Origin: Hyphomicrobiales bacterium
GTDB lineage: Bacteria > Pseudomonadota > Alphaproteobacteria > Rhizobiales > Rhizobiaceae
Assembly: GCA_900473915.1 (NCBI GenBank)
Contig: UCNG01000023.1
Span: forward strand, 1-64,000
Length of the DNA: 64,000 bases
Direction: 5' to 3'
Shown: positions 1-64,000 of the stretch, piece by piece
Layout of the letters: every line of letters begins with the position of its first letter
Position numbering within the stretch: the first letter of the stretch is position 1
Notes under the pieces: model-generated
Databases searched by the model: none
Seen by the model: only the letters and a program-made list of their open reading frames with translations
Told to the model about the DNA's origin: nothing
Position numbers and translations under genes: made by a program

Positions 1-300
1 TGGGAGCGGGAAGTGGGCGGAACCGTCTGGAACGGCTGGCCGGTGCTGTCGGATCGCGAAAGCCAGAGCAAGATCATTGCCGAGGCTGTTGCCATCGAAA
101 AAGGCGAGCGCGCCGATGGCGATCCGTGGAAGTTTGCGGATGGTGAGTTTCGCCCGCTGACGAATGAACAAATGGACGATCTTGCCGCAGCCGTCCGTCT
201 TCATGTGCGAAACAGCTACGGGATCGAGGCACAAGTGCTGGCAGCCATTGAAGCTGGATCAATAACCACAGAAGCCCAGATCGAAGCCGCCTTCGCATAA
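1..300 (+). CDS. DUF4376-like phage tail-associated protein, C-terminal part
   Basis: The reading frame is open from the first base, so the gene starts upstream of the window; only about the last 99 residues are seen. The tail of the protein has the pattern of DUF4376 domains found at the end of phage tail or tail-fibre proteins: a W-N-G-W segment, a Trp-Lys pair followed by an acidic stretch, an L-T-N-E-Q helix start, and a closing helix rich in Ala and Glu. A hairpin terminator follows at 327. The downstream lysis genes support a prophage late region. The domain name is by recall of the pattern; the exact tail role cannot be told from this fragment. Confidence 0.6.
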   Translation, partial: WEREVGGTVWNGWPVLSDRESQSKIIAEAVAIEKGERADGDPWKFADGEFRPLTNEQMDDLAAAVRLHVRNSYGIEAQVLAAIEAGSITTEAQIEAAFA

Positions 301-326
301 CCGATATTGAAAAGTTGACGATCCGC

Positions 327-348
327 ACCGCCTTCAGGGCGGTTTTTG
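327..348 (+). terminator. Rho-independent terminator after the tail gene
   Basis: A 6-bp G+C-rich stem (ACCGCC/GGCGGT) with a 5-nt loop is followed by five T residues. It separates the tail gene from the lysis cassette. A second hairpin (CCTCGGC/GCCGAGG) lies just after it at about 362-386. Confidence 0.7.
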
Positions 349-451
349 CAATCAAAAAAAACCTCGGCGCGGGGGCTGCCGAGGTCGCGCCGGAAAAAAG
401 CGGGGGCTTCAACGGCGCATATTGATCATCTCATAAAGAAAGGAAATTGCA

Positions 452-1210
452 ATGGTCAAGGGAACCTTTGCCAAAGCGATGCCGCATGTCTTCTCGGAAG
501 AGGGCGGGTATGTGGACCATGAAAAGGACCCCGGCGGTGCAACGAATATGGGCATCACGCTCGCTACGCTGTCAGCCTGGGAAGGGCGTCGTGTCTCGAA
601 AGCCGAGGTGAAGGCGCTGACCAAATCCAAGGCGACGGATATCTACCGGGAGAACTACTGGAACAAGGTTTCCGGCGATGATCTTCCTTCCGGTGTGGAT
701 TATGCGGTCTTTGACTTTGCTATCAATTCCGGCCCAGCCCGTGCCGTGAAGATGCTTCAAAAGGTTGTCGGCGTCGATCAGGATGGCGTCATCGGCGCAA
801 AGACACTCGCTGCCGTTCGCAAGATCGCCGCTGACCGGATCATCAACGAACTGTGCGATGCACGTCTGGCATGGCTGAAAGGTCTCGGCACCTTCGCGAC
901 GTTCGGCAAGGGCTGGGCTTTGCGTGTCTCGCGGGTTCGGTCTCGCGCTCTGGCATTCTCACGTGACAGTGCTCCCGTACCTTCACCAGTGCCGCAGGTT
1001 CCGACAGGCAAGGCCGTACAGTCGGATACATCGCTGAAAGAGGTGCTGAAGAAGCCCGAAGCCTGGGGTCCGCTTGGCGGGCTGATTACAGGCGTTGGCG
1101 CAATGGCTGACGGTTCCGGCCCGATGCAGTGGGCGCTTGCTGTGGCCATGGTCGCGCTTGTTGGTATCGGTCTTTACTTCTTCATCCAGCGGGTGAGGAA
1201 AGAGGCATGA
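452..1210 (+). CDS. Phage endolysin, glycoside hydrolase family 108, with C-terminal membrane anchor
   Basis: Muramidase expected to cut peptidoglycan at lysis. Residues about 8-100 match the GH108 (secretion-activator/TtsA type) fold: an E-E-G-G-Y motif with the likely catalytic Glu at residue 17, then a D-P-G-G-A-T-N-M-G segment. Residues about 85-165 match the C-terminal peptidoglycan-binding part (F-D-F-A-I-N-S-G-P, then D-G-V-I-G-x-x-T). Residues about 224-245 form one hydrophobic helix followed by basic residues, so the enzyme is probably membrane-tethered, a common design in alphaproteobacterial prophages. A GGA ribosome site precedes the ATG. The stop overlaps the next start (ATGA), so the lysis genes are coupled. 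Confidence 0.88.
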   Translation: MVKGTFAKAMPHVFSEEGGYVDHEKDPGGATNMGITLATLSAWEGRRVSKAEVKALTKSKATDIYRENYWNKVSGDDLPSGVDYAVFDFAINSGPARAVKMLQKVVGVDQDGVIGAKTLAAVRKIAADRIINELCDARLAWLKGLGTFATFGKGWALRVSRVRSRALAFSRDSAPVPSPVPQVPTGKAVQSDTSLKEVLKKPEAWGPLGGLITGVGAMADGSGPMQWALAVAMVALVGIGLYFFIQRVRKEA

Positions 1211-1494
1211 TGGCGCTATGGGCTTTCGTTCCCAACTGGCTGAAATACTCGCTCGCTGCCGTTCTGGCGGCGCTTCTGCTTCTGGCGGGTGGATATCTCG
1301 CCGGAATGCGTGAGGGCCGTCATCAAGCTGTTTCCGAGCAATTGCGCGAAACCGTCAAAGCCGAAAAGGAAAGGGGCAAGGACGATGAAAAACTACGCGG
1401 GCTTACGGATTATGATTTTTGTGTTCTTGCCCTTCGTCGTCGCGGCTTGCCAGTCGACCAGTGCGACGAACTGCGCGGGCTGGAGACAGAATAA
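1207..1494 (+). CDS. Rz-like inner-membrane spanin subunit
   Basis: 95-residue protein with one N-terminal transmembrane helix (about residues 12-34) followed by a charged periplasmic domain, the layout of an i-spanin. Its ATG overlaps the endolysin stop by four bases. A second gene in another frame (1385-1600) begins inside it and encodes a lipoprotein, which is the classic Rz/Rz1 nested arrangement. The sequence itself is not close to lambda Rz, so the call rests on position, topology and the nested partner. Together with that partner it would fuse inner and outer membranes in the last step of lysis. Confidence 0.6.
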   Translation: MMALWAFVPNWLKYSLAAVLAALLLLAGGYLAGMREGRHQAVSEQLRETVKAEKERGKDDEKLRGLTDYDFCVLALRRRGLPVDQCDELRGLETE

Positions 1495-1600
1495 CCTTTC
1501 GCCTGCCGGTCTGGTCGCGCTCACCAAAGTGGACCGGCCAGCGGCGGAACGGGTTGAAGGCAATGACGAGAATGGAAAACGGCGGGGCTGCTGGAAATGA
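1385..1600 (+). CDS. Rz1-like outer-membrane lipoprotein spanin, nested in the Rz-like gene
   Basis: 71-residue protein in a different frame from the i-spanin gene. The first third overlaps that gene; the rest extends beyond it. The N-terminus is a lipoprotein signal: basic start, hydrophobic run F-V-F-L-P-F-V-V, then an A-A-C lipobox with the modified Cys at about residue 21. A purine-rich AAAGGGGCAAGG stretch precedes the ATG. The stop overlaps the ATG of the holin (ATGA). A longer upstream ATG at 1289 exists in the same frame, but it would bury the signal peptide, so 1385 is preferred. Confidence 0.6.
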   Translation: MKNYAGLRIMIFVFLPFVVAACQSTSATNCAGWRQNNLSPAGLVALTKVDRPAAERVEGNDENGKRRGCWK

Positions 1601-1911
1601 ACGGACCGTTAGACGAGTTTGGCCTCAAGTTATCCGTCGTGATTGCCGGGTTTGCAGGCGGTGCTCTGCGCGCATTGTCTCGTAAGCGATATACCGTTCG
1701 CGAAACGATTGCTTCGCCAATTTGCGGAGCGCTGGCGGCCGGCTACCTGACTGGACCGCTTCTGCATTATTTGAATGCGGTTCATTTCCCGTTGCCGCCC
1801 GATGATGGTTCAAACGCGGGGCTTCATGCCGCCGCATTTGTCGTCGGAGCCTGTGGAATGTGGATATCGGATGCCCTGTTTGAAATCGTTACCCGTCGCC
1901 TCAAACAGTAA
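1597..1911 (+). CDS. Putative phage holin
   Basis: 104-residue protein with three hydrophobic segments (about residues 11-28, 38-60 and 76-96), short loops and a basic C-terminal tail, the topology of a class I holin. It is the last gene of the lysis cassette and its start overlaps the preceding stop by four bases. No sequence motif identifies a particular holin family, so the call rests on size, topology and context. It would form the inner-membrane lesions that start lysis. Confidence 0.6.
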   Translation: MNGPLDEFGLKLSVVIAGFAGGALRALSRKRYTVRETIASPICGALAAGYLTGPLLHYLNAVHFPLPPDDGSNAGLHAAAFVVGACGMWISDALFEIVTRRLKQ

Positions 1912-2061
1912 CGATTCCTGCCACTTGACATCTTCTGGCCAGCCGTTAGGAGAGCATACGAAGCACTTAATACTGGCAAGGAACGTTCCGCTTAACTATA
2001 AGGCCAGGCGGTTCCGCGTCTGACGAAAGTGTCGCGGCCAAATCAACTTTAAGAGGCGGGT

Positions 2062-2820
2062 ATGAACAATCGCTATGGAACCCTCGCTTCCTGGGTCTAT
2101 AATCTGGATAAACCGGTCGGGCGTTCTTTCGGCGATGTGGAATATTATCAGCAACGTCTTCGAGAATCCAATGGTCCGATTCTGGAGCCTGCTGTCGGCA
2201 ACGGCCGTGTCCTTGTGCCGTTGCTCGAGGCAGGGTTCTCGGTAGAGGGGTTCGATGCATCTGAAGAGATGCTTGGTTATTGCCAAGAGGAATGCAGGAA
2301 GCGCAGTCTTCCCGCGAATGTGATACGAGGAACGTTCGAAGATTTCTCCTATGGCCAAAGCTTTGCAGCTATCATCATCCCAGCTGGTTCGTTTCAGTTG
2401 GTGACTGATACGACATCTGCGACCGCTGTGCTGAGACGGTTTTATGATCATCTGTTTCCCGGCGCGAAACTGATCATTGACCTTGATCCCATCGGAAGTT
2501 TCCTCGGCCCGACCGGTTCGGTTCGGCGTTGGACTACAGAAGACGGCGATCTGCTCACGCTCACAGATCATCGGGTCGAAACCGACTATGTTGCGCAGAC
2601 AACCCTCAGCCATCTCCGCTATGAACAATGGCGGGATGGAAACCTTGTGAAATCTGAGATTGATTTGTTCAAGTTGCGGTGGTGGGGTGTCGAAGAATTC
2701 TTGATGGCGCTCCAACGTGCGGGTTTTGTGGATGTCGTGGTGTCTGGTAACTACCAGCATGGAAGAGCGCCGCACAATGGCGACGAGATCATCAGCTTCG
2801 AGGCGCGGCGTCCCACGTGA
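2062..2820 (+). CDS. Class I SAM-dependent methyltransferase
   Basis: 252 residues. The SAM-binding motif I is at residues 42-49 (E-P-A-V-G-N-G-R), and the acidic motif II is near residues 63-70 (G-F-D-A-S-E-E-M). A post-motif segment L-I-I-D-L-D-P follows. The substrate cannot be deduced; this Methyltransf_25-type fold occurs in small-molecule enzymes. An AGAGGCGGG ribosome site lies just upstream of the ATG. It sits between the lysis genes and the attachment-site remnant, so it is probably prophage cargo (a moron). Its 3' end overlaps the convergent small operon by 29 bases. Confidence 0.75.
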   Translation: MNNRYGTLASWVYNLDKPVGRSFGDVEYYQQRLRESNGPILEPAVGNGRVLVPLLEAGFSVEGFDASEEMLGYCQEECRKRSLPANVIRGTFEDFSYGQSFAAIIIPAGSFQLVTDTTSATAVLRRFYDHLFPGAKLIIDLDPIGSFLGPTGSVRRWTTEDGDLLTLTDHRVETDYVAQTTLSHLRYEQWRDGNLVKSEIDLFKLRWWGVEEFLMALQRAGFVDVVVSGNYQHGRAPHNGDEIISFEARRPT

Positions 2821-3139
2821 GTCGAGATGGAGCTTCTCGGCTGTGGGGCTTGAATGCCCACATGAATGGCCGATTAAATTCCAGATGCTTCCTACGCCGC
2901 AATTCTTCAAACATCCTTTTTACAAGGGTGACGACTTCTTCCCTGTTCTCGCAGACGCCGCAGGGCAGATCCTGAAAGGGGCTTCGGGTGCAAACCAGTG
3001 CCCATTTCCAAGTTCCTGCGTCGGGGCCGAAATCGCTTCTCAGGATGCGGCAGAAATCGCCCCAGTCCGTATAGGCAATGAAGTCTCCGGGGCGCGTCTG
3101 TCCGCCGATGACCGTTCGTTTCCATTTCAGCTGCATCAT
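2792..3139 (-). CDS. Hypothetical prophage protein, last gene of a coupled trio
   Basis: 115 residues starting at ATG 3139, whose first bases overlap the stop of the zinc-ribbon gene (ATGA); longer upstream starts would overlap that gene completely. The sequence has W-K-R near the start, a W-G-D-F-C-R-I segment and W-K-W-A-L-V in the middle, which suggests a small alpha/beta domain. No family is recognised with certainty, although short proteins of this look recur in rhizobial prophages and genomic islands. The last 29 bases overlap the convergent methyltransferase gene. Confidence 0.55.
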   Translation of the reverse strand: MMQLKWKRTVIGGQTRPGDFIAYTDWGDFCRILRSDFGPDAGTWKWALVCTRSPFQDLPCGVCENREEVVTLVKRMFEELRRRKHLEFNRPFMWAFKPHSREAPSRLTWDAAPRS

Positions 3140-3345
3140 TTGTCTGGCAGCCCATAGCTGATGAAGTTGCCCGCTCTGTTGCCGCATTTGCTGCAAACCA
3201 GTCGTGGCTCGATCTCTTCGAGCGTAACCCACTCTCCGAAGCGCGCGGCCATAAGCGGGGCGGTCTTTTCCAGATAATGACGGCAATTGGCACAGCTAAA
3301 GCGCACCACGTTTCGCGGGCGCAGTTCTCGCAGTACCGTTCGCAT
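3136..3345 (-). CDS. Small zinc-ribbon protein
   Basis: 69 residues with two Cys pairs, C18-x2-C21 and C51-x2-C54, spaced as in a zinc ribbon; His23 lies next to the first pair. The C-A-N-C-R-H start and the R-x-V-C-S-K-C-G end recur in small rhizobial hypothetical proteins. It starts two bases after the stop of the upstream 65-aa gene and its stop overlaps the next start, so the three genes are read as one operon. A nucleic-acid-binding or assembly role is possible but not shown. Confidence 0.65.
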   Translation of the reverse strand: MRTVLRELRPRNVVRFSCANCRHYLEKTAPLMAARFGEWVTLEEIEPRLVCSKCGNRAGNFISYGLPDK

Positions 3346-3346
3346 T

Positions 3347-3544
3347 TCACTTCACGAAGATTGTTGGTTTCCAGCCGCGTGCAAAGCCCATCGACATAGC
3401 CAGACTGGCATACTCGATTTCCTTGACGAGAAAATCCCGATCTTTCAGAAGCGCCTCGATCGCAGCCCGCACGTCGCCCTTGTGGTAGGCGAGAACCAAT
3501 TCAATTTCGTCTTCGGATTCATTTTCCTGCGCAACCGCATTCAT
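3347..3544 (-). CDS. Small hypothetical protein, first gene of the trio
   Basis: 65 residues from ATG 3544; an in-frame start at 3571 would add nine residues that do not look conserved. It is mainly helical, with an acidic start and an L-A-Y-H-K-G-D-V-R-A-A-I-E segment followed by a second helix. Short proteins with this helix pattern occur in alphaproteobacterial prophages and islands. It heads a tightly packed operon with the zinc-ribbon gene and the 115-aa gene. Function unknown. Confidence 0.55.
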   Translation of the reverse strand: MNAVAQENESEDEIELVLAYHKGDVRAAIEALLKDRDFLVKEIEYASLAMSMGFARGWKPTIFVK

Positions 3545-3772
3545 TGTTCTGCTCCAGCGAAGCAGACACACACGCCACCAAGCATGTCTGTGAGGTGATC
3601 GGGCCGCCTTCCGATGTTCTTATTCTGTTCACGGTCGGTTGGGAGAGTCAAATTGATTTTTCAGGGCCAGCTTTTAGAAGCCTGTAAAATTCCACAGAAT
3701 GAGAAATCCGTGCAGAATCCGTGGAAAATGATAGAATCGGTGCGCAAGCTATTGTAAACACGCGCGCACCGA

Positions 3773-3822
3773 ATCCCTTCACACGGGAGGGGTCACAGGT
3801 TCAATCCCTGTCACGCCCACCA
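3773..3822 (+). other. Prophage attachment site: 3' fragment of tRNA-Val(CAC)
   Basis: This stretch contains the 3' half of the anticodon arm with anticodon CAC, the variable loop, a complete T arm (CAGG-TTCAATC-CCTG) and an acceptor strand ending ACGCCCACCA. The upstream bases do not form the matching D arm or 5' acceptor strand, so it is not a functional tRNA gene. Such fragments are the duplicated end left when a phage integrates into a tRNA gene; the intact tRNA-Val and the integrase should lie upstream of the window. The rest of 3572-4163 holds no convincing gene except one tiny candidate. Confidence 0.75.
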
Positions 3823-3848
3823 TCCGTCCGCTTCCCGGTGGATGTGTC

Positions 3849-3938
3849 TCAGGAACGTTCATATCTCCAAAGCATAATGCATGCGGCGATCACCACCGCG
3901 GATGTCAGCACGCCTATGACAATAGAGAATAGAACCAT
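3849..3938 (-). CDS. Possible 29-residue single-span membrane protein
   Basis: A short frame with one hydrophobic helix (V-L-F-S-I-V-I-G-V-L at the start, aromatic and basic residues at the end). A CAGGGGT stretch lies about eight bases before the ATG. Only length, hydrophobicity and a plausible ribosome site support it; it may be chance. Confidence 0.3.
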   Translation of the reverse strand: MVLFSIVIGVLTSAVVIAACIMLWRYERS

Positions 3939-4116
3939 TGCTTTACCCCTGCTGCGTTCGTTTTCTTTTATGGAGCGGGAGAATGGCCGACGAAAGCAAC
4001 TTCGTCAGGTCTACAATGACGAATCAACATTCCAGGTATTTGAATTGACGAGTCGCGGTTTCGCGTCCGGCGCAGGAATCAAAGCTTTGGGAGGAAATTT
4101 GGGTTCGCCGAAAACA

Positions 4117-4142
4117 AAGCCCGGACTGTTCGGTCCGGGCTT
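4117..4142 (-). terminator. Terminator after the secreted repeat protein gene
   Basis: A 10-bp stem (AAGCCCGGAC/GTCCGGGCTT) with a 6-nt loop. Read on the minus strand it is followed by TGTTTT. It lies 22 bases past the stop of the 4164-4724 gene. Confidence 0.7.
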
Positions 4143-4163
4143 CTGTATTCTTATGCTCGGTTC

Positions 4164-4724
4164 TTAATCGAGAACGTAGCAGGACTTGACCTTGCCGCGC
4201 GCCGGGTCGCCGAAGGTGCGGTTGTCACACCGGACGCCGTTGCGGAATACGCCTTCCGTGAAGCGCCCATTTGCGCCATAGCGCACGCGCTTGCGGCCGT
4301 AGAAATCGCAGAACCCGCCTTCCTTCGCGCAACGGCTCCAGTCGCGGTCGCGGTCACGGTCGTCGTAGCGATCATACGGATCGTACCGATTTGGACGATC
4401 GGGGCGGTCAGGACGGCCCGGACGATCTGGCCTGTCCCAGCGATCCTGAACGACGAAGGAGCAGCTCTTCTTTTTACCCGGTGCGGGGTCGCCAAAGACA
4501 CGGTTGGAGCAGCTGACCTGCGGGCGGTCGATGAAGCGCGATGTATTCCGTCCACCGGTGCCATAGACCACTTCAGCCGGGTAGGGCAGCTGGCAAACAC
4601 CGTTTTCGCTTGCGCAGCGCTGCAACTGGGCTGCTGAAGCCGGTGTGACGAGCGGTGAGAGGACGGCCACCAGGCCGCCAAGGCATAGGGAGGCAACAGT
4701 CGTCTTGAGTGCAGGTATCATCAT
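4164..4724 (-). CDS. Secreted protein with two copies of a four-Cys domain and an Arg/Asp/Pro-rich linker
   Basis: 186 residues. A signal peptide covers about residues 1-31, ending A-S-A-A. Two homologous domains follow. Copy 1 has C37, C44, C72 and C88; copy 2 has C132, C139, C166 and C182. Both contain Y-G-x-G-G/N, then C-x-N-x-x-F-G-D-P-x-x-G-K-x-K-S-C, so each copy probably holds two disulfides. The linker (about 94-129) is almost only Arg, Asp, Pro and Tyr. Domains of this pattern occur singly in secreted bacterial and fungal proteins, but I cannot name a function. It stands alone with its own terminator. Confidence 0.75.
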   Translation of the reverse strand: MMIPALKTTVASLCLGGLVAVLSPLVTPASAAQLQRCASENGVCQLPYPAEVVYGTGGRNTSRFIDRPQVSCSNRVFGDPAPGKKKSCSFVVQDRWDRPDRPGRPDRPDRPNRYDPYDRYDDRDRDRDWSRCAKEGGFCDFYGRKRVRYGANGRFTEGVFRNGVRCDNRTFGDPARGKVKSCYVLD

Positions 4725-4889
4725 GAGTCCCTCTGATATCGATGGAATATGCTTTAATTCCGGTAGCTTGAACAGAGGATGAATAGGGCGCGCCCAATGG
4801 GAATTTTGCCAGTTGGTTAAGAATTCCAGGAGGCGGGGTCGACAAACATTTTCTGCTCTGGTTTGCTACGGCAAGAATGAGGTTCTGAA

Positions 4890-5036
4890 ATGCACCGACT
4901 GCCTTTTCGTTTCAAATCGATCATCGTTGTTCTGGCGGGCATGATCGCCGTCGGTTTTTTTGTCGGCCACAAAACGAAAGAGGCGCGCCAGACATCGCTT
5001 GTTCAACGTTCTGCGCCCTCTGAAGCCGGAATATAG
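4890..5036 (+). CDS. Possible 48-residue membrane-anchored small protein
   Basis: One hydrophobic segment (about residues 10-26) is followed by a polar tail rich in Lys, Arg and Gln. A GAGG motif lies about seven bases before the ATG. It lies between the divergent secreted-protein gene and the ligase gene. Evidence is limited to the ribosome site and topology. Confidence 0.4.
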   Translation: MHRLPFRFKSIIVVLAGMIAVGFFVGHKTKEARQTSLVQRSAPSEAGI

Positions 5037-5121
5037 TCCAGCCCTTTCGTCCGACCTCCTTCCTTTCCCGCAAGTTTCATGAAATGAAACACTCACGTTC
5101 ACTGTTCGGGAGGCTGCACAC

Positions 5122-6171
5122 ATGCACGGCGAATACAAAGTCCATGGCGGAAAACTTGTCGTTGTCGATCTGGAAGTTCGTGAGGGGCGTTTGAGCGACG
5201 TGCAGGTGGCGGGCGATTTTTTCCTGGAGCCGGATGAGGCTCTGGGGGATATCTGCAATGCTGTTGAAGGTCTCTCCGCCGATGCCTCGTCGGAACAGAT
5301 TGCCGACGCGGTGAGGGCTGGCCTTCGCCCCGATGCCATGATGCTCGGTTTCAGCCCGGAAGCGGTGGCGATTGCCGTCAGGCGAGCACTGGGCGTTGCA
5401 CGCACATGGCGGGATTTTGAGTGGCAGATCGTTGAAATGCCGGCGGTTTCGCCCGCGATGCATCTGGCGCTCGACGAGGTTCTGGCAAAGGAAGTCGCCG
5501 CCGGACGCCGCGCGCCGACGCTGCGCTTCTGGGAATGGGAACGCCCGGCCATCATCATCGGCGCGTTCCAGTCGCTGCGCAATGAAGTGGATATGGAAGC
5601 GACACGCGAATTTGGCGTAGAGACCGTTCGGCGCGTAACCGGCGGCGGCGCGATGTTCGTTGAACCCGGCAGCACCATAACCTATTCGCTCTATGCGCCC
5701 GGCGAACTCGTGCGCGATATGAGCTTTGCCGATTCCTATGCATTTCTGGACGATTGGGTGCTGAAAGCGCTCAATTCGCTGGGCATCGATGCATTTTACA
5801 AGCCGCTCAACGATATTTCGAGCTCCAGGGGCAAGATCGGCGGCGCGGCGCAGAAGCGCTTTTCCAAGGGAACGGTCCTCCATCATGTGACCATGGCCTA
5901 CGACATGGACGCCGAGAAAATGGTGAAGGTTCTGCGCATCGGGCGCGAGAAGCTGAGCGACAAGGGCACGACGAGCGCGGTGAAGCGCGTCGATCCTGTT
6001 CGCAGCCAGACAGGGCTGCCGCGCGAGGAAGTCATCAAGCGCATGAAGGACACATTTGTATCGCTCAATGGCGGCGTCAGCAGCACGATTACGCCTGAGG
6101 AATATGCGGCTGCGGAAAAGCTGGTGGTCGAAAAATTCTCGACCGAGCAATGGCTGCACAACATTCCATGA
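5122..6171 (+). CDS. Lipoate-protein ligase A family protein with the accessory domain at the N-terminus
   Basis: 349 residues. Residues about 1-90 resemble the lipoate-ligase accessory (C-terminal-type) domain: H-G-E-Y-K-V-H-G-G-K-L, then F-F-L-E-P. Residues about 100-300 are the biotin/lipoate transferase catalytic domain with the lipoyl-AMP motif R170-R171-x-x-G-G-G and the conserved Lys238 in R-G-K-I-G-G-A-A-Q. It should activate lipoate or octanoate and attach it to a lipoyl domain. The order accessory-then-catalytic is the reverse of E. coli LplA; related enzymes with split or swapped domains are known in archaea and Gram-positives. The exact substrate is uncertain. Confidence 0.8.
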   Translation: MHGEYKVHGGKLVVVDLEVREGRLSDVQVAGDFFLEPDEALGDICNAVEGLSADASSEQIADAVRAGLRPDAMMLGFSPEAVAIAVRRALGVARTWRDFEWQIVEMPAVSPAMHLALDEVLAKEVAAGRRAPTLRFWEWERPAIIIGAFQSLRNEVDMEATREFGVETVRRVTGGGAMFVEPGSTITYSLYAPGELVRDMSFADSYAFLDDWVLKALNSLGIDAFYKPLNDISSSRGKIGGAAQKRFSKGTVLHHVTMAYDMDAEKMVKVLRIGREKLSDKGTTSAVKRVDPVRSQTGLPREEVIKRMKDTFVSLNGGVSSTITPEEYAAAEKLVVEKFSTEQWLHNIP

Positions 6172-6289
6172 TCTGAAGCGGAGAATTTCCAACCGCAAAG
6201 CGGGGTGACTTGGCTGTGCCGCCGTGGCATAGGAGGCCGCAACGCGACCGCCTTCCATCCAACGCCATCTCGCAAAGTCTGCCCGTTTC

Positions 6290-7912
6290 ATGATCCGCAT
6301 CGACAATATCAGCAAATCCAACAGCCATCGCATTCTCTTTATCGAGGCTTCCGCCGCCCTGAACCGGGGCGAAAAGATCGGACTTGTGGGGCCCAACGGT
6401 GCGGGCAAGACGACCCTGTTTCGCATGATTACCGGTGATGAGCAGCCGGACGAGGGACAGGTTTCCGTCGAAAAAGGCGTGACGATTGGCTATTTCGACC
6501 AGAATGTCGGCGAAATGGGCGGACGTTCCGCCGTCGCGGAAGTGATGGAGGGGGCGGGCCCTGTCAGCGTGGTTGCGGCGGAGCTCCGCGAGCTGGAGGC
6601 CGCAATGGTCGATCCAGACCGCATGGACGAGATGGATGCGATCATCGAGCGTTACGGTGAAGTGCAGGCGCGATACGAGGAACTGGACGGCTACGGTCTG
6701 GATGGCCGCGCACGCGAGGTTCTGGCGGGCTTGAGCTTCACGCAGGAAATGATGGACGGCGATGTCGGCAAGCTTTCCGGCGGCTGGAAAATGCGTGTTG
6801 CGCTGGCGCGCATTCTGCTGATGCGCCCGGATGTGATGCTGCTCGACGAGCCGAGCAACCATCTCGATCTCGAAAGCCTTATCTGGCTGGAGGCGTTTCT
6901 GAAGAATTACGACGGCGCGTTGCTGATGACCTCGCACGACCGCGAGTTCATGAACCGTATCGTGACCAAGATCATCGAAATCGACGGCGGCTCGCTGACG
7001 ACCTATTCCGGCGATTACGCTTTTTACGAGGGCCAGCGGGCGCTGAATGAAAAGCAGCAGCAGGCCCAGTTTGAGCGCCAGCAGGCAATGCTTGCCAAGG
7101 AAATCAAGTTCATCGAGCGTTTCAAGGCGCGTGCTTCGCATGCTTCGCAGGTCCAAAGCCGCGTGAAGAAGCTGGAGAAGATCGACCGCGTGGAGCCGCC
7201 CCGCCGCCGCCAGACGGTCGCCTTCGACTTCGCGCCCGCGCCGCGTTCGGGTGAGGATGTCGTGAGCCTGAAAGGCGTGCACAAGACCTATGGCAGCCGC
7301 ACGATCTATGACGGTTTTGACTTCATGGTCCGCCGCCGCGAACGCTGGTGCATCATGGGTGTCAACGGTGCGGGAAAGTCGACGCTGCTGAAACTGGTTG
7401 CAGGTGCAGCAGAGCCGGACAAGGGCAATGTCAATATCGGCGCCAGCGTCAAGCTTGGCTATTTCGCGCAGCATGCAATGGATGTGCTCGACGGCGACGC
7501 CACCATACTGGAATGGTTGGAAGAACGTTTTCCAAAAGCAGGCCAGGCGCCGCTTCGTGCTTTGGCAGGCTGCTTTGGTTTTTCCGGTGACGATATCGAA
7601 AAGAAGTGCCGCGTGCTTTCGGGTGGGGAAAAGGCCCGTCTGGTGATGGCGGCGATGCTGTTCGACCCACCGAACTTCCTCGTTCTGGACGAGCCGACCA
7701 ACCATCTCGACCTCGATACCAAGGAAATGCTTATCAAGGCGCTTGCTGCCTATGAAGGCACGATGCTGTTCGTATCGCACGACCGGCATTTTCTCGGCGC
7801 ATTGTCCAACCGGGTTCTGGAACTGACGCCAGATGGCATCCACCAATACGGTGGCGGCTATACGGAATATGTCGAGCGGACGGGGCAGGAAGCTCCGGGG
7901 TTGCGTTCTTAA
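6290..7912 (+). CDS. ABC-F family ATPase
   Basis: 540 residues with two ABC cassettes and no membrane segments. Cassette 1 has Walker A G-P-N-G-A-G-K-T at residues 34-41, signature L-S-G-G-W-K-M-R near residue 161 and Walker B L-L-D-E-P-S-N-H-L-D-L. Cassette 2 has G-V-N-G-A-G-K-S near residue 353, L-S-G-G-E-K-A-R and L-D-E-P-T-N-H-L-D-L-D. The charged linker between them is the ribosome-facing P-site tRNA interaction motif of ABC-F proteins. The overall form is closest to the Uup/YheS/YbiT group. These act on translating ribosomes rather than in transport; the specific role is unknown. Confidence 0.9.
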   Translation: MIRIDNISKSNSHRILFIEASAALNRGEKIGLVGPNGAGKTTLFRMITGDEQPDEGQVSVEKGVTIGYFDQNVGEMGGRSAVAEVMEGAGPVSVVAAELRELEAAMVDPDRMDEMDAIIERYGEVQARYEELDGYGLDGRAREVLAGLSFTQEMMDGDVGKLSGGWKMRVALARILLMRPDVMLLDEPSNHLDLESLIWLEAFLKNYDGALLMTSHDREFMNRIVTKIIEIDGGSLTTYSGDYAFYEGQRALNEKQQQAQFERQQAMLAKEIKFIERFKARASHASQVQSRVKKLEKIDRVEPPRRRQTVAFDFAPAPRSGEDVVSLKGVHKTYGSRTIYDGFDFMVRRRERWCIMGVNGAGKSTLLKLVAGAAEPDKGNVNIGASVKLGYFAQHAMDVLDGDATILEWLEERFPKAGQAPLRALAGCFGFSGDDIEKKCRVLSGGEKARLVMAAMLFDPPNFLVLDEPTNHLDLDTKEMLIKALAAYEGTMLFVSHDRHFLGALSNRVLELTPDGIHQYGGGYTEYVERTGQEAPGLRS

Positions 7913-8020
7913 CAGCGGAAGCTGTCGCAACTTTGCTCTGATTTCTCAAAATAAGTCATTGATGCACATGCGCGGTTCGGTTAGAAACGCGCATGAAAAG
8001 GCTTCGAGCCTGCCAGTAAT

Positions 8021-8097
8021 GCACCCGTAGCTCAGCTGGATAGAGTGCTGCCCTCCGAAGGCAGAGGTCACAGGTTCGAATCCTGTCGGGTGCGCCA
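8021..8097 (+). tRNA. tRNA-Arg (anticodon CCG)
   Basis: 77 bases fold into a full cloverleaf: acceptor GCACCCG pairing with CGGGTGC, a D arm, an anticodon arm CTGCC/GGCAG with loop CTCCGAA (anticodon CCG), and a T arm CAGG/CCTG with TTCGAAT. The encoded end is GCCA. Its 3' part is repeated at 20245-20298, marking it as the insertion site of the island that follows. Confidence 0.97.
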
Positions 8098-8101
8098 TAA
8101 A
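8048..8101 (+). repeat. attL: left copy of the 54-bp attachment repeat
   Basis: Identical over 54 bases to 20245-20298. It begins in the anticodon stem (CTGCCCTCCG) and runs through the T arm and GCCA end to ATAAA. The left copy lies inside the intact tRNA-Arg gene, so the tRNA is restored by the chromosome side. Confidence 0.93.
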
Positions 8102-8132
8102 AATCAATCACTTAGCGGCATTATCGATTTAG

Positions 8133-8199
8133 CCTAGGTAGCAAATAGGTAGCGCGATGGTGGGTTTCGTCCCGGCTTTGCGGGTGAGTTACCTAGCCA
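8133..8199. repeat. Integrase/excisionase arm-type repeats beside attL
   Basis: CCTAGGTAGC is followed by AATAGGTAGC (8133-8153). An inverted related copy, TTACCTAGCC, lies about 35 bases further on. The same double motif, with one base different over 21, is found beside attR at 20120-20140. Repeats near both ends of an integrated element are typical arm-binding sites for integrase or its directionality factor. Confidence 0.6.
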
Positions 8200-8200
8200 C

Positions 8201-8240
8201 GTTCCGACTCGAAACTCAAAAAATTCGAGGGAGTCGGAAC
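8201..8240. repeat. 10-bp inverted repeat at the start of the noncoding block
   Basis: GTTCCGACTC at 8201-8210 is the exact reverse complement of GAGTCGGAAC at 8231-8240. The 20-bp spacer contains GAA and TTC that extend the pairing. Each arm contains a GANTC site. Confidence 0.7.
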
Positions 8241-8289
8241 GCCTTGCCTCCCGCTGGGGCCGTTAAACGTCTAGCCTCGCCTGAGTCCT

Positions 8290-8668
8290 GTATGGTTGTA
8301 CGCATGATGCGTAGAGCCATACCAACCTGAAGGCGGGATAGCCGTCCGAGTCTCGTATGGTCAACCGCATCATGCGGTAAGCCATATCTAACCTGCCCGA
8401 CTTTCATTGCGGACGAGTCTCTTTAGCGTTCGTTGTTGCTTCAGTCCTGTATGGCTTATCACATCATGTGATGGACCATACCAACCTTTACCCACGCTCA
8501 TTTCTGATAAACCTTTAACGTTTGTTCTCGCGACAGGCCTGTATGGCCCCTTTCCATTCGAAAGCGACCATACGAACCTGAACCCGATTTCGTTTCGGGC
8601 GAGTCTTTTTGCACTTAGCGGCATCCGAGTCTTTGAACCATACAATGGCACGGTGCCATTAGCCTTAC
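8290..8668. repeat. Array of five 33-nt nested palindromes in a 940-bp noncoding block
   Basis: Copies at 8290-8322, 8355-8387, 8449-8481, 8541-8573 and a degenerate one at 8636-8668. The first three share this plan: GTATGG, five variable bases, a 5-bp arm, one base, the complementary 5-bp arm, five variable bases, CCATAC (CCATAT in copy 2), then AACCT. The inner arms change together: CGCAT/ATGCG in copies 1 and 2, CACAT/ATGTG in copy 3. Copy 4 keeps the outer arms and the exact length with a shifted inner stem. Copy 5 keeps only an inner 8-bp stem and the flank GAACCTG. No believable gene lies in 8102-9042; the short frames there are read through the repeats. Confidence 0.85.
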
Positions 8669-9042
8669 GAACCTGAATCCAGTTTCTTATCCGACGAGTC
8701 TTTTCAACTTTTGCCGGTCGAGTCTTTTGCGAAAATTTGTGCCGGAGAGTCATGGCCGATCGTTAAAAGTTGTGCCGAGGAGTCGTAAGGCTATCGCCGC
8801 TTCAGGTTTTTCTTGTTTTGAGCTGGGCCACATTTAACTCTCAGCGCTCTTATCAGTTTTTTCTCTTCCCTAATATATCCAAAGCATCCACCTCAAATCA
8901 AAGGTTATTGTCAGCTTTTAAATGCTAGGTATTTCTTGCGTATGATCCTCGTTAACATTGTTGACTAAGTATATCCGACAAGTCATGGTGTTTGCATTCA
9001 AGTGAAATTACGGACAAACGTGAGCCATACAGGTGGATAAAC

Positions 9043-9288
9043 ATGGAAAAGGAAACACTGTTACTTAGGAGGGATGCTGCGAAAGCTCTTAGCGCCGTAG
9101 GCTATCCCGTAAAAGCAACGACACTGGCGAAACTTGCTTGCCGAGGTGGAGGGCCAAAGTTTCGTAGGTTTGGACGGACGCCGCTCTATCGATGGGCGGA
9201 CCTTCTGGAATGGGCCGAGGCGAAATCCTCCCCAGTCGGCACAACCACCACTGAATGCGAAACCCTGCGCAGCGCCGCTGCCGCATAA
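9043..9288 (+). CDS. AlpA/MerR-like small DNA-binding regulator
   Basis: 81 residues from ATG 9043, with AGGTGG six bases upstream; an upstream in-frame start at 8992 lacks a ribosome site. The pattern L-L-R-R-D-A-A-K-A-L, G-Y-P-V-K-A-T-T-L-A-K-L, then G-G-P-K-F-R-R-F-G-R-T-P-L-Y-R-W-x-D-L-x-x-W is that of the winged-helix excisionase/AlpA class, including the beta-hairpin wing. Such proteins act as excisionase or as activators of the integration-replication genes. It is the first gene of the rightward module that leads to the VapE ATPase. Confidence 0.7.
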   Translation: MEKETLLLRRDAAKALSAVGYPVKATTLAKLACRGGGPKFRRFGRTPLYRWADLLEWAEAKSSPVGTTTTECETLRSAAAA

Positions 9289-9307
9289 GCTCACGGAGGC
9301 GAAAGCC

Positions 9308-9643
9308 ATGAACTACATTTCAGACGACAAGATTGAAAGCGCCCGGCTGGAGGCGAAGCTCGGAAGCTTCCGGGCCGGTCCCGGCATTTCGGCCACGGAT
9401 CACCTGAACGGCCAAACCGTGCCAGCTTACGATAAAGGCTCGGACGCGGTGGCGTTGGGCATTAGCGAAAGTGCGGCGATGCACAAGCGGGACATGGAAC
9501 GCCTAAAGGCTCGTGAAGCGGTGCGGGCCTCGGTCTTCGCCGCATTCCCGGACGCTCCAGCGGAGCTTCAGTCCATTATGTACAGCCATCCCAAGGTCGA
9601 GGCGTGGCTTGCCGCGCTCGCGGAGAAGGAGCAATCCCGATGA
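9308..9643 (+). CDS. Hypothetical island protein
   Basis: 111 residues from ATG 9308 preceded by a strong GGAGG. The middle is low in hydrophobic residues, and the C-terminal 55 residues form charged helices (M-H-K-R-D-M-E-R-L-K-A-R-E). Its stop overlaps the next ATG (ATGA). It lies 19 bases after the AlpA-like gene in the same rightward module. No family recognised. Confidence 0.6.
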   Translation: MNYISDDKIESARLEAKLGSFRAGPGISATDHLNGQTVPAYDKGSDAVALGISESAAMHKRDMERLKAREAVRASVFAAFPDAPAELQSIMYSHPKVEAWLAALAEKEQSR

Positions 9644-10011
9644 AATCCGAAGACTTTTATCACGCCGCCAGCGCCCGCCTCTTCACGCCGGAGCAACTGG
9701 ACACCATAGCGTACCGCTATCAGCAGTCGGCGGCACTTTACCCAGAAGAGCACGAGCGCGTCTCCCGGTACATTCAGGACCACAAGCTGGTCGGACACCG
9801 GGAAGTGCTGGAGCACTATCTGCATAGCAATCTGCCGATGAGCGACCACGCCTTGAACGTCATCAACGCCTTTGCTGACTCCACTGCCGCAGGCGCGTAC
9901 GACCGAGGGGCCGAAAGAGGAGCGCCGACGCATGGGGTCGAGACCTATGGCGGCGTTGAATCGGCAGCAAGCCGTCTGTTTAGCAGCTCGGTGAAACCGG
10001 GGGAACGGTGA
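9640..10011 (+). CDS. Hypothetical island protein
   Basis: 123 residues from ATG 9640, overlapping the previous stop by four bases. The first 80 residues are helical with several Tyr and His (Y-H-A-A-S-A-R-L, then Y-R-Y-Q-Q-S-A-A-L-Y), and the tail is Gly/Ser-rich. The stop overlaps the next start. Function unknown; position suggests a replication- or packaging-linked accessory protein of the satellite. Confidence 0.55.
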   Translation: MKSEDFYHAASARLFTPEQLDTIAYRYQQSAALYPEEHERVSRYIQDHKLVGHREVLEHYLHSNLPMSDHALNVINAFADSTAAGAYDRGAERGAPTHGVETYGGVESAASRLFSSSVKPGER

Positions 10012-10298
10012 TGGCACGGACTCCGTTCGGGGCGCTGCTGGAGGAAGCCGAGGCTGCGTTCATTGCGGGGGACGACGCGGGCTGGCGGGACGCCATGCGG
10101 GTGGCGCACCGGGCCGTGGCGGAGGTTCGGGCCTCGTCCGATCCGGTCAAGCAGTTCATGGCAGGACTTCGAGGGCTGCGGGAGTTGCGGGACTGGCATC
10201 GGCGGGCGGGTCGGAAAGTGTTGGCGCGGGATGCGGAGCGAGCTGTGGAGGTGCTGGAGGACTTGGCCGCGAAGCTGGTGGCTAGGTCGATGAATTGA
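10011..10298 (+). CDS. Hypothetical helical island protein
   Basis: 95 residues from ATG 10011; a GTG directly before it at 10008 is an alternative start. Almost entirely alpha-helical and rich in Ala, Arg and Glu, with R-H-R-R-A-G-R-K-type basic patches in the second half that could bind nucleic acid. Coupled to the upstream gene by overlap. No family recognised. Confidence 0.5.
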   Translation: MARTPFGALLEEAEAAFIAGDDAGWRDAMRVAHRAVAEVRASSDPVKQFMAGLRGLRELRDWHRRAGRKVLARDAERAVEVLEDLAAKLVARSMN

Positions 10299-10391
10299 GG
10301 CGCGGGCATGGCCACCGCGACGGGGACCGGCGGAGGTATCTAAGCAAATTCCGCCGGTCTCATTTTTCGGAAGATAGCGAGGTGAACGGTG

Positions 10392-10613
10392 ATGACTGCT
10401 GACGTGATTTCACTGGACGAGGCCCGGAACCGGTTGCGGGTGGAGCCGGAGCTGGTTGCACAGGACGAATTTTTCCGAGGCATGTATTTGTTGCGCGAAG
10501 CGCTGGAACTGATCGAAGCCCTGCCGGGAAAGCGGGCCGAAGATGCCTACGACCGCCTATGCCAAGGAATGCGGGTGGTTTTTGATCGAGAACGGAGGCT
10601 GGGCCGTGGGTGA
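10392..10613 (+). CDS. Small hypothetical protein preceding the VapE-like gene
   Basis: 73 residues from ATG 10392 (GTG 10389 is the alternative). It begins with V-I-S-L-D-E-A-R-N-R-L, a start common among small phage and island proteins, followed by two amphipathic helices. Its last eight bases overlap the GTG start of the ATPase gene, so translation is probably coupled. Function unknown. Confidence 0.5.
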   Translation: MTADVISLDEARNRLRVEPELVAQDEFFRGMYLLREALELIEALPGKRAEDAYDRLCQGMRVVFDRERRLGRG

Positions 10614-12003
10614 GATTTTGAAGATGGAGAAGGATGTGATGGCAAGGGTGGTGCGGGAGTTAGACGCCACGGACCTTGCGTTGCTCACCGCAGACGATCT
10701 GGCAATGAAAGACTTGCTGCCGATTTCGTCGAAGCCGAACGAAGTGCAGACCTTTAGTTCATTTTTGGACCGGAAGCAGGCGCGAAAGGGCAAGGCACAG
10801 GCGGAACTGAACCGCCAAGCAAATCCGGGCGGCTTCGCGCCCTCGGTAGCTAACGCAAAACTGGCGATCACCAAGCTGGGCATCCGCATGAAGTTCGACA
10901 AGTTTCACATGCGGATGGAGATCGAGGGTTACGATAAGCCTGTTGGCGAGGCTTTTGCGGACACGGTGCTGAAGCTGCGTGATGTTGTGATTGAGAATTT
11001 CGATTTTGATCCCGGCCAGCGAAACGTGGAAGATGCGGCAAGGCTGCTTGCGATGCAGAACGCGTTCGATCCGTTGCGGGATTATCTTGATGGGCTGGTT
11101 TGGGATGGAACGCCGAGGCTGGACACTTGGCTTTCGGTGTATCTTGGCGCGGCGGATGACGAACTGACGCGGGCCATTGGCCGGGCCGTGCTGGTTGCCG
11201 GGGTCCGGCGCGTACGGCGTCCCGGCTGTAAGTTTGATGCAATGCTGGTGCTGGAAGGGCCGCAGGGGCGCGGAAAGTCATCGGCGCTCAAGGTGTTGGC
11301 CGGAGGGGATGACAATTTCACCGACGCCCTCGATTTCCGCCAGAACTATAAAGAGCATCAAGAACTGCTGCTGGGGAAATGGATCGTTGAAGCACCGGAG
11401 TTGGATGGGCTGGGCCAGTCGGACGTGCGGCGGGCAAAGCAGTTCATTTCAAAAACCCACGACCGAGCGCGTGCGGCTTACGCCCGGACGGTCGAGGAAG
11501 TTCCCCGTCGCTGCATCCTGATCGGCACGACGAACGACGACCATTACCTTAAAGACCCGACCGGGAACCGGAGGTTTTGGCCGGTGGTGACGGGAGAGAT
11601 TGATCTGGCGGCCCTGCGTGAGGCCCGCGATCAGCTTTGGGCTGAAGCCGCGATGGTGGAGCCGGGTGAAGCCGACCCCGTGACCATCCCGGAGCATCTG
11701 TGGACGGTTGCTGCCGAGCGGCAAGCCGAACGCGTCGAGGCCGATCCGTGGGAAGATACGCTCGCCGCGCTCCTGCCGAAGCTTGCTAAGCGGGCCGAAG
11801 GCGAGCTTCGCATCGCCACGAGTAACATTTTCGTATCGGCATTGGCGATGGAGATGCCGAACGTGACGAAGCGGGATAGTCGGAGGCTGGGCGATTGCAT
11901 GAGGCGGCTGGGGTGGACCGGGCCGAAGCTGATCTGGGCGGGAGATAAGCCGGTGAGAGGGTATGTTAAACAGGATGGTATGGCCCTAACGGATGGTGAA
12001 TGA
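10606..12003 (+). CDS. VapE-family P-loop ATPase, likely replication helicase/primase-associated
   Basis: 465 residues from GTG 10606, which has GGAGG eight bases upstream; the upstream ATG at 10543 lies well inside the previous gene. Walker A is G-P-Q-G-R-G-K-S at residues 218-225. It is followed by W-I-V-E-A-P-E-L-D-G-L (Walker B region) and I-G-T-T-N-D-D-x-Y-L-K-D-P-T-G-N-R-R-F-W-P-V, the signature of virulence-associated E proteins. These resemble phage and satellite replicative helicases. No N-terminal primase domain is visible. Iteron-like repeats lie right after the gene, which fits an initiator-helicase role at a nearby origin. Confidence 0.85.
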   Translation: MGEILKMEKDVMARVVRELDATDLALLTADDLAMKDLLPISSKPNEVQTFSSFLDRKQARKGKAQAELNRQANPGGFAPSVANAKLAITKLGIRMKFDKFHMRMEIEGYDKPVGEAFADTVLKLRDVVIENFDFDPGQRNVEDAARLLAMQNAFDPLRDYLDGLVWDGTPRLDTWLSVYLGAADDELTRAIGRAVLVAGVRRVRRPGCKFDAMLVLEGPQGRGKSSALKVLAGGDDNFTDALDFRQNYKEHQELLLGKWIVEAPELDGLGQSDVRRAKQFISKTHDRARAAYARTVEEVPRRCILIGTTNDDHYLKDPTGNRRFWPVVTGEIDLAALREARDQLWAEAAMVEPGEADPVTIPEHLWTVAAERQAERVEADPWEDTLAALLPKLAKRAEGELRIATSNIFVSALAMEMPNVTKRDSRRLGDCMRRLGWTGPKLIWAGDKPVRGYVKQDGMALTDGE

Positions 12004-12025
12004 AAAAATACAATAAAAACAACGG

Positions 12026-12133
12026 CCTAACTGCCTAACTGTTCCTAACGGTTATAACACGAACTTTATAGACTTCCTAGAACACTAAATCCCTTCAATC
12101 CCCTTATCAGTTAGATCAGTTAGAACGGTTAGG
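12026..12133. other. Candidate replication origin: opposed CCTAAC iterons around an A+T-rich core
   Basis: CCTAAC occurs at 12026, 12034 and 12044. After a 60-bp A+T-rich stretch, GTTAG occurs at 12110, 12119 and 12128 in the opposite sense, spaced 9 bp apart; the last extends to GTTAGG. Another CCTAAC is at 12171. The block lies between the VapE-like gene and the next gene (gap 12004-12225). Staphylococcal pathogenicity-island origins have the same plan: two iteron sets flanking an A+T-rich region beside the rep gene. A repressor operator is the other possibility. Confidence 0.5.
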
Positions 12134-12225
12134 ATTTATTCCATCCCATTGAAAACATAGGATTTTCATCCCTAACCGAAACCGGGGCATTGCCCCTTTC
12201 ATAACCGTTATGTGGAGGCAAAAGA

Positions 12226-12579
12226 ATGGCCGAGGGTGAAATCCTAAGCCCGGCGCTCGCTGCGCTGTTGCAAATCATGACCTCGACCGAGGTGGCAGAG
12301 GCCAAGTGCGTCGAGGCCGCGAAAGCGATTATTGAGTATGAAGCACCGCAAGGGGTCTACGACCTCACCCACCGATATTTGATCGGGGTGGCCGAGGATG
12401 ACGAACAATCAACGGATTTGCGGCTGGAGGCGTTGAAGCTGCTGCGGAAGGTGGAGGCGAGACGGGTTATTCCGGGAGTGGCGAAAGGTGAAGGTACGGA
12501 AAAGGCGAAGCGGTTGGCGCAGAGGCTGGAAGCAGCGCGAGAGCGGGTGGAAAGGTTTCGGAGGGGAAAATTTGACTAG
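12226..12579 (+). CDS. Hypothetical helical island protein
   Basis: 117 residues with a GTGGAGG ribosome site nine bases upstream. It is predicted all-helical, acidic in the middle and strongly basic at the C-terminus (R-R-V, K-A-K-R, R-E-R-V-E-R-F-R-R). Its place after the replication module is where satellites often carry a small terminase or packaging gene, but no terminase motif can be recognised, so this is only a suggestion. Confidence 0.5.
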   Translation: MAEGEILSPALAALLQIMTSTEVAEAKCVEAAKAIIEYEAPQGVYDLTHRYLIGVAEDDEQSTDLRLEALKLLRKVEARRVIPGVAKGEGTEKAKRLAQRLEAARERVERFRRGKFD

Positions 12580-12610
12580 ATTTGATTGAACTGACCGGAG
12601 AATGTCTTAA

Positions 12611-13738
12611 TTACGTAGACCTCGTTAGAAAGAGCATCATTTCCTTCGCCGGCTGTCGTGCATGTCTGCTTTTATTCGGTTTTAGTTTAAGAGAATGCCC
12701 ACCCAGTGTACTAAAAACAGTTTCTATATATCTATCTTCTACGTGAAAGTAAGCATTCGCAATCTCGCGAACTTGTTTACCTGTTAAGCCATTTGAGCAA
12801 GCGTGATCAGGAAAAGTTAATATCGCGGACGCTCCCACTGAAGATATGGATTGAAGTAGATCACTCAAGGCACGGGAGGATTGCCCCTTCAGGCTATAGT
12901 TAGATCTCGGTCGGCGTGAAGCTGCTGGATAGCGTCCCACGCCCGACACCTCTCCACATTCTCCTACCGCGACGGTCTCGAGAACATGATAGAATCGGCT
13001 ATAATGAACACCTGAATATGGAGGGTCGATAAAGACCAGATCGTTTGCTTTTAGCTCCTTTGCAACCAAATTTGCGTCGCCGATCCGCGCTAATCCCGGA
13101 ACTAAAGCTTTTTGCTGCGCCAAATCGATCAATGCTTTATTGGTATAAAACAATGGGTCTCTTGACCAAGCTTCTATTAAAAATCGGATGGCGGTTCCTG
13201 TTGGTTGAAATGGCTGCGCTGTGTGTCCAGGGGAGGCAACACATAGGCTAGCTGCTTCGACGAGAGCAGCAATTGCTGTCGTCTCACATTCGCTATTCTG
13301 CGGAACAGTCCCCCGTAGCGCGTCAAACCAAAGAGCTTGGGAAGCGCTAAAATAGTGGCCACCATACGCTCGAGTTATTGGATGGGCCTGATCAGCACAC
13401 CATTCGCGGATCCATTCCACATCCTTCCTACTAACAATTTCCTTTGAGGGCGGTTTAAGTTGAGCGAACTGTTCGTTGGCTGAAGCGAACCACTCTTTCC
13501 AAATTTTTACCCCATCAAGTTCTGCGCTTCTCGCAATCACTGAGGAAGCGACCGCAACGCTATAAGCCTGAATGTCGTAAGCGTAGACTGAGATGGGATA
13601 GTTCTTGGCAACATGATTTGCGACAGCAGCCGATCCTGTGAACAGATCGATGAAGCGGTCAAAGTTACCAATTTCGTTATGCAACAATTCGCCCAGTCCA
13701 TTTCGGAGCATTGAGCGCTTAGAGCCCATATATTTCAT
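12611..13738 (-). CDS. D12-class N6-adenine DNA methyltransferase
   Basis: 375 residues. The N-terminal K-Y-M-G-S-K-R (2-8) and F-T-G-S-A-A-V (33-39) form the SAM site of Dam-like (D12, alpha-class) enzymes. D-P-P-Y at 238-241 is the catalytic motif, followed by S-G-V-H-Y-S-R-F-Y-H-V-L-E. It should methylate adenine in a specific DNA sequence; the recognition site is unknown. It is the last gene of a leftward operon with the 447-aa protein and the DGQHR protein, and no neighbouring gene looks like a classical restriction endonuclease. Confidence 0.85.
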   Translation of the reverse strand: MKYMGSKRSMLRNGLGELLHNEIGNFDRFIDLFTGSAAVANHVAKNYPISVYAYDIQAYSVAVASSVIARSAELDGVKIWKEWFASANEQFAQLKPPSKEIVSRKDVEWIREWCADQAHPITRAYGGHYFSASQALWFDALRGTVPQNSECETTAIAALVEAASLCVASPGHTAQPFQPTGTAIRFLIEAWSRDPLFYTNKALIDLAQQKALVPGLARIGDANLVAKELKANDLVFIDPPYSGVHYSRFYHVLETVAVGECGEVSGVGRYPAASRRPRSNYSLKGQSSRALSDLLQSISSVGASAILTFPDHACSNGLTGKQVREIANAYFHVEDRYIETVFSTLGGHSLKLKPNKSRHARQPAKEMMLFLTRST

Positions 13739-13748
13739 TTCGCTTCAA

Positions 13749-15092
13749 TCATGCGGGCAGCAAGCTCCATACCATGGGACGTTCGAATCCACCGAGGCTG
13801 TTTACTGCCTCTCCTGCTTCAAGTCCAAGGTTATAAAATGAATGCGTCCGCCCTGTGTGATGCGTGTCAAAATCGTCGAAGCTCGTGATCGCTTGCTCGA
13901 TATCACTCCAAAGGTCAGTTGCGTTATCGGGTGTATTCCCCTCGTTCCATAGTCCTCGTGCAGGTCCGAGTTCAGACCACCAAAACTCTATGTCTGATGA
14001 CACAAAACCCGCATCTTTGAGTAAAGAGGAAATTGAACCAGATGAAACGCGTAATAATAATACAGCTCTGGATATCATATAGAAAGAACTAGAGCTATTC
14101 TTGTCTGGATTTTTCTTCGATAGATCGAATATTTTTGGATCATCTGAGTTAGCTCTTCTAGTAAGAAAATTAAACCATAGTTTTTCCATCTCAACTGGTA
14201 GGCCTTGATAACTAATTACTGATTTAATAAATTTTAAAAAATCCGGCCCTCTATTGGATGGCTGGCCGCCTCTGTTTTTATATATACTTTCTAGAAGTAA
14301 TCTCAGTATGTATTTGTCAAGATTGTCAAATGTCGAATTCGGTGATGGCTCCAACAGCTTCCAAATATCTTTGACCATAGTTGTCGCTTGGCCTGATGTA
14401 AGAGTCCATGAAGCTGGAATACCTTCGGGGCGATAACTGGAGTGATTCCGTGCATCACGGTCATCTGCCATGTATCTCAGATCCATTCCCCATTGCATAA
14501 ACCAGCTATGGGCTTGAGCACCCAGATTGGCCTGCCCATTGATGGGAGTCAGCCAATCTTTTAGGCTCCTGCCATACGGGCTAATTATTGAAGAAAACAA
14601 CTTGGCCGAACGATGATCTTGCGCCCAGTTATCCAAACAATCCCACACGAAAACGTGTGTGTTTCCTCTGGCTGGGCAAATTGCAGCCAAGTTTGGTTTG
14701 TCGATAATCGCGTGCTTCGAGTTGAAAACGCCTATCCCCTCGCTCGCCAATAAGGACATAGCAGCTCTCAGTTCTGCATAATAAGCCAAATGACGAGCTC
14801 GATTGGGATCGCCTCTCAATACGGCTTGGATAGCTCTGCCGAGATAACTCCACCCGTCTGAGCTGTGCAACAATGCGCTTACTGCAATATACTGCGATAG
14901 GTGGCGTGGATTGGCGATAGCCCCCATCACATGATCGGCCTCGACCTTCTCTGAAGCCTTGTCGCAATAATGATTATTAAGCCCCAGCCAGCGCCCATTG
15001 GCAATAAAACGCCGACTCGATGATAAGGTCTGAGAAACATGGCTTCGGTTGAGATGGTTTAGAATTGCTTTGTTTGCTGCGGAAAGAGGCAT
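13749..15092 (-). CDS. Uncharacterised 447-residue protein of the modification cassette
   Basis: No family is recognised. The protein is soluble and mainly helical, and starts three bases after the stop of the DGQHR gene. Notable segments are A-Y-Y-A-E-L-R-A-A-M-S-L-L-A (104-117), G-I-G-V-F-N-x-x-H (119-127), F-V-W-D-C-L-D-N-W (148-156) and R212-D-A-R-N-H217. The last matches the R-x4-H core of HEPN ribonucleases by pattern only, which is weak evidence. Fixed between a DGQHR protein and a DNA methylase, it is the most likely effector or specificity partner of the cassette. Its A+T content is visibly higher than that of the core genes, consistent with transfer. Confidence 0.7.
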   Translation of the reverse strand: MPLSAANKAILNHLNRSHVSQTLSSSRRFIANGRWLGLNNHYCDKASEKVEADHVMGAIANPRHLSQYIAVSALLHSSDGWSYLGRAIQAVLRGDPNRARHLAYYAELRAAMSLLASEGIGVFNSKHAIIDKPNLAAICPARGNTHVFVWDCLDNWAQDHRSAKLFSSIISPYGRSLKDWLTPINGQANLGAQAHSWFMQWGMDLRYMADDRDARNHSSYRPEGIPASWTLTSGQATTMVKDIWKLLEPSPNSTFDNLDKYILRLLLESIYKNRGGQPSNRGPDFLKFIKSVISYQGLPVEMEKLWFNFLTRRANSDDPKIFDLSKKNPDKNSSSSFYMISRAVLLLRVSSGSISSLLKDAGFVSSDIEFWWSELGPARGLWNEGNTPDNATDLWSDIEQAITSFDDFDTHHTGRTHSFYNLGLEAGEAVNSLGGFERPMVWSLLPA

Positions 15093-15094
15093 TC

Positions 15095-16708
15095 TTAAGC
15101 TACCTCTTGTTGCACGCGTGTCGCTGCGTCCCCTAAAACACCTCCTTGTTTGGCGAGGTGTTCAAGCAGTTGAAGCCGAATTTCCTTATACCCGCTGCTA
15201 CCTCGAAAAACCAATTTGCTTCTTCTCTCATTGGCGTCAAGTTCAGGTGTAGAACTTGTGCGCCAATCAAAACTCGACAACGATTTGGCTATTGACGATA
15301 CCGTTTTGGAAGATTCATGTTTGCTATAGCTTTTTAGTGCCAAAGATACAGCTTCGGTGTCCGATGCCGACCCGTTAGTATCCGCTTTCCAGCTCCGAAG
15401 ATCTAGCTTCGGCGCCAAATAGAAGCAAATATCATTCAATATGCTTAAGTATCCACGAACCCCTTGGTCCGTAGATATTAATGAATAGCTTCCGTAAAAG
15501 CGTTCTTTAGCGGCGTCCATCGTATTCAGTGCCTGCTCTTTTAAAGCAATAGCACTTATATTATTAGCCCAGTCGTCATTGCTTTTAATCACTGCGTCGT
15601 GAAGTTCTGACCAAGCAAATACAAGGAATGCGGCTTGTTGCGCGCGACTCCATCCTAGTACTTCGTTGTCATTTGACATTCTGGAGCCATACAAGCCACC
15701 AATCTTGCTCCCGCGCCCCTGCCACGGTTTCACGAACGTCGACATTAATGACCGTATCCAAGCTGCTTGAGTTACGCCGTCAACTTGTCGCTCGCCGAGC
15801 ATATTAATCCGGTCGTACCAAGGACTAGATGGGTGTGCCCAAAGTGCTTCAGTAAGCTCTTGCGCTCTCGTTTCTCTGTATATTGGATGGCCTTCTGCTC
15901 GATCCAACCAATCTTCGCCTCTGAGGAGAGGGTAAAGATCAAAAGCAAGGCTAGGATTGATACGCTTCGGCTTAATATTAATTGTCCAAAACAAGTAGGC
16001 TTGCCAACTGATGTCAAGTCCGTAAAAAGCAACCACGGGAAGTTCAAAAGTATCGTCTACCTCGTCATCGAAGGCCCAAAGTCGATGCTGTCCGTCGATC
16101 ACTTCAAATGGAGGAATGCTTTGAGGCTTCCATTTTCGAGACCACTCTTTGTATGGCAAAACTAACGAGCTAATGCCACTTCCGGGATTTATTTTTACGG
16201 CATCATCCGTTCCCAGCTTTATGCCGTTCCTAGTTTCGCCTTGCGGTAAAATATTAATAACAATTGCGGTGGGCAACCACCCAGGCTTGCGCAAGTCGTT
16301 GAAGTCCGTGGATTTTCGCTTTGCTTCGGAAATCGTTGACCAAGGATAACCGAACTCCACGTAACGACCAATCTCGCTCGAGCGCTCGCGGTCATGTTCT
16401 CTTTGAATACCTAAATCCGCTGAACGCGCGCGAAGGTTGCTCGAGCTACGCCGGGCAATTCCACATAAGCTTCTCATTTCGGAAGCAGGAAGGGAAAACA
16501 AAAAGAAATGAGGCTCGGGTTTCTTTCTATGGTCGTCATCAGAAAACTCGACTTGATCCCACCCCTTAAGCCATTGTGAAACTTTTATTGCTGGAATGGT
16601 TTTGTTTTCAGACTTTTCCAAAGCGCCCTCCTGCCTTGTTGGCAATCTACCCAAATGTCTCTGTATCAATTTGTGAATGTAAGAGTCGAGCAATTTGCAA
16701 GAATGCAT
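15095..16708 (-). CDS. DGQHR-domain (DndB-like) protein
   Basis: 537 residues. D-G-Q-H-R is at 205-209, preceded by a beta-strand F-E-V-I and followed by L-W-A-F; the next part has P-V-V-A-F-Y and W-T-I-N-I-K-P-K-R-I-N-P-S, matching the ParB/DndB-like fold. DGQHR proteins are known in DNA phosphorothioation (DndB, a regulator) and in 7-deazaguanine DNA-modification loci. No DndACDE or Dpd partner is in the window, so this copy works with the methylase and the 447-aa protein instead. It is the first gene of the leftward operon. The start at 16708 is the longest available and is not certain. Confidence 0.75.
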   Translation of the reverse strand: MHSCKLLDSYIHKLIQRHLGRLPTRQEGALEKSENKTIPAIKVSQWLKGWDQVEFSDDDHRKKPEPHFFLFSLPASEMRSLCGIARRSSSNLRARSADLGIQREHDRERSSEIGRYVEFGYPWSTISEAKRKSTDFNDLRKPGWLPTAIVINILPQGETRNGIKLGTDDAVKINPGSGISSLVLPYKEWSRKWKPQSIPPFEVIDGQHRLWAFDDEVDDTFELPVVAFYGLDISWQAYLFWTINIKPKRINPSLAFDLYPLLRGEDWLDRAEGHPIYRETRAQELTEALWAHPSSPWYDRINMLGERQVDGVTQAAWIRSLMSTFVKPWQGRGSKIGGLYGSRMSNDNEVLGWSRAQQAAFLVFAWSELHDAVIKSNDDWANNISAIALKEQALNTMDAAKERFYGSYSLISTDQGVRGYLSILNDICFYLAPKLDLRSWKADTNGSASDTEAVSLALKSYSKHESSKTVSSIAKSLSSFDWRTSSTPELDANERRSKLVFRGSSGYKEIRLQLLEHLAKQGGVLGDAATRVQQEVA

Positions 16709-16733
16709 ACAAACATACTTAAATTTAAACTTG

Positions 16734-17309
16734 TTAGGGGAATTGTTGGGTCGATTTCAAAATCCTAAACACACTCGCCCGCCCGATCCCCAGCTTCGTC
16801 GCGATAGCGTCCGCCGTCATTCCCCCGGCCTTCAACCGCAGTACATCTTCCGCTTTCGCCCGCGCAGTCGGCGCTCGCCCCTTGTATTTGCCCTCGGCTT
16901 TGGCCTTCGCGATCCCCTCGCGTTGCCGTTCCAGCATCAACTCCCGTTCAAACTCGGCAATCGACCCTAGCAAATTCAGCATCAACTTGCCGGTCGGTGT
17001 GGCGGTGTCGAGGTTCATCGATAGGATGCGAAGCGCCACGCCCTTCGTGCGAAGCGTCTCTGTAATTGCCACGAGGTCAGCGACTGATCGTGCAAGGCGG
17101 TCCAGCTTGGTGACGATAAGCGTGTCGGCCTCGCGTACGTAATCCAGTGCCCGCTCCAGTTCGGGGCGCTTGGTAGCTACAGACGACAACTCCTCTTGGA
17201 AGATGCGTGAAGCCCCCGCAGCGGACAGATCGCGGAGCTGGGCTTCAAGGCCAGCTTTCTGGTCGGTGGTTGATGTGCGGGCGTAGCCAACGATTGCGGC
17301 GGTGGACAT
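16734..17309 (-). CDS. Serine recombinase of the resolvase/invertase family
   Basis: 191 residues from ATG 17309; a start at 17330 would add seven residues. The catalytic Ser is residue 13 in Y-A-R-T-S-T-x-D-Q. Other features are V-T-K-L-D-R-L-A-R-S, the E-helix E-F-E-R-E-L-M-L-E-R-Q-R-E-G-I, and a C-terminal helix-turn-helix (G-M-T-A-D-A-I-A-T-K-L-G-I-G-R-A-S-V-F-R-I-L). It could resolve dimers or invert a segment. A second recombinase besides the tyrosine integrase is a plasmid- or transposon-like trait, and it lies next to the cargo operon. Confidence 0.9.
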   Translation of the reverse strand: MSTAAIVGYARTSTTDQKAGLEAQLRDLSAAGASRIFQEELSSVATKRPELERALDYVREADTLIVTKLDRLARSVADLVAITETLRTKGVALRILSMNLDTATPTGKLMLNLLGSIAEFERELMLERQREGIAKAKAEGKYKGRAPTARAKAEDVLRLKAGGMTADAIATKLGIGRASVFRILKSTQQFP

Positions 17310-17682
17310 GATGGACTCCGATAGTCTCACATAACTTATAAATACTGTGATACTAAGGTATCAAAAAGTCAACTCCAATGTGTGTGATACCACCAGTTGG
17401 CTTTATTCCGAGAATCGCTAGGGCTTGCCCTATTGATACTGCGCGGAGATACGGTGCTGTGAGGTTGAGCCATATGCATGCGGGCGGGCACCGCATGGCA
17501 TGGCTAGCCATGGATAGAATGTATCGGGAAACGGGGCGGAATGGTGCCGCCATCAAGCGCGGTGATGATAGTCGGTAGTTGTATCCATCGAATGAAATAT
17601 CGCGCCATGCGGCGGATGCGGGACGAAGATCGGTATGGCCCAGCATTGCCCCACCGAGTTTCATTGCTTATTGTGTTCTATT

Positions 17683-17916
17683 ATGGGACTGGGTGGGACC
17701 GACATTTATTCGGCAGTCTGCATGGCCGTGCGGAAGGGGGAACTGGCGGAGCCGTTTCGCGCCTTAGATGTGCGACGGATTGCCCCCGGCTGGACCTATC
17801 CTCGGTATTTCGAATTCCTCGCTGACCATTGCACAGACAAGCAGTCGCCCGATGTTGCGCTATTCGTTCGCGTCGCCAAGGGACGCTATCGGCTCAACGA
17901 TCAAAAAGCTGGGTAG
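17683..17916 (+). CDS. Small winged-helix-like protein (HARE-HTH-like)
   Basis: 77 residues from ATG 17683; an upstream in-frame start at 17635 would add 16 Cys-rich residues that look unlike protein. The pattern D-I-Y-S-A-V-x-x-A-V, P-G-W-T-Y-P-R-Y-F-E-F-L-A-D, then F-V-R-V-A-K-G-R-Y-R-L is that of a small winged-helix domain of the HARE type, often linked to DNA-modification or restriction proteins. No strong ribosome site is visible, so the start is uncertain. Confidence 0.5.
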   Translation: MGLGGTDIYSAVCMAVRKGELAEPFRALDVRRIAPGWTYPRYFEFLADHCTDKQSPDVALFVRVAKGRYRLNDQKAG

Positions 17917-18054
17917 GCCGAGGCCCTCCCACCCCCTTTGCATTGTGCGAACGCAGGGAGTGGTTTCGCCGGGTGGCACCCCCCATCTGCCTGACCATGT
18001 CCCTCGCAAATTTTGTGATGCATTTTGGATGGTATGGCTCAGCCTGGGCGACTG

Positions 18055-18315
18055 CTAGCTTTTACGCCTGCCTGCACCGAGCGGGGCGATTGGCTCAGCG
18101 TCTTTCGGGGGAATGGCGAATAACTCCGAAACGTCGCAATCGAGAACCGTAGCTAGTTTATGGAGCGTGACGATTGTCGGATTTTTCTTGCCGCGCTCGA
18201 GATGGCCGACATAAGCGCGCTCAACGTCTGCGGCAAACGCAAGGTGATCCTGCGATATACCTTTTTCAACCCTTAAGCGTCGAAGGTTCCAGCCGACTCG
18301 TTCTCTGACATCCAT
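18055..18315 (-). CDS. XRE-family transcriptional regulator
   Basis: 86 residues with a helix-turn-helix at about residues 8-62: V-G-W-N-L-R-R-L-R-V-E-K-G-I-S-Q-D-H-L-A-F, then Y-V-G-H-L-E-R-G-K-K-N-P-T-I-V-T-L-H-K-L-A. A short basic tail follows. It is a likely repressor of island genes. It is divergent from the small membrane protein gene at 18452, with a 136-bp shared promoter region. Confidence 0.9.
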   Translation of the reverse strand: MDVRERVGWNLRRLRVEKGISQDHLAFAADVERAYVGHLERGKKNPTIVTLHKLATVLDCDVSELFAIPPKDAEPIAPLGAGRRKS

Positions 18316-18451
18316 TTTGTCAGAGCACCATCTGGACTGTTATGAAACCACGTCCTATAAGACGATGAATAAAGAGGGATGAACCGCGAATGTTGAACCC
18401 GCTAGCAATAACAGAATACGAGCGCTGCCTACGGCGCTAACCGTGAGGGGG

Positions 18452-18613
18452 ATGTTCATGCCTGCTGTAATTCTGGGAGCGGTGCTGAGCGCTGTAGTCG
18501 TCTATTTCGTTGCTAAGAGTGACAATTTCAAAGAGCCTGTCAGTTGGGCTATTGGAGCTTTCGTTTTGATGCTGTTGCTCGGTTCCATAGGAACGGGACA
18601 AAGTGGCTTCTAA
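18452..18613 (+). CDS. 53-residue double-span membrane protein
   Basis: ATG at 18452 follows GAGGGGG by one base; the second Met at 18458 has better spacing and may be the true start. Two hydrophobic helices (about 4-21 and 33-48) are joined by a short polar loop (A-K-S-D-N-F-K-E-P). The gene lies between the XRE regulator and the integrase. It could be a toxin-like or stress peptide, but nothing in the sequence proves that. The stretch 18614-18909 after it holds no gene. Confidence 0.5.
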   Translation: MFMPAVILGAVLSAVVVYFVAKSDNFKEPVSWAIGAFVLMLLLGSIGTGQSGF

Positions 18614-18909
18614 ATTGTGCCTATCTTGAATGAAGGCATATTCGCTCTCCGCGCCGTTTTTAACCCGCTAGACTTTACCTATCGCCAACACATTACTGCC
18701 GGATGCATGAGCAGTGGAAACATAGTCAGCTCACGCTCTCATAAGCCTGCGTCGCTTTTCCAGCATGTGCCACGCTGATATGCGGCCTCGGTTTTGTCGC
18801 GGAGCGTACCCTATCAAACTTTTCGCAACGACGGGTTATGTTCAACGAATTAGTGGCTACCGCTGCTTCATCCGCCATCGTTAATTTCTGGCAGTGTTTT
18901 CATTTTCGA

Positions 18910-20097
18910 CTATGCCGCCATTCTTTTCGCTGTTTCATCGGCCACTGCATCAGCCGCCGCAACCAGCACTGCGTCAGCAAAGTGAACGTACCTCGCCGTG
19001 ATCGTTGTGCTCTTGTGACCGAGCAGCGCGCCAATGGTCGGCTCACTGTAGCCAAGATCGGCGGCAAGGCTGGCGAAGCTGTGTCGGAGGGTGTGGAGGG
19101 TAATGCCCGCTGGAAGCTTCAGCTTTTCCCAATGCGTTTGCAGTGCCAAGGTTTCGCCTCGTGCGGGGATGAAAACCAAGCCGGTGGATTTCGCCGGGCC
19201 AAGCGCATCACAAGCCGCCTGTGAAAGTGGACGGATGCTGAAGCCCGTCTTTGTATCACCCAGTGTAGCCGTGCGACGTTCAAGGTTCACTTCTTCCCAA
19301 CGCAATAAGCTGGCCTCGCTGCGCCTCCATCCCGTAAGGGCGAGGAAGCGGATTGCCGCCAGCGCCGGGGGCCACATGTCGTCACGAACGAGCGCTTTAC
19401 CAAGCTTTTTGTATTCCTCGTCATTGAGACGTCGCATCTTGCGGGCGTCCGCTGGCCGCATGACGCCGTGGACCGGATTGTCCGGGCGCAGACCCAGCCG
19501 AACTGCGTATGTGAAGATACCGCCGAGCAGACCTACTGTTCTGCTCGCCGTACCAGTTCCGCCCCGCACTACAGACTTACCACGCAGCTTTTTTGTCTTC
19601 TCGATCTTCGCAGTTTTCCCCTTCGCCACATCATTCATAAAATCCTCGATGTCTTGGCGCGTGACCTGAGCTACCGACTTACGACCGAGGAGGGGCTTGA
19701 TGTGACGTTCGATGCGCCCGGCGTCCGTGGCGAGGGTCGAAGCTTTCTTCGGGCGACGCATCGTTGACCCTGCGTCCTTGAGGTACTGGTCGCATAATTC
19801 GGCAACGGTCTGCACCGAGAGGCGCGCGGCAGTCGGACTTTTCCCTTTTACCACGACTTCGCCAAGGAGACGCTGCGCTTCGGCCCTAGCAGTATCCGGC
19901 GTCCACGGCGCTCCGTGCCGCCCTATGGTGATCTTGTGCTGGCGTCCATCCTTGGTGCGGAAAAAGAGAATGTAGGAAACAGACTCGCCACGTTGCCGTC
20001 GCGCCCCGAAACCTGTCACGGTGCTATCCCATATAACTGAGTTAACCGGTAAGGCCGCTATGTCCCGAATACCAATGCGTTTCTTAGCCTGTGCCAT
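18910..20097 (-). CDS. int: Tyrosine integrase of the island
   Basis: 395 residues from ATG 20097, which has AAGGGG upstream; a start at 20142 would read through the arm repeats. The N-terminal part is the arm-binding domain (G-F-G-A-R-R, then Y-I-L-F-F-R), followed by a SAM-like core-binding domain. The catalytic residues are Arg in G-W-R-R-S-E-A, H335-x2-R338, H361 in L-L-G-H and Tyr370 in A-R-Y-V-H-F. It should recombine the 54-bp tRNA-Arg repeats at both ends. Its start lies 148 bp from attR, and the arm repeats at 20120-20140 sit in its promoter, so it may regulate itself. Confidence 0.95.
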   Translation of the reverse strand: MAQAKKRIGIRDIAALPVNSVIWDSTVTGFGARRQRGESVSYILFFRTKDGRQHKITIGRHGAPWTPDTARAEAQRLLGEVVVKGKSPTAARLSVQTVAELCDQYLKDAGSTMRRPKKASTLATDAGRIERHIKPLLGRKSVAQVTRQDIEDFMNDVAKGKTAKIEKTKKLRGKSVVRGGTGTASRTVGLLGGIFTYAVRLGLRPDNPVHGVMRPADARKMRRLNDEEYKKLGKALVRDDMWPPALAAIRFLALTGWRRSEASLLRWEEVNLERRTATLGDTKTGFSIRPLSQAACDALGPAKSTGLVFIPARGETLALQTHWEKLKLPAGITLHTLRHSFASLAADLGYSEPTIGALLGHKSTTITARYVHFADAVLVAAADAVADETAKRMAA

Positions 20098-20119
20098 GGG
20101 ATGCCCCTTGAGTTTGCTT

Positions 20120-20140
20120 CCTAGGTAGCTAATAGGTAGC
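20120..20140. repeat. Integrase/excisionase arm-type repeats beside attR
   Basis: CCTAGGTAGC followed by AATAGGTAGC with one base between; 20 of 21 bases match the copy at 8133-8153 in the same orientation. It lies between the integrase start and attR. Confidence 0.6.
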
Positions 20141-20244
20141 ATAAGCGGGCAATTCGTGGCAATGGCGGGTAATCATGGTCTACTGAAAATAGTATTAAAA
20201 TCAATGCGATGTAGTTGAAGTCAATTTTCGGAAAAGATGCGTTT

Positions 20245-20298
20245 CTGCCCTCCGAAGGCAGAGGTCACAGGTTCGAATCCTGTCGGGTGCGCCATAAA
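20245..20298 (+). repeat. attR: right copy of the 54-bp attachment repeat
   Basis: Identical to 8048-8101. The bases upstream (GAAAAGATGCGTTT) do not continue the tRNA, so this is only the duplicated 3' end. It marks the right boundary of the island. Confidence 0.93.
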
Positions 20299-20419
20299 TT
20301 CCAATAAAATCAAGTAATTACGAAGATCGCGAAACTGGCGATTGGAATCTAGCTATTTGTTGGCACAATTTTGGCACAGTGCTGAAATCCCGGCACACTA
20401 GCGATTACGGTGATTTCAG

Positions 20420-20491
20420 GTGGCTACGATTCGACAAAAGGGCCTAGGACAAATTGTCAGAACAGGCCGTTTCAGAGGCGCTTTCCAATAA
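20420..20491 (+). pseudogene. Remnant of the N-terminus of another integrase
   Basis: The frame from GTG 20420 gives V-A-T-I-R-Q-K-G-L-G-Q-I-V-R and stops after 23 residues. M-A-T-I-R-x-x-G-x-G-Q-W is a typical integrase N-terminus. It lies just outside attR, suggesting an older element at the same tRNA. The rest of 20299-21031 holds no convincing gene; a 178-codon frame there has no family signature. A GTGAAGGC/GGCCTTCAC hairpin is at about 20943-20977. Confidence 0.35.
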
Positions 20492-21031
20492 ATGCTATCG
20501 TTGCAGTTGAAAGTTGGATCTGTCGCGGAAATGACCATTTCTGTGCCGCAACGACCTGTTGCAAGGCCCGGCTCTGCAAGGCACTGTGGAGACTATGCCA
20601 TATGCTAAATGATCGGCCAGTTCCTTCACCGCATAGGCTCACCACCTGCAAAAATTTTGAATTGGGCGTCTCCGGTGATGACTTAACGCCAGAAATGCCA
20701 GTCGAACTCTGCAACGGTCAACATTGTTTTCATCCGCCCGACCTCGCAGAAGGTTTCCTTAACCTGTTTGGAAAACAGGAAATAAGGAAACCAGGTCAAA
20801 ACTGGAAGCAATGTATAGAACAAGCCCGGCAAAAGTGTTCTTGGCTGCATGGCGATACTACTCTGGGGCAAACGTCTGCTGTTTCGGCTTTAATTTGCCC
20901 AGCGGGCGAAAAAAGCCTCGCCCGCCGTGCTGGAAAATCATCGTGAAGGCGTTTCGTGACTTTGGAAAGGCCTTCACGTTATACTGGAGGGCTTGAGCGT
21001 CCGACCGCCAATAGCAGCCTGATCAAGCGCT

Positions 21032-22360
21032 TCAACCTGCCACTTCTGGCTTGCTGACTTTTAGCGCGACTGGTTCATTCTGGGAGTCTGGTGTTGATAA
21101 GGCTTCTCCGTTCAGTATCCTGTGGGCACGATCCTTATCGATATCGCCTACCCAGGAAGCGATGACCACGGTTGCTACACAATTCCCGATATAGTTGCCG
21201 AGCGCACGTGCAATACCCATGAACCAATCCACCGAGAGAACCAGAACCAGTCCGATGGCAGGGATGCTGGGGATTGCTGCCAGTGTCGCAGCAAGAATGA
21301 CAATAGCAGAGCCGGGCACGCCATGAGCTCCTTTGGAGGTGACTAAAGCCACACCAAGGATCGTCAGAAGGTCGGTAAAGGCGAGCGGTGTATTCGTGGC
21401 TTGGGCAATGAATACGGCGGCAAGAGTTAAATATATCGAGAATGCGTCAAGGTTGAACGAATACCCGGTAGGAATGACGAGACCGACAGTGGAGTCCTTT
21501 ATGCCAAGATGCTCAAGCTTGCGCATGGTCTGGGGCAAGACCGCGTCGCTGGAGGCTGTACCTGCAACAATGCTGACTTCCGTGCGTAAATAGCGCAGCA
21601 GCTTTACGATGCTGAAGCCAGCGGCCTTTAATATGGAACCGAGCACAACAGCAACGAAAAGCGCGATGGTCAGGTAAAACAGTATTACGAGGTAGCCGAG
21701 CTGCGCCAACGAACCGATACCGTATTTGCCGACCGTATAGGCTATAGCCCCAAACACGCCAAGCGGTGCCAGGCGGACGATAAACGCCATGATTTTAAAG
21801 ACGACGTCGCCAGCCATCTCAATGATGTGGAGAAGCGGCTTGGCGCGCTCGCCGACTTGTGCCAGTGCGCAACCGAAGAGGATGGCAACCAGGAGCACCT
21901 GAAGGATATCGCCTTGGACAAAACCGCTCACCATTGTTGTCGGGATGAGTTTCATCAAGAACTCAACCGTGCCGCCACTGGAAACTTCTTGCGCTCTTTC
22001 GACATAGGAGGAGAGGGCCGACGCATCGAGCTTGCTGACGTCGATGTTCATGCCGTGTCCCGGACCAAAGACATAGGCAATGACAATCCCGAGCGCGAGC
22101 GCGATTGTGGTGACGACCTCAAAATAGACAAGAGCCCGGACGCCGACGCGCCCAACCTTGGTAAGGCTGCCAGCGCCAGCAATCCCGTGTACGACAACAC
22201 AAAAGACAATCGCTGGGACCAGCATCTTGATCAGTTTGATAAAACCATCGCCAAACGGTTTCATTTGCATCGCAACGTCAGGTACGAAGAAACCCGCGGC
22301 GACGCCGACAATAAGTGCGATGCATACTTGCCCGAACAAGGACTTTGACCAACTCGGCAT
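21032..22360 (-). CDS. dctA: C4-dicarboxylate:cation symporter
   Basis: 442 residues of the DAACS (glutamate/dicarboxylate symporter) family: eight or nine membrane helices, two re-entrant loops with G-T-A-S-S-D-A-V-L-P and V-P-G-S-A-I-V-I-L, and the N-L-D motif in Y-S-F-N-L-D-A-F-S-I. It imports succinate, malate and fumarate across the inner membrane. The length fits DctA. It is divergent from a LysR gene rather than from the dctBD two-component pair that controls dctA in rhizobia, so it may be a paralogue with a different trigger. Confidence 0.9.
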   Translation of the reverse strand: MPSWSKSLFGQVCIALIVGVAAGFFVPDVAMQMKPFGDGFIKLIKMLVPAIVFCVVVHGIAGAGSLTKVGRVGVRALVYFEVVTTIALALGIVIAYVFGPGHGMNIDVSKLDASALSSYVERAQEVSSGGTVEFLMKLIPTTMVSGFVQGDILQVLLVAILFGCALAQVGERAKPLLHIIEMAGDVVFKIMAFIVRLAPLGVFGAIAYTVGKYGIGSLAQLGYLVILFYLTIALFVAVVLGSILKAAGFSIVKLLRYLRTEVSIVAGTASSDAVLPQTMRKLEHLGIKDSTVGLVIPTGYSFNLDAFSIYLTLAAVFIAQATNTPLAFTDLLTILGVALVTSKGAHGVPGSAIVILAATLAAIPSIPAIGLVLVLSVDWFMGIARALGNYIGNCVATVVIASWVGDIDKDRAHRILNGEALSTPDSQNEPVALKVSKPEVAG

Positions 22361-22537
22361 TTAAGTTCCTCCCTTGCAAAAAAGGGGGAGTAGAGTTTGC
22401 GACAGCCAGCGAATAACGGCCTCCACCGTTTTCCTCCATTCGCTGGATTCATCGTCAGTCCCCCTGACATAGCAATAGTTGCCGAATAAACTATCCGTGT
22501 CTAATATCAATTTATGAGAAATCTATAGGGTCACGCT
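22361..22537. promoter_or_regulatory. Divergent dctA/LysR promoter region
   Basis: 177 bp between the two start codons. LysR proteins usually bind such shared regions at T-N11-A sites; the A+T-rich stretch 22480-22530 is the likely place, but no single palindrome stands out clearly. A G+C-poor AAAAAAGGGGGAG tract lies just before dctA. Confidence 0.5.
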
Positions 22538-23443
22538 ATGAGAATGCGTCAGCTCCAGTGTTTCGTTGTTCTTGCAGAGGAACTGAGTTTCACCCGGGCT
22601 GCTCAGCGTCTCAATATGTCCCAGCCGCCACTCAGTACCCAAATTCAAACGCTTGAACGAGAGCTGGGCGTGGATCTGATCAACCGCACGAGTCGAAAGA
22701 TAGCTTTGACCCACGCGGGAAAACTTTTTCGGCGATATGCAAACAGCATGCTCGATCAATATGAGCGTAGTCTTCAGGAAATGCGCGAAATACAGCACGG
22801 ACAGGAGGGTATGGTCGAGATCGGGACGACAGGCTCGATTCTACGCGGTGGCCTGTCAGAGTTGCTCTCGGACTTCGCGCAAGCCTATCCGCAGATTACC
22901 TTGCGAATCCACGAACAGTCGCCGTTGGCCCAGATTGACGACGTCCGTCGCCGACGCATGGATCTCAGCTTCAACCGCTCCATACCTCATGACAGCGAGC
23001 TCGCCCATGAGCATGCGTGGCAGGAAGAACTGGTGGCGTTGGTGCGTAGCGATCACAGGCTTGCCGGAAGTACCAGCGTATCGTTAAGGGAATTCAGTGA
23101 CGATCCATTCGTCATATTACAGCCAGAGAGCTCGGATTTTGCCGCCTATGTAATGAGTTGTGTGGTGGCTTCAGGTTATCGACCGCGCATTTCACAACAG
23201 GTAATCGATGCTCAGTCCATTCCCAGCCTCGTCGCAGCTGGTTTTGGTGTGAGCATAGTTCCGGCGGGTATTGCACATCTGACCTCAGGACCAGTCGTTT
23301 TCCTGCCCATTCATCCGGAACCGCCCGTTTCCGATATCTACATCATCTACCACAAGGATGATCCAACGCCAGTACTGCGGCTATTTTTGGCTGAAATACG
23401 CGGCAAGCTTAATGCTGTAAGGCCTAGCCGAAAAGGTCCATAA
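22538..23443 (+). CDS. LysR-family transcriptional regulator
   Basis: 301 residues. The N-terminal winged helix-turn-helix is at about 1-60: M-R-M-R-Q-L-Q-C-F-V-V-L-A-E-E-L-S-F-T-R, then A-A-Q-R-L-N-M-S-Q-P-P-L-S-T-Q-I-Q-T-L-E. A substrate-binding-like effector domain follows (about 90-290). The effector part resembles CbnR/BenM-type members. Divergent from dctA, so it probably controls dicarboxylate uptake; that link is inferred from position only. Confidence 0.9.
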   Translation: MRMRQLQCFVVLAEELSFTRAAQRLNMSQPPLSTQIQTLERELGVDLINRTSRKIALTHAGKLFRRYANSMLDQYERSLQEMREIQHGQEGMVEIGTTGSILRGGLSELLSDFAQAYPQITLRIHEQSPLAQIDDVRRRRMDLSFNRSIPHDSELAHEHAWQEELVALVRSDHRLAGSTSVSLREFSDDPFVILQPESSDFAAYVMSCVVASGYRPRISQQVIDAQSIPSLVAAGFGVSIVPAGIAHLTSGPVVFLPIHPEPPVSDIYIIYHKDDPTPVLRLFLAEIRGKLNAVRPSRKGP

Positions 23444-23670
23444 ACTGACTTCCTTTGAAAGGGAACCGGATTCCGTCAATAGTGAACTGGAAGCCCGGGA
23501 TTTTCGGTTGTCCGAGTTTAGGCGGGCATTTCCGAAAGCTGTCCTGCTGGAGAAACTGGCTGATATTGATACGCCCCACCTTCAGCGAAGTAGTCTGTGG
23601 CACGATGAGACGTTCAACTATAGCGCGACGATCAGGATGAGATTCTTATGTCACGGTCGAGCTGACGTTA

Positions 23671-23943
23671 TCATGTAGATTGTCGCTGGCAAGTTCTTCT
23701 TCGTTTTCTGATTGTCGCGAACGAGGCCGATCGGCCCCGCTGGCGTTTTTCCTCCATTGCTGTTCTTCGGCGATAACTTTCAACATTTATCTCGAAGATC
23801 GTGGCATGATGTACGAGGCGGTCGACGGCAGCGAGTGTCATTGCCGGATCAGGAAAGACTTTGTTCCATTCACCAAAGGGCTGGTTTGCGGTGATCATGA
23901 TGGATCGCTGCTCATAGCGTGCGGAGATGAGTTCGAAGAGCCA
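23671..23943 (-). pseudogene. C-terminal remnant of IstB (IS21-family transposition ATPase)
   Basis: Read on the minus strand the frame gives L-F-E-L-I-S-A-R-Y-E-Q-R-S-I-M-I-T-A-N-Q and then P-F-G-E-W-N-K-V-F-P-D-P-A-M-T-L-A-A-V-D-R-L-V-H-H-A-T-I-F-E-I. This is the conserved end of IstB, including the sensor Asn. The upstream two thirds, the Walker motifs and istA are missing. The remaining parts of 23444-24190 hold no recognisable gene. Confidence 0.8.
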
Positions 23944-24190
23944 CCCTCACTCCAGAGAGGCCAAGGCGAAGAAAGAAAAATGAAAAAAATGCCTTCCCTT
24001 CGCATATCATTACCCTGGTAATATTTGTCGTCCACATTGATCCTTGATCGCTATATTCTGGGATTTTCTTTTTATTTCTCCATCACATAACCTTCACCTA
24101 CAAGTGGTGACGGTTTGATGATTGGCGGTTCTGGCTGGATATTCCAGTGCCATGTCAATATTCGGTCGTTCGTCGGTGATTTGAGAGGTA

Positions 24191-24514
24191 GTGATTGAAT
24201 ATTTCCAGATATCTACCGTCATTGGCCGTTTTTTTACTGCCGTTGGGGCGAAAGTTGCCGCTGACAATGAACAATACTCATGTAAATCCGCGCTGGATAT
24301 CAACAAAGCGTGGTACAAGATTCAGAAAACGGATAAGACCTACAAGCTCCAATGCTACCCTGATCCGCACACATTGGACGTCTCCTACGGATACTTCAGA
24401 AGTAGGTTAGACCTGCCTGCCGATGCGCTGCCTGAATGGCGGAAGATGACGTTCGGACCCTCGCCGAGCGGTGTCTGGCCAAAAAATGATATTTTTCAAG
24501 TTGATAGCGGTTAA
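24191..24514 (+). CDS. Hypothetical protein, possibly frameshifted at the 5' end
   Basis: 107 residues from GTG 24191. The last 80 residues look like real protein with two Cys (C-K-S-A-L and L-Q-C-Y-P-D-P) and a W-P-K-N-D-I-F end. An overlapping frame from 24195 encodes a much better signal peptide (basic start, then L-A-V-F-L-L-P-L), so a single-base shift near 24230 may have separated the leader from the mature part. No family recognised. It stops 20 bases before the hexosaminidase gene. Confidence 0.4.
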   Translation: MIEYFQISTVIGRFFTAVGAKVAADNEQYSCKSALDINKAWYKIQKTDKTYKLQCYPDPHTLDVSYGYFRSRLDLPADALPEWRKMTFGPSPSGVWPKNDIFQVDSG

Positions 24515-24534
24515 TTTTAGTACGGAGGAATACT

Positions 24535-27213
24535 ATGACTTTCGATAGCGTGGAAGAGGTGCGAAAAAAAGCGGAATCTGATCGCGTTGCTGCCGAAAAG
24601 ACGGGCCATCATGCGCGGCAACCAGAGAAAATCCAGCGCCAAAAGCAACAGCTGGCCCGTTTCATTACGGTAAAGGGTGGGATAGTAGCGGTCGGAATGG
24701 CGTTCGGGACTGCGGCGCACGCTGAAGCCCCGCAACTCGTTCTCGATCAGCTGGCGGATTCTATTGGTTATCGATACGACGTGGTGGATAATTCTCCGTC
24801 TTGCCCGCCCGCCATCGACAATTGCCACCTTTCCACGATCACGCTGACTGTTCCCAAAACGCTTCCCGACACGCTTCCGCCCAAGGGGTTGTCACTATAT
24901 TTCAGTTTTGCCTATAAACTTTTACAGGTCGAAAGTGACATTTTCGACTATCAACCCGTCAATGGTGACGTTCAGAAACTTGTTTTAAAGCCCGGAGAAA
25001 AGTTAGTTCCCGGCGCCACATACAAGATCAAGCTCTGGGGCCTCAAGTCGAACTTTTCCAAGGCATTCGCTATGCCCAATGCCTATTTCGTTGCCGATGG
25101 GGTGCGGCCACGGACAATCGCCGCGACCCGTCCGGCAATCGATCCCGATACCGGACTTGATGTGACCACCTTCGTTGGGCCCATGACTGACGAGGCGCGA
25201 CTGGCGACCAAAAATGACGGTGACAAGACCCGCTGGCTGACGGCCGAACGCGCCTTCGCGCTTCAGGCCCAACGCCAGGCGCCCAAGGCGACCGGCGTCG
25301 CTATTCTGCCGAAACCGGCAAAGGCCACTATCGGCAAAGGTGGCCGGGTCGACCTGCGCGGCGGCGTATCACTGACCCTTGAGGGCGTTCAGCGCGAGGC
25401 GGTTGAGCCTGCATTGGCGGCGCTGGCAAGGGCAGGGGTGGCCGAAGACGGTAAACTGCCTTTGATAATTCGCGTCGGTGCATCCAAGCTGGCGAGCGAA
25501 GCCTATGAACTCGACGTGAGCCGCCGGGGCGTCACGATTACGGCACATGATGCGGCGGGCGCTGGCTATGCATTGCGCTCGCTTGCGCAGCAGGCGGCAT
25601 TCGACAAAGGTCTGTTGATCCCGTTGCGGATAAAGGATGCACCGCAATATGGCTTTCGCGGACTTCATATCGATCTGGCGCGCAATTTTCACAGCCGGGA
25701 TGAGATACTGAAACTCATCGAGGCTATGGCGTCCTACAAGCTCAATAAACTGCAACTTCACCTTGCGGACGACGAGGGCTGGCGGATCGAAGTGCCCGCG
25801 TTGCCTGAACTCACCGAGATCGGCAGCAAGCGATGCCACGATCCGTCCGAACAATCGTGCCTGCTGCCCACGCTCGGAGCTGGACCTGACGGGACGAGTT
25901 CCGTTAACGGCTATCTGAGTACCGCCGATTATGTCGCCATCGTACGGGCCGCCGCCGCCCGCCAGATCGAGGTGATCCCTGCCATCGACATGCCGGGCCA
26001 TTCACGCGCCGCGGTTAAGGCCATGGAGGTGCGCTATGGGCGCCTGGCCGCGCAAGGAAAAAGCGCCGAGGCTGAGCAATATCGCCTGATCGATCCCGCT
26101 GATACGACCGTATATCACAGCGTCCAAAATTATAGCGACAATACGCTGAATGTTTGCTTGCCGAGTACTTATCGTTTCATCGATACGGTGGTCGATGCTG
26201 TTGCCGAACTGCATCGGGAGGCTGGCGCGCCGCTGAAAACCTTTCATCTTGGCGCTGACGAGACTGCGGGAGCTTGGGTGAAATCGCCCGCTTGCGCTGC
26301 AATGATTGCCGAAAACGGTGGAGATGCCAAAAAGCTGACGCCACGCTTTATTGAGCGCATCGCGAACAGCCTCGCCGCGAAGGGGCTGCGCGCAGGAGGG
26401 TGGAGCGACGGCCTGGGGCACGCCGCCACGACGAATATGCCGGAGCAGGTACAGTCCAATATATGGGGAGGCCTGCATAACAGCGCGGTCCGCGAAACTC
26501 ACGACCAGCTGAACCGTGGTTGGGACGTGGTGCTGTCGATCCCCGATTTCGCATATTTCGACATGCCCTATGCTCCGCACCCGGACGAAGGAGGGTTGGA
26601 CTGGGCATCGCGAGACGTCGACACCTACCGGATATTTGGCTTTATGCCCGAAAATTTGCCAGCCAACGCCGCGCTGGTCCGCGATGTTCGTGGTCAGGAA
26701 AAGGCGGTTGACGATATGCCGGTGCTGCAATCAGGGCGGCGCATTGCGGGCATTCAAGCGCAAATATGGAGCGAGATGGTTCGCACCGACATGCGGCTCG
26801 AATATATGCTTTTCCCGCGCCTTCTGGCGATTGCCGAGCGGGCGTGGCGCCCGGCGGTCTGGCAGCCAGCGTACCAGCCTGGCGCTTCATATAAGTGGCA
26901 CGACCCGCGAATTGACCGTGCGAAGTTGAACATCGAGTGGCGGGATTTTTCTGGCCGCGTCGCCGCGCAATTTCCGCAGCTCGAAAAAATGGGAATTGCC
27001 TACCGTGTCGCCCCTCCCGGTGCTCGCATAGTCAACGGGAAGCTGGAAGCCAATAGCGACTTTCCGGGTACGACTATCGAATATCGTGTCGGCAACGCTG
27101 CCTGGAAGCGATATGACAAGCCGGTCGCGGTAAAGGATGCGGTCGAGCTTCGCAGTCGTTCGGCCGATGGGCAGCGGACCAGTCGGACCGTGAGGGTCGA
27201 GCCCGGCGATTAA
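24535..27213 (+). CDS. Beta-N-acetylhexosaminidase, GH20 (chitobiase type)
   Basis: 892 residues. Domains in order: signal-like segment (about 44-64, A-H-A-E-A cleavage), N-terminal carbohydrate-binding domain (about 65-210), GH20b (about 260-370), catalytic barrel (about 375-800) and a C-terminal all-beta domain (about 810-890). The catalytic pair is in H-L-G-A-D-E-T-A-G-A-W. Expected to remove terminal GlcNAc from chitin oligomers in the periplasm or outside. About 43 charged residues precede the signal-like segment, which is abnormal and suggests the native start was lost or the true start is later. Such chitobiases are unusual in Brucellaceae, and the IS21 remnant upstream fits horizontal gain. 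Confidence 0.9.
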   Translation: MTFDSVEEVRKKAESDRVAAEKTGHHARQPEKIQRQKQQLARFITVKGGIVAVGMAFGTAAHAEAPQLVLDQLADSIGYRYDVVDNSPSCPPAIDNCHLSTITLTVPKTLPDTLPPKGLSLYFSFAYKLLQVESDIFDYQPVNGDVQKLVLKPGEKLVPGATYKIKLWGLKSNFSKAFAMPNAYFVADGVRPRTIAATRPAIDPDTGLDVTTFVGPMTDEARLATKNDGDKTRWLTAERAFALQAQRQAPKATGVAILPKPAKATIGKGGRVDLRGGVSLTLEGVQREAVEPALAALARAGVAEDGKLPLIIRVGASKLASEAYELDVSRRGVTITAHDAAGAGYALRSLAQQAAFDKGLLIPLRIKDAPQYGFRGLHIDLARNFHSRDEILKLIEAMASYKLNKLQLHLADDEGWRIEVPALPELTEIGSKRCHDPSEQSCLLPTLGAGPDGTSSVNGYLSTADYVAIVRAAAARQIEVIPAIDMPGHSRAAVKAMEVRYGRLAAQGKSAEAEQYRLIDPADTTVYHSVQNYSDNTLNVCLPSTYRFIDTVVDAVAELHREAGAPLKTFHLGADETAGAWVKSPACAAMIAENGGDAKKLTPRFIERIANSLAAKGLRAGGWSDGLGHAATTNMPEQVQSNIWGGLHNSAVRETHDQLNRGWDVVLSIPDFAYFDMPYAPHPDEGGLDWASRDVDTYRIFGFMPENLPANAALVRDVRGQEKAVDDMPVLQSGRRIAGIQAQIWSEMVRTDMRLEYMLFPRLLAIAERAWRPAVWQPAYQPGASYKWHDPRIDRAKLNIEWRDFSGRVAAQFPQLEKMGIAYRVAPPGARIVNGKLEANSDFPGTTIEYRVGNAAWKRYDKPVAVKDAVELRSRSADGQRTSRTVRVEPGD

Positions 27214-27438
27214 AATGGCGCGATGACAAACAGGCCGCAAACGAACACAGGCCTTCTGATCGCGGCCTTGAGCGAAAAGATAGTGTGCAAGCTCCACCGA
27301 ACCATCTATTGATAGCGATGGGGGAGAAATAATAACGAGTCGGCTATTTGCACGACCTTCGTAAAGCTTCCCCTTCGCGAGAGGCTGAACCGGGATGATG
27401 AATTTCGGAACAGCCAAGATGAAATGGGAGGAATGTGA

Positions 27439-28245
27439 ATGCGCGTTTTAAAGCGTATCGCTGTGGCAGCTTCGATTGTGGGGATCGCTGCAACGGCAAG
27501 TGGTTTGGCAATGGGCATTGCAAATGCCGAAGAGCCGCTGAAACTGATTATCGGAACAGAAGGCGCATATCCGCCGTTCAATTTCACCAATCCGGATGGT
27601 TCCCTGTCGGGTTTCGATGTCGATATCGCAAGGGCGCTTTGCGAGGAGATGAAGGCCGAGTGCACATTCATCACGCAGGAATGGGATGGCACTATTCCCG
27701 CACTTCAGGCCGGAAAATTCGACGCCTATGTTTCCTCCATGTCGATCACGGAAGAACGCAAGAAGCAGGTCGATTTTTCCAATAAATATTACAACACGCC
27801 TCCCGGCGTCGCGGTCCCCAAGGATAGCGACATCAAGGGCGTGACCAAGGAAGATCTCGCCGGCAAGACCATCGGTGTCCAGGTGTCCACGACACACGCC
27901 AATTATGCCGAGCACGCCTTCACCGAAAGCACGATCAAGGCCTATCCGACCGCCGAAGAATATCGGCTCGATATGGCCAATGGCCGCCTTGATGCCGTCA
28001 ATGACGACAGCGTGACGCTGAGCGAGTGGCTGAAGACCCCGGACGGAGCATGCTGCAAGATGATCGGCACCTATCCGCCGGATGACAATATTCATGGTGT
28101 CGGCGTTGGCGTTGCCATGAAGAAGGGACGTCCTGAACTGGTCGAAAAGTTCAACAACGCCATCAAGGCGATCCGCGCGAACGGCAAGTACAAGGAAGTC
28201 AACGACAAGTACTTCGACTTCGATGCCTACGGCGCTGAAAACTGA
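27439..28245 (+). CDS. Periplasmic amino-acid-binding protein of an ABC transporter (Lys/Arg/Orn/His type)
   Basis: 268 residues with a signal peptide (about 1-30, cleavage after A-N-A). The mature part is an SBP_bac_3 domain: I-I-G-T-E-G-A-Y-P-P-F-N, G-F-D-V-D-I-A-R-A-L-C, then S-S-M-S-I-T-E-E-R. Residues fit the ArgT/HisJ group of cationic amino-acid binders. No permease or ATPase gene is adjacent, so it is an orphan subunit or shares a transporter encoded elsewhere. A strong terminator follows at 28285. Confidence 0.9.
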   Translation: MRVLKRIAVAASIVGIAATASGLAMGIANAEEPLKLIIGTEGAYPPFNFTNPDGSLSGFDVDIARALCEEMKAECTFITQEWDGTIPALQAGKFDAYVSSMSITEERKKQVDFSNKYYNTPPGVAVPKDSDIKGVTKEDLAGKTIGVQVSTTHANYAEHAFTESTIKAYPTAEEYRLDMANGRLDAVNDDSVTLSEWLKTPDGACCKMIGTYPPDDNIHGVGVGVAMKKGRPELVEKFNNAIKAIRANGKYKEVNDKYFDFDAYGAEN

Positions 28246-28284
28246 CCGGGCAAAGGTCAGGCGTTCAGTATACTGCAATCTATC

Positions 28285-28307
28285 ATGCCGCCCAATTTGG
28301 GCGGCAT
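28285..28307 (+). terminator. Terminator after the amino-acid-binding protein gene
   Basis: A 9-bp stem (ATGCCGCCC/GGGCGGCAT) with a 5-nt loop, followed by TCTTT. Confidence 0.75.
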
Positions 28308-28350
28308 TCTTTCGATAGGGCTAGGGTATTTTCGAGCCAAAAGTGCGAAG

Positions 28351-28390
28351 CGCCTACGCGGGGAAATCAGTCCACTGGACTGATTTCTGA
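28351..28390. repeat. Dispersed intergenic repeat, copy A
   Basis: A 12-bp palindrome (GAAATCAGTCCA, one base, TGGACTGATTTC) at 28363-28387 preceded by CGCCTACGCGG. A related copy with the same flank lies at 49018-49055. CAATAGCT occurs further downstream in both places. These look like one family of Rhizobiales intergenic mosaic elements. The remainder of 28246-28612 holds no gene. Confidence 0.65.
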
Positions 28391-28612
28391 TCCCGCTTCG
28401 ATGCGGAACCGCTCTAGACAAGCATACACCATCGAAAGATGGGGCCGATTTTCGGGCAATAAAAATAAAAAACAATAGCTTATGCGGGTTTGCTCCATCT
28501 CGTGATGATTACGGACAAAATAGATTGTCTGTATAATTATGAGATATTTGTTGCGGTTGCGCATTTTTTACTGGCAAGGACACTGTTTGATCTCGGTGCA
28601 AGGGAGGTCAAA

Positions 28613-28783
28613 ATGTATCGACTGCTATGCCTGACCGTTTCCGGCTTCGCGCTCGTTATTGTTTCGTCACATAGCCGGGAGAAAATGCCGACATTGTCTT
28701 ATGCTGCTTCAAAGGGCTGCATTTGTGATAAGAATCGCGAGCCGGTCTCTGCATGTCTTGATGTTTGCCAGTGGGCAAACTGA
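28613..28783 (+). CDS. Small secreted Cys-containing peptide
   Basis: 56 residues from ATG 28613 with a strong GGGAGGT eight bases upstream; the longer frame from 28490 lacks such a site. Residues 1-19 form a signal-like hydrophobic leader (L-C-L-T-V-S-G-F-A-L-V-I-V). The mature part has C-I-C, then C and C near the end (A-C-L-D-V-C-Q-W). It lies 29 bases before the GNAT gene. Function unknown. Confidence 0.5.
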   Translation: MYRLLCLTVSGFALVIVSSHSREKMPTLSYAASKGCICDKNREPVSACLDVCQWAN

Positions 28784-28812
28784 CGACTATCCAGCAATAT
28801 AAAGGAGGATAA

Positions 28813-29310
28813 ATGCGACCTGAAAACCTCGTCATTCGTGCGGTGGAAGACAAGGATGCGGAAGGCCTGACCCGTTTGCAAAACATGCCGGGATTTCGGT
28901 TTGGCACATTGCGCGTGCCGTTCCAGCGTCTCGATACGACAAAGAAATGGATTCAGTCGCTTGGCCCGGAATCGACCATTATTGTCGCGACAATCAACGA
29001 GGAGATTGTCGGAAACGCTGGCTTGCTTCGGCACGCAGGACGGCGAGGCCATAGCGCGTCACTCATCATGGGCATCCATGACGAATATGTCGGCAAGAGT
29101 ATAGGCACGGCATTCATGACCGAACTGATCGATATTGCTGACAACTGGCTCGATCTGAAACGGCTTGAGCTGACCGTTTATGTCGATAATGCCGCAGCGA
29201 TCCGCCTCTATGAAAAATTCGGTTTTGTTTCGGAAGGCATTCGCAAGAAAGATGCCTTCCGGGCCGGAGAATTCGTCGACACACTGGCAATGGCGAGGCT
29301 CAATTTTTGA
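28813..29310 (+). CDS. GNAT-family N-acetyltransferase
   Basis: 165 residues of the RimJ/RimL-like Acetyltransf group. Motif A is near residues 90-115 (H-D-E-Y-V-G-K-S-I-G-T-A-F-M-T-E-L), and the end has L-T-V-Y-V-D-N-A-A-A-I-R-L-Y-E-K-F-G-F-V-S-E-G-I-R, the conserved acetyl-CoA-site and motif B pattern. The closing K-D-A-F-R-A-G-E-F-V-D-T-L-A-M-A-R is typical of this family. Acceptor unknown. A GGAGG site precedes the ATG. Confidence 0.88.
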   Translation: MRPENLVIRAVEDKDAEGLTRLQNMPGFRFGTLRVPFQRLDTTKKWIQSLGPESTIIVATINEEIVGNAGLLRHAGRRGHSASLIMGIHDEYVGKSIGTAFMTELIDIADNWLDLKRLELTVYVDNAAAIRLYEKFGFVSEGIRKKDAFRAGEFVDTLAMARLNF

Positions 29311-29326
29311 TATATTTCTCTCGGAA

Positions 29327-29911
29327 TTATCGCACCGCCACGACTGCAGCCCAGTCGGTGACACGTTTGTCATAGGCGCTGCCGGTCCAGCATTCTATTT
29401 CGATGTGGGACCAGTGGCCGTTATTGCGCCAGTAATCCGTAAGCTCTTGCGGCGAAAGATAATTGTAATAGCGGCCAAGCGCGTCATTGCCTTCAGCGGT
29501 GCCGGTCTTGAAACTGGCCCAGACGACACCGCCTTTCACCAATGCCGAGTGAATTTTTTCAACGATGGGAGCGAGTTCGCCTCTGGGTACATGGGTAAGC
29601 GAGGCGGAAGCATAAACGCCGTCATATTCCTCGACTGCCGAAAGTTCGTCGAACATCATTGTCCTGACGGGTTGTCCCAGTCGTTTCGAGGCGATTGCCG
29701 CCAGTTCGGCGGAGCCGTCCGTGGCATCAAGCTTGAAACCGGCGTTCAGAATAGCTTGAGCATCGGTTCCCGAGCCGGTCCCCAGTTCCAGAATGCGGCC
29801 GCCTGTCTTGCAGCGCTTCAGGAAACCCGGCAGCTTCGGATTGGGCGTGCCGCCGTCGGCTGCGTAGTCGGTCGCATTTGAATTGTAAAATCCCAGCGTG
29901 TTGTCCTGCAT
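29327..29911 (-). CDS. Class I SAM-dependent methyltransferase
   Basis: 194 residues. Motif I is I-L-E-L-G-T-G-S-G-T-D-A-Q (about 40-52), motif II is L-D-A-T-D-G-S-A-E-L (about 60-69), and Y-D-G-V-Y-A-S-A-S-L-T-H-V follows. Methyltransf_25-type small-molecule enzyme, substrate unknown. It is convergent with the GNAT gene, with 16 bases between the stops. The region upstream of it carries intergenic repeats. Confidence 0.82.
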   Translation of the reverse strand: MQDNTLGFYNSNATDYAADGGTPNPKLPGFLKRCKTGGRILELGTGSGTDAQAILNAGFKLDATDGSAELAAIASKRLGQPVRTMMFDELSAVEEYDGVYASASLTHVPRGELAPIVEKIHSALVKGGVVWASFKTGTAEGNDALGRYYNYLSPQELTDYWRNNGHWSHIEIECWTGSAYDKRVTDWAAVVAVR

Positions 29912-29980
29912 GTGCCTGAAGGCCCTCTGCCCAAATGTTTGAAAGGTAAGTGGTTGCCGGGTCCGGGATTCCCGAACCTA

Positions 29981-30080
29981 GAGCGCATCCCGAAAAGTGT
30001 GAAACGGTTTTCGGAACAAGATGCGCGTTAAAAATAGATAGAGCATTTCCGACGATTCATGAAAAATAGGAAATGCTCTA
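29981..30080. repeat. Rhizobiales-type intergenic repeat with two hairpins
   Basis: The first unit, GAGCGCATCCCGAAAA, pairs with TTTTCGG and GATGCGC downstream. The second unit, AGAGCATTTCC, pairs exactly with GGAAATGCTCT near 30080. The CGAAAA...TTTTCG core is the familiar dispersed element of Brucella and related genomes. It fills most of the 29912-30249 gap, which has no gene. Confidence 0.7.
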
Positions 30081-30197
30081 GCAGGCACTTATGCGGTGAA
30101 ATCGCACCGCATGGAAAGCCCTGACGGCGTTGGGAACCGCTATTCAACAGTCTCCCCGGCCTTCTGCGCGGGATCATTGGTGATGACGTGCAGAATA

Positions 30198-30238
30198 ACG
30201 TTGCATTTTCGCCACAATGCGTTGCATAGATGCAACGC
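30198..30238. promoter_or_regulatory. Palindromic operator-like site upstream of ntrY
   Basis: GCGTTGCAT, AG, ATGCAACGC at 30219-30238 is a perfect 9-bp inverted repeat. A half-site ACGTTGCAT begins 21 bp (two helical turns) upstream at 30198. It sits just before the likely ntrY start. The binding protein is unknown. Confidence 0.6.
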
Positions 30239-30249
30239 TATTGGGTAAC

Positions 30250-32574
30250 ATGGTTAACATGAACACGGCGAATCTGACGGCGGACATGAACGGCGAGAAA
30301 CAATCATCGCAAGGCGGCGAGGGGCGCAGGCTTCTGGCGCTTCCGGGCATTATCACTGTCATTTCGGCGCTTGTCACCGCATCGATTTCTTTTGCCATTC
30401 TGATTGGCATCACGCCGATCACGCCGGACCGGACCGTCACGCTGGCATTGGTCATCATCAATGTCGCGCTGATCCTGTTCCTGATCCTCCTGATCTGCCG
30501 CGAAGTTTACCGTATCGTCATGGCCCGGCGGCTTGGAAAGGCCGCTTCGCGCCTGCATGTCCGCATTGTCGCGCTGTTTTCGCTGATCGCAGCCGTCCCC
30601 GCGATTGTGGTTGCCATCGTGGCATCGGTCACGCTCAATCTCGGTCTGGACCGCTGGTTCGATACCAATACGCGCGACATTGTCAGTTCATCGCAAAGCC
30701 TTACCACTGCCTATATTCGTGAAACAGCGCTCAACCTGCAAAGCACATCCTATTCCATGTTGCAGGATCTGGATGCGCAGCGCACCATTTACAGTCTTGA
30801 TCGTGGCGGCTTCGTCCAGTTGATGACGCTGCAGGCGCGTGGTCGCGGCCTGCTCGGCGCGTTTCTGGTGCGTGAAAACGGCGCTGTGGTCGTCAAAAGC
30901 GATACCGGTGTCGAGGATCGCCTGCCGCCGCCGACCGAAGATGCATTGAAGACCGCTCCGGACGGCAAGCCCGTCATCATTCCGCCGGGCAACAGTAATT
31001 TCGTCGGTGCGATCATCAAGATGCGCGAGATACCCGACGTCTATCTCTATACGGTCCGCGCCGTCGATTCCCAGATTCTCGACGCCATGCGCCTGATGGA
31101 AGCCAACACCCAGCGCTATCAGGAGATGGATGCCAACCGCATTCCGACGCAGATCGCCTTCGCGCTGCTCTATTTCGGCCTGACTCTGATCGTGCTGCTT
31201 TCGGCGATCTGGACCGGGATTGCCGTGGCTGACCGGCTGGTGCGTCCGATCCGGCTGCTGATCGGCGCGTCCGACGATGTGGCGGCGGGTAATCTCGACG
31301 TCTCGGTGCCGGTACGCACCTCCGATGGAGACGTCGGCGCATTGTCCGGTACTTTCAACAACATGGTCGCCGAACTCAAGAGCCAGCGTAATGAGCTGCT
31401 TTCCGCCAAGGACCAGATTGACGAGCGCCGCCGGTTCTCCGAGGCCGTGCTTTCAGGCGTGACGGCGGGCGTCATCGGCATTGAGACGGATGGCTGCATT
31501 TCCATTCTGAATCGCTCGGCGGAACATATGTTCGGCGTCACATCGGAAGAGGCTGTCGGCAGGAACCTCACCAGCATCGCGCCGGAGATCGGGCAGGCTT
31601 TCGAGGTTGCCCGTTCGACGGGACGTGCCGTTCACCGCGAGCAGGTCAGCATGACCCGTGGCGGCGTGGCGCGTACCTTCAACGTGCAGGTGACGGTCGA
31701 GGATACGGAATCCGAAGATCATTCCTATGTGGTGACGGTGGATGACATTACCGATCTGGTGCAGGCGCAGCGTTCGTCCGCCTGGGCGGATGTGGCGCGC
31801 CGCATCGCGCATGAGATCAAGAACCCGCTCACCCCGATCCAGCTTTCCGCAGAACGCATCCGCCGCCGCTATGGCAAGGTGATTACCGAAGATCGCGAGG
31901 TTTTCGACCAGTGCACGGATACGATCATTCGCCAGGTTGGCGATATCGGGCGCATGGTCGACGAGTTCTCTGCCTTCGCCCGCATGCCGAAGCCGGAAAT
32001 GCGGCTTATGGATATGCGTGAGGCATTGCGCGAGGCTTCCTTCCTTGTTGAAGTCAGCCGCAGCGATATTCGTTTCCAGAACGATTTTGGCTCCGAAAGG
32101 CTGGTCGGCTCGTTTGACAGCCGCCTGATCGGGCAGGCGTTCGGCAATGTCATCAAGAACGCCAGCGAAGCCATTGACGGACTTCCGAAGGAAGATCGCG
32201 CCAGGGAAGGCGATGACGGGCACATCCTTATCCGTTCCTATCAGGCGGATGGGCAACTGTTTGTCGATGTGATCGACAATGGCAAGGGCCTGCCGGGCGA
32301 CGACCGCCAGAAGCTGCTGGAACCTTACATGACGACGCGAGAGAAGGGCACCGGCCTTGGCCTCGCGATTGTCCGCAAGATCGTCGAAGATCATGGCGGG
32401 CATCTGGAATTGCATGACGCGCCACCGGACTTCCACGGAGGACGGGGCGCGATGATACGTATGGTCTTTCCGCAGGCGCCCACTGGCGAAGTGGGCGCGA
32501 GCGCGGAACCTGCCGGCGAAGCTGGCACCAATGCGGATAATGACGAAAAGAACATAGCTGGACAGGTGATTTGA
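30250..32574 (+). CDS. ntrY: Nitrogen-regulation sensor histidine kinase NtrY
   Basis: About 774 residues. Possible starts are 30217, 30250 and 30259; the first would place the palindrome inside the gene, so a later one is preferred. Features: three N-terminal transmembrane helices, a periplasmic sensor part (about 140-290), another helix, a HAMP domain (V-A-D-R-L-V-R-P-I), a PAS domain, HisKA with the phospho-acceptor His in A-H-E-I-K-N-P-L-T-P-I, and an ATPase domain (N-x-x-x-N-A-S-E-A-I, D-N-G-K-G-L, G-T-G-L-G-L-A-I). It phosphorylates NtrX, encoded immediately downstream. In Brucella and rhizobia the pair responds to nitrogen and redox or low-oxygen signals. Confidence 0.95.
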   Translation: MVNMNTANLTADMNGEKQSSQGGEGRRLLALPGIITVISALVTASISFAILIGITPITPDRTVTLALVIINVALILFLILLICREVYRIVMARRLGKAASRLHVRIVALFSLIAAVPAIVVAIVASVTLNLGLDRWFDTNTRDIVSSSQSLTTAYIRETALNLQSTSYSMLQDLDAQRTIYSLDRGGFVQLMTLQARGRGLLGAFLVRENGAVVVKSDTGVEDRLPPPTEDALKTAPDGKPVIIPPGNSNFVGAIIKMREIPDVYLYTVRAVDSQILDAMRLMEANTQRYQEMDANRIPTQIAFALLYFGLTLIVLLSAIWTGIAVADRLVRPIRLLIGASDDVAAGNLDVSVPVRTSDGDVGALSGTFNNMVAELKSQRNELLSAKDQIDERRRFSEAVLSGVTAGVIGIETDGCISILNRSAEHMFGVTSEEAVGRNLTSIAPEIGQAFEVARSTGRAVHREQVSMTRGGVARTFNVQVTVEDTESEDHSYVVTVDDITDLVQAQRSSAWADVARRIAHEIKNPLTPIQLSAERIRRRYGKVITEDREVFDQCTDTIIRQVGDIGRMVDEFSAFARMPKPEMRLMDMREALREASFLVEVSRSDIRFQNDFGSERLVGSFDSRLIGQAFGNVIKNASEAIDGLPKEDRAREGDDGHILIRSYQADGQLFVDVIDNGKGLPGDDRQKLLEPYMTTREKGTGLGLAIVRKIVEDHGGHLELHDAPPDFHGGRGAMIRMVFPQAPTGEVGASAEPAGEAGTNADNDEKNIAGQVI

Positions 32575-32575
32575 T

Positions 32576-33937
32576 ATGGCTGCCGATATTCTTGTAGTTG
32601 ATGACGAAGCGGATATCCGGGAACTTGTTGCAGGCATTCTGAGCGATGAAGGCCACGAAACCCGCACGGCTTTCGACGCGGACAGCGCGCTCGCCGCGAT
32701 CAATGATCGCGTTCCCCGGCTGGTTTTTCTGGATATCTGGCTGCAAGGCAGCCGTCTGGACGGTCTGGCGCTGCTCGATGAAATCAAGAAGCAGCATCCC
32801 GAACTGCCGGTCGTGATGATTTCCGGTCACGGCAACATTGAAACGGCAGTGTCGGCGATCCGTCGCGGCGCTTATGATTTCATCGAAAAGCCGTTCAAGG
32901 CCGACCGTCTCATTCTCGTCGCGGAGCGGGCGCTCGAAACCTCGAAGCTGAGGCGTGAAGTCTCGAACCTGCGCAAGCGCAGCGGCGATCATCTGGAACT
33001 GATCGGCTCGTCGCTTGCCATGAGCCAGTTGCGCCAGACCATCGAGCGCGTGGCGCCGACCAACAGCCGGATCATGATCACCGGCCCGTCGGGGGCAGGC
33101 AAGGAGCTGGCAGCGCGTGCCATTCATGCGCAGTCGACCCGTGCCAACGGACCGTTTGTGACCGTCAATGCCGCGACCATCACGCCGGAGCGCATGGAGA
33201 TCGAGCTTTTCGGCACGGAAATGGACGGCGGCGAGCGCAAGGTGGGCGCGCTGGAAGAAGCCCATGGCGGCATTCTCTATCTCGATGAAGTTGCCGATAT
33301 GCCGCGCGAGACGCAGAACAAGATTTTGCGTGTGCTTGTGGACCAGCAGTTTGAGCGCGTGGGCGGCACCAAGCGCGTGAAGGTGGATGTGCGCATCATC
33401 TCCTCGACGGCGCAGAACCTTGAAGGCATGATCGCCGAGGGCACGTTCCGCGAAGACCTGTTTCACCGTCTTTCGGTGGTGCCGGTGCAGGTGCCGCCAC
33501 TCGCCGCCCGGCGCGAGGATATTCCGTCACTGGTCGAGTATTTCATGAAACAGATCGCCGAACAGGCGGGCATCAAGCCGCGCAAGATCGGCTCCGATGC
33601 GATGGCGGTTTTGCAGGCGCACAGCTGGCCCGGCAATCTTCGCCAGCTTCGCAACAATGTCGAACGCCTGATGATTCTGGCGCGCGGCGATGATCCCGAA
33701 GCGCCAGTGACAGCCGATCTTCTTCCGGCTGAAATCGGCGACACGCTGCCGCGCGCGCCGACGGAATCCGACCAGCACATCATGGCGCTTCCGCTGCGTG
33801 AGGCGCGCGAGCGTTTCGAGAAGGAATATCTGATCGCGCAGATCAACCGGTTTGGCGGCAATATTTCACGCACGGCGGAGTTTGTTGGCATGGAGCGTTC
33901 GGCGCTTCATCGCAAACTGAAATCTCTCGGCGTATGA
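32576..33937 (+). CDS. ntrX: Response regulator NtrX
   Basis: 453 residues starting one base after the ntrY stop. The receiver domain has D10-D11-type acidic residues, phospho-acceptor D53 and Lys near 105. The AAA+ domain has Walker A G-P-S-G-A-G-K-E at 170-177 and Walker B G-G-I-L-Y-L-D-E near 231-238. The GAFTGA sigma-54 loop is absent: residues 211-224 read L-F-G-T-E-M-D-G-G-E-R-K-V-G. A C-terminal Fis-type helix-turn-helix ends R-T-A-E-F-V-G-M-E-R-S-A-L-H-R-K-L. NtrX proteins of alphaproteobacteria lacking this loop are known to regulate sigma-70 promoters. Confidence 0.95.
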   Translation: MAADILVVDDEADIRELVAGILSDEGHETRTAFDADSALAAINDRVPRLVFLDIWLQGSRLDGLALLDEIKKQHPELPVVMISGHGNIETAVSAIRRGAYDFIEKPFKADRLILVAERALETSKLRREVSNLRKRSGDHLELIGSSLAMSQLRQTIERVAPTNSRIMITGPSGAGKELAARAIHAQSTRANGPFVTVNAATITPERMEIELFGTEMDGGERKVGALEEAHGGILYLDEVADMPRETQNKILRVLVDQQFERVGGTKRVKVDVRIISSTAQNLEGMIAEGTFREDLFHRLSVVPVQVPPLAARREDIPSLVEYFMKQIAEQAGIKPRKIGSDAMAVLQAHSWPGNLRQLRNNVERLMILARGDDPEAPVTADLLPAEIGDTLPRAPTESDQHIMALPLREARERFEKEYLIAQINRFGGNISRTAEFVGMERSALHRKLKSLGV

Positions 33938-33968
33938 TGAAATCAAGGTTCGGGCAGGCGGAGCGGTC

Positions 33969-35345
33969 ATGCGGGTAATCGTTTGCGGAGCAGGGCAGGT
34001 CGGATACGGCATCGCCGAGCGGCTTGCCGCCGAGGAAAACGATGTCTCGGTTATCGACACCTCGGCCCGCCATATCGAGATCGTGCGCGACACGCTTGAT
34101 GTGCGCGGATTTGTCGGGCACGGCTCGCAACCGGACGTGCTTGCTGCCGCTGGCGCCGACGAAGCGGATATGATTATCGCCGTCACCTTGTCCGACGAGG
34201 TCAATATGGTGGCCTGTCAGGTGGCGCATTCGGTCTTCAACGTGCCCACCAAGATCGCCCGTATCCGCGCCCAGTCTTACCTCAAGGCCGAATATCAGGA
34301 CCTGTTCCTGCGCGAAAACCTGCCGATCGACGTCATCATCTCGCCAGAGGTGGAAGTGGGCGAGGTGGTCCTGCGGCGCATCGCCTTGCAGGGCGCGACG
34401 GACGTGCTGCGCTTTGCCGACGACAAGATCATCGGCCTAGCCATCGAATGTCTTGAGGAATGTCCGGTCATCAATACGCCACTGAAGCAGCTGACCGATC
34501 TGTTTCCCGATCTTGCGGCAACCGTCGTCGGTGTGGTGCGCAATGACAGTCTTTTCATCCCGCGATCTTCGGACGAGCTGAACGCAGGCGATCTCGCTTA
34601 TGTGGTGACGACGCGCGAGCAGGTCCGCCGCACATTGGGTCTGTTCGGGCATGAGAAACCGGAAGCCAGCCGCATTGTTATCGCGGGCGGCGGCAATATC
34701 GGCTTGTACGTCGCCAAGGCCATCGAGGACCGCAAATGGCACACGCGCGTCAAGATGATCGAAAGCGAGCACGAGCGCGCTTTCGCCATCGCCGATCAGC
34801 TGAAGCGCACCATGGTCTTGCATGGCAGCGCGCTCGACCAGAACCTGCTCCAGGAGGCCGATATTCAGGACGCCGACCTCATGGTCGCGCTCACCAATCA
34901 GGATCAGGTCAATATCCTGTCGAGCATCATGGCGAAACGGTTGGGCTGCAAGTCCAACATGGCGCTGCTCAATACGGTTGCCTATCAGGATTTCACCCAC
35001 ATGGTGGGGATCGACGCCTATATAAACCCGAAGGCGGTCACGATTTCCAAAATCCTCCAGCATGTCCGGCGAGGCCGAATCCGTGCGGTCTATAGCGTTT
35101 ATCGCGACATGGCCGAACTGATCGAAGCCGAGGCTCTGGAAACATCCTCGCTCGTCGGCGCGCCGTTGCGCGATCTCGACTTGCCGGAAGGTCTGCGAAT
35201 CGGTGCGATTTATCGTGACGGGCAGGTGATCCGCCCGAACGGCGATGTGCGCATCAAGCCGAAGGATCGCGTCGTCATTTTCGCAACATCCGACGCAGTA
35301 AAACACGTTGAGCAGATGTTCCGCGTCAGTCTGGAGTTCTTCTGA
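33969..35345 (+). CDS. trkA: Trk potassium uptake regulatory subunit TrkA
   Basis: 458 residues with two RCK units, each an NAD-binding Rossmann fold plus a TrkA-C domain. The first fold begins M-R-V-I-V-C-G-A-G-Q-V-G-Y-G-I-A, the second has I-V-I-A-G-G-G-N-I-G-L-Y-V-A. It gates a TrkH/TrkG channel from the cytoplasmic side; the channel gene is not in the window. Position after ntrX matches the conserved order in Brucella and rhizobia. Confidence 0.95.
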   Translation: MRVIVCGAGQVGYGIAERLAAEENDVSVIDTSARHIEIVRDTLDVRGFVGHGSQPDVLAAAGADEADMIIAVTLSDEVNMVACQVAHSVFNVPTKIARIRAQSYLKAEYQDLFLRENLPIDVIISPEVEVGEVVLRRIALQGATDVLRFADDKIIGLAIECLEECPVINTPLKQLTDLFPDLAATVVGVVRNDSLFIPRSSDELNAGDLAYVVTTREQVRRTLGLFGHEKPEASRIVIAGGGNIGLYVAKAIEDRKWHTRVKMIESEHERAFAIADQLKRTMVLHGSALDQNLLQEADIQDADLMVALTNQDQVNILSSIMAKRLGCKSNMALLNTVAYQDFTHMVGIDAYINPKAVTISKILQHVRRGRIRAVYSVYRDMAELIEAEALETSSLVGAPLRDLDLPEGLRIGAIYRDGQVIRPNGDVRIKPKDRVVIFATSDAVKHVEQMFRVSLEFF

Positions 35346-35625
35346 TCGACGGCTCAGGGACAAAGAGGTTTCGCCAAGTTTGGCGTGACATTTGACGTCC
35401 CTGTATGGTCGGCCCTGTCAGAATTTGGCAGGAGGCTAATGAAATTGACGGTTGCACAAAGATTCCCATCCTGTTAACCGAAGCTGAATAGCGAAGCAGT
35501 TGTCTTTCCACAGCAATTGCAGTCGGGCATCGGTTTTGCACGCACCGGTGCTTGATTTATGTGCATGCGCGTGTTCGTTTAACGCATCGCGAGCTGGCTG
35601 CTGATCGATTAAAGGAATAAAAACA

Positions 35626-35862
35626 ATGGCTGAACGATCGCAAAATCTGCAAGACCTTTTTCTGAACTCTGTACGCAAGCAGAAAATTTCCCTGACGATT
35701 TTCCTTATCAATGGCGTCAAACTGACCGGCATTGTAACGTCTTTCGATAATTTCTGCGTGCTTCTGCGCCGTGACGGTCATTCGCAGCTTGTCTACAAGC
35801 ATGCGATCTCGACGATCATGCCAAGCCAGCCAGTGCAGATGTTCGAAGGCGAAGAAGCCTGA
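35626..35862 (+). CDS. hfq: RNA chaperone Hfq
   Basis: 78 residues. The Sm1 motif ([17 protein letters not shown]-like strand, F-D-N-F-C-V-L-L) and Sm2 motif ([10 protein letters not shown]) are complete. It forms a hexameric ring that pairs small RNAs with mRNAs. The short C-terminus is usual for alphaproteobacterial Hfq. A ribosome site AAAGGAA precedes the ATG. The 280-bp upstream gap is its promoter region, and a terminator follows at 35880. Confidence 0.98.
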
Positions 35863-35879
35863 CGCTTTCCGAATGGCAT

Positions 35880-35919
35880 TGGAGCGCAATGGCCGACGTT
35901 GTTTCGCTCCAGTTTTTTG
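35880..35919 (+). terminator. Terminator after hfq
   Basis: Stem TGGAGCG/CGCTCCA with an 18-nt loop, followed by GTTTTTTG. A second hairpin (CGGACA/TGTCCG) follows at about 35938-35958. hflX therefore may depend on read-through or its own promoter. Confidence 0.65.
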
Positions 35920-36064
35920 TTTCTGCGGATGATAGCCGGACATGCACTGCCTGTCCGGCTCGTCATGTTTAAACAGTCCGGGGCGTCTTTCATTTGAAAC
36001 AGCTTTCGCGGTGACTTATCTGCATGGGCAGATAAAGCGCGTTTCCGCGTCCCCGGAGTGAACA

Positions 36065-37483
36065 TTGTCCAAATTCAAGGATAAGAAGCCGACATCTGCC
36101 GATGCAGACAAGGGTTTCGAATTTTCAGAACCAGAGCCCACAAGGGCAGCCGTTATCGTTCCCATCCTTCCAGAGCGGTATAATACGGGTACGTCAGCGG
36201 AAGATGGGGCTCGCCCCGAATTCCAGCGCTCGAATGAGGCGCGTCTTGAAGAAGCCGTCGGACTTGCCCGCGCGATCAGCCTCGACATCGAACATGCCGA
36301 AATCGCCATTGTTGCCAATCCTCGTCCCGCGACCCTTCTGGGCACGGGCAAGGTGGAAGCAATTGCCGAGGTTGTGAAAGAAAAGGCCATAGGGCTCGTG
36401 ATCGTCGATCATGCGCTGACCCCGGTGCAGCAGCGCAATCTCGAAAAGGAATGGAACGTCAAGGTCATCGATCGAACGGGACTTATCCTGGAAATTTTCG
36501 GCGAGCGTGCGCGCACCAAGGAAGGCGCGTTGCAGGTCGAACTGGCGCATCTGAACTATCAGAAGGGCCGTCTGGTCCGAAGCTGGACCCACCTTGAACG
36601 CCAGCGCGGCGGTGGCGGCTTCCTCGGCGGTCCGGGTGAAACTCAGATCGAAGCCGACCGTCGTCTGCTGCAGGACAAGATTCTGAAGATCAAGCGCGAG
36701 CTTGAAACGGTGGTGCGAACCCGCACCCTGCATCGCCAGAAGCGGCGCAAGGTGCCGCATCCGATTGTCGCGCTCGTCGGTTATACCAATGCTGGAAAGT
36801 CCACGCTTTTCAATCGCATGACGGGTGCGGAAGTGCTGGCAGAAGACATGCTCTTCGCGACGCTCGACCCGACATTGCGCCGCATTCGCCTTCCACACGG
36901 TGAAACGGTTATCCTGTCGGATACGGTCGGCTTCATCTCGAACCTCCCGCACCATCTGGTCGCCGCATTCCGCGCCACGCTTGAAGAGGTGGTTGAAGCC
37001 GATCTGATCCTGCATGTCCGCGACATTTCCGATCCGGACAATGCGGCGCAGGCCGAAGACGTGGAAAGCATTCTGGCGGGGCTGGGCATCGAGCCTCAGG
37101 ACCGCAAGCGTGTCGTCGAAATCTGGAACAAGATCGACAATCTGGACGAAAGCGGGCGCGAAGCCGCCTTGCGTCTTGCTGCTGCCGGCAGTGAGGAGGG
37201 GCGTCCCATTCCGCTTTCGGCCATTACCGGTGAAGGCGTTGACAGGTTGCTTTCGCTGATCGAAACCCGGATAGCGGGTTCGCTCGGCGCGGTCGATGTG
37301 CTGCTGTCTCCTTTCGAGCTCCATCTTCTCGACTGGATTTACCAGCATGGCAGCAATGTCGAGCGCGAGAATCTGGAAGACGGCTCCGTTCGCATCAGGG
37401 CCCGGCTGACGGAAGTGGCCCGCAAGACGCTGGACGAGAAACGCGGGATTCGGCCCGAAAAGCCGGAGTCCGACTGGGAATAG
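36065..37483 (+). CDS. hflX: Ribosome-associated GTPase HflX
   Basis: 472 residues from TTG 36065, with CGGAG seven bases upstream; no ATG in frame gives the conserved N-terminus. The N-terminal HflX domain (about 40-220) ends in the [16 protein letters not shown] signature. The GTPase domain follows with G1 [10 protein letters not shown]3 D-T-V-G-F and G4 N-K-I-D. It splits or rescues stalled ribosomes under stress. Downstream of hfq as in most Proteobacteria. Confidence 0.95.
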
Positions 37484-37578
37484 AGCGCCACTTGCGGAAC
37501 AGGGGCGCAACGCCCTATGTATGGAAACGTACGATTCAGAATTATTCACTTCGCCATAAAGATATCCAGAGGCCCATA

Positions 37579-38208
37579 ATGAGAGATCCGATCGAAACCG
37601 TCATGAACCTCGTCCCGATGGTGGTTGAGCAGACCAACCGTGGCGAACGGGCCTATGATATTTTCTCGCGCCTTCTGAAGGAACGCATCATCTTCGTGAA
37701 CGGACCGGTTGAAGACGGAATGTCGATGCTGGTATGCGCGCAGCTTCTCTTTCTCGAAGCGGAAAATCCGAAGAAAGAGATCAACATGTACATCAATTCG
37801 CCCGGCGGCGTCGTGACGTCCGGCATGGCGATCTATGATACGATGCAGTTCATCCGCCCGCCGGTTTCCACGCTTTGCATGGGCCAGGCTGCTTCGATGG
37901 GCTCGCTGCTTCTGACGGCAGGCGCCACCGGCCAGCGTTATGCGCTGCCGAATGCCCGTATCATGGTCCACCAGCCATCGGGCGGCTTCCAGGGCCAGGC
38001 CTCGGACATTGAGCGCCATGCCCAGGACATCATCAAGATGAAGCGTCGCCTGAACGAGATCTACGTCAAGCACACGGGCCGCGATTACGAGACGATCGAA
38101 CGCACGCTCGACCGCGACCATTTCATGACCGCACAGGAAGCGCTCGAATTCGGCCTCATCGACAAGGTGGTCGAAGCGCGTGACGTTGGCGCGGACGAAT
38201 CGAAGTAA
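37579..38208 (+). CDS. clpP: ATP-dependent Clp protease proteolytic subunit
   Basis: 209 residues from ATG 37579; the longer frame from 37492 adds residues not found in ClpP. Catalytic Ser106 (G-Q-A-A-S-M-G-S), His131 (M-V-H-Q-P-S-G-G) and Asp180 (L-D-R-D-H-F) are present. Tetradecameric serine protease fed by ClpX or ClpA. The order clpP, clpX, lon, hup downstream is conserved. A GAGCCGGA/TCCGGCTC hairpin follows the stop. Confidence 0.97.
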
Positions 38209-38287
38209 GAGCCGGAATCTCCGGCTCACGCCTGTTTTTAGCGCCCTTTGCCACAAAAGGGGCCCATTTCTTGCAACTACGTGATGG

Positions 38288-38304
38288 TTAACGCGCCGCG
38301 TTAA
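38288..38304. promoter_or_regulatory. 17-bp palindrome between clpP and clpX
   Basis: TTAACGCG, C, CGCGTTAA: perfect 8-bp arms around one base. It lies in the 397-bp clpP-clpX gap, which has no convincing gene. It could be an operator for clpX; the TTAA ends recall cell-cycle regulator sites, but the spacing (9) differs from the CtrA pattern (7). Confidence 0.45.
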
Positions 38305-38605
38305 GCATCTGTTGGGGTTCGGGGCGCTAAACTTGGCCGGATTATGCCGAATCTTTGCCGGGAACATATTTTTCATTTGTTCGGCGGTGCAGCTTCTGCA
38401 ACAGTCCCCATATGGCTCCTTCGGTCGGGGAGCCATGCGGTGAGAGGAATCCTGAGACTACAGGCCCTGGATGACGGCAAGCGCGTATCTGCTGCTGTCA
38501 TGAGCGGCGGGAGGTGCGTTTCTCCTCCAGCACTGGGTCCGAACCGGAAGAAACGATCGATCTGGACGCCTTGCGTTCATTTCGGTCAATTGAAAGGAAA
38601 CTGCG

Positions 38606-39880
38606 ATGAGCAAAGTCAGCAACAGCGGCGGCGATTCCAAGAATACGCTTTATTGCTCGTTCTGCGGCAAAAGCCAGCATGAAGTGCGCAAGCTGATTGC
38701 AGGCCCGACCGTTTTCATCTGCGACGAGTGCGTCGAACTCTGCATGGACATCATCCGCGAGGAAAACAAATCCTCCATGGTGAAGTCGCGCGAGGGCGTG
38801 CCGACGCCGCAGGAAATCATGGCCGTTCTTGACGATTACGTCATCGGCCAGAAGGATGCCAAGCGCGTTCTGTCGGTTGCGGTACACAATCACTACAAGC
38901 GTCTCGCCCATCAGTCGAAGAACAGCGACATCGAGCTTGCGAAGTCGAACATTCTGCTCGTGGGTCCCACGGGCTGCGGCAAGACCTATCTTGCCCAGAC
39001 GCTCGCCCGCATCATCGATGTGCCGTTCACCATGGCCGATGCGACGACGCTGACGGAAGCAGGCTATGTCGGTGAAGATGTCGAGAACATCATCCTGAAG
39101 CTGCTTCAGGCTGCCGATTACAACGTGGAACGCGCACAGCGCGGCATCGTCTATATCGACGAAGTCGACAAGATCAGCCGCAAGTCGGACAATCCGTCCA
39201 TCACGCGCGACGTGTCGGGCGAGGGCGTCCAGCAGGCGCTTCTGAAGATCATGGAAGGCACCGTCGCTTCCGTGCCGCCGCAGGGTGGCCGCAAGCATCC
39301 GCAGCAGGAATTCCTGCAGGTGGACACGACGAACATCCTTTTCATCTGCGGCGGCGCTTTTGCCGGTCTGGATAAGATCATCTCCGCACGCGGCGAAAAG
39401 ACCTCCATCGGCTTCGGCGCCACCGTCAAGTCGGTCGATGAACGCCGCATCGGTGACGTGTTCAAGGAACTGGAGCCGGAAGATCTTCTGAAATTCGGCC
39501 TCATTCCGGAATTCGTTGGCCGTCTGCCGGTGATCGCGACGCTCGAAGACCTCGATGTCGACGCTCTGGTACAAATCCTGACCGAGCCGAAGAACGCGCT
39601 CGTGAAGCAGTATCAGCGCCTGTTCGACATGGAAAATGTCGAGCTGAGCTTCCACGACGATGCCCTGCGGGCGATTGCCAACAAGGCGGTCGAGCGCAAG
39701 ACGGGTGCACGCGGATTGCGTTCGATCATGGAAAAGATCCTGCTCGATACGATGTTCGAGCTTCCGACGCTGGAAGGCGTGCAGGAGGTGGTTATTTCCG
39801 GTGATGTGGTGGATGGCAGCGCCCGTCCGCTCTATATCTATGCCGAGCGGCAGGACGAAAAGGGTAATGTTTCCGCCTGA
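38606..39880 (+). CDS. clpX: ATP-dependent Clp protease ATP-binding subunit ClpX
   Basis: 424 residues. The N-terminal C4 zinc domain has C17, C20, C39 and C42. The AAA+ domain has Walker A G-P-T-G-C-G-K-T at 120-127, Walker [10 protein letters not shown] near 185, the I-G-F ClpP-binding loop in T-S-I-G-F-G-A, and a sensor-2 G-A-R-G-L-R-S. It unfolds tagged substrates and passes them to ClpP. In alphaproteobacteria ClpXP degrades cell-cycle regulators. A clear terminator follows. Confidence 0.98.
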
Positions 39881-39898
39881 GCGGAAAGATGACCGATC

Positions 39899-39923
39899 AA
39901 AAGGCCGCGCAAGCGGCCTTTTT
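39899..39923 (+). terminator. Terminator after clpX
   Basis: Stem AAAAGGCCGC/GCGGCCTTTT around a GCAA tetraloop, running into a T tract. The rest of the clpX-lon gap (39924-40186) is promoter region with no gene. Confidence 0.85.
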
Positions 39924-40186
39924 CATGTGCTGAGCTTGCGTGGGGCTCAACCTGCAACTATTGCAGGGCGCAGCAATCAGGGTACATGCTAAGCTGGATA
40001 TTGTACTAATGCGCCGCACAGCGCAGGATAGATGACGATTCTATGAAAGTCGGCCCGATAAAGCCTATTGAATTGCCGGGTTAGGCTCTCCAAGTATGGA
40101 CCAAAGCACATTCGTGACCTGCCTCATGACGAAAGGGGGCGCGGATGTGGCAGTCAGGTTGAAAAACCTGAGAAAGGACTTGAACT

Positions 40187-42625
40187 ATGACGAGTACTGA
40201 ACAGAAGACACCACTGGGTGGCTCTGAAGCGGGCGGCGCGGACGGGCTCTATGCCGTTTTGCCGTTGCGTGACATCGTCGTTTTCCCCCATATGATCGTT
40301 CCGCTTTTTGTCGGCCGCGAGAAGTCCATTCGCGCGCTGGAGGAAGTGATGGGCGTGGACAAGCAGATATTGCTTGCCACCCAGAAGAACGCCGCCGATG
40401 ACGATCCGGCACCGGATGCGATTTATGAAATCGGCACGATTGCCAATGTGCTTCAGCTTTTGAAGCTGCCGGACGGCACCGTCAAGGTGCTGGTCGAAGG
40501 CACGGCGCGCGCCAAGGTTTCCAAGTTCACCGACCGTGAGGACTATCACGAGGCCTATGCTGCGGCTCTGCCGGAGCCGGATGAAGATGCCGTCGAGATC
40601 GAGGCGCTTGCCCGCTCGGTGGTTTCCGATTTCGAAAACTACGTCAAGCTGAACAAGAAGATTTCGCCGGAAGTGGTTGGCGCGGCCAGCCAGATCGACG
40701 ATTATTCGAAGCTTGCCGACACGGTGGCCTCGCATCTCGCGATCAAGATTCCCGAGAAGCAGGAAATGCTGTCCATCCTCTCGGTGCGCGAGCGCCTTGA
40801 GAAGGCACTTTCCTTCATGGAAGCCGAAATCTCGGTTCTGCAGGTTGAGAAGCGTATCCGCAGCCGCGTCAAGCGCCAGATGGAGAAGACGCAGCGCGAA
40901 TACTATCTCAACGAGCAGATGAAGGCGATCCAGAAGGAGCTTGGCGACGGCGAGGACGGTCGCGATGAAGCGGCAGAACTCGAAGAACGCATCAACAAGA
41001 CCAAGCTTTCCAAGGAAGCCCGCGAAAAGGCACAGGCCGAGCTGAAGAAGCTGCGCTCCATGAGCCCGATGTCTGCCGAGGCAACGGTCGTGCGCAACTA
41101 TCTCGACTGGCTGCTGTCCATTCCGTGGGGCAAGAAGTCGAAGATCAAGCAGGACTTGAATTTTGCCGAGGAAGTGCTTGATGACGAGCATTTCGGCCTC
41201 GACAAGGTCAAGGAGCGCATCGTCGAATATCTCGCGGTGCAGGCTCGCTCGACCAAGATCAAGGGCCCGATCCTCTGCCTCGTCGGACCTCCCGGCGTCG
41301 GCAAGACCTCGCTCGCCCGTTCGATCGCCAAGGCGACAGGCCGTGAATATGTCCGCATGTCGCTCGGCGGCGTGCGCGACGAGGCCGAAATCCGCGGTCA
41401 CCGCCGCACCTATATCGGCTCGATGCCCGGCAAGGTCATCCAGTCGATGAAGAAGGCGAAGAAGTCCAACCCGCTCTTCCTGCTCGATGAAATCGACAAG
41501 ATGGGCCAGGATTTCCGCGGCGATCCGTCATCGGCCATGCTCGAGGTGCTGGACCCTGAACAGAACTCGACCTTCATGGATCACTACCTTGAGGTCGAAT
41601 ATGACCTGTCGAACGTCATGTTCGTGACGACGGCCAATACGCTGAATATTCCGGGTCCGTTGCTGGATCGTATGGAGATCATCCGTATTGCCGGCTACAC
41701 CGAGGACGAAAAGCTCGAGATCGCCAAGCGGCACCTGCTGCCGAAGGCAATCAAGGACCACGCCCTGCAACCGAAGGAGTTTTCGGTCACGGATGAAGCA
41801 CTGCGCAATGTTATCCGCCTTTACACGCGGGAAGCAGGTGTGCGCAGCCTCGAACGCGAACTGATGACGCTGGCGCGCAAGGCCGTGACCGAAATCCTGA
41901 AGTCGAAGAAGAAGTCGGTGAAAGTCACCGAAAAGAACCTCTCCGACTATCTGGGTGTCGAGCGGTTCCGCTTCGGCCAGATCGACGGCGAAGATCAGGT
42001 TGGCGTCGTGACGGGCCTTGCCTGGACGGAAGTCGGCGGCGAGTTGCTGACCATCGAAGGCGTCATGATGCCCGGCAAGGGCCGCATGACCGTCACGGGT
42101 AATCTCCGCGACGTGATGAAGGAATCGATCTCGGCGGCGGCATCTTATGTCCGCAGCAGGGCAATCGACTTCGGCATCGAGCCTCCGCTGTTCGACAAGC
42201 GCGACATTCACGTGCACGTGCCGGAAGGCGCGACGCCGAAGGACGGTCCGTCCGCAGGCATCGCCATGGTCACGGCGATCGTTTCCGTGCTGACCGGCAT
42301 TCCGGTGCGCAAGGACATCGCAATGACGGGCGAAGTCACGCTGCGCGGTCGCGTTCTGCCAATCGGCGGTCTCAAGGAAAAGCTCCTCGCGGCTCTGCGC
42401 GGCGGCATCAAGAAGGTTCTGATCCCGGAAGAAAACGCCAAGGATCTGGCGGATATTCCGGACAATGTGAAGAACAGTCTTGAGATCGTTCCGGTGTCCC
42501 GCGTGGGTGAGGTGCTCAGGCACGCTCTGGTTCGCGAGCCCGAGCCGATTGAATGGACCGAGCCCGCAAATGCGACACCGGTCCCGTCGGTCGAGGAAGA
42601 GGCTGGCGCCTCGATGCCCCATTAA
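40187..42625 (+). CDS. lon: ATP-dependent Lon protease
   Basis: 812 residues, class LonA. The N-terminal substrate domain (about 15-210) has [21 protein letters not shown] coiled-coil region follows, then an AAA+ domain with Walker A G-P-P-G-V-G-K-T near residue 365 and L-F-L-L-D-E-I-D-K. The Ser-Lys protease dyad has Ser in P-K-D-G-P-S-A-G near residue 688 and Lys in G-G-L-K-E-K-L-L-A near residue 731. It degrades misfolded and regulatory proteins. Two terminators follow. Confidence 0.98.
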
Positions 42626-42749
42626 GGCATTTCCGGCAAACGTTCGAACGGGTTTGCTTCTTGGGAATGTACTGAAATGAACTTCTGGCAGGCGATTCTG
42701 ATTCAGTCGGATAGTCCTGCCCGAAGCTGTCTATCAGGACCAACAATCG

Positions 42750-42776
42750 AAATGCCGGGCAAATTGCCCGGCATTT
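42750..42776 (+). terminator. Terminator after lon
   Basis: A 13-bp perfect stem (AAATGCCGGGCAA/TTGCCCGGCATTT) with a one-base centre, followed by CTGTGTTT. Confidence 0.8.
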
Positions 42777-42784
42777 CTGTGTTT

Positions 42785-42808
42785 AACCCCGGTTTTCCGG
42801 GGTTTTTT
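42785..42808 (+). terminator. Second terminator between lon and hup
   Basis: Stem AACCCCGG/CCGGGGTT with a TTTT loop and a T tract. The tandem pair isolates the highly expressed hup gene from lon. Confidence 0.8.
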
Positions 42809-42902
42809 CACGTTGACAGGCTTGGTTTGTGAAACGATTTGAATAAACTCCGACCAATCCGGTCACGTTATCCGTTCCGGTAGATAAAGAAAGGAAATGC
42901 CA

Positions 42903-43178
42903 ATGAACAAGAACGAATTGGTTGCCGCAGTTGCGGAAAAGGGCGGTTTGACGAAGGCTGATGCCGGTACTGCTGTTGACGCCGTACTCGCTGCTGTTAC
43001 CGGCGCCCTGAAGGCTGGTGAAGAAGTCCGTCTGCCTGGCTTCGGCGTTTTCTCCGTTTCGCACCGCGCTGCCTCGACCGGCCGTAACCCGTCGACCGGC
43101 AAGGAAGTTGCTATTCCGGCTCGCAACGTGCCGAAGTTCTCGGCTGGCAAGGGCCTGAAGGACGCCGTAAACGGCTAA
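42903..43178 (+). CDS. hup: DNA-binding protein HU
   Basis: 91 residues from ATG 42903; the ATG two codons earlier is too close to the AAAGGAA ribosome site. N-K-N-E-L-V-A-A-V-A begins the helical dimer body. G-F-G-V-F is the turn before the DNA-binding arm, and G-R-N-P-S-T-G-K-E is the arm with the intercalating Pro. It is a histone-like nucleoid protein that bends DNA. Downstream of lon as in other Proteobacteria. Confidence 0.97.
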   Translation: MNKNELVAAVAEKGGLTKADAGTAVDAVLAAVTGALKAGEEVRLPGFGVFSVSHRAASTGRNPSTGKEVAIPARNVPKFSAGKGLKDAVNG

Positions 43179-43267
43179 TCATGATCTGGAGAGTGAAAGC
43201 TCTTCGAACGGATCGTGACGATAAATTTCCAGCCCTCGCGGCATGATCGCGAATGGCTGTCGAGAAG

Positions 43268-43290
43268 GCCCGGTTTATCCGGGCTTTTTT
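43268..43290 (+). terminator. Terminator after hup
   Basis: Stem GCCCGG/CCGGGC with loop TTTAT and six T residues. Confidence 0.85.
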
Positions 43291-43378
43291 CGTATGCTGA
43301 AGTGGGGAACCTGCTTTCACATACTGTCGCAACATGGCACCTTGTGGACAATTATCGTTGGCTGATTTGGAGGCGTCT

Positions 43379-43699
43379 ATGCTCGCCGTTGGTTTAATGG
43401 GTTTTGCAATAAGCGTGCTGCTGGCGGTGGCCGCTAACAGCCGGTTTGGGGAACTTGAGCGGCTTCCCATGCAGTGGGGTTTAGCAGGCCAGATTAACTG
43501 GACGGCACCGCGCCTCTTGGCTCTATCCTTCGCCCCGGTGCTTTACGCCGTGCTGGCCGGTATATTCATTTGGGCAGCGGAGCATGATCCCGAAAAATAC
43601 ACTGCAAAATCGGTGGGCATAGTGCTGATCGCATTGATTGCGGTACAGATCCTCCACTTGTGGATGATCGATCGTTATCGATTAAAGCTGCTCAAATAG
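43379..43699 (+). CDS. Small membrane protein
   Basis: 106 residues from ATG 43379, which has GGAGG eight bases upstream; an ATG at 43334 lacks one. Three hydrophobic segments: about 1-17, 43-64 and 75-97. The segment S-R-F-G-E-L-E-R-L-P-M-Q-W-G-L-A-G-Q-I-N-W resembles the start of DUF1648-type membrane proteins (P-x-H-W-N-x-x-G), which are often of unknown function. Single gene between hup and a convergent gene. Confidence 0.65.
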   Translation: MLAVGLMGFAISVLLAVAANSRFGELERLPMQWGLAGQINWTAPRLLALSFAPVLYAVLAGIFIWAAEHDPEKYTAKSVGIVLIALIAVQILHLWMIDRYRLKLLK

Positions 43700-43742
43700 A
43701 CGAAAGCCGGAAACTGTTCGCAGCTAAAAGGATATGGCTCTC

Positions 43743-44324
43743 TCACGGAGCGTCCTGCTTTGGACATCGCGCCATAATCAAAACCGTGTCTGGAGAGCGA
43801 ATGAGCAGCATATCGTCATAGGGGCGCGTAATGGTCACAACACCATTATTCCTCTGCAATATCGCGGATATCATTCTCTTCTCCGCCGGAGAAACAGCAT
43901 CGCCATCAGCAATCCCCAGCCTGCGCACAAGCGGCTGAACGTCAGTATACGAACCGAACTGGTTTTCAGAGCGGGCCGTATAAATGGTGGATGACGGATT
44001 TTTGCTGGCGGGCGCCGTGGTCGCTTCGAATGAATACGGGTTCAGAACCCGAACAGCTATTCTTCCAAGACTCGAGGGTTTGCAAAACAGATCAAGTTTT
44101 GCTGGATCAATTTTAGCTGCCTCCAGAGTGCTGATCGCAAACCAGTCTCCATCAAGACCATCAAAAATCTTCTTGCGATATGCTTCTGGATTGGTGAAGT
44201 CGCCCACCAGAGTTTCCATGGTGGCTTTGTAGCGATCAAGAATGTTGGTCGCGTCAGCAAAAACCGGCGTAGCAGTGAACGCCAGTAGTGGACAGACGAC
44301 CAGGCTAAGAATGCTGTGCCGCAT
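43743..44324 (-). CDS. Secreted protein of unknown function
   Basis: 193 residues from ATG 44324; another ATG four codons upstream is possible. Signal peptide at about 1-24 (S-I-L-S-L-V-V-C-P-L-L-A-F-T-A, cleavage after F-A). The mature part has two Cys (D-L-F-C-K-P and M-A-R-C-P-K) that may form a disulfide, and W-F-A-I-S-T-L-E-A-A-K-I-D-P in the centre. No family recognised. Monocistronic by spacing; likely periplasmic. Confidence 0.65.
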   Translation of the reverse strand: MRHSILSLVVCPLLAFTATPVFADATNILDRYKATMETLVGDFTNPEAYRKKIFDGLDGDWFAISTLEAAKIDPAKLDLFCKPSSLGRIAVRVLNPYSFEATTAPASKNPSSTIYTARSENQFGSYTDVQPLVRRLGIADGDAVSPAEKRMISAILQRNNGVVTITRPYDDMLLIRSPDTVLIMARCPKQDAP

Positions 44325-44444
44325 GTCTATCCCCATCGGTCAGATTGTTTGCACCTTATCTCACAAGTGGCGATAAAAGTGCAAAAAGCCGTGGGGATAG
44401 GCATCAACAAGGGATGTTGGAGGCTCTATACACGCGAGCCGTTC

Positions 44445-47369
44445 CTACTCCGCCGCCTCTGAATCGCGCTTGGGGCGGCGTTCCAGCAATTCCTTGAGGA
44501 AGTGGCCGGTGTAGGAGCGCTTCTCCTTCACAATGTCTTCCGGACGGCCCACGGCGACGATTTCGCCGCCGCCATCGCCGCCTTCCGGTCCAAGGTCGAT
44601 CACCCAATCGGCGGTCTTGATGACTTCGAGGTTATGCTCGATCACCACGACCGTATTGCCCTGTTCGACCAGTTCGTGCAGCACTTCCAAAAGCTTCGCC
44701 ACATCATGGAAGTGCAGGCCGGTTGTCGGCTCATCCAGAATATAGAGCGTGCGGCCCGTCGCGCGGCGTGACAGTTCCTTGGCAAGCTTCACGCGCTGCG
44801 CTTCGCCGCCGGAAAGCGTCGTTGCCTGCTGGCCGACCTTGATATAGCCGAGGCCGACCTTGACGAGCGTTTCCAGCTTGTCGCGCACCGCAGGCACAGC
44901 GGAGAAGAACTCCGCACCTTCCTCAACCGTCATATCCAGCACATCGGCAATGGACTTGCCTTTGAACAGGACTTCCAGCGTTTCGCGGTTGTAACGCTTG
45001 CCGTGGCAGATGTCGCAAGTCACATAAACATCCGGCAGGAAGTGCATCTCGATCTTGATGACGCCATCGCCCTGGCAGGCCTCGCAGCGCCCGCCCTTCA
45101 CGTTGAACGAGAAGCGGCCCGGCTGATAGCCGCGTGCCTTGGCCTCCGGCAGACCCGCGAACCAGTCGCGGATCGGCGTGAAGGCGCCGGTATAGGTCGC
45201 CGGGTTGGAGCGCGGGGTGCGGCCAATCGGAGACTGGTCGATGTCGATCACCTTGTCGAGGAATTCCAGCCCTTCGATACGGTCATGCTCTGCCGGATGC
45301 TCGCGCGAACCCATGATGCGGCGCGAAGCGGCCTTGAACAGCGTTTCGATCAGGAAGGTGGATTTGCCGCCGCCTGAAACGCCGGTGACAGCGGTGAAGG
45401 TGCCGAGCGGAATATCCGCCGAGACATTTTTGAGGTTGTTGCCGCGCGCGCCCACCACACGGATGCGCTTGGATTTCTCAATCTTGCGCCGTTCCGCCGG
45501 AACCGCAACCTCCATCGCGCCCGACAGATATTTGCCGGTCAGCGAGTTTGCGTTGGACATCACATCCTGCGGCGACCCCTGAGCGATGATCTTGCCGCCG
45601 TGGACACCAGCCGCCGGGCCGATATCGACCACATAATCGGCGGTCAGGATCGCATCTTCATCATGTTCGACCACGATGACCGTATTGCCGAGATCGCGCA
45701 GGTGGCGCAGCGTGTCGAGAAGGCGGGCATTGTCGCGCTGATGCAGGCCGATGGACGGCTCATCCAGCACGTAAAGCACGCCGGTCAGGCCGGAGCCGAT
45801 CTGCGAGGCAAGACGGATGCGCTGGCTTTCGCCGCCCGACAATGTGCCGGAATTGCGCGCCAGCGTCAGGTAATCGAGACCGACGTCGTTGAGGAATTGC
45901 AGGCGCTCGCGGATTTCCTTGAGGATGCGGGCGGCAATTTCGCGCTGCTTGTCGTTGAAGCTGCTATCGATGTCACGGAACCAGGCATCGGCCTTGCGGA
46001 TCGACATTTCGGTGATTTCACCAATATGCTTCATGCCAAGCTTGACCGCCAGCGCCTCCGGCTTCAGGCGGAAACCATTACAGGCAGGGCAGGGCGTCGA
46101 GGCCATGAAGCGCTCGATATCTTCACGCGACCAGGCGGAATCGGTCTCCTTCCAGCGGCGTTCCAGATTGGGGATGACACCCTCGAACGGCTTTGTCGTC
46201 TGGTAAGAGCGCAAGCCGTCATCATACTGAAAGGTGATTTCCTTGCCTTTGGTGCCATAAAGAATGGCTTGCTGCGCTTCTTCCGAGAGATCAGCCCATT
46301 TTGCGCCGATCTTGAAGCCATAGGCTTTGCCGAGCGCTTCCAACGTTTGATTATAGTAAGGCGAGGAGGATCGCGCCCACGGGGCAATCGCGCCGTCCTT
46401 CAACACTGCCGTTTCGTCGGGAACGATCAGGTTCGGATCGATGGCCTGCTGCGTGCCGAGACCGTCACAGGTCGGGCAGGCGCCGAACGGATTGTTGAAC
46501 GAGAACAGGCGCGGCTCGATTTCCGGAATGGTGAAGCCGGAAACCGGGCAGGCAAACTTTTCCGAGAAAAGAATCCGCTCGTGGGTTTCGTTGGCCGACT
46601 TGTTGGCAGCGCCGCCTTCCGCCGTTTCTTCGGGCGGCAGCGGCTTGTCGGCAAATTCGGCAACGGCCAGACCTTCGGCAAGCTTGAGGCAGGTTTCAAG
46701 GCTGTCGGCGAGGCGGGTTGAAAGGTCCGCGCGCACCACGACGCGGTCAACCACCACGTCGATATCGTGCTTGTACTTCTTGTCCAGCGCCGGAACATCG
46801 GCGATTTCATAGAAGGTGCCGTCTACCTTAACGCGCTGAAAGCCCTTTTTCTGGAGCTCGGCCAATTCCTTCTTGTACTCGCCCTTGCGGCCGCGGACGA
46901 TGGGGGCAAGGATATAAAGGCGGGTGCCTTCCTCAAGCGCCATGACGCGATCAACCATCTGGCTGACGGTCTGGCTTTCGATGGGCAGGCCGGTCGCGGG
47001 CGAATAGGGCACGCCGACACGCGCGAAGAGCAAGCGCATATAGTCGTAGATTTCGGTGACGGTGCCGACCGTCGAGCGCGGATTGCGGCTCGTCGTCTTC
47101 TGCTCGATGGAAATGGCGGGCGACAGGCCGTCGATCTGGTCGACGTCCGGCTTCTGCATCATTTCCAGGAACTGGCGCGCATAGGCCGAAAGGCTTTCGA
47201 CATAGCGGCGCTGGCCTTCCGCATAGATCGTATCGAAGGCAAGCGAGGATTTGCCCGAGCCGGAAAGACCCGTCATCACGATCAGCTTGTCGCGAGGCAG
47301 ATCGAGATCGACATTTTTCAAGTTGTGTTCGCGCGCGCCACGTATGGAAATGAATTTCTGATCGCTCAT
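44445..47369 (-). CDS. uvrA: Excinuclease ABC subunit A
   Basis: 974 residues from ATG 47369, giving the conserved start [19 protein letters not shown]; a longer frame to 47426 adds non-conserved residues. Two ABC ATPase units: Walker A G-L-S-G-S-G-K-S at 34-41 and G-V-S-G-G-G-K-S near residue 660. Zinc modules are C-P-x-C-D-G-L-G, C-P-A-C-N-G-F-R and C-E-A-C-x-G-D-G...C-D-I-C-H-G. It recognises DNA damage and loads UvrB in nucleotide excision repair. The upstream SOS box suggests LexA control. Confidence 0.98.
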
Positions 47370-47507
47370 TCCGCGTCCTGCCTGCTCATTATGCCATGGA
47401 TAAACGGGCGCCGAATGGTGAAACACGTCGCGCCGGTACCTAATATGGGGTGGAACCCTCCAATAAGAAGGGGTCTCGGGTCACTCATCGGTGCACTCTT
47501 ATCATTA

Positions 47508-47522
47508 GAACAAATATCGAAC
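47508..47522 (-). promoter_or_regulatory. SOS box (LexA site) upstream of uvrA
   Basis: GAAC, seven bases, GAAC at 47508-47522 is a perfect match to the alphaproteobacterial LexA consensus (GAAC-N7-GAAC, or GTTC-N7-GTTC read from the other strand). It lies 139 bp upstream of the uvrA start. uvrA is SOS-controlled in many bacteria. Confidence 0.75.
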
Positions 47523-48358
47523 AACCAGCCTTCTGATAGGCGATACGAAATGTGAACGCAAGAGCGTTGACTGTCACTCCTGACAGGAGCAGACTACCCT
47601 TACTCGCTGATAGCGGAGAGGTGCCGCGGTGGGATGACACGGCATCGGCAAGAGGTCCGCAGGAGGCGGGAGATCCAGTAGGGAGGTAAAGGAGCATGAG
47701 TCCACCTGACTACGTTGCCTAGCTTTCACAAGGATGAAAGCACGATCCGTTTCGGTTGCGGCAGCATCATTTCGCAAGGAATGATGCCTCGTTGATCGAA
47801 AGTGCGATTGCCGACAATTTGAATTTGCGCGGAATGCAAATGGCCGTGCGCCTTTGTGATCCGAAACCACCTGTTGGCGAATTATTGCCGACACATGAGC
47901 ATTGCTCCAACCCAAGCCCTGCGCGCCAAAGATACAGTGAGCGGCAGGGCTTTTCCTTGGAAATCTGAACGGCCTCGCGAAGCACCTGCGGTTGTCGATT
48001 CATGAGGCGCGCGAAGGCCGTTTTGAAATTAAGGCAGATGCCGTTTTTTACGCTGAAATCAGGAAAACTGCATTTTCCGTACAGGAAACGGTGCGAAAAC
48101 CCATGAAAATTTGTGGCGAACGCATGTCTTTTTAGTGTTGAAGGTTGCAATTTGAACAAAACAAGAACATAAACTCTGTGGACATTGACAAATTCACCGC
48201 GCCGGATTGAGCGCTCATTGAGCCAGTCCTGTAAGGTGAACATATGAGTTTCTGGTGATGGCGCATCATTGCGCCTGAGCCTTCATTTGGAAAGCGCCTC
48301 TTGTCCGTGCGAAGACATGCGGAAAGGGTGCGCGTGCGAGACCCGGAGTAATTTTTCG
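47523..48358. other. Long uvrA-ssb intergenic region without a clear gene
   Basis: Several frames of 60-160 codons exist on both strands, but none has a ribosome site, codon pattern or recognisable domain. The part next to ssb should hold its promoter. The region could contain an untranslated leader or small RNA, but no defined structure was seen. Confidence 0.5.
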
Positions 48359-48874
48359 ATGGCTGGTAGCGTCAACAAAGTCATTCTGGTCGGCAATCTT
48401 GGTGCCGATCCGGAAATTCGTCGCCTGAACTCGGGCGATGTGGTTGCCAATCTGCGCATTGCAACGTCGGAAAGCTGGCGCGACCGTCAGACCGGCGAAC
48501 GCAAGGACCGCACCGAATGGCACAGCGTCGTCATTTTCAACGAGAACCTTGCCAAGGTCGCGGAGCAGTATCTGAAGAAGGGCGCCAAGGTCTATATCGA
48601 GGGCGCGCTCCAGACCCGCAAATGGCAAGACCAGAACGGCAATGACCGTTACTCGACGGAAGTCGTGCTGCAGAAGTTCCGCGGTGAACTGCAGATGCTC
48701 GACAGCCGTGGCGAAGGTGGCGGTGAGGGCCGTTCGTTTGGCGGCGGCGGCAACCGCGGCCAGATGTCGGATTATTCCGGTGGCGGCGGTGATTTCGGTT
48801 CGTCCGGCCCATCTTCGGGCGGCGGCAGCGGCGGTGGCTTCTCCCGCGATCTGGACGACGAAATTCCGTTCTGA
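48359..48874 (+). CDS. ssb: Single-stranded DNA-binding protein
   Basis: 171 residues from ATG 48359, giving the conserved [15 protein letters not shown]. The OB fold covers about 1-115 (W-H-S-V-V-I-F and [11 protein letters not shown]). A Gly/Ser-rich linker follows (about 120-160), and the acidic tip D-D-E-I-P-F binds partner proteins. An upstream frame to 48269 is not conserved. It is divergent from uvrA, as in many bacteria. Confidence 0.97.
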
Positions 48875-48910
48875 GAACGAGTATAATCCAATTTATTAGT
48901 GAAATTCGAT

Positions 48911-48937
48911 AAGGCGCTGTTTTACGGCGCCTTTTCT
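48911..48937 (+). terminator. Terminator after ssb
   Basis: Stem AAGGCGC/GCGCCTT with a 9-nt loop, followed by TTCTGTTTG. Confidence 0.75.
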
Positions 48938-49017
48938 GTTTGTTGAATTGATGTTCTTGCATTCACATCGGCAGAAATACCCCGCCTGAAACCGGAGCAT
49001 GATTCCGAAAAGGGGAG

Positions 49018-49055
49018 CCGCCTACACAGGGAAATCAGTCCAGCGGACTGAATTC
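49018..49055. repeat. Dispersed intergenic repeat, copy B
   Basis: GAAATCAGTCC, three bases, GGACTGAATTC preceded by CCGCCTACACAGG; related to copy A at 28351-28390. GCATGATTCCGAAAAGG just upstream (48997-49013) belongs to the common Rhizobiales CGAAAA element. The gap 48938-49161 has no gene. Confidence 0.65.
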
Positions 49056-49161
49056 AAGTTCTGGTTCGATCAGATGAAACCATGCCCAAACAATAGCTTG
49101 CGGCGGGATGGCGATTCAACTTGAATGCATCCCGCTGCCTGAGCGCCAGACTGCCGGAATA

Positions 49162-49875
49162 TCAGATAGATTGCAGAGAAACACGCTTTTCAAGCTGGGC
49201 AGTGGCTTCTTTCCGTTCGCTGTAGCGATTTGTCAGATGCTCTGAAATCCCACGTGTCAGCAGGGTAAATTTCATCAGTTCTTCCATGACATCGACTACG
49301 CGATCGTAGAAAGAGGAGGGCTTCATACGGCCCGCATCATCAAATTCCTGCCAAGCCTTGGCAACCGATGACTGATTGGGAATGGTAATCATCCGCATCC
49401 ACCGGCCCAGAATGCGCATCTGATTGACAGCATTGAAGCTTTGCGAACCGCCGGAGACCTGCATCAGGGCCAGTGTTCGCCCTTGCGTGGGTCTGACAGC
49501 GCCGCCGGGTAATGGAATCCAGTCGATCTGCGATTTCATGACGGCACTCATCGCGCCATGGCGTTCAGGGCTTGTCCAGACCTGGCCTTCCGACCAAAGC
49601 ATCGCCTCGCGCAGTTCCTGAACCTTCGGGTGGTCCGGCGTCCCATCGTCCGGCAAAGGCAAGCCATCGGCATGGAAAATGCGGGTTTCGGCGCCCATTG
49701 CATCAAGCAGTCGCTGCGCTTCCAGCGTCAGGAAACGGCTATAGGAGCGTTCGCGCAACGATCCGTAGAGCAGCAGGATACGAGGCTTATGTTCCGGAAA
49801 AGGTGCGCGAAGAGCATTCTCATCCGGCAGAAGAAAGGATTTGCGGTCGAGGTTGGGCAAGTCCGCGTCTGTCAT
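49162..49875 (-). CDS. arsH: Arsenical resistance flavoprotein ArsH
   Basis: 237 residues of the NADPH-dependent FMN reductase family. [13 protein letters not shown] is the FMN phosphate-binding loop (about 36-48), and [21 protein letters not shown] is the ArsH-specific segment. ArsH oxidises trivalent organoarsenicals or acts as a quinone reductase. Last gene of the ars operon; its start overlaps the arsC stop by four bases. Confidence 0.95.
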
Positions 49876-50282
49876 TTCCTTTCTCCATAGGCGACCTGCT
49901 CACCGTCTTCCTTGGTGAAGGAAGCAACCGGGTTTTCCAGGAGCGGCAGAACCAGTTCGGAGGGACGGCATAGCCTGGTGCCGCGCGGCGTTTCAACAAC
50001 CGGCCGGTTGATCAGAATCGGATGGGCTATCATGAAGCCGATCAACTCGTCGTCGGTCCATTTCGGATCGGAGAGGCCGAGTTCGCCATAGGGCGTACCT
50101 TTCTCGCGCAGCAGCTCACGCGGCGTCAGCTTCATTGCCGCCAGCAAGCCGAGCAGACGTTCCCGCGTGGGCGGATTCTGCACATATTCGATAATCACAG
50201 GCTCTTCGCCGCTGGCGCGGATCATCGCCAGCGTATTGCGCGAGGTGCCGCATTTCGGGTTGTGAAAAATAGTGACGGTCAT
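49872..50282 (-). CDS. arsC: Glutaredoxin-coupled arsenate reductase
   Basis: 136 residues of the ArsC/Spx family. Active Cys11 is in N-P-K-C-G-T-S-R. The conserved arginines of the E. coli R773 ArsC type are present (T-P-R-E-L-L-R, N-R-P-V-V, C-R-P-S-E). Reduces arsenate to arsenite using glutathione and glutaredoxin. Overlaps both neighbours by ATGA, so it is translationally coupled to acr3 and arsH. Confidence 0.95.
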
Positions 50283-51340
50283 CGGGAGTTTCCTGTCTGT
50301 GTAGCAGGCTTCTGATCGGTGCCGCGTTCATACCAGTCTTTGGAGCGGTTCACGATCCAGACAACGGAAAGCATGACTGGCACTTCCACCAGAACGCCGA
50401 CCACGGTGGCGAGCGCCGCGCCGGATGAAAAGCCGAAAAGGCTGATTGCAGCGGCGACGGCAAGCTCAAAGAAATTCGACGCGCCGATCAGGGCCGACGG
50501 TCCGGCAACGCTGTGTTTTTCGCCGGACAGGCGGTTGAGGAGATAGGCCAGCCCCGAATTGAAATAGACCTGAATGAGGATCGGCACTGCCAGCATGGCG
50601 ATGATGAGCGGCTGCGCGATGATCTGCTCGCCCTGAAAACCGAAGAGCAGGACGAGAGTGGCAAGCAGCGCGACAAGAGAAAGCGGTTGCAGCGTCTTCA
50701 GCAGCCTGTCGAGCGCGCCTTGTCCGCCACCCGCCAACAGGCTTCGCCGGATGATTTGCGGAAGGATCACCGGAATGACGATATAGAGGACAACGGAAAG
50801 AACGAGCGTATCCCATGGAACTGTAATCGCCGAAAGCCCGAGTAAAAGCCCGACGATCGGAGCAAAGGCTATGACCATGATGGCGTCATTCAATGCGACC
50901 TGGGACAAGGTGAAGTGCGGCTCCCCTTTTGTCAGGCTGGACCATATGAAGACCATGGCCGTGCAGGGTGCTGCGGCAAGGATGATAAGGCCTGCAATGT
51001 AAGAGTCGATCTGATCGGCAGGCAGATTCGGGCGGAAAAACCAGCCGATGAACAGCCAAGCAAGAAGCGCCATCGAGAACGGCTTGACGGCCCAGTTGAT
51101 AAACAGCGTGACGCCGATGCCCCGCCAGTGCCGGCCGACTTGCCGAAGCGCGGCGAAGTCGATTTTCAAAAGCATGGGAATAATCATCAGCCAGATGAGA
51201 ACGGCGACTGGAATATTGACCTTGGCAATCTCGGCGGAGCCGATAGCGTGGAATAGCGTCGGGAAAAGATGCCCCAAAGCGACGCCTGCGACAATGCAAA
51301 GGGCAACCCAGACGGTCAGATACCTTTCAAAGACAGACAT
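50279..51340 (-). CDS. acr3: Arsenite efflux permease, ACR3 family
   Basis: 353 residues with ten predicted membrane helices. The conserved Cys of the family lies in A-A-P-C-T-A-M-V-F-I-W-S (about 130-140), and W-A-V-K-P-F-S-M is a typical ACR3 segment. It exports arsenite by the proton gradient. The 144-bp gap between arsR and this gene is larger than the other joints and may hold a second promoter. Confidence 0.95.
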   Translation of the reverse strand: MSVFERYLTVWVALCIVAGVALGHLFPTLFHAIGSAEIAKVNIPVAVLIWLMIIPMLLKIDFAALRQVGRHWRGIGVTLFINWAVKPFSMALLAWLFIGWFFRPNLPADQIDSYIAGLIILAAAPCTAMVFIWSSLTKGEPHFTLSQVALNDAIMVIAFAPIVGLLLGLSAITVPWDTLVLSVVLYIVIPVILPQIIRRSLLAGGGQGALDRLLKTLQPLSLVALLATLVLLFGFQGEQIIAQPLIIAMLAVPILIQVYFNSGLAYLLNRLSGEKHSVAGPSALIGASNFFELAVAAAISLFGFSSGAALATVVGVLVEVPVMLSVVWIVNRSKDWYERGTDQKPATQTGNSR

Positions 51341-51484
51341 CAGCGTTGCTCCACGTGCCTTTGCATGTCCGCGTCAGACCGTTTTTCATGGGCGAATGAC
51401 TGCCCGCGCGCACGCCGGGCGCCAGGTGAAACCGATTTATCATTTTAACGTCCGTTGAGGTGAACTGGCATCGCCAGAACGTGG

Positions 51485-51844
51485 TTATTGAGTGGCGTCA
51501 GCCGTCTTGGGTTCGCAGCAAGGTGTCAGGCTTTGGAGCAGAGGCGCGCAGAGTTCGGCGCTGCCGCCGCAACAATCCTTGATCATGAAAAGCGTCAGTT
51601 CGCGAAACTGATCCAGATCTGCGCGATAGATGATCGAACGGCTGTGCCGCTCGCTCTTGACGAGGCCAGCGCGTGACAGGGTAGCCAGATGGGCGGACAT
51701 CGTATTTTGCGGAATGTCCAGCATACGGGCCAAATCGCCCGCCTTGATCCCGGCAGGTTCGTGTCGGACCAGCAATCGAAAGGTATCAAGCCTTGTCGAT
51801 TGGGCGAGGGCGGCCAGAGCCGAGATTGCCGATTCATTTTCCAT
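51485..51844 (-). CDS. arsR: Arsenic-responsive repressor, ArsR/SmtB family
   Basis: 119 residues. The winged helix-turn-helix is at about 34-75 (D-L-A-R-M-L-D-I-P-Q-N-T-M-S-A-H-L-A-T-L). The E. coli-type ELCVCDLC site in the recognition region is missing. Instead a Cys cluster lies at the C-terminus: C91, C92, C99, C109 and C110, as in the Acidithiobacillus-type ArsR that binds arsenite with C-terminal cysteines. First gene of the ars operon; a palindrome overlaps its start codon. Confidence 0.93.
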   Translation of the reverse strand: MENESAISALAALAQSTRLDTFRLLVRHEPAGIKAGDLARMLDIPQNTMSAHLATLSRAGLVKSERHSRSIIYRADLDQFRELTLFMIKDCCGGSAELCAPLLQSLTPCCEPKTADATQ

Positions 51845-51866
51845 ATATCCAGAATAATGGATATAT
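51843..51866 (-). promoter_or_regulatory. Probable ArsR operator
   Basis: ATATATCCA, six bases, TGGATATAT: perfect 9-bp inverted repeat overlapping the arsR start codon. Position and A+T-rich arms fit autorepression by ArsR. Confidence 0.65.
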
Positions 51867-51996
51867 CATGTGCGTCAAGTTGCGATCTGGTGTGGCCATC
51901 CAGCCCATGGGTTCTGCCAGGGTTAAGATGCAGCCACAGCCCTCAAATTGTGCAACCGCCACAGAGGCTCAACCAAAACTGCATGAAGCAGCCTCC

Positions 51997-52764
51997 TCAG
52001 CCGTTTTCGTCATTCTCGATAGAGAATTCCATGCGGTCTGCCGAAAAACGGGTCAAGGAATATTGGATCGGCTTTCCTTCCGTATCGATATTCACCGCCC
52101 GCGCCGTAAGCACGATGGCGCCGGGAGACAGTTTCAGGTTTCTAAGGTCTTCCGGGTCGGCGTGGCGGGCCGATATGACCGTCGATTTTCGCAGATAATC
52201 GGCAATACCGGCAGCTTTGAAAGCAGCCGTGATCGAGCCGCTTTCCGCATAATCCTTCACAAAGGAAGGGAACCGAGCGGCATTAATCCAGTGGGTGGCC
52301 GTCGAAACAGGGTAGCCATCGGCATTGTGCATCGTTTCGAGCCGGATCACCTCTACGCCGGGATGCAGTTCCAGCGCATGGACGATATCCGGAGAGGCGG
52401 GTTCGATGGCTGAAGCCAACAAAATCCCCTGCATTTCCCGCACCTGCGAGGCGAGCGACTGAGAAATGCGGGTGCGGCGCCCGATCTGGTAGGTGAGGCG
52501 TTTTGCATTGGCGACGAAAGTGCCGCGTCCCTGTTCGGCACGCAGCACCCCTTCCTGCGTCAGCGCGGCGATGGCGCTGCGCACCGTATGGCGATTGACC
52601 CCGAACCTTTCGGCCAACTCCATCTCGGCAGGCATGCGCGCGCCAGACTGAAGCTTCCCGGCTCTGATCTCGCCGCGAATCTCATCGGCAATCTGCCGCC
52701 AGATGGCAACGCCGCTGTTTCTCTCAATTCGTCCACTCTTTTTCATCAGCGCCTTTGTCATCAA
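51997..52764 (-). CDS. phnF: GntR/HutC-family regulator of phosphonate metabolism
   Basis: 255 residues; the start could be 52764 or 52746, the latter with AAAGGCG upstream. The GntR winged helix is at about 20-85 (I-A-D-E-I-R-G-E-I-R-A-G-K-L-Q-S-G-A-R-M-P and R-F-G-V-N-R-H-T-V-R). A UTRA effector domain follows (about 105-245). Divergent from the C-P lyase operon, the usual place for PhnF. It likely represses phnG and following genes in the absence of an organophosphonate signal. Confidence 0.88.
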   Translation of the reverse strand: MMTKALMKKSGRIERNSGVAIWRQIADEIRGEIRAGKLQSGARMPAEMELAERFGVNRHTVRSAIAALTQEGVLRAEQGRGTFVANAKRLTYQIGRRTRISQSLASQVREMQGILLASAIEPASPDIVHALELHPGVEVIRLETMHNADGYPVSTATHWINAARFPSFVKDYAESGSITAAFKAAGIADYLRKSTVISARHADPEDLRNLKLSPGAIVLTARAVNIDTEGKPIQYSLTRFSADRMEFSIENDENG

Positions 52765-52782
52765 CTGTCATCGTCCTGTCAT
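52755..52782 (+). promoter_or_regulatory. Pho box upstream of phnG
   Basis: CTGTCAT at 52765-52771 and 52776-52782 are exact 7-bp repeats separated by four bases, the PhoB consensus. A third related unit TTGTCAT begins at 52755. The box lies about 100 bp upstream of phnG and overlaps the far phnF start, so phosphate starvation should induce the locus. Confidence 0.8.
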
Positions 52783-52814
52783 TGGCAGGGTGTAATCATT
52801 CTGATATTGTATAG

Positions 52815-52834
52815 TTGTCTATATAACTAGACAA
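52815..52834 (+). promoter_or_regulatory. Probable PhnF operator
   Basis: TTGTCTA, six bases, TAGACAA: perfect 7-bp inverted repeat between the Pho box and phnG. Its TCTA/TAGA core fits operators of HutC-type GntR proteins. Confidence 0.65.
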
Positions 52835-52879
52835 TAAGGGCGATCAGGTCAACTGAATTAGATAGGGCGGAAAAAGCTC

Positions 52880-53395
52880 ATGCAGACAACGCGACACAGC
52901 ACAGGCGAAAGTGAAGCTCGCGCCGCCGCTGGAAGCAGGCCGACAGCGGATGCGGTGCAGATTGCACGGCAGGCAAGCATGGCGCTGCTTGCGCAGGCGA
53001 GTGGCGAAGAGCTTAAGGCGCTTTGGCAAAACTGGACGGAAAAGCCGCAATTTGAAGTTTTGCGCGGTCCTGAAACCGGGCTGGTCATGCTGCGCGGGCG
53101 CATCGGCGGCGGCGGCGCTCCTTTTAACGTTGGTGAAGCGACCGTCACGCGGGCGACCGTTCGTCTGGCAAACGGTTCCGTCGGCCATGCCTACGCGCTG
53201 GGCCGCGATCAGGAGAAGGCAAAGCTTGCCGCCCTGTTCGACGCAATCTGGCTCGATGAAGGAAAGCGCAGCGCCGTTGAAAGCGAAGTGCTGGACGTGC
53301 TGCGCCATCGCATGAATGCCGCTGATGACAAGCTGCGCGGCGAAGCTGCCGCCACCAAGGTCGATTTCTTCACAATGGTTCGGGGAGACAACTAA
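52880..53395 (+). CDS. phnG: C-P lyase subunit PhnG
   Basis: 171 residues. R-G-x-I-G-G-G-G-A-P-F-N-V-G-E-A-T-V-T-R and G-H-A-Y-A-L-G-R-D are the conserved PhnG segments. With PhnH, PhnI and PhnJ it forms the core C-P lyase complex; PhnG works with PhnI in the nucleosidase step that couples phosphonate to ATP ribose. First gene of the operon; its stop overlaps the phnH start. Confidence 0.95.
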   Translation: MQTTRHSTGESEARAAAGSRPTADAVQIARQASMALLAQASGEELKALWQNWTEKPQFEVLRGPETGLVMLRGRIGGGGAPFNVGEATVTRATVRLANGSVGHAYALGRDQEKAKLAALFDAIWLDEGKRSAVESEVLDVLRHRMNAADDKLRGEAAATKVDFFTMVRGDN

Positions 53396-54003
53396 TGCTC
53401 CAATCTTCTGCTTTCGAAGGCGGACTGGCCGATCCGGTCAATGAGGCGCAGTCGGCTTTTCATGGCGTTATGCACGCCATGGCCAATCCCGGCCAAATCA
53501 ATCCGCTGGTGCGTGCAGCCACGCCGCCGCAGCCGCTGACGCCGGAGCTGGGGGTTATTGCAGCCACTCTGCTCGATCACGACGCCAGCATATGGGTTGA
53601 TGCTGAAATTGCCGCCAATCAGGATGCAGCGGCCTGGCTGACTTTCCATACCGGCGCGCCAATCATTGAAGAGCAGTCGAAGGCACAGTTCGCGCTCGTG
53701 ACAAATGCGCAATCGCTGCCAGCGCTTTCTTCCTTTGCGCAAGGCGAACCGGAGTTCCCCGATCGTTCGACCACGGTGGTTCTCGCCGTTGCGTCTCTGA
53801 CAGACGGGCAGGGTTTTGTGCTGAAAGGCCCCGGCATCAATGGCGAGCGCAAACTGCATGTCGATGGTCTGCCGCAGGATTTCATCCGGCAATGGCATGA
53901 GAACGGTGCGCAATACCCGCTCGGCATTGATCTTGTTCTGGTCTGCGACGGCGCCGTTGCAGCACTTCCCCGCACAACCAGAATTTCTGCTCTGGAGGGC
54001 TGA
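53395..54003 (+). CDS. phnH: C-P lyase subunit PhnH
   Basis: 202 residues. G-G-L-A-D-P-V-N-E-A-Q-S-A-F-H-G-V-M-H-A-M-A-N-P-G is the conserved N-terminal signature, and G-P-G-I-N near residue 145 is also typical. A non-catalytic or pyridoxal-fold structural subunit of the core complex. Overlaps phnG by one base and is two bases from phnI. Confidence 0.95.
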   Translation: MLQSSAFEGGLADPVNEAQSAFHGVMHAMANPGQINPLVRAATPPQPLTPELGVIAATLLDHDASIWVDAEIAANQDAAAWLTFHTGAPIIEEQSKAQFALVTNAQSLPALSSFAQGEPEFPDRSTTVVLAVASLTDGQGFVLKGPGINGERKLHVDGLPQDFIRQWHENGAQYPLGIDLVLVCDGAVAALPRTTRISALEG

Positions 54004-54005
54004 AA

Positions 54006-55115
54006 ATGTATGTTGCCGTAAAGGGTGGCGAAACGGCCATCCGCAATGCCCACCGCCTTCTCGATGATCGCCGTCGCGGCGACCGTGCAGTTCCAGCACT
54101 TCGCCTTGACCAGATTGCCGAACAGCTGGCGCTGGCCGTTGATCGCGTTATGGCCGAAGGCTCGCTCTATGACCGTGAACTGGCGGCCCTTGCCATTCGC
54201 CAGTCGCGCGGCGATCTGATTGAGGCGATCTTTCTGGTGCGCGCCTATCGCACCACCTTGCCGCGCTTCGGCTATTCGCGTCCCATGGAAACCGCGCAAA
54301 TGCTGATCGAGCGGCGCATCTCGGCGACCTATAAGGATCTGCCGGGGGGCCAGTTGCTCGGCCCTACCTTCGACTACACGCATCGACTTCTCGATCCCAA
54401 TCTGGCTGGCGATGTGGCTGTGCCGGAACCGGAAACGCGCTCTGCGGAGCCGGAAGAAACGCCACGCGTGACCGATATTCTGGGCGTCAACGGCATGATC
54501 GAGGATGACGGCTCGCTGCCGGAAGGGCACGAGCCGGGCGACCTGACCCGCGAACCATGGACATTTCCGATGGAACGCGATCTGCGCTTGCAGGCGCTGG
54601 CGCGCGGCGACGAAGGCTTTCTGCTGGCGCTCGGCTATTCCACGCAGCGCGGCTATGGCAACACGCATCCTTTTGTTGGCGAAATCCGCATTGGCGAAGT
54701 GGAGGTCGAGTTCGACGTGCCGGAACTGGGCTTTGCCGTCTCGCTCGGCCGCGTGCAGCTGACCGAATGCCAGATGGTCAACCAGTTCAAGGGTTCAGCC
54801 AAACAGCCGCCGCAGTTTACGCGTGGCTATGGGCTGGTGTTCGGCCAGAGCGAGCGCAAGGCCATGTCCATGTCGCTCTGCGACCGTGCGCTGCGCGTGC
54901 GCGAATTCGATACGGACGTGACCGCGCCGGCGCAGGATGAGGAATTTGTCATTTCCCATTCCGACAATGTGCAGTCCACCGGCTTTGTCGAGCATCTGAA
55001 ACTGCCGCATTACGTTGATTTTCAAGCCGAACTCGAACTCATCCGCCGCATGCGCGCGGAATATGAGCAAGCGAACAACGATACCGAAAGTTTGGCAAAG
55101 GAGGCCGCAGAATGA
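54006..55115 (+). CDS. phnI: C-P lyase subunit PhnI
   Basis: 369 residues starting M-Y-V-A-V-K-G-G-E-T-A-I-R-N-A-H, the usual PhnI N-terminus. A-E-G-S-L-Y-D-R-E-L-A-A-L-A-I-R-Q-S-R-G-D is also conserved. PhnI is the nucleosidase that displaces adenine from ATP with the phosphonate. Overlaps phnJ by four bases. Confidence 0.96.
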   Translation: MYVAVKGGETAIRNAHRLLDDRRRGDRAVPALRLDQIAEQLALAVDRVMAEGSLYDRELAALAIRQSRGDLIEAIFLVRAYRTTLPRFGYSRPMETAQMLIERRISATYKDLPGGQLLGPTFDYTHRLLDPNLAGDVAVPEPETRSAEPEETPRVTDILGVNGMIEDDGSLPEGHEPGDLTREPWTFPMERDLRLQALARGDEGFLLALGYSTQRGYGNTHPFVGEIRIGEVEVEFDVPELGFAVSLGRVQLTECQMVNQFKGSAKQPPQFTRGYGLVFGQSERKAMSMSLCDRALRVREFDTDVTAPAQDEEFVISHSDNVQSTGFVEHLKLPHYVDFQAELELIRRMRAEYEQANNDTESLAKEAAE

Positions 55116-55990
55116 GCGATCTGGCCAATTACAATTTTGCCTATCTGGACGAACAGACCAAGCGGATGATCCGCCGCGCCGTTCTGAAGGCCATCGCGAT
55201 CCCCGGTTATCAGGTGCCGTTTGCCAGCCGTGAAATGCCGATGCCCTATGGCTGGGGCACCGGCGGCGTGCAGGTCACAGCCTCGATCATCGGGCCGGAC
55301 GATGTGCTGAAGGTTATCGATCAGGGTGCCGACGACACGACCAATGCCGTCTCCATCCGCGCCTTCTTCCAGAAGACCGCCAATGTTGCCGTCACCACTC
55401 ATACGGGCGAGGCGACGATCATCCAGACCCGTCACCGCATCCCGGAATATCCGCTGACCGAAGGGCAGGTGATGGTCTATCAGGTGCCGATCCCGGAGCC
55501 GCTGCGGTTTCTGGAGCCGCGTGAAACCGAAACGCGCAAGATGCACGCGCTTGCCGAATATGGCCTCATGCATGTGAAGCTTTATGAAGACATCGCACGG
55601 CACGGCCATATCGCCAAGACCTATGATTATCCGGTGATGATCGAGGGGCGCTATGTGATGGCGCCTTCGCCGACGCCGAAATTCGACAATCCGAAAATGC
55701 ATATGTCTCCGGCCTTGCAGCTGTTCGGCGCGGGCCGCGAAAAGCGCATCTATGCCGTGCCGCCCTATACGGATGTCGTGAGCCTCGATTTCGAGGATCA
55801 TCCGTTCGAAGTGCAGAAGTTCAAGGAACCATGCGCGCTTTGCGGGGCGAAGGGCGTCTATCTCGATGAAGTCGTGCTGGATGATCGCGGCGGCTCGATG
55901 TTCGTCTGCTCCGACACCGATTTTTGCGAAGACCGGCAGGCCAACGGGCATTTTGGTCATCTGGCAGCGAACAAGGAGGCCGCAGAATGA
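55112..55990 (+). CDS. phnJ: Alpha-D-ribose 1-methylphosphonate 5-phosphate C-P lyase
   Basis: 292 residues. The radical-SAM iron-sulfur cysteines have the PhnJ spacing C-x2-C-x21-C-x5-C near the C-terminus (C-A-L-C ... F-V-C-S-D-T-D-F-C). M-P-Y-G-W-G-T-G-G-V-Q is a conserved glycine-rich segment. It cleaves the C-P bond and releases a hydrocarbon such as methane. Overlaps phnK by four bases. Confidence 0.97.
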   Translation: MSDLANYNFAYLDEQTKRMIRRAVLKAIAIPGYQVPFASREMPMPYGWGTGGVQVTASIIGPDDVLKVIDQGADDTTNAVSIRAFFQKTANVAVTTHTGEATIIQTRHRIPEYPLTEGQVMVYQVPIPEPLRFLEPRETETRKMHALAEYGLMHVKLYEDIARHGHIAKTYDYPVMIEGRYVMAPSPTPKFDNPKMHMSPALQLFGAGREKRIYAVPPYTDVVSLDFEDHPFEVQKFKEPCALCGAKGVYLDEVVLDDRGGSMFVCSDTDFCEDRQANGHFGHLAANKEAAE

Positions 55991-56763
55991 GCGAGCAACC
56001 TCTACTGAGAGTGAACAGCCTGTCGAAATTCTATGGCAATCGCCGTGGCTGCGCGGATATTTCCTTCAATCTGTGGCCAGGCGAAGTGCTGGCCATCGTG
56101 GGCGAATCCGGTTCCGGCAAGACGACGCTGCTGAACAGTCTGGCAACCCGTCTGGAACCGACTTCCGGCACGGTTGAATACCGGATGCGCGACGGTGAAT
56201 TTCGCGATCTTTACAAGATTGGCGAGGCGGAACGCCGCTTCCTGATGCGGACGGACTGGGGCTTTGTGCACCAGAATCCGGCTGACGGATTGCGTATGAC
56301 GGTTTCGGCTGGCGCCAATGTCGGTGAGCGTCTGATGGCCGTCGGTGAACGCCATTACGGCAATATCCGCTCGACGGCGACGGAATGGCTCGGACGTGTC
56401 GAAATCGCTTCTGACCGAATTGACGATCAGCCACGCGCCTTTTCAGGCGGCATGCGCCAGCGCTTGCAGATTGCTCGCAATCTGGTGACCGCTCCGCGTC
56501 TTGTTTTCATGGATGAACCGACCGGTGGCCTTGATGTGTCGGTGCAGGCGCGCCTTCTCGATCTCCTTCGCGGCCTTGTCAGCGATCTCGGCCTTTCGGT
56601 GATTATCGTGACGCATGATCTCGCCGTGGCGCGTCTTCTGTCCCATCGCATCATGGTCATGAAAGACGGCCATATTGTCGAGCAAGGCCTGACCGACCGC
56701 GTGCTCGACGACCCGCAGGCGCCTTATACGCAGTTGCTCGTGTCGTCAATTCTGCAGGTTTAG
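55987..56763 (+). CDS. phnK: C-P lyase ABC-type ATPase PhnK
   Basis: 258 residues from ATG 55987; the longer frame to 55924 overlaps phnJ. Walker A G-E-S-G-S-G-K-T, signature F-S-G-G-M-R-Q-R and Walker B L-V-F-M-D-E-P-T-G-G-L-D-V-S are intact. PhnK docks on the core complex rather than acting in transport. A 67-bp gap then separates it from phnL. Confidence 0.95.
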   Translation: MSEQPLLRVNSLSKFYGNRRGCADISFNLWPGEVLAIVGESGSGKTTLLNSLATRLEPTSGTVEYRMRDGEFRDLYKIGEAERRFLMRTDWGFVHQNPADGLRMTVSAGANVGERLMAVGERHYGNIRSTATEWLGRVEIASDRIDDQPRAFSGGMRQRLQIARNLVTAPRLVFMDEPTGGLDVSVQARLLDLLRGLVSDLGLSVIIVTHDLAVARLLSHRIMVMKDGHIVEQGLTDRVLDDPQAPYTQLLVSSILQV

Positions 56764-56830
56764 TAAATTAAAACAGATGTTTATTGCATGTTGTTCCTAA
56801 ATTAGCCGAACTTCATGCGTGAGGTGAAAA

Positions 56831-57550
56831 ATGCCTATGTTGCAAACATCAGCCCCGCTTGCCGTCACCGATGTGACGAAAACCTTCGTCATGCATTTGC
56901 AGGGCGGCATCGAACTTCCGGTCGTGCGCGGCGTCAATTTCGAACTCCGTGCCGGTGAGTGCGCCGTGCTTGGCGGACCTTCGGGTGCGGGCAAAAGCTC
57001 GATCCTGAAAATGGTCTACGGTAACTATGCGGTCAATGGCGGTTCGATCCTGATCCGTCATGAAGATCGCACGGTGGATCTTGCCACAGCCGATCCGCGT
57101 GAGGTGCTGGCCGTGCGTCGCGATACGATCGGCTATGTCAGCCAGTTTTTGCGCACGCTGCCGCGCGTTGCGGCAATCGATGTGGTTGCCGAACCGCTCG
57201 TTGCGCGTGGCGTTGATCGTGAAGCGGCGCTGAACCGTGCCCGCGAACTTCTGGCGCAGCTCAATCTGCCGGAAAGGCTGTGGGCCTTGCCGCCGGCCAC
57301 CTTCTCCGGCGGCGAACAGCAGCGCGTGAATATCGCACGCGGCTTCATCACCGATCATCCGGTATTGCTGCTCGACGAGCCGACCGCCTCGCTCGATGCG
57401 AAGAACCGCGCGGTCGTCGTCGATCTCATCAAGACCAAGAAGGAGCAAGGCGTCGCCATGCTTGGCATCTTCCACGATGAAGACGTGCGCTCGGTAGTTG
57501 CTGACCGGATCATTGACGTGACGGCTTTCTCTCCAAGGGGGCTGGCATGA
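56831..57550 (+). CDS. phnL: C-P lyase ABC-type ATPase PhnL
   Basis: 239 residues. Walker A G-P-S-G-A-G-K-S, signature [10 protein letters not shown] and Walker [18 protein letters not shown] and V-A-E-P-L are typical of PhnL. Works with PhnK on the C-P lyase core. Its stop overlaps the next gene. Confidence 0.95.
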
Positions 57551-58203
57551 CCAAACTCTCGGTGGAACCGCTGGTTCACGAAACAGCCATCGTCAACGGC
57601 TGCACGCTCGGGCGGTATACGGAAATCGGCGAGCGCAGCCGCGTCTCGGAAACCGTGCTGGGCGATTACTCCTATCTTGGCGTCGACTGCGAAATCTGGT
57701 GCGCGGAGATTGGCAAGTTTTCCAATATCGCCAGCCACGTGCGAATCAACGCCACCAACCATCCGACATGGCGTCCGACACTGCATCATTTCACCTATCG
57801 TGCCGGTGATTACTGGCCGGAAGAAAAGGATGAGACGGAGTTTTTCGAGTGGCGTCGCGGCAATGCCGTGAAGATCGGTCATGACACATGGCTCGGTCAT
57901 GGCTCCACCATTTTGCCGGGCGTAACGGTCGGCAATGGTGCGGTTGTCGGTGCTGGAGCCGTGGTGAGCAAGGACGTAGCGCCCTATACGATCGTGGGCG
58001 GCGTGCCTGCGCGTCTCATCCGCGAACGGTTCGACGCCGCAACCGGCAATCGTCTTGACCGTCTGGCCTGGTGGGACTGGAGCCATGATCGTTTGCGCCA
58101 GGCGCTCGATGATTTCCGCACGCTCGATATCGAAGCCTTCCTCTCGAAATATGAAACAGCCGCCAACACAAATGCGGTCATGAAAGAGCTGTCCAATGGC
58201 TAA
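57547..58203 (+). CDS. Phosphonate-locus hexapeptide-repeat transferase (DapH/GlmU-like)
   Basis: 218 residues forming a left-handed beta-helix: repeats such as [24 protein letters not shown] and [27 protein letters not shown] end is typical of acyltransferases of this type. A family of this kind is commonly encoded within phn operons; an acetylation of aminoalkylphosphonates has been suggested. Overlaps phnL and phnM. Confidence 0.88.
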
Positions 58204-59335
58204 TGAAATCGTTCTGAAAAACGCGCGGATCGTGCTCGCTGACGAGATTGTTTCCGGTTCCATCCTGATCCGTGACGGCAAGATCGCAGCCATCGATCAG
58301 GGCAGCGCCAATGGCGGCGATGACATGGATGGCGATTATGTCATTCCGGGATTGATCGAGTTGCACACCGACCAGCTTGAAAGCCACTATGCGCCGCGCC
58401 CGAAAGTGCGCTGGAATGTCGATGCCGCCGTGCAGGCGCATGACGCGCAAGTGGCGGCATCGGGCATCACCACGGTATTCGATGCGATGCGCGTCGGCTC
58501 CGACTATGACCGCGATTTCGTCGGCAAGGATATGCGGATGCTCGCGGATGCGATTGAAAGCGGCGTGCGCGAAAACCGCCTGCGTGCCGACCATTTCCTG
58601 CATCTGCGCTGCGAAGTTTCCTCTGCCGATTGTCTCGAGACATTCGAGCTTTTCGCAGACGATGATCGCGTAAAACTTGCTTCGCTCATGGATCACGCGC
58701 CCGGACAGCGGCAATTCGTTGATCTTGAGACCTATCGCACCTATTACATGCGCAAGATGAAGCTCACGGATGAGGAGTTCCGGGTGCATTGTGAAAAGCG
58801 AATGGCGGATTCGGACGCCTATTCCGCCAGACACCGGCGCGCCATCGCCGAACTGGCGGCAACGCGCGGCATCGTTCTGGCGAGCCACGACGATGCGACC
58901 AGTGCGCATGTCGATGAATCGCTCGACCATGGCGTGCGGATTGCCGAATTCCCGACCACGATGGAAGCCGCCAACGCGTCGAAAGGCGCAGGCCTCTCGA
59001 TCCTTATGGGCGCGCCGAACATCGTTCGTGGCGGCTCGCATTCCGGCAATATTGCCGCGCGCGATCTGGTGGACAATGGCAGCCTCGACATTCTTTCCTC
59101 GGATTACATTCCTTTCAGTCTCATTCAGTCGGCTTTCGGTCTGGCTTCCGGCGAACGACCGATTGCGCTTCCCGATGCCATCCGCCTTGTGACCAAGAAT
59201 CCTGCCGACGCGATGGCCATGGATGATCGCGGCGAGATCGCCATCGGCAAGCGCGCCGATCTGGTCCGTGTCCGTCCGAAAGGCGCAATTCCGGTTGTCC
59301 GCACGGTGTGGCGTGAAGGCGAACGGGTGCTTTGA
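58196..59335 (+). CDS. phnM: Alpha-D-ribose 1-methylphosphonate 5-triphosphate diphosphatase
   Basis: 379 residues of the amidohydrolase superfamily: E-L-H-T-D-Q-L-E carries the metal-binding His, A-S-H-D-D-A-T is a later metal site, and the end has K-R-A-D-L-V-R-V. PhnM removes pyrophosphate from the triphosphate intermediate before the PhnJ step. Overlaps the hexapeptide gene by eight bases and phnN by one base. Confidence 0.95.
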
Positions 59336-59919
59336 TGCAGATGCAATCCAAGAGGCCGAAAGGCTGTTTCGTCGCCGTCGTCGGCCCTAGCGGGGCCGGC
59401 AAGGATACGATCATGGATGCGGCGCGTGTGGCTCTTGCGGGCGACACGCGTTTTCACTTCGTGCGTCGCACCATCACCCGCCCGCAAATGCCGGGAACGG
59501 AAGATCACGACAGTCTGGACGAAGCGGCGTTTGCTAAATCGGCAGGCGAGGGTGCATTCGCCCTGCATTGGCAGGCGCATGGCTTGAGCTATGGATTGCC
59601 GAAATCGCTGGAGGGGGAAATCGCGGATGGAACGGTGGTTATCGCCAATGTTTCGCGCCGGGTTCTGGGCGATATTCGCAGACTCTATGCGTCGCGCTCT
59701 GTGGTCGTGATAACGGCCCGACCGGAAGTTCTGGCGGAGCGGCTCGCATCGCGCGGCCGCGAAAGCCGCGAGGAAATCGTGGCGCGACTAGCGCGTGAAG
59801 TCAGCTTCGATGACGGTGCGGGAGACGTTGTCACAATAGACAATTCCGGTGAAGTCGGCCTGTCCACAAAAGCCTTCCTGCGCCATCTGCAAGAAATCAG
59901 CGTTAAAACAATCACTTGA
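59335..59919 (+). CDS. phnN: Ribose 1,5-bisphosphate phosphokinase
   Basis: 194 residues from ATG 59335 (TTG 59332 is an alternative). Guanylate-kinase-like P-loop G-P-S-G-A-G-K-D-T, then R-R-T-I-T-R-P. It converts ribose 1,5-bisphosphate into PRPP, which recycles the ribose carrier used by C-P lyase. Last gene before the second Pho box. Confidence 0.95.
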   Translation: MQMQSKRPKGCFVAVVGPSGAGKDTIMDAARVALAGDTRFHFVRRTITRPQMPGTEDHDSLDEAAFAKSAGEGAFALHWQAHGLSYGLPKSLEGEIADGTVVIANVSRRVLGDIRRLYASRSVVVITARPEVLAERLASRGRESREEIVARLAREVSFDDGAGDVVTIDNSGEVGLSTKAFLRHLQEISVKTIT

Positions 59920-59954
59920 TTAGATTTCCTATAGTGACGTGCAAATTTACACAA

Positions 59955-59983
59955 ACGTCATTGTGCTTTCATTGCAGTGTCAT
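59955..59983 (+). promoter_or_regulatory. Pho box upstream of phnC
   Basis: Three 7-bp units with an 11-bp period: ACGTCAT, CTTTCAT and GTGTCAT, each separated by four bases. The second and third match the PhoB consensus CTGTCAT at six of seven positions. This suggests that the transporter genes have their own phosphate-responsive promoter. Confidence 0.65.
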
Positions 59984-60021
59984 GGAAGCAATTCAGAGTG
60001 AGCATGAATGGAGAAGAATTC

Positions 60022-60852
60022 ATGCTTCAACTGAAAAACATAACGCGCCGCTATAATGACAAGGTGGCGGTTTCGGGCGTAGACCTCGAAATCGAACCCG
60101 GCACGTTTGTGGGAATTATCGGACGCTCGGGCGCGGGCAAGTCAACGCTTTTGCGCATGATCAATCGCCTTGTCGAGCCTTCCGAAGGGACCATTCACTG
60201 GGATGGTCGCGACGTTACGGGGCTGAAAGGTTCGGCGCTGCGCGACTGGCGCGCGCAATGCGCGATGATTTTCCAGCACTTCAATCTGGTCGACCGCCTC
60301 GATGTTCTGACGAATGTTCTGATGGGACGCCTGAACTATGTTTCGACGCCGAAATCGCTCCTGCGCGTTTGGAGCGATGAAGAACGCCTGATCGCTCTTT
60401 CCGCCTTGCAGCAGTTCGACATAGCGCATCTTGCGGCGCACCGTGCCGACGAGCTTTCGGGTGGTCAGCAGCAGCGCGTGGCGATTGCGCGCGCGCTTGT
60501 TCAGCAACCACGCATCATTCTCGCCGACGAGCCGATTGCATCGCTCGATCCGCGCAACACCCGCAGTGTCATGGACGCGCTGCGCCGCATCAATCGCGAA
60601 TATGGCATTACGGTTCTCTGCAATCTGCACTCGCTCGATATTGCGCGCAGTTATTGCGACCGTCTGGTCGGCATGTCTGCTGGCAAGATCGTATTCCGCG
60701 GCACGCCTTCTATGCTGACCGAAATGGCGGCCCGCGACCTGTACGGCATGGAAGCTGCTGACGTCATCGATGCCGATGAGCAGCAGGATGAGCCATTGCC
60801 AATGCCGGTTCCGCAGTCGGCTGAAGCCGTTCTGCGTCAGCTTTCCGCCTGA
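60022..60852 (+). CDS. phnC: Phosphonate ABC transporter ATP-binding protein
   Basis: 276 residues from ATG 60022 with GGAGAAG seven bases upstream; earlier in-frame starts run into the Pho box. Walker [10 protein letters not shown]-loop F-Q-H-F-N-L-V, signature L-S-G-G-Q-Q-Q-R-V and Walker [12 protein letters not shown]. Powers phosphonate import with PhnD and the two PhnE proteins. The closing 40 residues are acidic and Pro-rich, longer than in E. coli. Confidence 0.95.
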
Positions 60853-60909
60853 GCGCACAGAGCTCAGGAAAAAAACACGCTCCAAACTCAGGATTAACAG
60901 GAGATAACT

Positions 60910-61851
60910 ATGCTTAACCGTAGAAACTTTCTGGCGGCTGCTGCGCTTACCGCAACGCTGACCATGCCAATGATGGCTTCCACCGCTCAGGCTGCTGACT
61001 GGAGCAAGGACTACCCGGAAATCGTTCTGGGCGTGATCCCGGCGGAAAACGCCTCGACCACTTCCGACCGCTATGCGCCTCTGGCTGCCTATCTCGGTAA
61101 GGAACTCGGCACCAAGGTTACGCTGCGCGTTGCCAACGACTATGCAGCCGTCATCGAAGGCCAGCGCGCCGGTAACATCCAGATCGCATTCTATGGCCCG
61201 GCGTCCTATGCCCGCGCGGTCATGACCGGCGTCGAGACCACGCCGCTCGTCAACCAGCGTCACGATACCGGCGTCAATGGCTATTATTCGGTCGTTTACG
61301 TTCGCGCCGACAGTCCCTACCAGAAAATGGACGACCTGAAGGGCAAGACCATCGCTCTGGTCGATCCGAACTCGACCTCGGGCAACAATGCGCCGCGCTT
61401 CTTCCTCAATCGCGAAGGCTATAGCGTCGATACGTTCTTCGGTAAGAACTTCTTCGCCGGCAGCCATGAAAACGCAGTTCTCGCTCTGGCACAGGGCACC
61501 GCCGATGCGGCTGCCAACTCCTGGAACTCGGAAGACGATTCCAACCTGACCCGCATGGTCAGCCGCGGCGTTCTGAAGGATGCCAACGGCAAGGCGATGA
61601 CGAAGGACGATTTCCGCGTCATCTTCAAATCGGACTTCCTTCCTGAAGGCCCGTTCGCCGTTCTCAGCACCCTGCCGGACCAGCTGAAGGCCGACATCAA
61701 GCAGGCCTTCCTCGACATGCCGAAGAAGGACAAGGCTGGTTTTGACGCTCTTTCCGACGGCAAGGATCAGGAATTCGTAGCCACCGAAGCCAAGGATTAT
61801 GAGCCGATCATCGAAATGCTCAAGTTCAACGACAAGGCTCGCAAGTCCTGA
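60910..61851 (+). CDS. phnD: Periplasmic phosphonate-binding protein
   Basis: 313 residues with a signal peptide (about 1-28, M-A-S-T-A-Q-A-A). The PhnD fold shows in L-G-V-I-P-A-E-N-A-S-T-T-S-D-R-Y-A-P-L and D-P-N-S-T-S-G-N-N-A-P-R-F-F. The N-terminus L-N-R-R-N-F-L-A-A-A resembles a Tat leader (R-R), which is unusual for this family. Delivers phosphonates to the PhnE channel. Confidence 0.95.
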   Translation: MLNRRNFLAAAALTATLTMPMMASTAQAADWSKDYPEIVLGVIPAENASTTSDRYAPLAAYLGKELGTKVTLRVANDYAAVIEGQRAGNIQIAFYGPASYARAVMTGVETTPLVNQRHDTGVNGYYSVVYVRADSPYQKMDDLKGKTIALVDPNSTSGNNAPRFFLNREGYSVDTFFGKNFFAGSHENAVLALAQGTADAAANSWNSEDDSNLTRMVSRGVLKDANGKAMTKDDFRVIFKSDFLPEGPFAVLSTLPDQLKADIKQAFLDMPKKDKAGFDALSDGKDQEFVATEAKDYEPIIEMLKFNDKARKS

Positions 61852-61865
61852 TCCGTAGAACAATT

Positions 61866-61900
61866 AAAGTGCCCGAAGCCGCAAAAGCTTCGGGCACTTT
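61866..61900 (+). terminator. Strong hairpin between phnD and phnE
   Basis: A 14-bp perfect stem (AAAGTGCCCGAAGC/GCTTCGGGCACTTT) with a 7-nt loop, then TGTT. It probably ends part of the transcripts or shields phnD mRNA, giving more binding protein than permease, as in other ABC operons. Confidence 0.8.
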
Positions 61901-61916
61901 TGTTAGGGAATCTCGC

Positions 61917-62789
61917 ATGACGGTATCCTCACTCGACGGCAGTGGTGCAAAGAGCCTGCTTGCCGATTATCGTAGGGAAGTCGGTAAACGGCGGCTCTAT
62001 GGTATCGCGCTTCTTCTTGCGCTTGTCCTTGTCGCCATTGCTGCCTCCGTCGTTGCCGATGTTCGGCCCGGCACACTGGTCGAAAATCTATTTCGCTTCA
62101 CAAGCTATCTCGGCCGCATTCTGCCGGATCTGACCATTGCCAATTTCTGGGGCGATCTCGCTGCTTGGTACTGGAACCTCGGCGGCTGGCTGAAGATGCT
62201 GTTCGAGACGCTGCTGATTGCCTATCTGGCGACATTGATCGGCGCAGTCGTTGCTTTCGCTGCGGCCTTTGCAGCCTCATCCAACATGGCCCCCAATTCC
62301 ACGGTGCGCTTCATCGTCCGTCGCGGACTGGAATTGTTGCGCACGGTTCCGGAAATCGTCTTCGCGCTGCTTTTCGTCATCGCCTTCGGCCTTGGGCCGA
62401 TGGCTGGTGTTCTGGCGCTGATGCTGCACACGACAGGGGCGCTGGGCAAGCTGTTCTCGGAAGTGGTCGAGAATATCGACATGCGTCCGGTTGAAGGCAT
62501 TCGCGCATCCGGCGGTTCCGGCCTGCAGGTCATCCGCTTTGCCGTGCTGCCGCAAGTGGCTGCCAATTTCGCCTCCTATGGCCTGCTCCGCTTTGAAATC
62601 AATGTGCGCGGTGCCTCTGTCATGGGCTTTGTGGGGGCAGGCGGCATCGGGCAGGAACTGCTCACTTCGATCCGCCAGTTCTATTACAGCGACGTCAGCG
62701 CCATCCTGCTTCTGATCATCGTGACCATTGTTGTCATCGATCTCATTACGCAGCGTGTGCGACATGCACTGCTTGGTCGCATTGGTTGA
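61917..62789 (+). CDS. phnE: Phosphonate ABC transporter permease, first copy
   Basis: 290 residues from ATG 61917; the frame to 61869 runs through the hairpin. About six membrane helices and the EAA loop (A-S-G-G-S-G-L-Q-V-I-R-F-A-V-L-P-Q-V) that contacts PhnC. T-V-P-E-I-V-F-A-L-L-F-V is typical. Paired with the next gene to form the channel. Confidence 0.94.
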   Translation: MTVSSLDGSGAKSLLADYRREVGKRRLYGIALLLALVLVAIAASVVADVRPGTLVENLFRFTSYLGRILPDLTIANFWGDLAAWYWNLGGWLKMLFETLLIAYLATLIGAVVAFAAAFAASSNMAPNSTVRFIVRRGLELLRTVPEIVFALLFVIAFGLGPMAGVLALMLHTTGALGKLFSEVVENIDMRPVEGIRASGGSGLQVIRFAVLPQVAANFASYGLLRFEINVRGASVMGFVGAGGIGQELLTSIRQFYYSDVSAILLLIIVTIVVIDLITQRVRHALLGRIG

Positions 62790-62820
62790 GAAAGATCATG
62801 CTCAAACAGAAGAGAGAATT

Positions 62821-63693
62821 ATGACCGACATTGCACAAACTCTCTCGCGTGAGGCACATGCGCACGAAAAGGAATTGAGGGCGGAATATGCCGATCTGTT
62901 CGGCAATGGCCGCACATGGCGCCATCTGGCGATTTTAACCGTAGCGCTTATCGCTTCAGTCTGGTTCGCCTTCTACTGGCTGGATTTTTCGCTGCTGCGC
63001 ATTCTGAACGGCCTCGGTCGGCTTGGCGATTTCGCCTTGATGATGATGCCTCCATCCTCCGGCGGGCGTTTCAGCCTTTATCTGTGGTCGATGATGGAAA
63101 CGCTGGCGATTGCCTATCTCGGCACATTGCTGGCGGCGATCCTTGCCTTCCCGTTCGGCTTTCTGGCAGCGAAGAACATTATCCCGAATGTGTTCCTGCA
63201 TTTTGGCATCCGCCGCTTCCTCGATACCATTCGCGGCGTCGACACGCTGATCTGGGCCCTGATCTGGGTCTCGGTGGTGGGGCTTGGGCCGTTTGCCGGT
63301 ATTCTCGCCATCGCCTGCTCGGATTTCGGCGCATTCGGCAAGCTGTTTTCAGAAGCCATTGAAGGCGCGGATAAAAAGCCCGTCGAAGGCATTGTCTCGT
63401 CGGGCGGCGGCAAGTTGCACAGTTATCGCTTCGGTGTGCTGCCGCAGGTTCTGCCGTTGATTGGCAGTCAGGTGCTCTATTTCTTCGAGTCGAACACCCG
63501 TTCGGCGACGATCATCGGCATCGTCGGGGCAGGCGGCATTGGCGCGCATCTGGCCGAGCAGATCAAGGTTTTGAATCTTCAGGACGTCTCGTTCCTGATC
63601 GTCATGATCCTGGTTGCCGTTGCCGTGATCGACTGGTTCTCGTCAAAGCTTCGCCATGCCATGATCGGCAAGAAGGCGCAGAAATCCGCCTAG
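62821..63693 (+). CDS. phnE: Phosphonate ABC transporter permease, second copy
   Basis: 290 residues from ATG 62821 with AGAGAG upstream. About six membrane helices and an EAA loop (S-S-G-G-G-K-L-H-S-Y-R-F-G-V-L-P-Q-V). Moderately similar to the first PhnE; a heterodimer is common in rhizobia. A charged N-terminal cytoplasmic stretch of about 45 residues precedes the first helix. Confidence 0.94.
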   Translation: MTDIAQTLSREAHAHEKELRAEYADLFGNGRTWRHLAILTVALIASVWFAFYWLDFSLLRILNGLGRLGDFALMMMPPSSGGRFSLYLWSMMETLAIAYLGTLLAAILAFPFGFLAAKNIIPNVFLHFGIRRFLDTIRGVDTLIWALIWVSVVGLGPFAGILAIACSDFGAFGKLFSEAIEGADKKPVEGIVSSGGGKLHSYRFGVLPQVLPLIGSQVLYFFESNTRSATIIGIVGAGGIGAHLAEQIKVLNLQDVSFLIVMILVAVAVIDWFSSKLRHAMIGKKAQKSA

Positions 63694-64000
63694 CCGGTAA
63701 TGAGCGTCTTGATGCCATCGGCCACGAACTGAACGGCCAGCGCTGCCAGAATGACGCCAAGGAGGCGGGTCAGGATCGAACGGCCGGTTTCGCCAAGGAA
63801 CCGGTCGACGCGCTCCGCCAGCAGCAGCACAAGATAGGTGATGAACAGGCAGACGAAGATGACGCCGAGGAGGGCTGCTTTCGGTCCCACGCCTTCGAAG
63901 GAGTTTGAGGTCAGCACAATAGCCGAAATCGCGCCTGGACCGGCAATCAGCGGAATGGCAAGCGGGAAGGCGGCAATATTGCGGATATGGTCCTTGGTGA
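63690..64000 (-). CDS. MarC-family integral membrane protein, partial
   Basis: The gene runs off the right edge; about 103 C-terminal residues are seen. F-P-L-A-I-P-L-I-A-G-P-G-A-I-S-A-I is the MarC signature, and the end has V-I-L-A-A-L-A-V-Q-F-V-A-D-G-I. Function of the family is not known; the name came from proximity to E. coli marRAB and does not mean multidrug resistance. Its stop overlaps the convergent phnE stop by four bases. Confidence 0.9.
   Translation of the reverse strand, partial: TKDHIRNIAAFPLAIPLIAGPGAISAIVLTSNSFEGVGPKAALLGVIFVCLFITYLVLLLAERVDRFLGETGRSILTRLLGVILAALAVQFVADGIKTLITG

Follow-up and report, generated by a model that had tools for sequence, protein, structure and literature searches.

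In DndI and SspE, a related N-terminal domain ties NTP hydrolysis and the control of a nuclease to a DNA mark, according to part of the text of PMC11662687, and part of PMC12704722 describes a DndB-like protein that binds ATP and GTP. In a 64,000-nucleotide stretch of DNA from a Hyphomicrobiales bacterium (the window), we characterized a cassette of three ORFs, all on the minus strand, that encodes a relative of these proteins: a D12 DNA adenine methylase (12611-13738, 375 aa), a 447-aa protein without a known family that we call protein X (13749-15092), and a DGQHR protein (longer ORF 15095-16708, 537 aa), our sensor/NTPase candidate. The family calls of the original prediction hold, with the DGQHR protein matching TIGR03187 (DGQHR domain) at 76.1 bits (cutoff 58.85) and the methylase matching PF02086 (D12 N6-adenine methylase) at 53.8 bits (cutoff 22). 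So does its claim of tight packing, except that the gaps are 10 bases between the methylase and X and 2 bases between X and DGQHR, the predicted 11 and 3 being coordinate differences. Our favored reading, held with moderate confidence, is that the cassette is a self-contained, mark-gated defense in which the DGQHR protein would act as the sensor and X as the likely effector.

The window cassette is the cargo of a 12.2-kb integrative element in a tRNA-Arg gene, the position foreseen for it. This follows from the duplication of the 3´ part of tRNA-Arg(CCG) (8021-8097) at 20245-20305, together with the presence of an integrase and a VapE-type gene. attL (8048-8108) consists of the tRNA 3´ part and a few further bases, and attR (20245-20305) is its direct repeat, 61 nt long and 95% identical. 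The tyrosine integrase is encoded at 18910-20142 on the minus strand (PF00589, E 6.3e-18) and the VapE-type replication protein at 10543-12003 on the plus strand (PF05272, E 4.1e-69). GC content is 0.46-0.49 in the four 2-kb windows over the cassette and 0.50-0.61 in the rest of the window. On the island side of attL and close to it, 8279-8704 contains degenerate tandem repeats with 42-50 nt motifs, for example CCATACCAACCT, at a spacing of mostly 92-95 nt. A serine resolvase gene (16734-17330, minus strand) immediately precedes the DGQHR gene, which has the same orientation, and a small HTH protein (18055-18315, minus strand) matches PADLOC restriction-modification control proteins (E 8.5e-17); it may repress the island or regulate the cassette. 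None of the island proteins scanned gave a Dnd match.

The DGQHR ORF is real, but its predicted start at 16708 is probably not the true one. A TTG at 16621 is preceded by AGGAGG and lies near the annotated start of the Zymomonas gene, which also begins with TTG (the Rhizobium gene starts a few residues later), and we therefore propose a gene at 15095-16621 encoding 508 aa, so that the first 29 residues of the 537-aa ORF would go untranslated. Numbered on that ORF, the modeled protein has a ParB-type NTPase domain at about residues 67-251, followed by a helical part. The NTPase motifs of this N-terminal domain are intact, and the window protein shows the features of the ParB-type NTPase fold, including the R of the DGQHR/Box II motif. 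IDGQHR is invariant in all 31 DGQHR sequences; the QR and FxxxN motifs are invariant too. The DGQHR protein is of the ParB type and akin to DndB and SspE, in line with the tie to DNA-modification proteins that had been proposed. A PDB profile search with the protein returned no matches, and the fold list for residues 272-537 includes unrelated helical proteins. We rejected identification of the protein as an HNH-fused SspE or DndI on the sequence of this helical part, which has no conserved histidine: no position past residue 245 carries His in at least 80% of the 31 sequences, and a search of the window protein for HNH/DUF1524 gave no match up to E 0.1.

Searches of Pfam, PADLOC, NCBIfam, PHROGs and the PDB assigned protein X to nothing, which agrees with its earlier description as an unknown protein. 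The PDB profile search with X gave three matches only, all at E 1 or worse, and Pfam searches on 22 members touched six families, each in one member and at E 0.016 or worse. Residues invariant in 33 of 33 X sequences include H76, W81, H101, Y104, Y105, R109, T145, H146, D204, R215, N216, S219, Y220 and R342, which would fit a candidate active or binding site. The invariant R-N-x-x-S-Y motif may resemble the HEPN motif with Tyr replacing His; the HEPN motif is Rx4-6H. No Pfam HEPN match was found for X.

Co-conservation of the three families, the test named in the original prediction, is what we observe. We found the X family at 32 further distinct loci, which belong to several bacterial phyla and to one archaeon, 33 with the window: two plasmid carriers (Rhizobium tumorigenes and Zymomonas mobilis), 18 genome loci and 12 viral-collection loci. 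A first scan of the viral collection with a single X sequence found nothing; a profile from three X sequences yielded the 18 genome loci and three viral loci, a larger X profile three new viral loci, and a DGQHR profile six more. With the limits applied, a search of 50,697 phage records yielded no relative of X or DGQHR, and order-wise sampling found X in one of 397 genomes, the seed itself; the family is therefore rare in the order-sampled set. With gene calls at the loci made by profile, X has a DGQHR gene with it in 32 of 33 loci; the remaining one, L016, is cut at a contig end. The 32 include L048 (5989-9720), where DGQHR is split into two ORFs and an insertion, containing a 520-aa ORF on the opposite strand, separates it from X. 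Thirty of the 33 loci have an adjacent methylase gene, which in 27 lies directly downstream on the same strand; L036 and L043 have it in convergent orientation, L019 has it upstream of DGQHR, and none is seen at L011, L017 and L018 (the last a contig of only 4 kb). Searches that started from DGQHR found X and a methylase in all nine confirmed loci, six of them new. No other neighbor recurs in more than two of the 23 loci compared. Since the same neighbors recur in distant phyla, the three-gene set goes beyond chance. DGQHR and X also diverge together (Spearman 0.85 over 31 loci, with pairs that are not independent), X being the less conserved partner in the 25 closest pairs listed.

A Pfam search of 20 hand-picked proteins, 19 neighbors and the DGQHR protein of L019, named no nuclease. 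The surroundings of individual loci offered several further observations. Downstream of the Rhizobium cassette, on the same strand, lies a 503-aa gene without a Pfam match (L001, 8484-9995). The 31-kb plasmid of Zymomonas CP4 (L050) also carries a type I restriction-modification system, two annotated toxin-antitoxin pairs, and, alongside the cassette, DUF4433 and macro-domain genes that we take to be DarTG-like. Four loci (L003, L007, L008 and L009) encode a different, shorter DGQHR protein (~380-420 aa) after a small uncharacterized protein (157-207 aa). Adenine methylases, BglII-family endonucleases or dndC/dndD are adjacent or close by, so that this is another DGQHR module with a link to DNA modification.

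The writer is the component that varies. The window methylase has the alpha-class motif order with FxG and DPPY intact, and DPPY is intact in 30 of 30 methylases. By length and alignment, seven of the 30 make up a short class that resembles Dam, and the others a long class, to which the window enzyme belongs. On quick trees, the short class takes five changes for DGQHR (31 rows; at least four forced by well-supported branches) and four for X (32 rows; four forced), with random labels equally good in 178 of 500 and 28 of 500 shuffles, respectively. By these trees, the methylase class switched no fewer than four times, with DGQHR and X remaining paired. L042 and L022, for example, share 78% identity in DGQHR, 61% in X and 21% in the methylase. 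On a Pseudanabaena plasmid (L017), DGQHR-X is followed in the same orientation by dndC, dndD and dndE and has a PbeC-type gene upstream of it; among the X loci, dndCDE was seen only there. Loci without a methylase would fit a licensing mark, a mark from another D12 enzyme, or inactive copies.

As to the model of a mark-gated defense, our results show that the three genes are linked, that the divergence of DGQHR is coupled to that of X, that the writer has changed repeatedly, and that the ParB-type N-terminal domain has intact NTPase motifs; mark reading by DGQHR, effector activity of X, and defense itself are what we infer. In this model, the D12 methylase would write m6A on self DNA. The DGQHR protein, as an NTPase of the ParB/SspE/DndI type, would sense whether or not the mark is there and gate X, a separate subunit that would likely act on DNA or another nucleic acid. 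The mark could either block the effector, as in DndI, or license it, as in SspE. The cassette would then be the functional equivalent of a split SspE/DndI, with an HNH-less sensor, an effector in a second gene, and an exchangeable writer drawn from two distinct D12 classes or, in one case, DndCDE. A possible extension, offered tentatively, is that DGQHR-X serves as a reader/effector pair for chemically unrelated self marks (in most carriers base methylation, by D12 enzymes of two different classes, and phosphorothioation by DndCDE in Pseudanabaena), and that X founds a new effector family.

Alternatively, DGQHR-X could be a DndB-like regulator or accessory of the modification enzyme, sensing NTP as well as the state of the DNA and restraining or directing the writer. 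The cassette would then be a stand-alone modification module, serving for example to protect the mobile element from restriction, without a restriction part. Such a role is conceivable because the DGQHR domain alone would fit it and because the Pseudanabaena pair lies directly upstream of dndCDE. In dndBCDE, the DndB gene stands before dndCDE, and the pair, beside its Pbe-type gene, occupies that place. The DndB profile PF14072 also touches the window DGQHR (E 3.5e-4), and the L019 homolog passes its cutoff, with 33.5 against 29.1 bits; moreover, the window, plasmid and viral-collection copies sit on mobile or proviral DNA that a methylase could shield from restriction. The window protein, however, stays under that cutoff at 20.2 bits, and two large, tightly coupled proteins are retained where DndB is one. 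The pair also persists with distinct writers, which would be unusual for an operon repressor. On balance, we regard a regulatory role as unlikely, but as the strongest competitor of our favored reading.

The methylated motif bears on a second alternative, in which DGQHR-X would be an unrecognized restriction enzyme of an ordinary type II-like restriction-modification system, cutting at an unmethylated, probably GATC-centered (RGATCY) site. Part of the text of PMC8088579 lists, for Zymomonas CP3, a member of the CP4 group, two m6A motifs besides GANTC: RGATCY (98.6%) and a bipartite, type I-like motif. The only methylases on the 30,952-bp CP4 plasmid, in an incomplete PLSDB gene table, are one type I system and the cassette. 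Because the CP3 methylome lists RGATCY and a CP4-group plasmid carries the cassette, the comparison suggests RG(m6A)TCY as the mark of the short-class enzyme, with carriage of the plasmid by CP3 assumed, an assumption that also weakens the type II reading. Some outside relatives of the long-class window methylase (L003 and L005; 26-28% identity) are encoded next to BglII/BstYI-family endonucleases, which favors a type II system and is a second, weak pointer to RGATCY. PADLOC assigns the window methylase to generic type II methylase models. RGATCY is scarce in the window backbone (1-8000 and 20310-64000), with 17 sites seen against 43.6 expected, the lowest observed/expected ratio (O/E) among 32 R/Y-flanked palindrome groups there. 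O/E in six carrier genomes is 0.81, 0.72, 0.49, 0.90, 1.08 and 1.19, and the ratio at 19 other loci, a set that includes the non-carrier L006 and in which L050 contains L002, ranges from 0.55 to 1.4. We rejected RGATCY avoidance as a footprint of the cassette, for cassette-free controls, sampled from 19 of 20 listed genomes without a match, are depleted as well: O/E is 0.37-1.00 in the twelve control stretches that measure 13 kb or more, and 0.79 when all 19, which are of another carrier's order, are pooled. Avoidance therefore supports neither RGATCY as the mark nor the type II reading. No endonuclease fold or motif was recognized in X or DGQHR, and we consider this reading improbable.

That mobile elements merely transferred unrelated genes together long ago, and that the linked genes have no joint function, seems to us highly improbable: the window copy on an island, the two plasmid records, the 12 copies from the viral collection and the exchange of methylases would suit it, but near-fixed order, near-zero spacing, correlated divergence across phyla and the lack of any other kept neighbor speak against it.

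If the cassette is indeed a mark-gated defense, it would be a compact (~4.1 kb) immune system with a new effector family and, should the tentative extension hold as well, a defense chassis in which a constant reader/effector is combined with an exchangeable writer. It would offer a new way of telling marked self DNA from foreign DNA, predict what DGQHR proteins do when they lie outside Dnd and Dpd clusters, and make testable how one ParB-type sensor handles unrelated DNA marks.

No known set of exactly these three genes had come to light in the original prediction, and we found none in PADLOC or in the literature searched, which covered titles and abstract openings, with preprints and most subscription papers outside its scope; the parts of two close surveys consulted (PMC10853773 and PMC12839542) do not mention it, and no paper came up under the name of the Zymomonas plasmid. 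In line with the expectation that no classical nuclease is present, no cognate endonuclease was recognized via PADLOC, Pfam or NCBIfam. DndB shares the DGQHR domain and, in the Pseudanabaena case, the position directly before dndCDE; the window protein differs in its length (508-537 aa), its long helical C-terminal part and its pairing with X. DpdB and DGQHR_dnd_1 also bring a DGQHR domain to DNA-modification clusters, but the window protein scores 23.7 bits against a cutoff of 300 for DpdB (NF041060) and 62.9 against 450 for DGQHR_dnd_1 (TIGR04172), and PADLOC gives only a weak DpdB match (E 1e-5, 22.5 bits) and nothing for X. Type II systems with D12 methylases of the BglII/BstYI kind have a distantly related adenine methylase, but in the cassette DGQHR-X takes the place of a recognizable endonuclease. 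We know of no type IV system that carries a methylase, whereas the cassette, in contrast to the GmrSD and BrxU enzymes, encodes one alongside. A further likeness is to the phosphorothioate-sensing defenses SspABCD-SspE and IscS-DndBCDE-DndI, in which an NTPase domain of the ParB/DUF262 type, bearing a DGQ(H/Q)R motif, stands beside a DNA-modification writer. As far as sequence can tell, the cassette has neither the GmrD/HNH part of type IV enzymes nor the HNH of SspE and DndI, its DGQHR protein being without the conserved C-terminal His; it also differs from the latter two in always having X as a second large protein and in most often using a D12 methylase as its writer. The principle of gating by modification is already known; what appears to be new here is the combination of genes and a putative effector family without known relatives.
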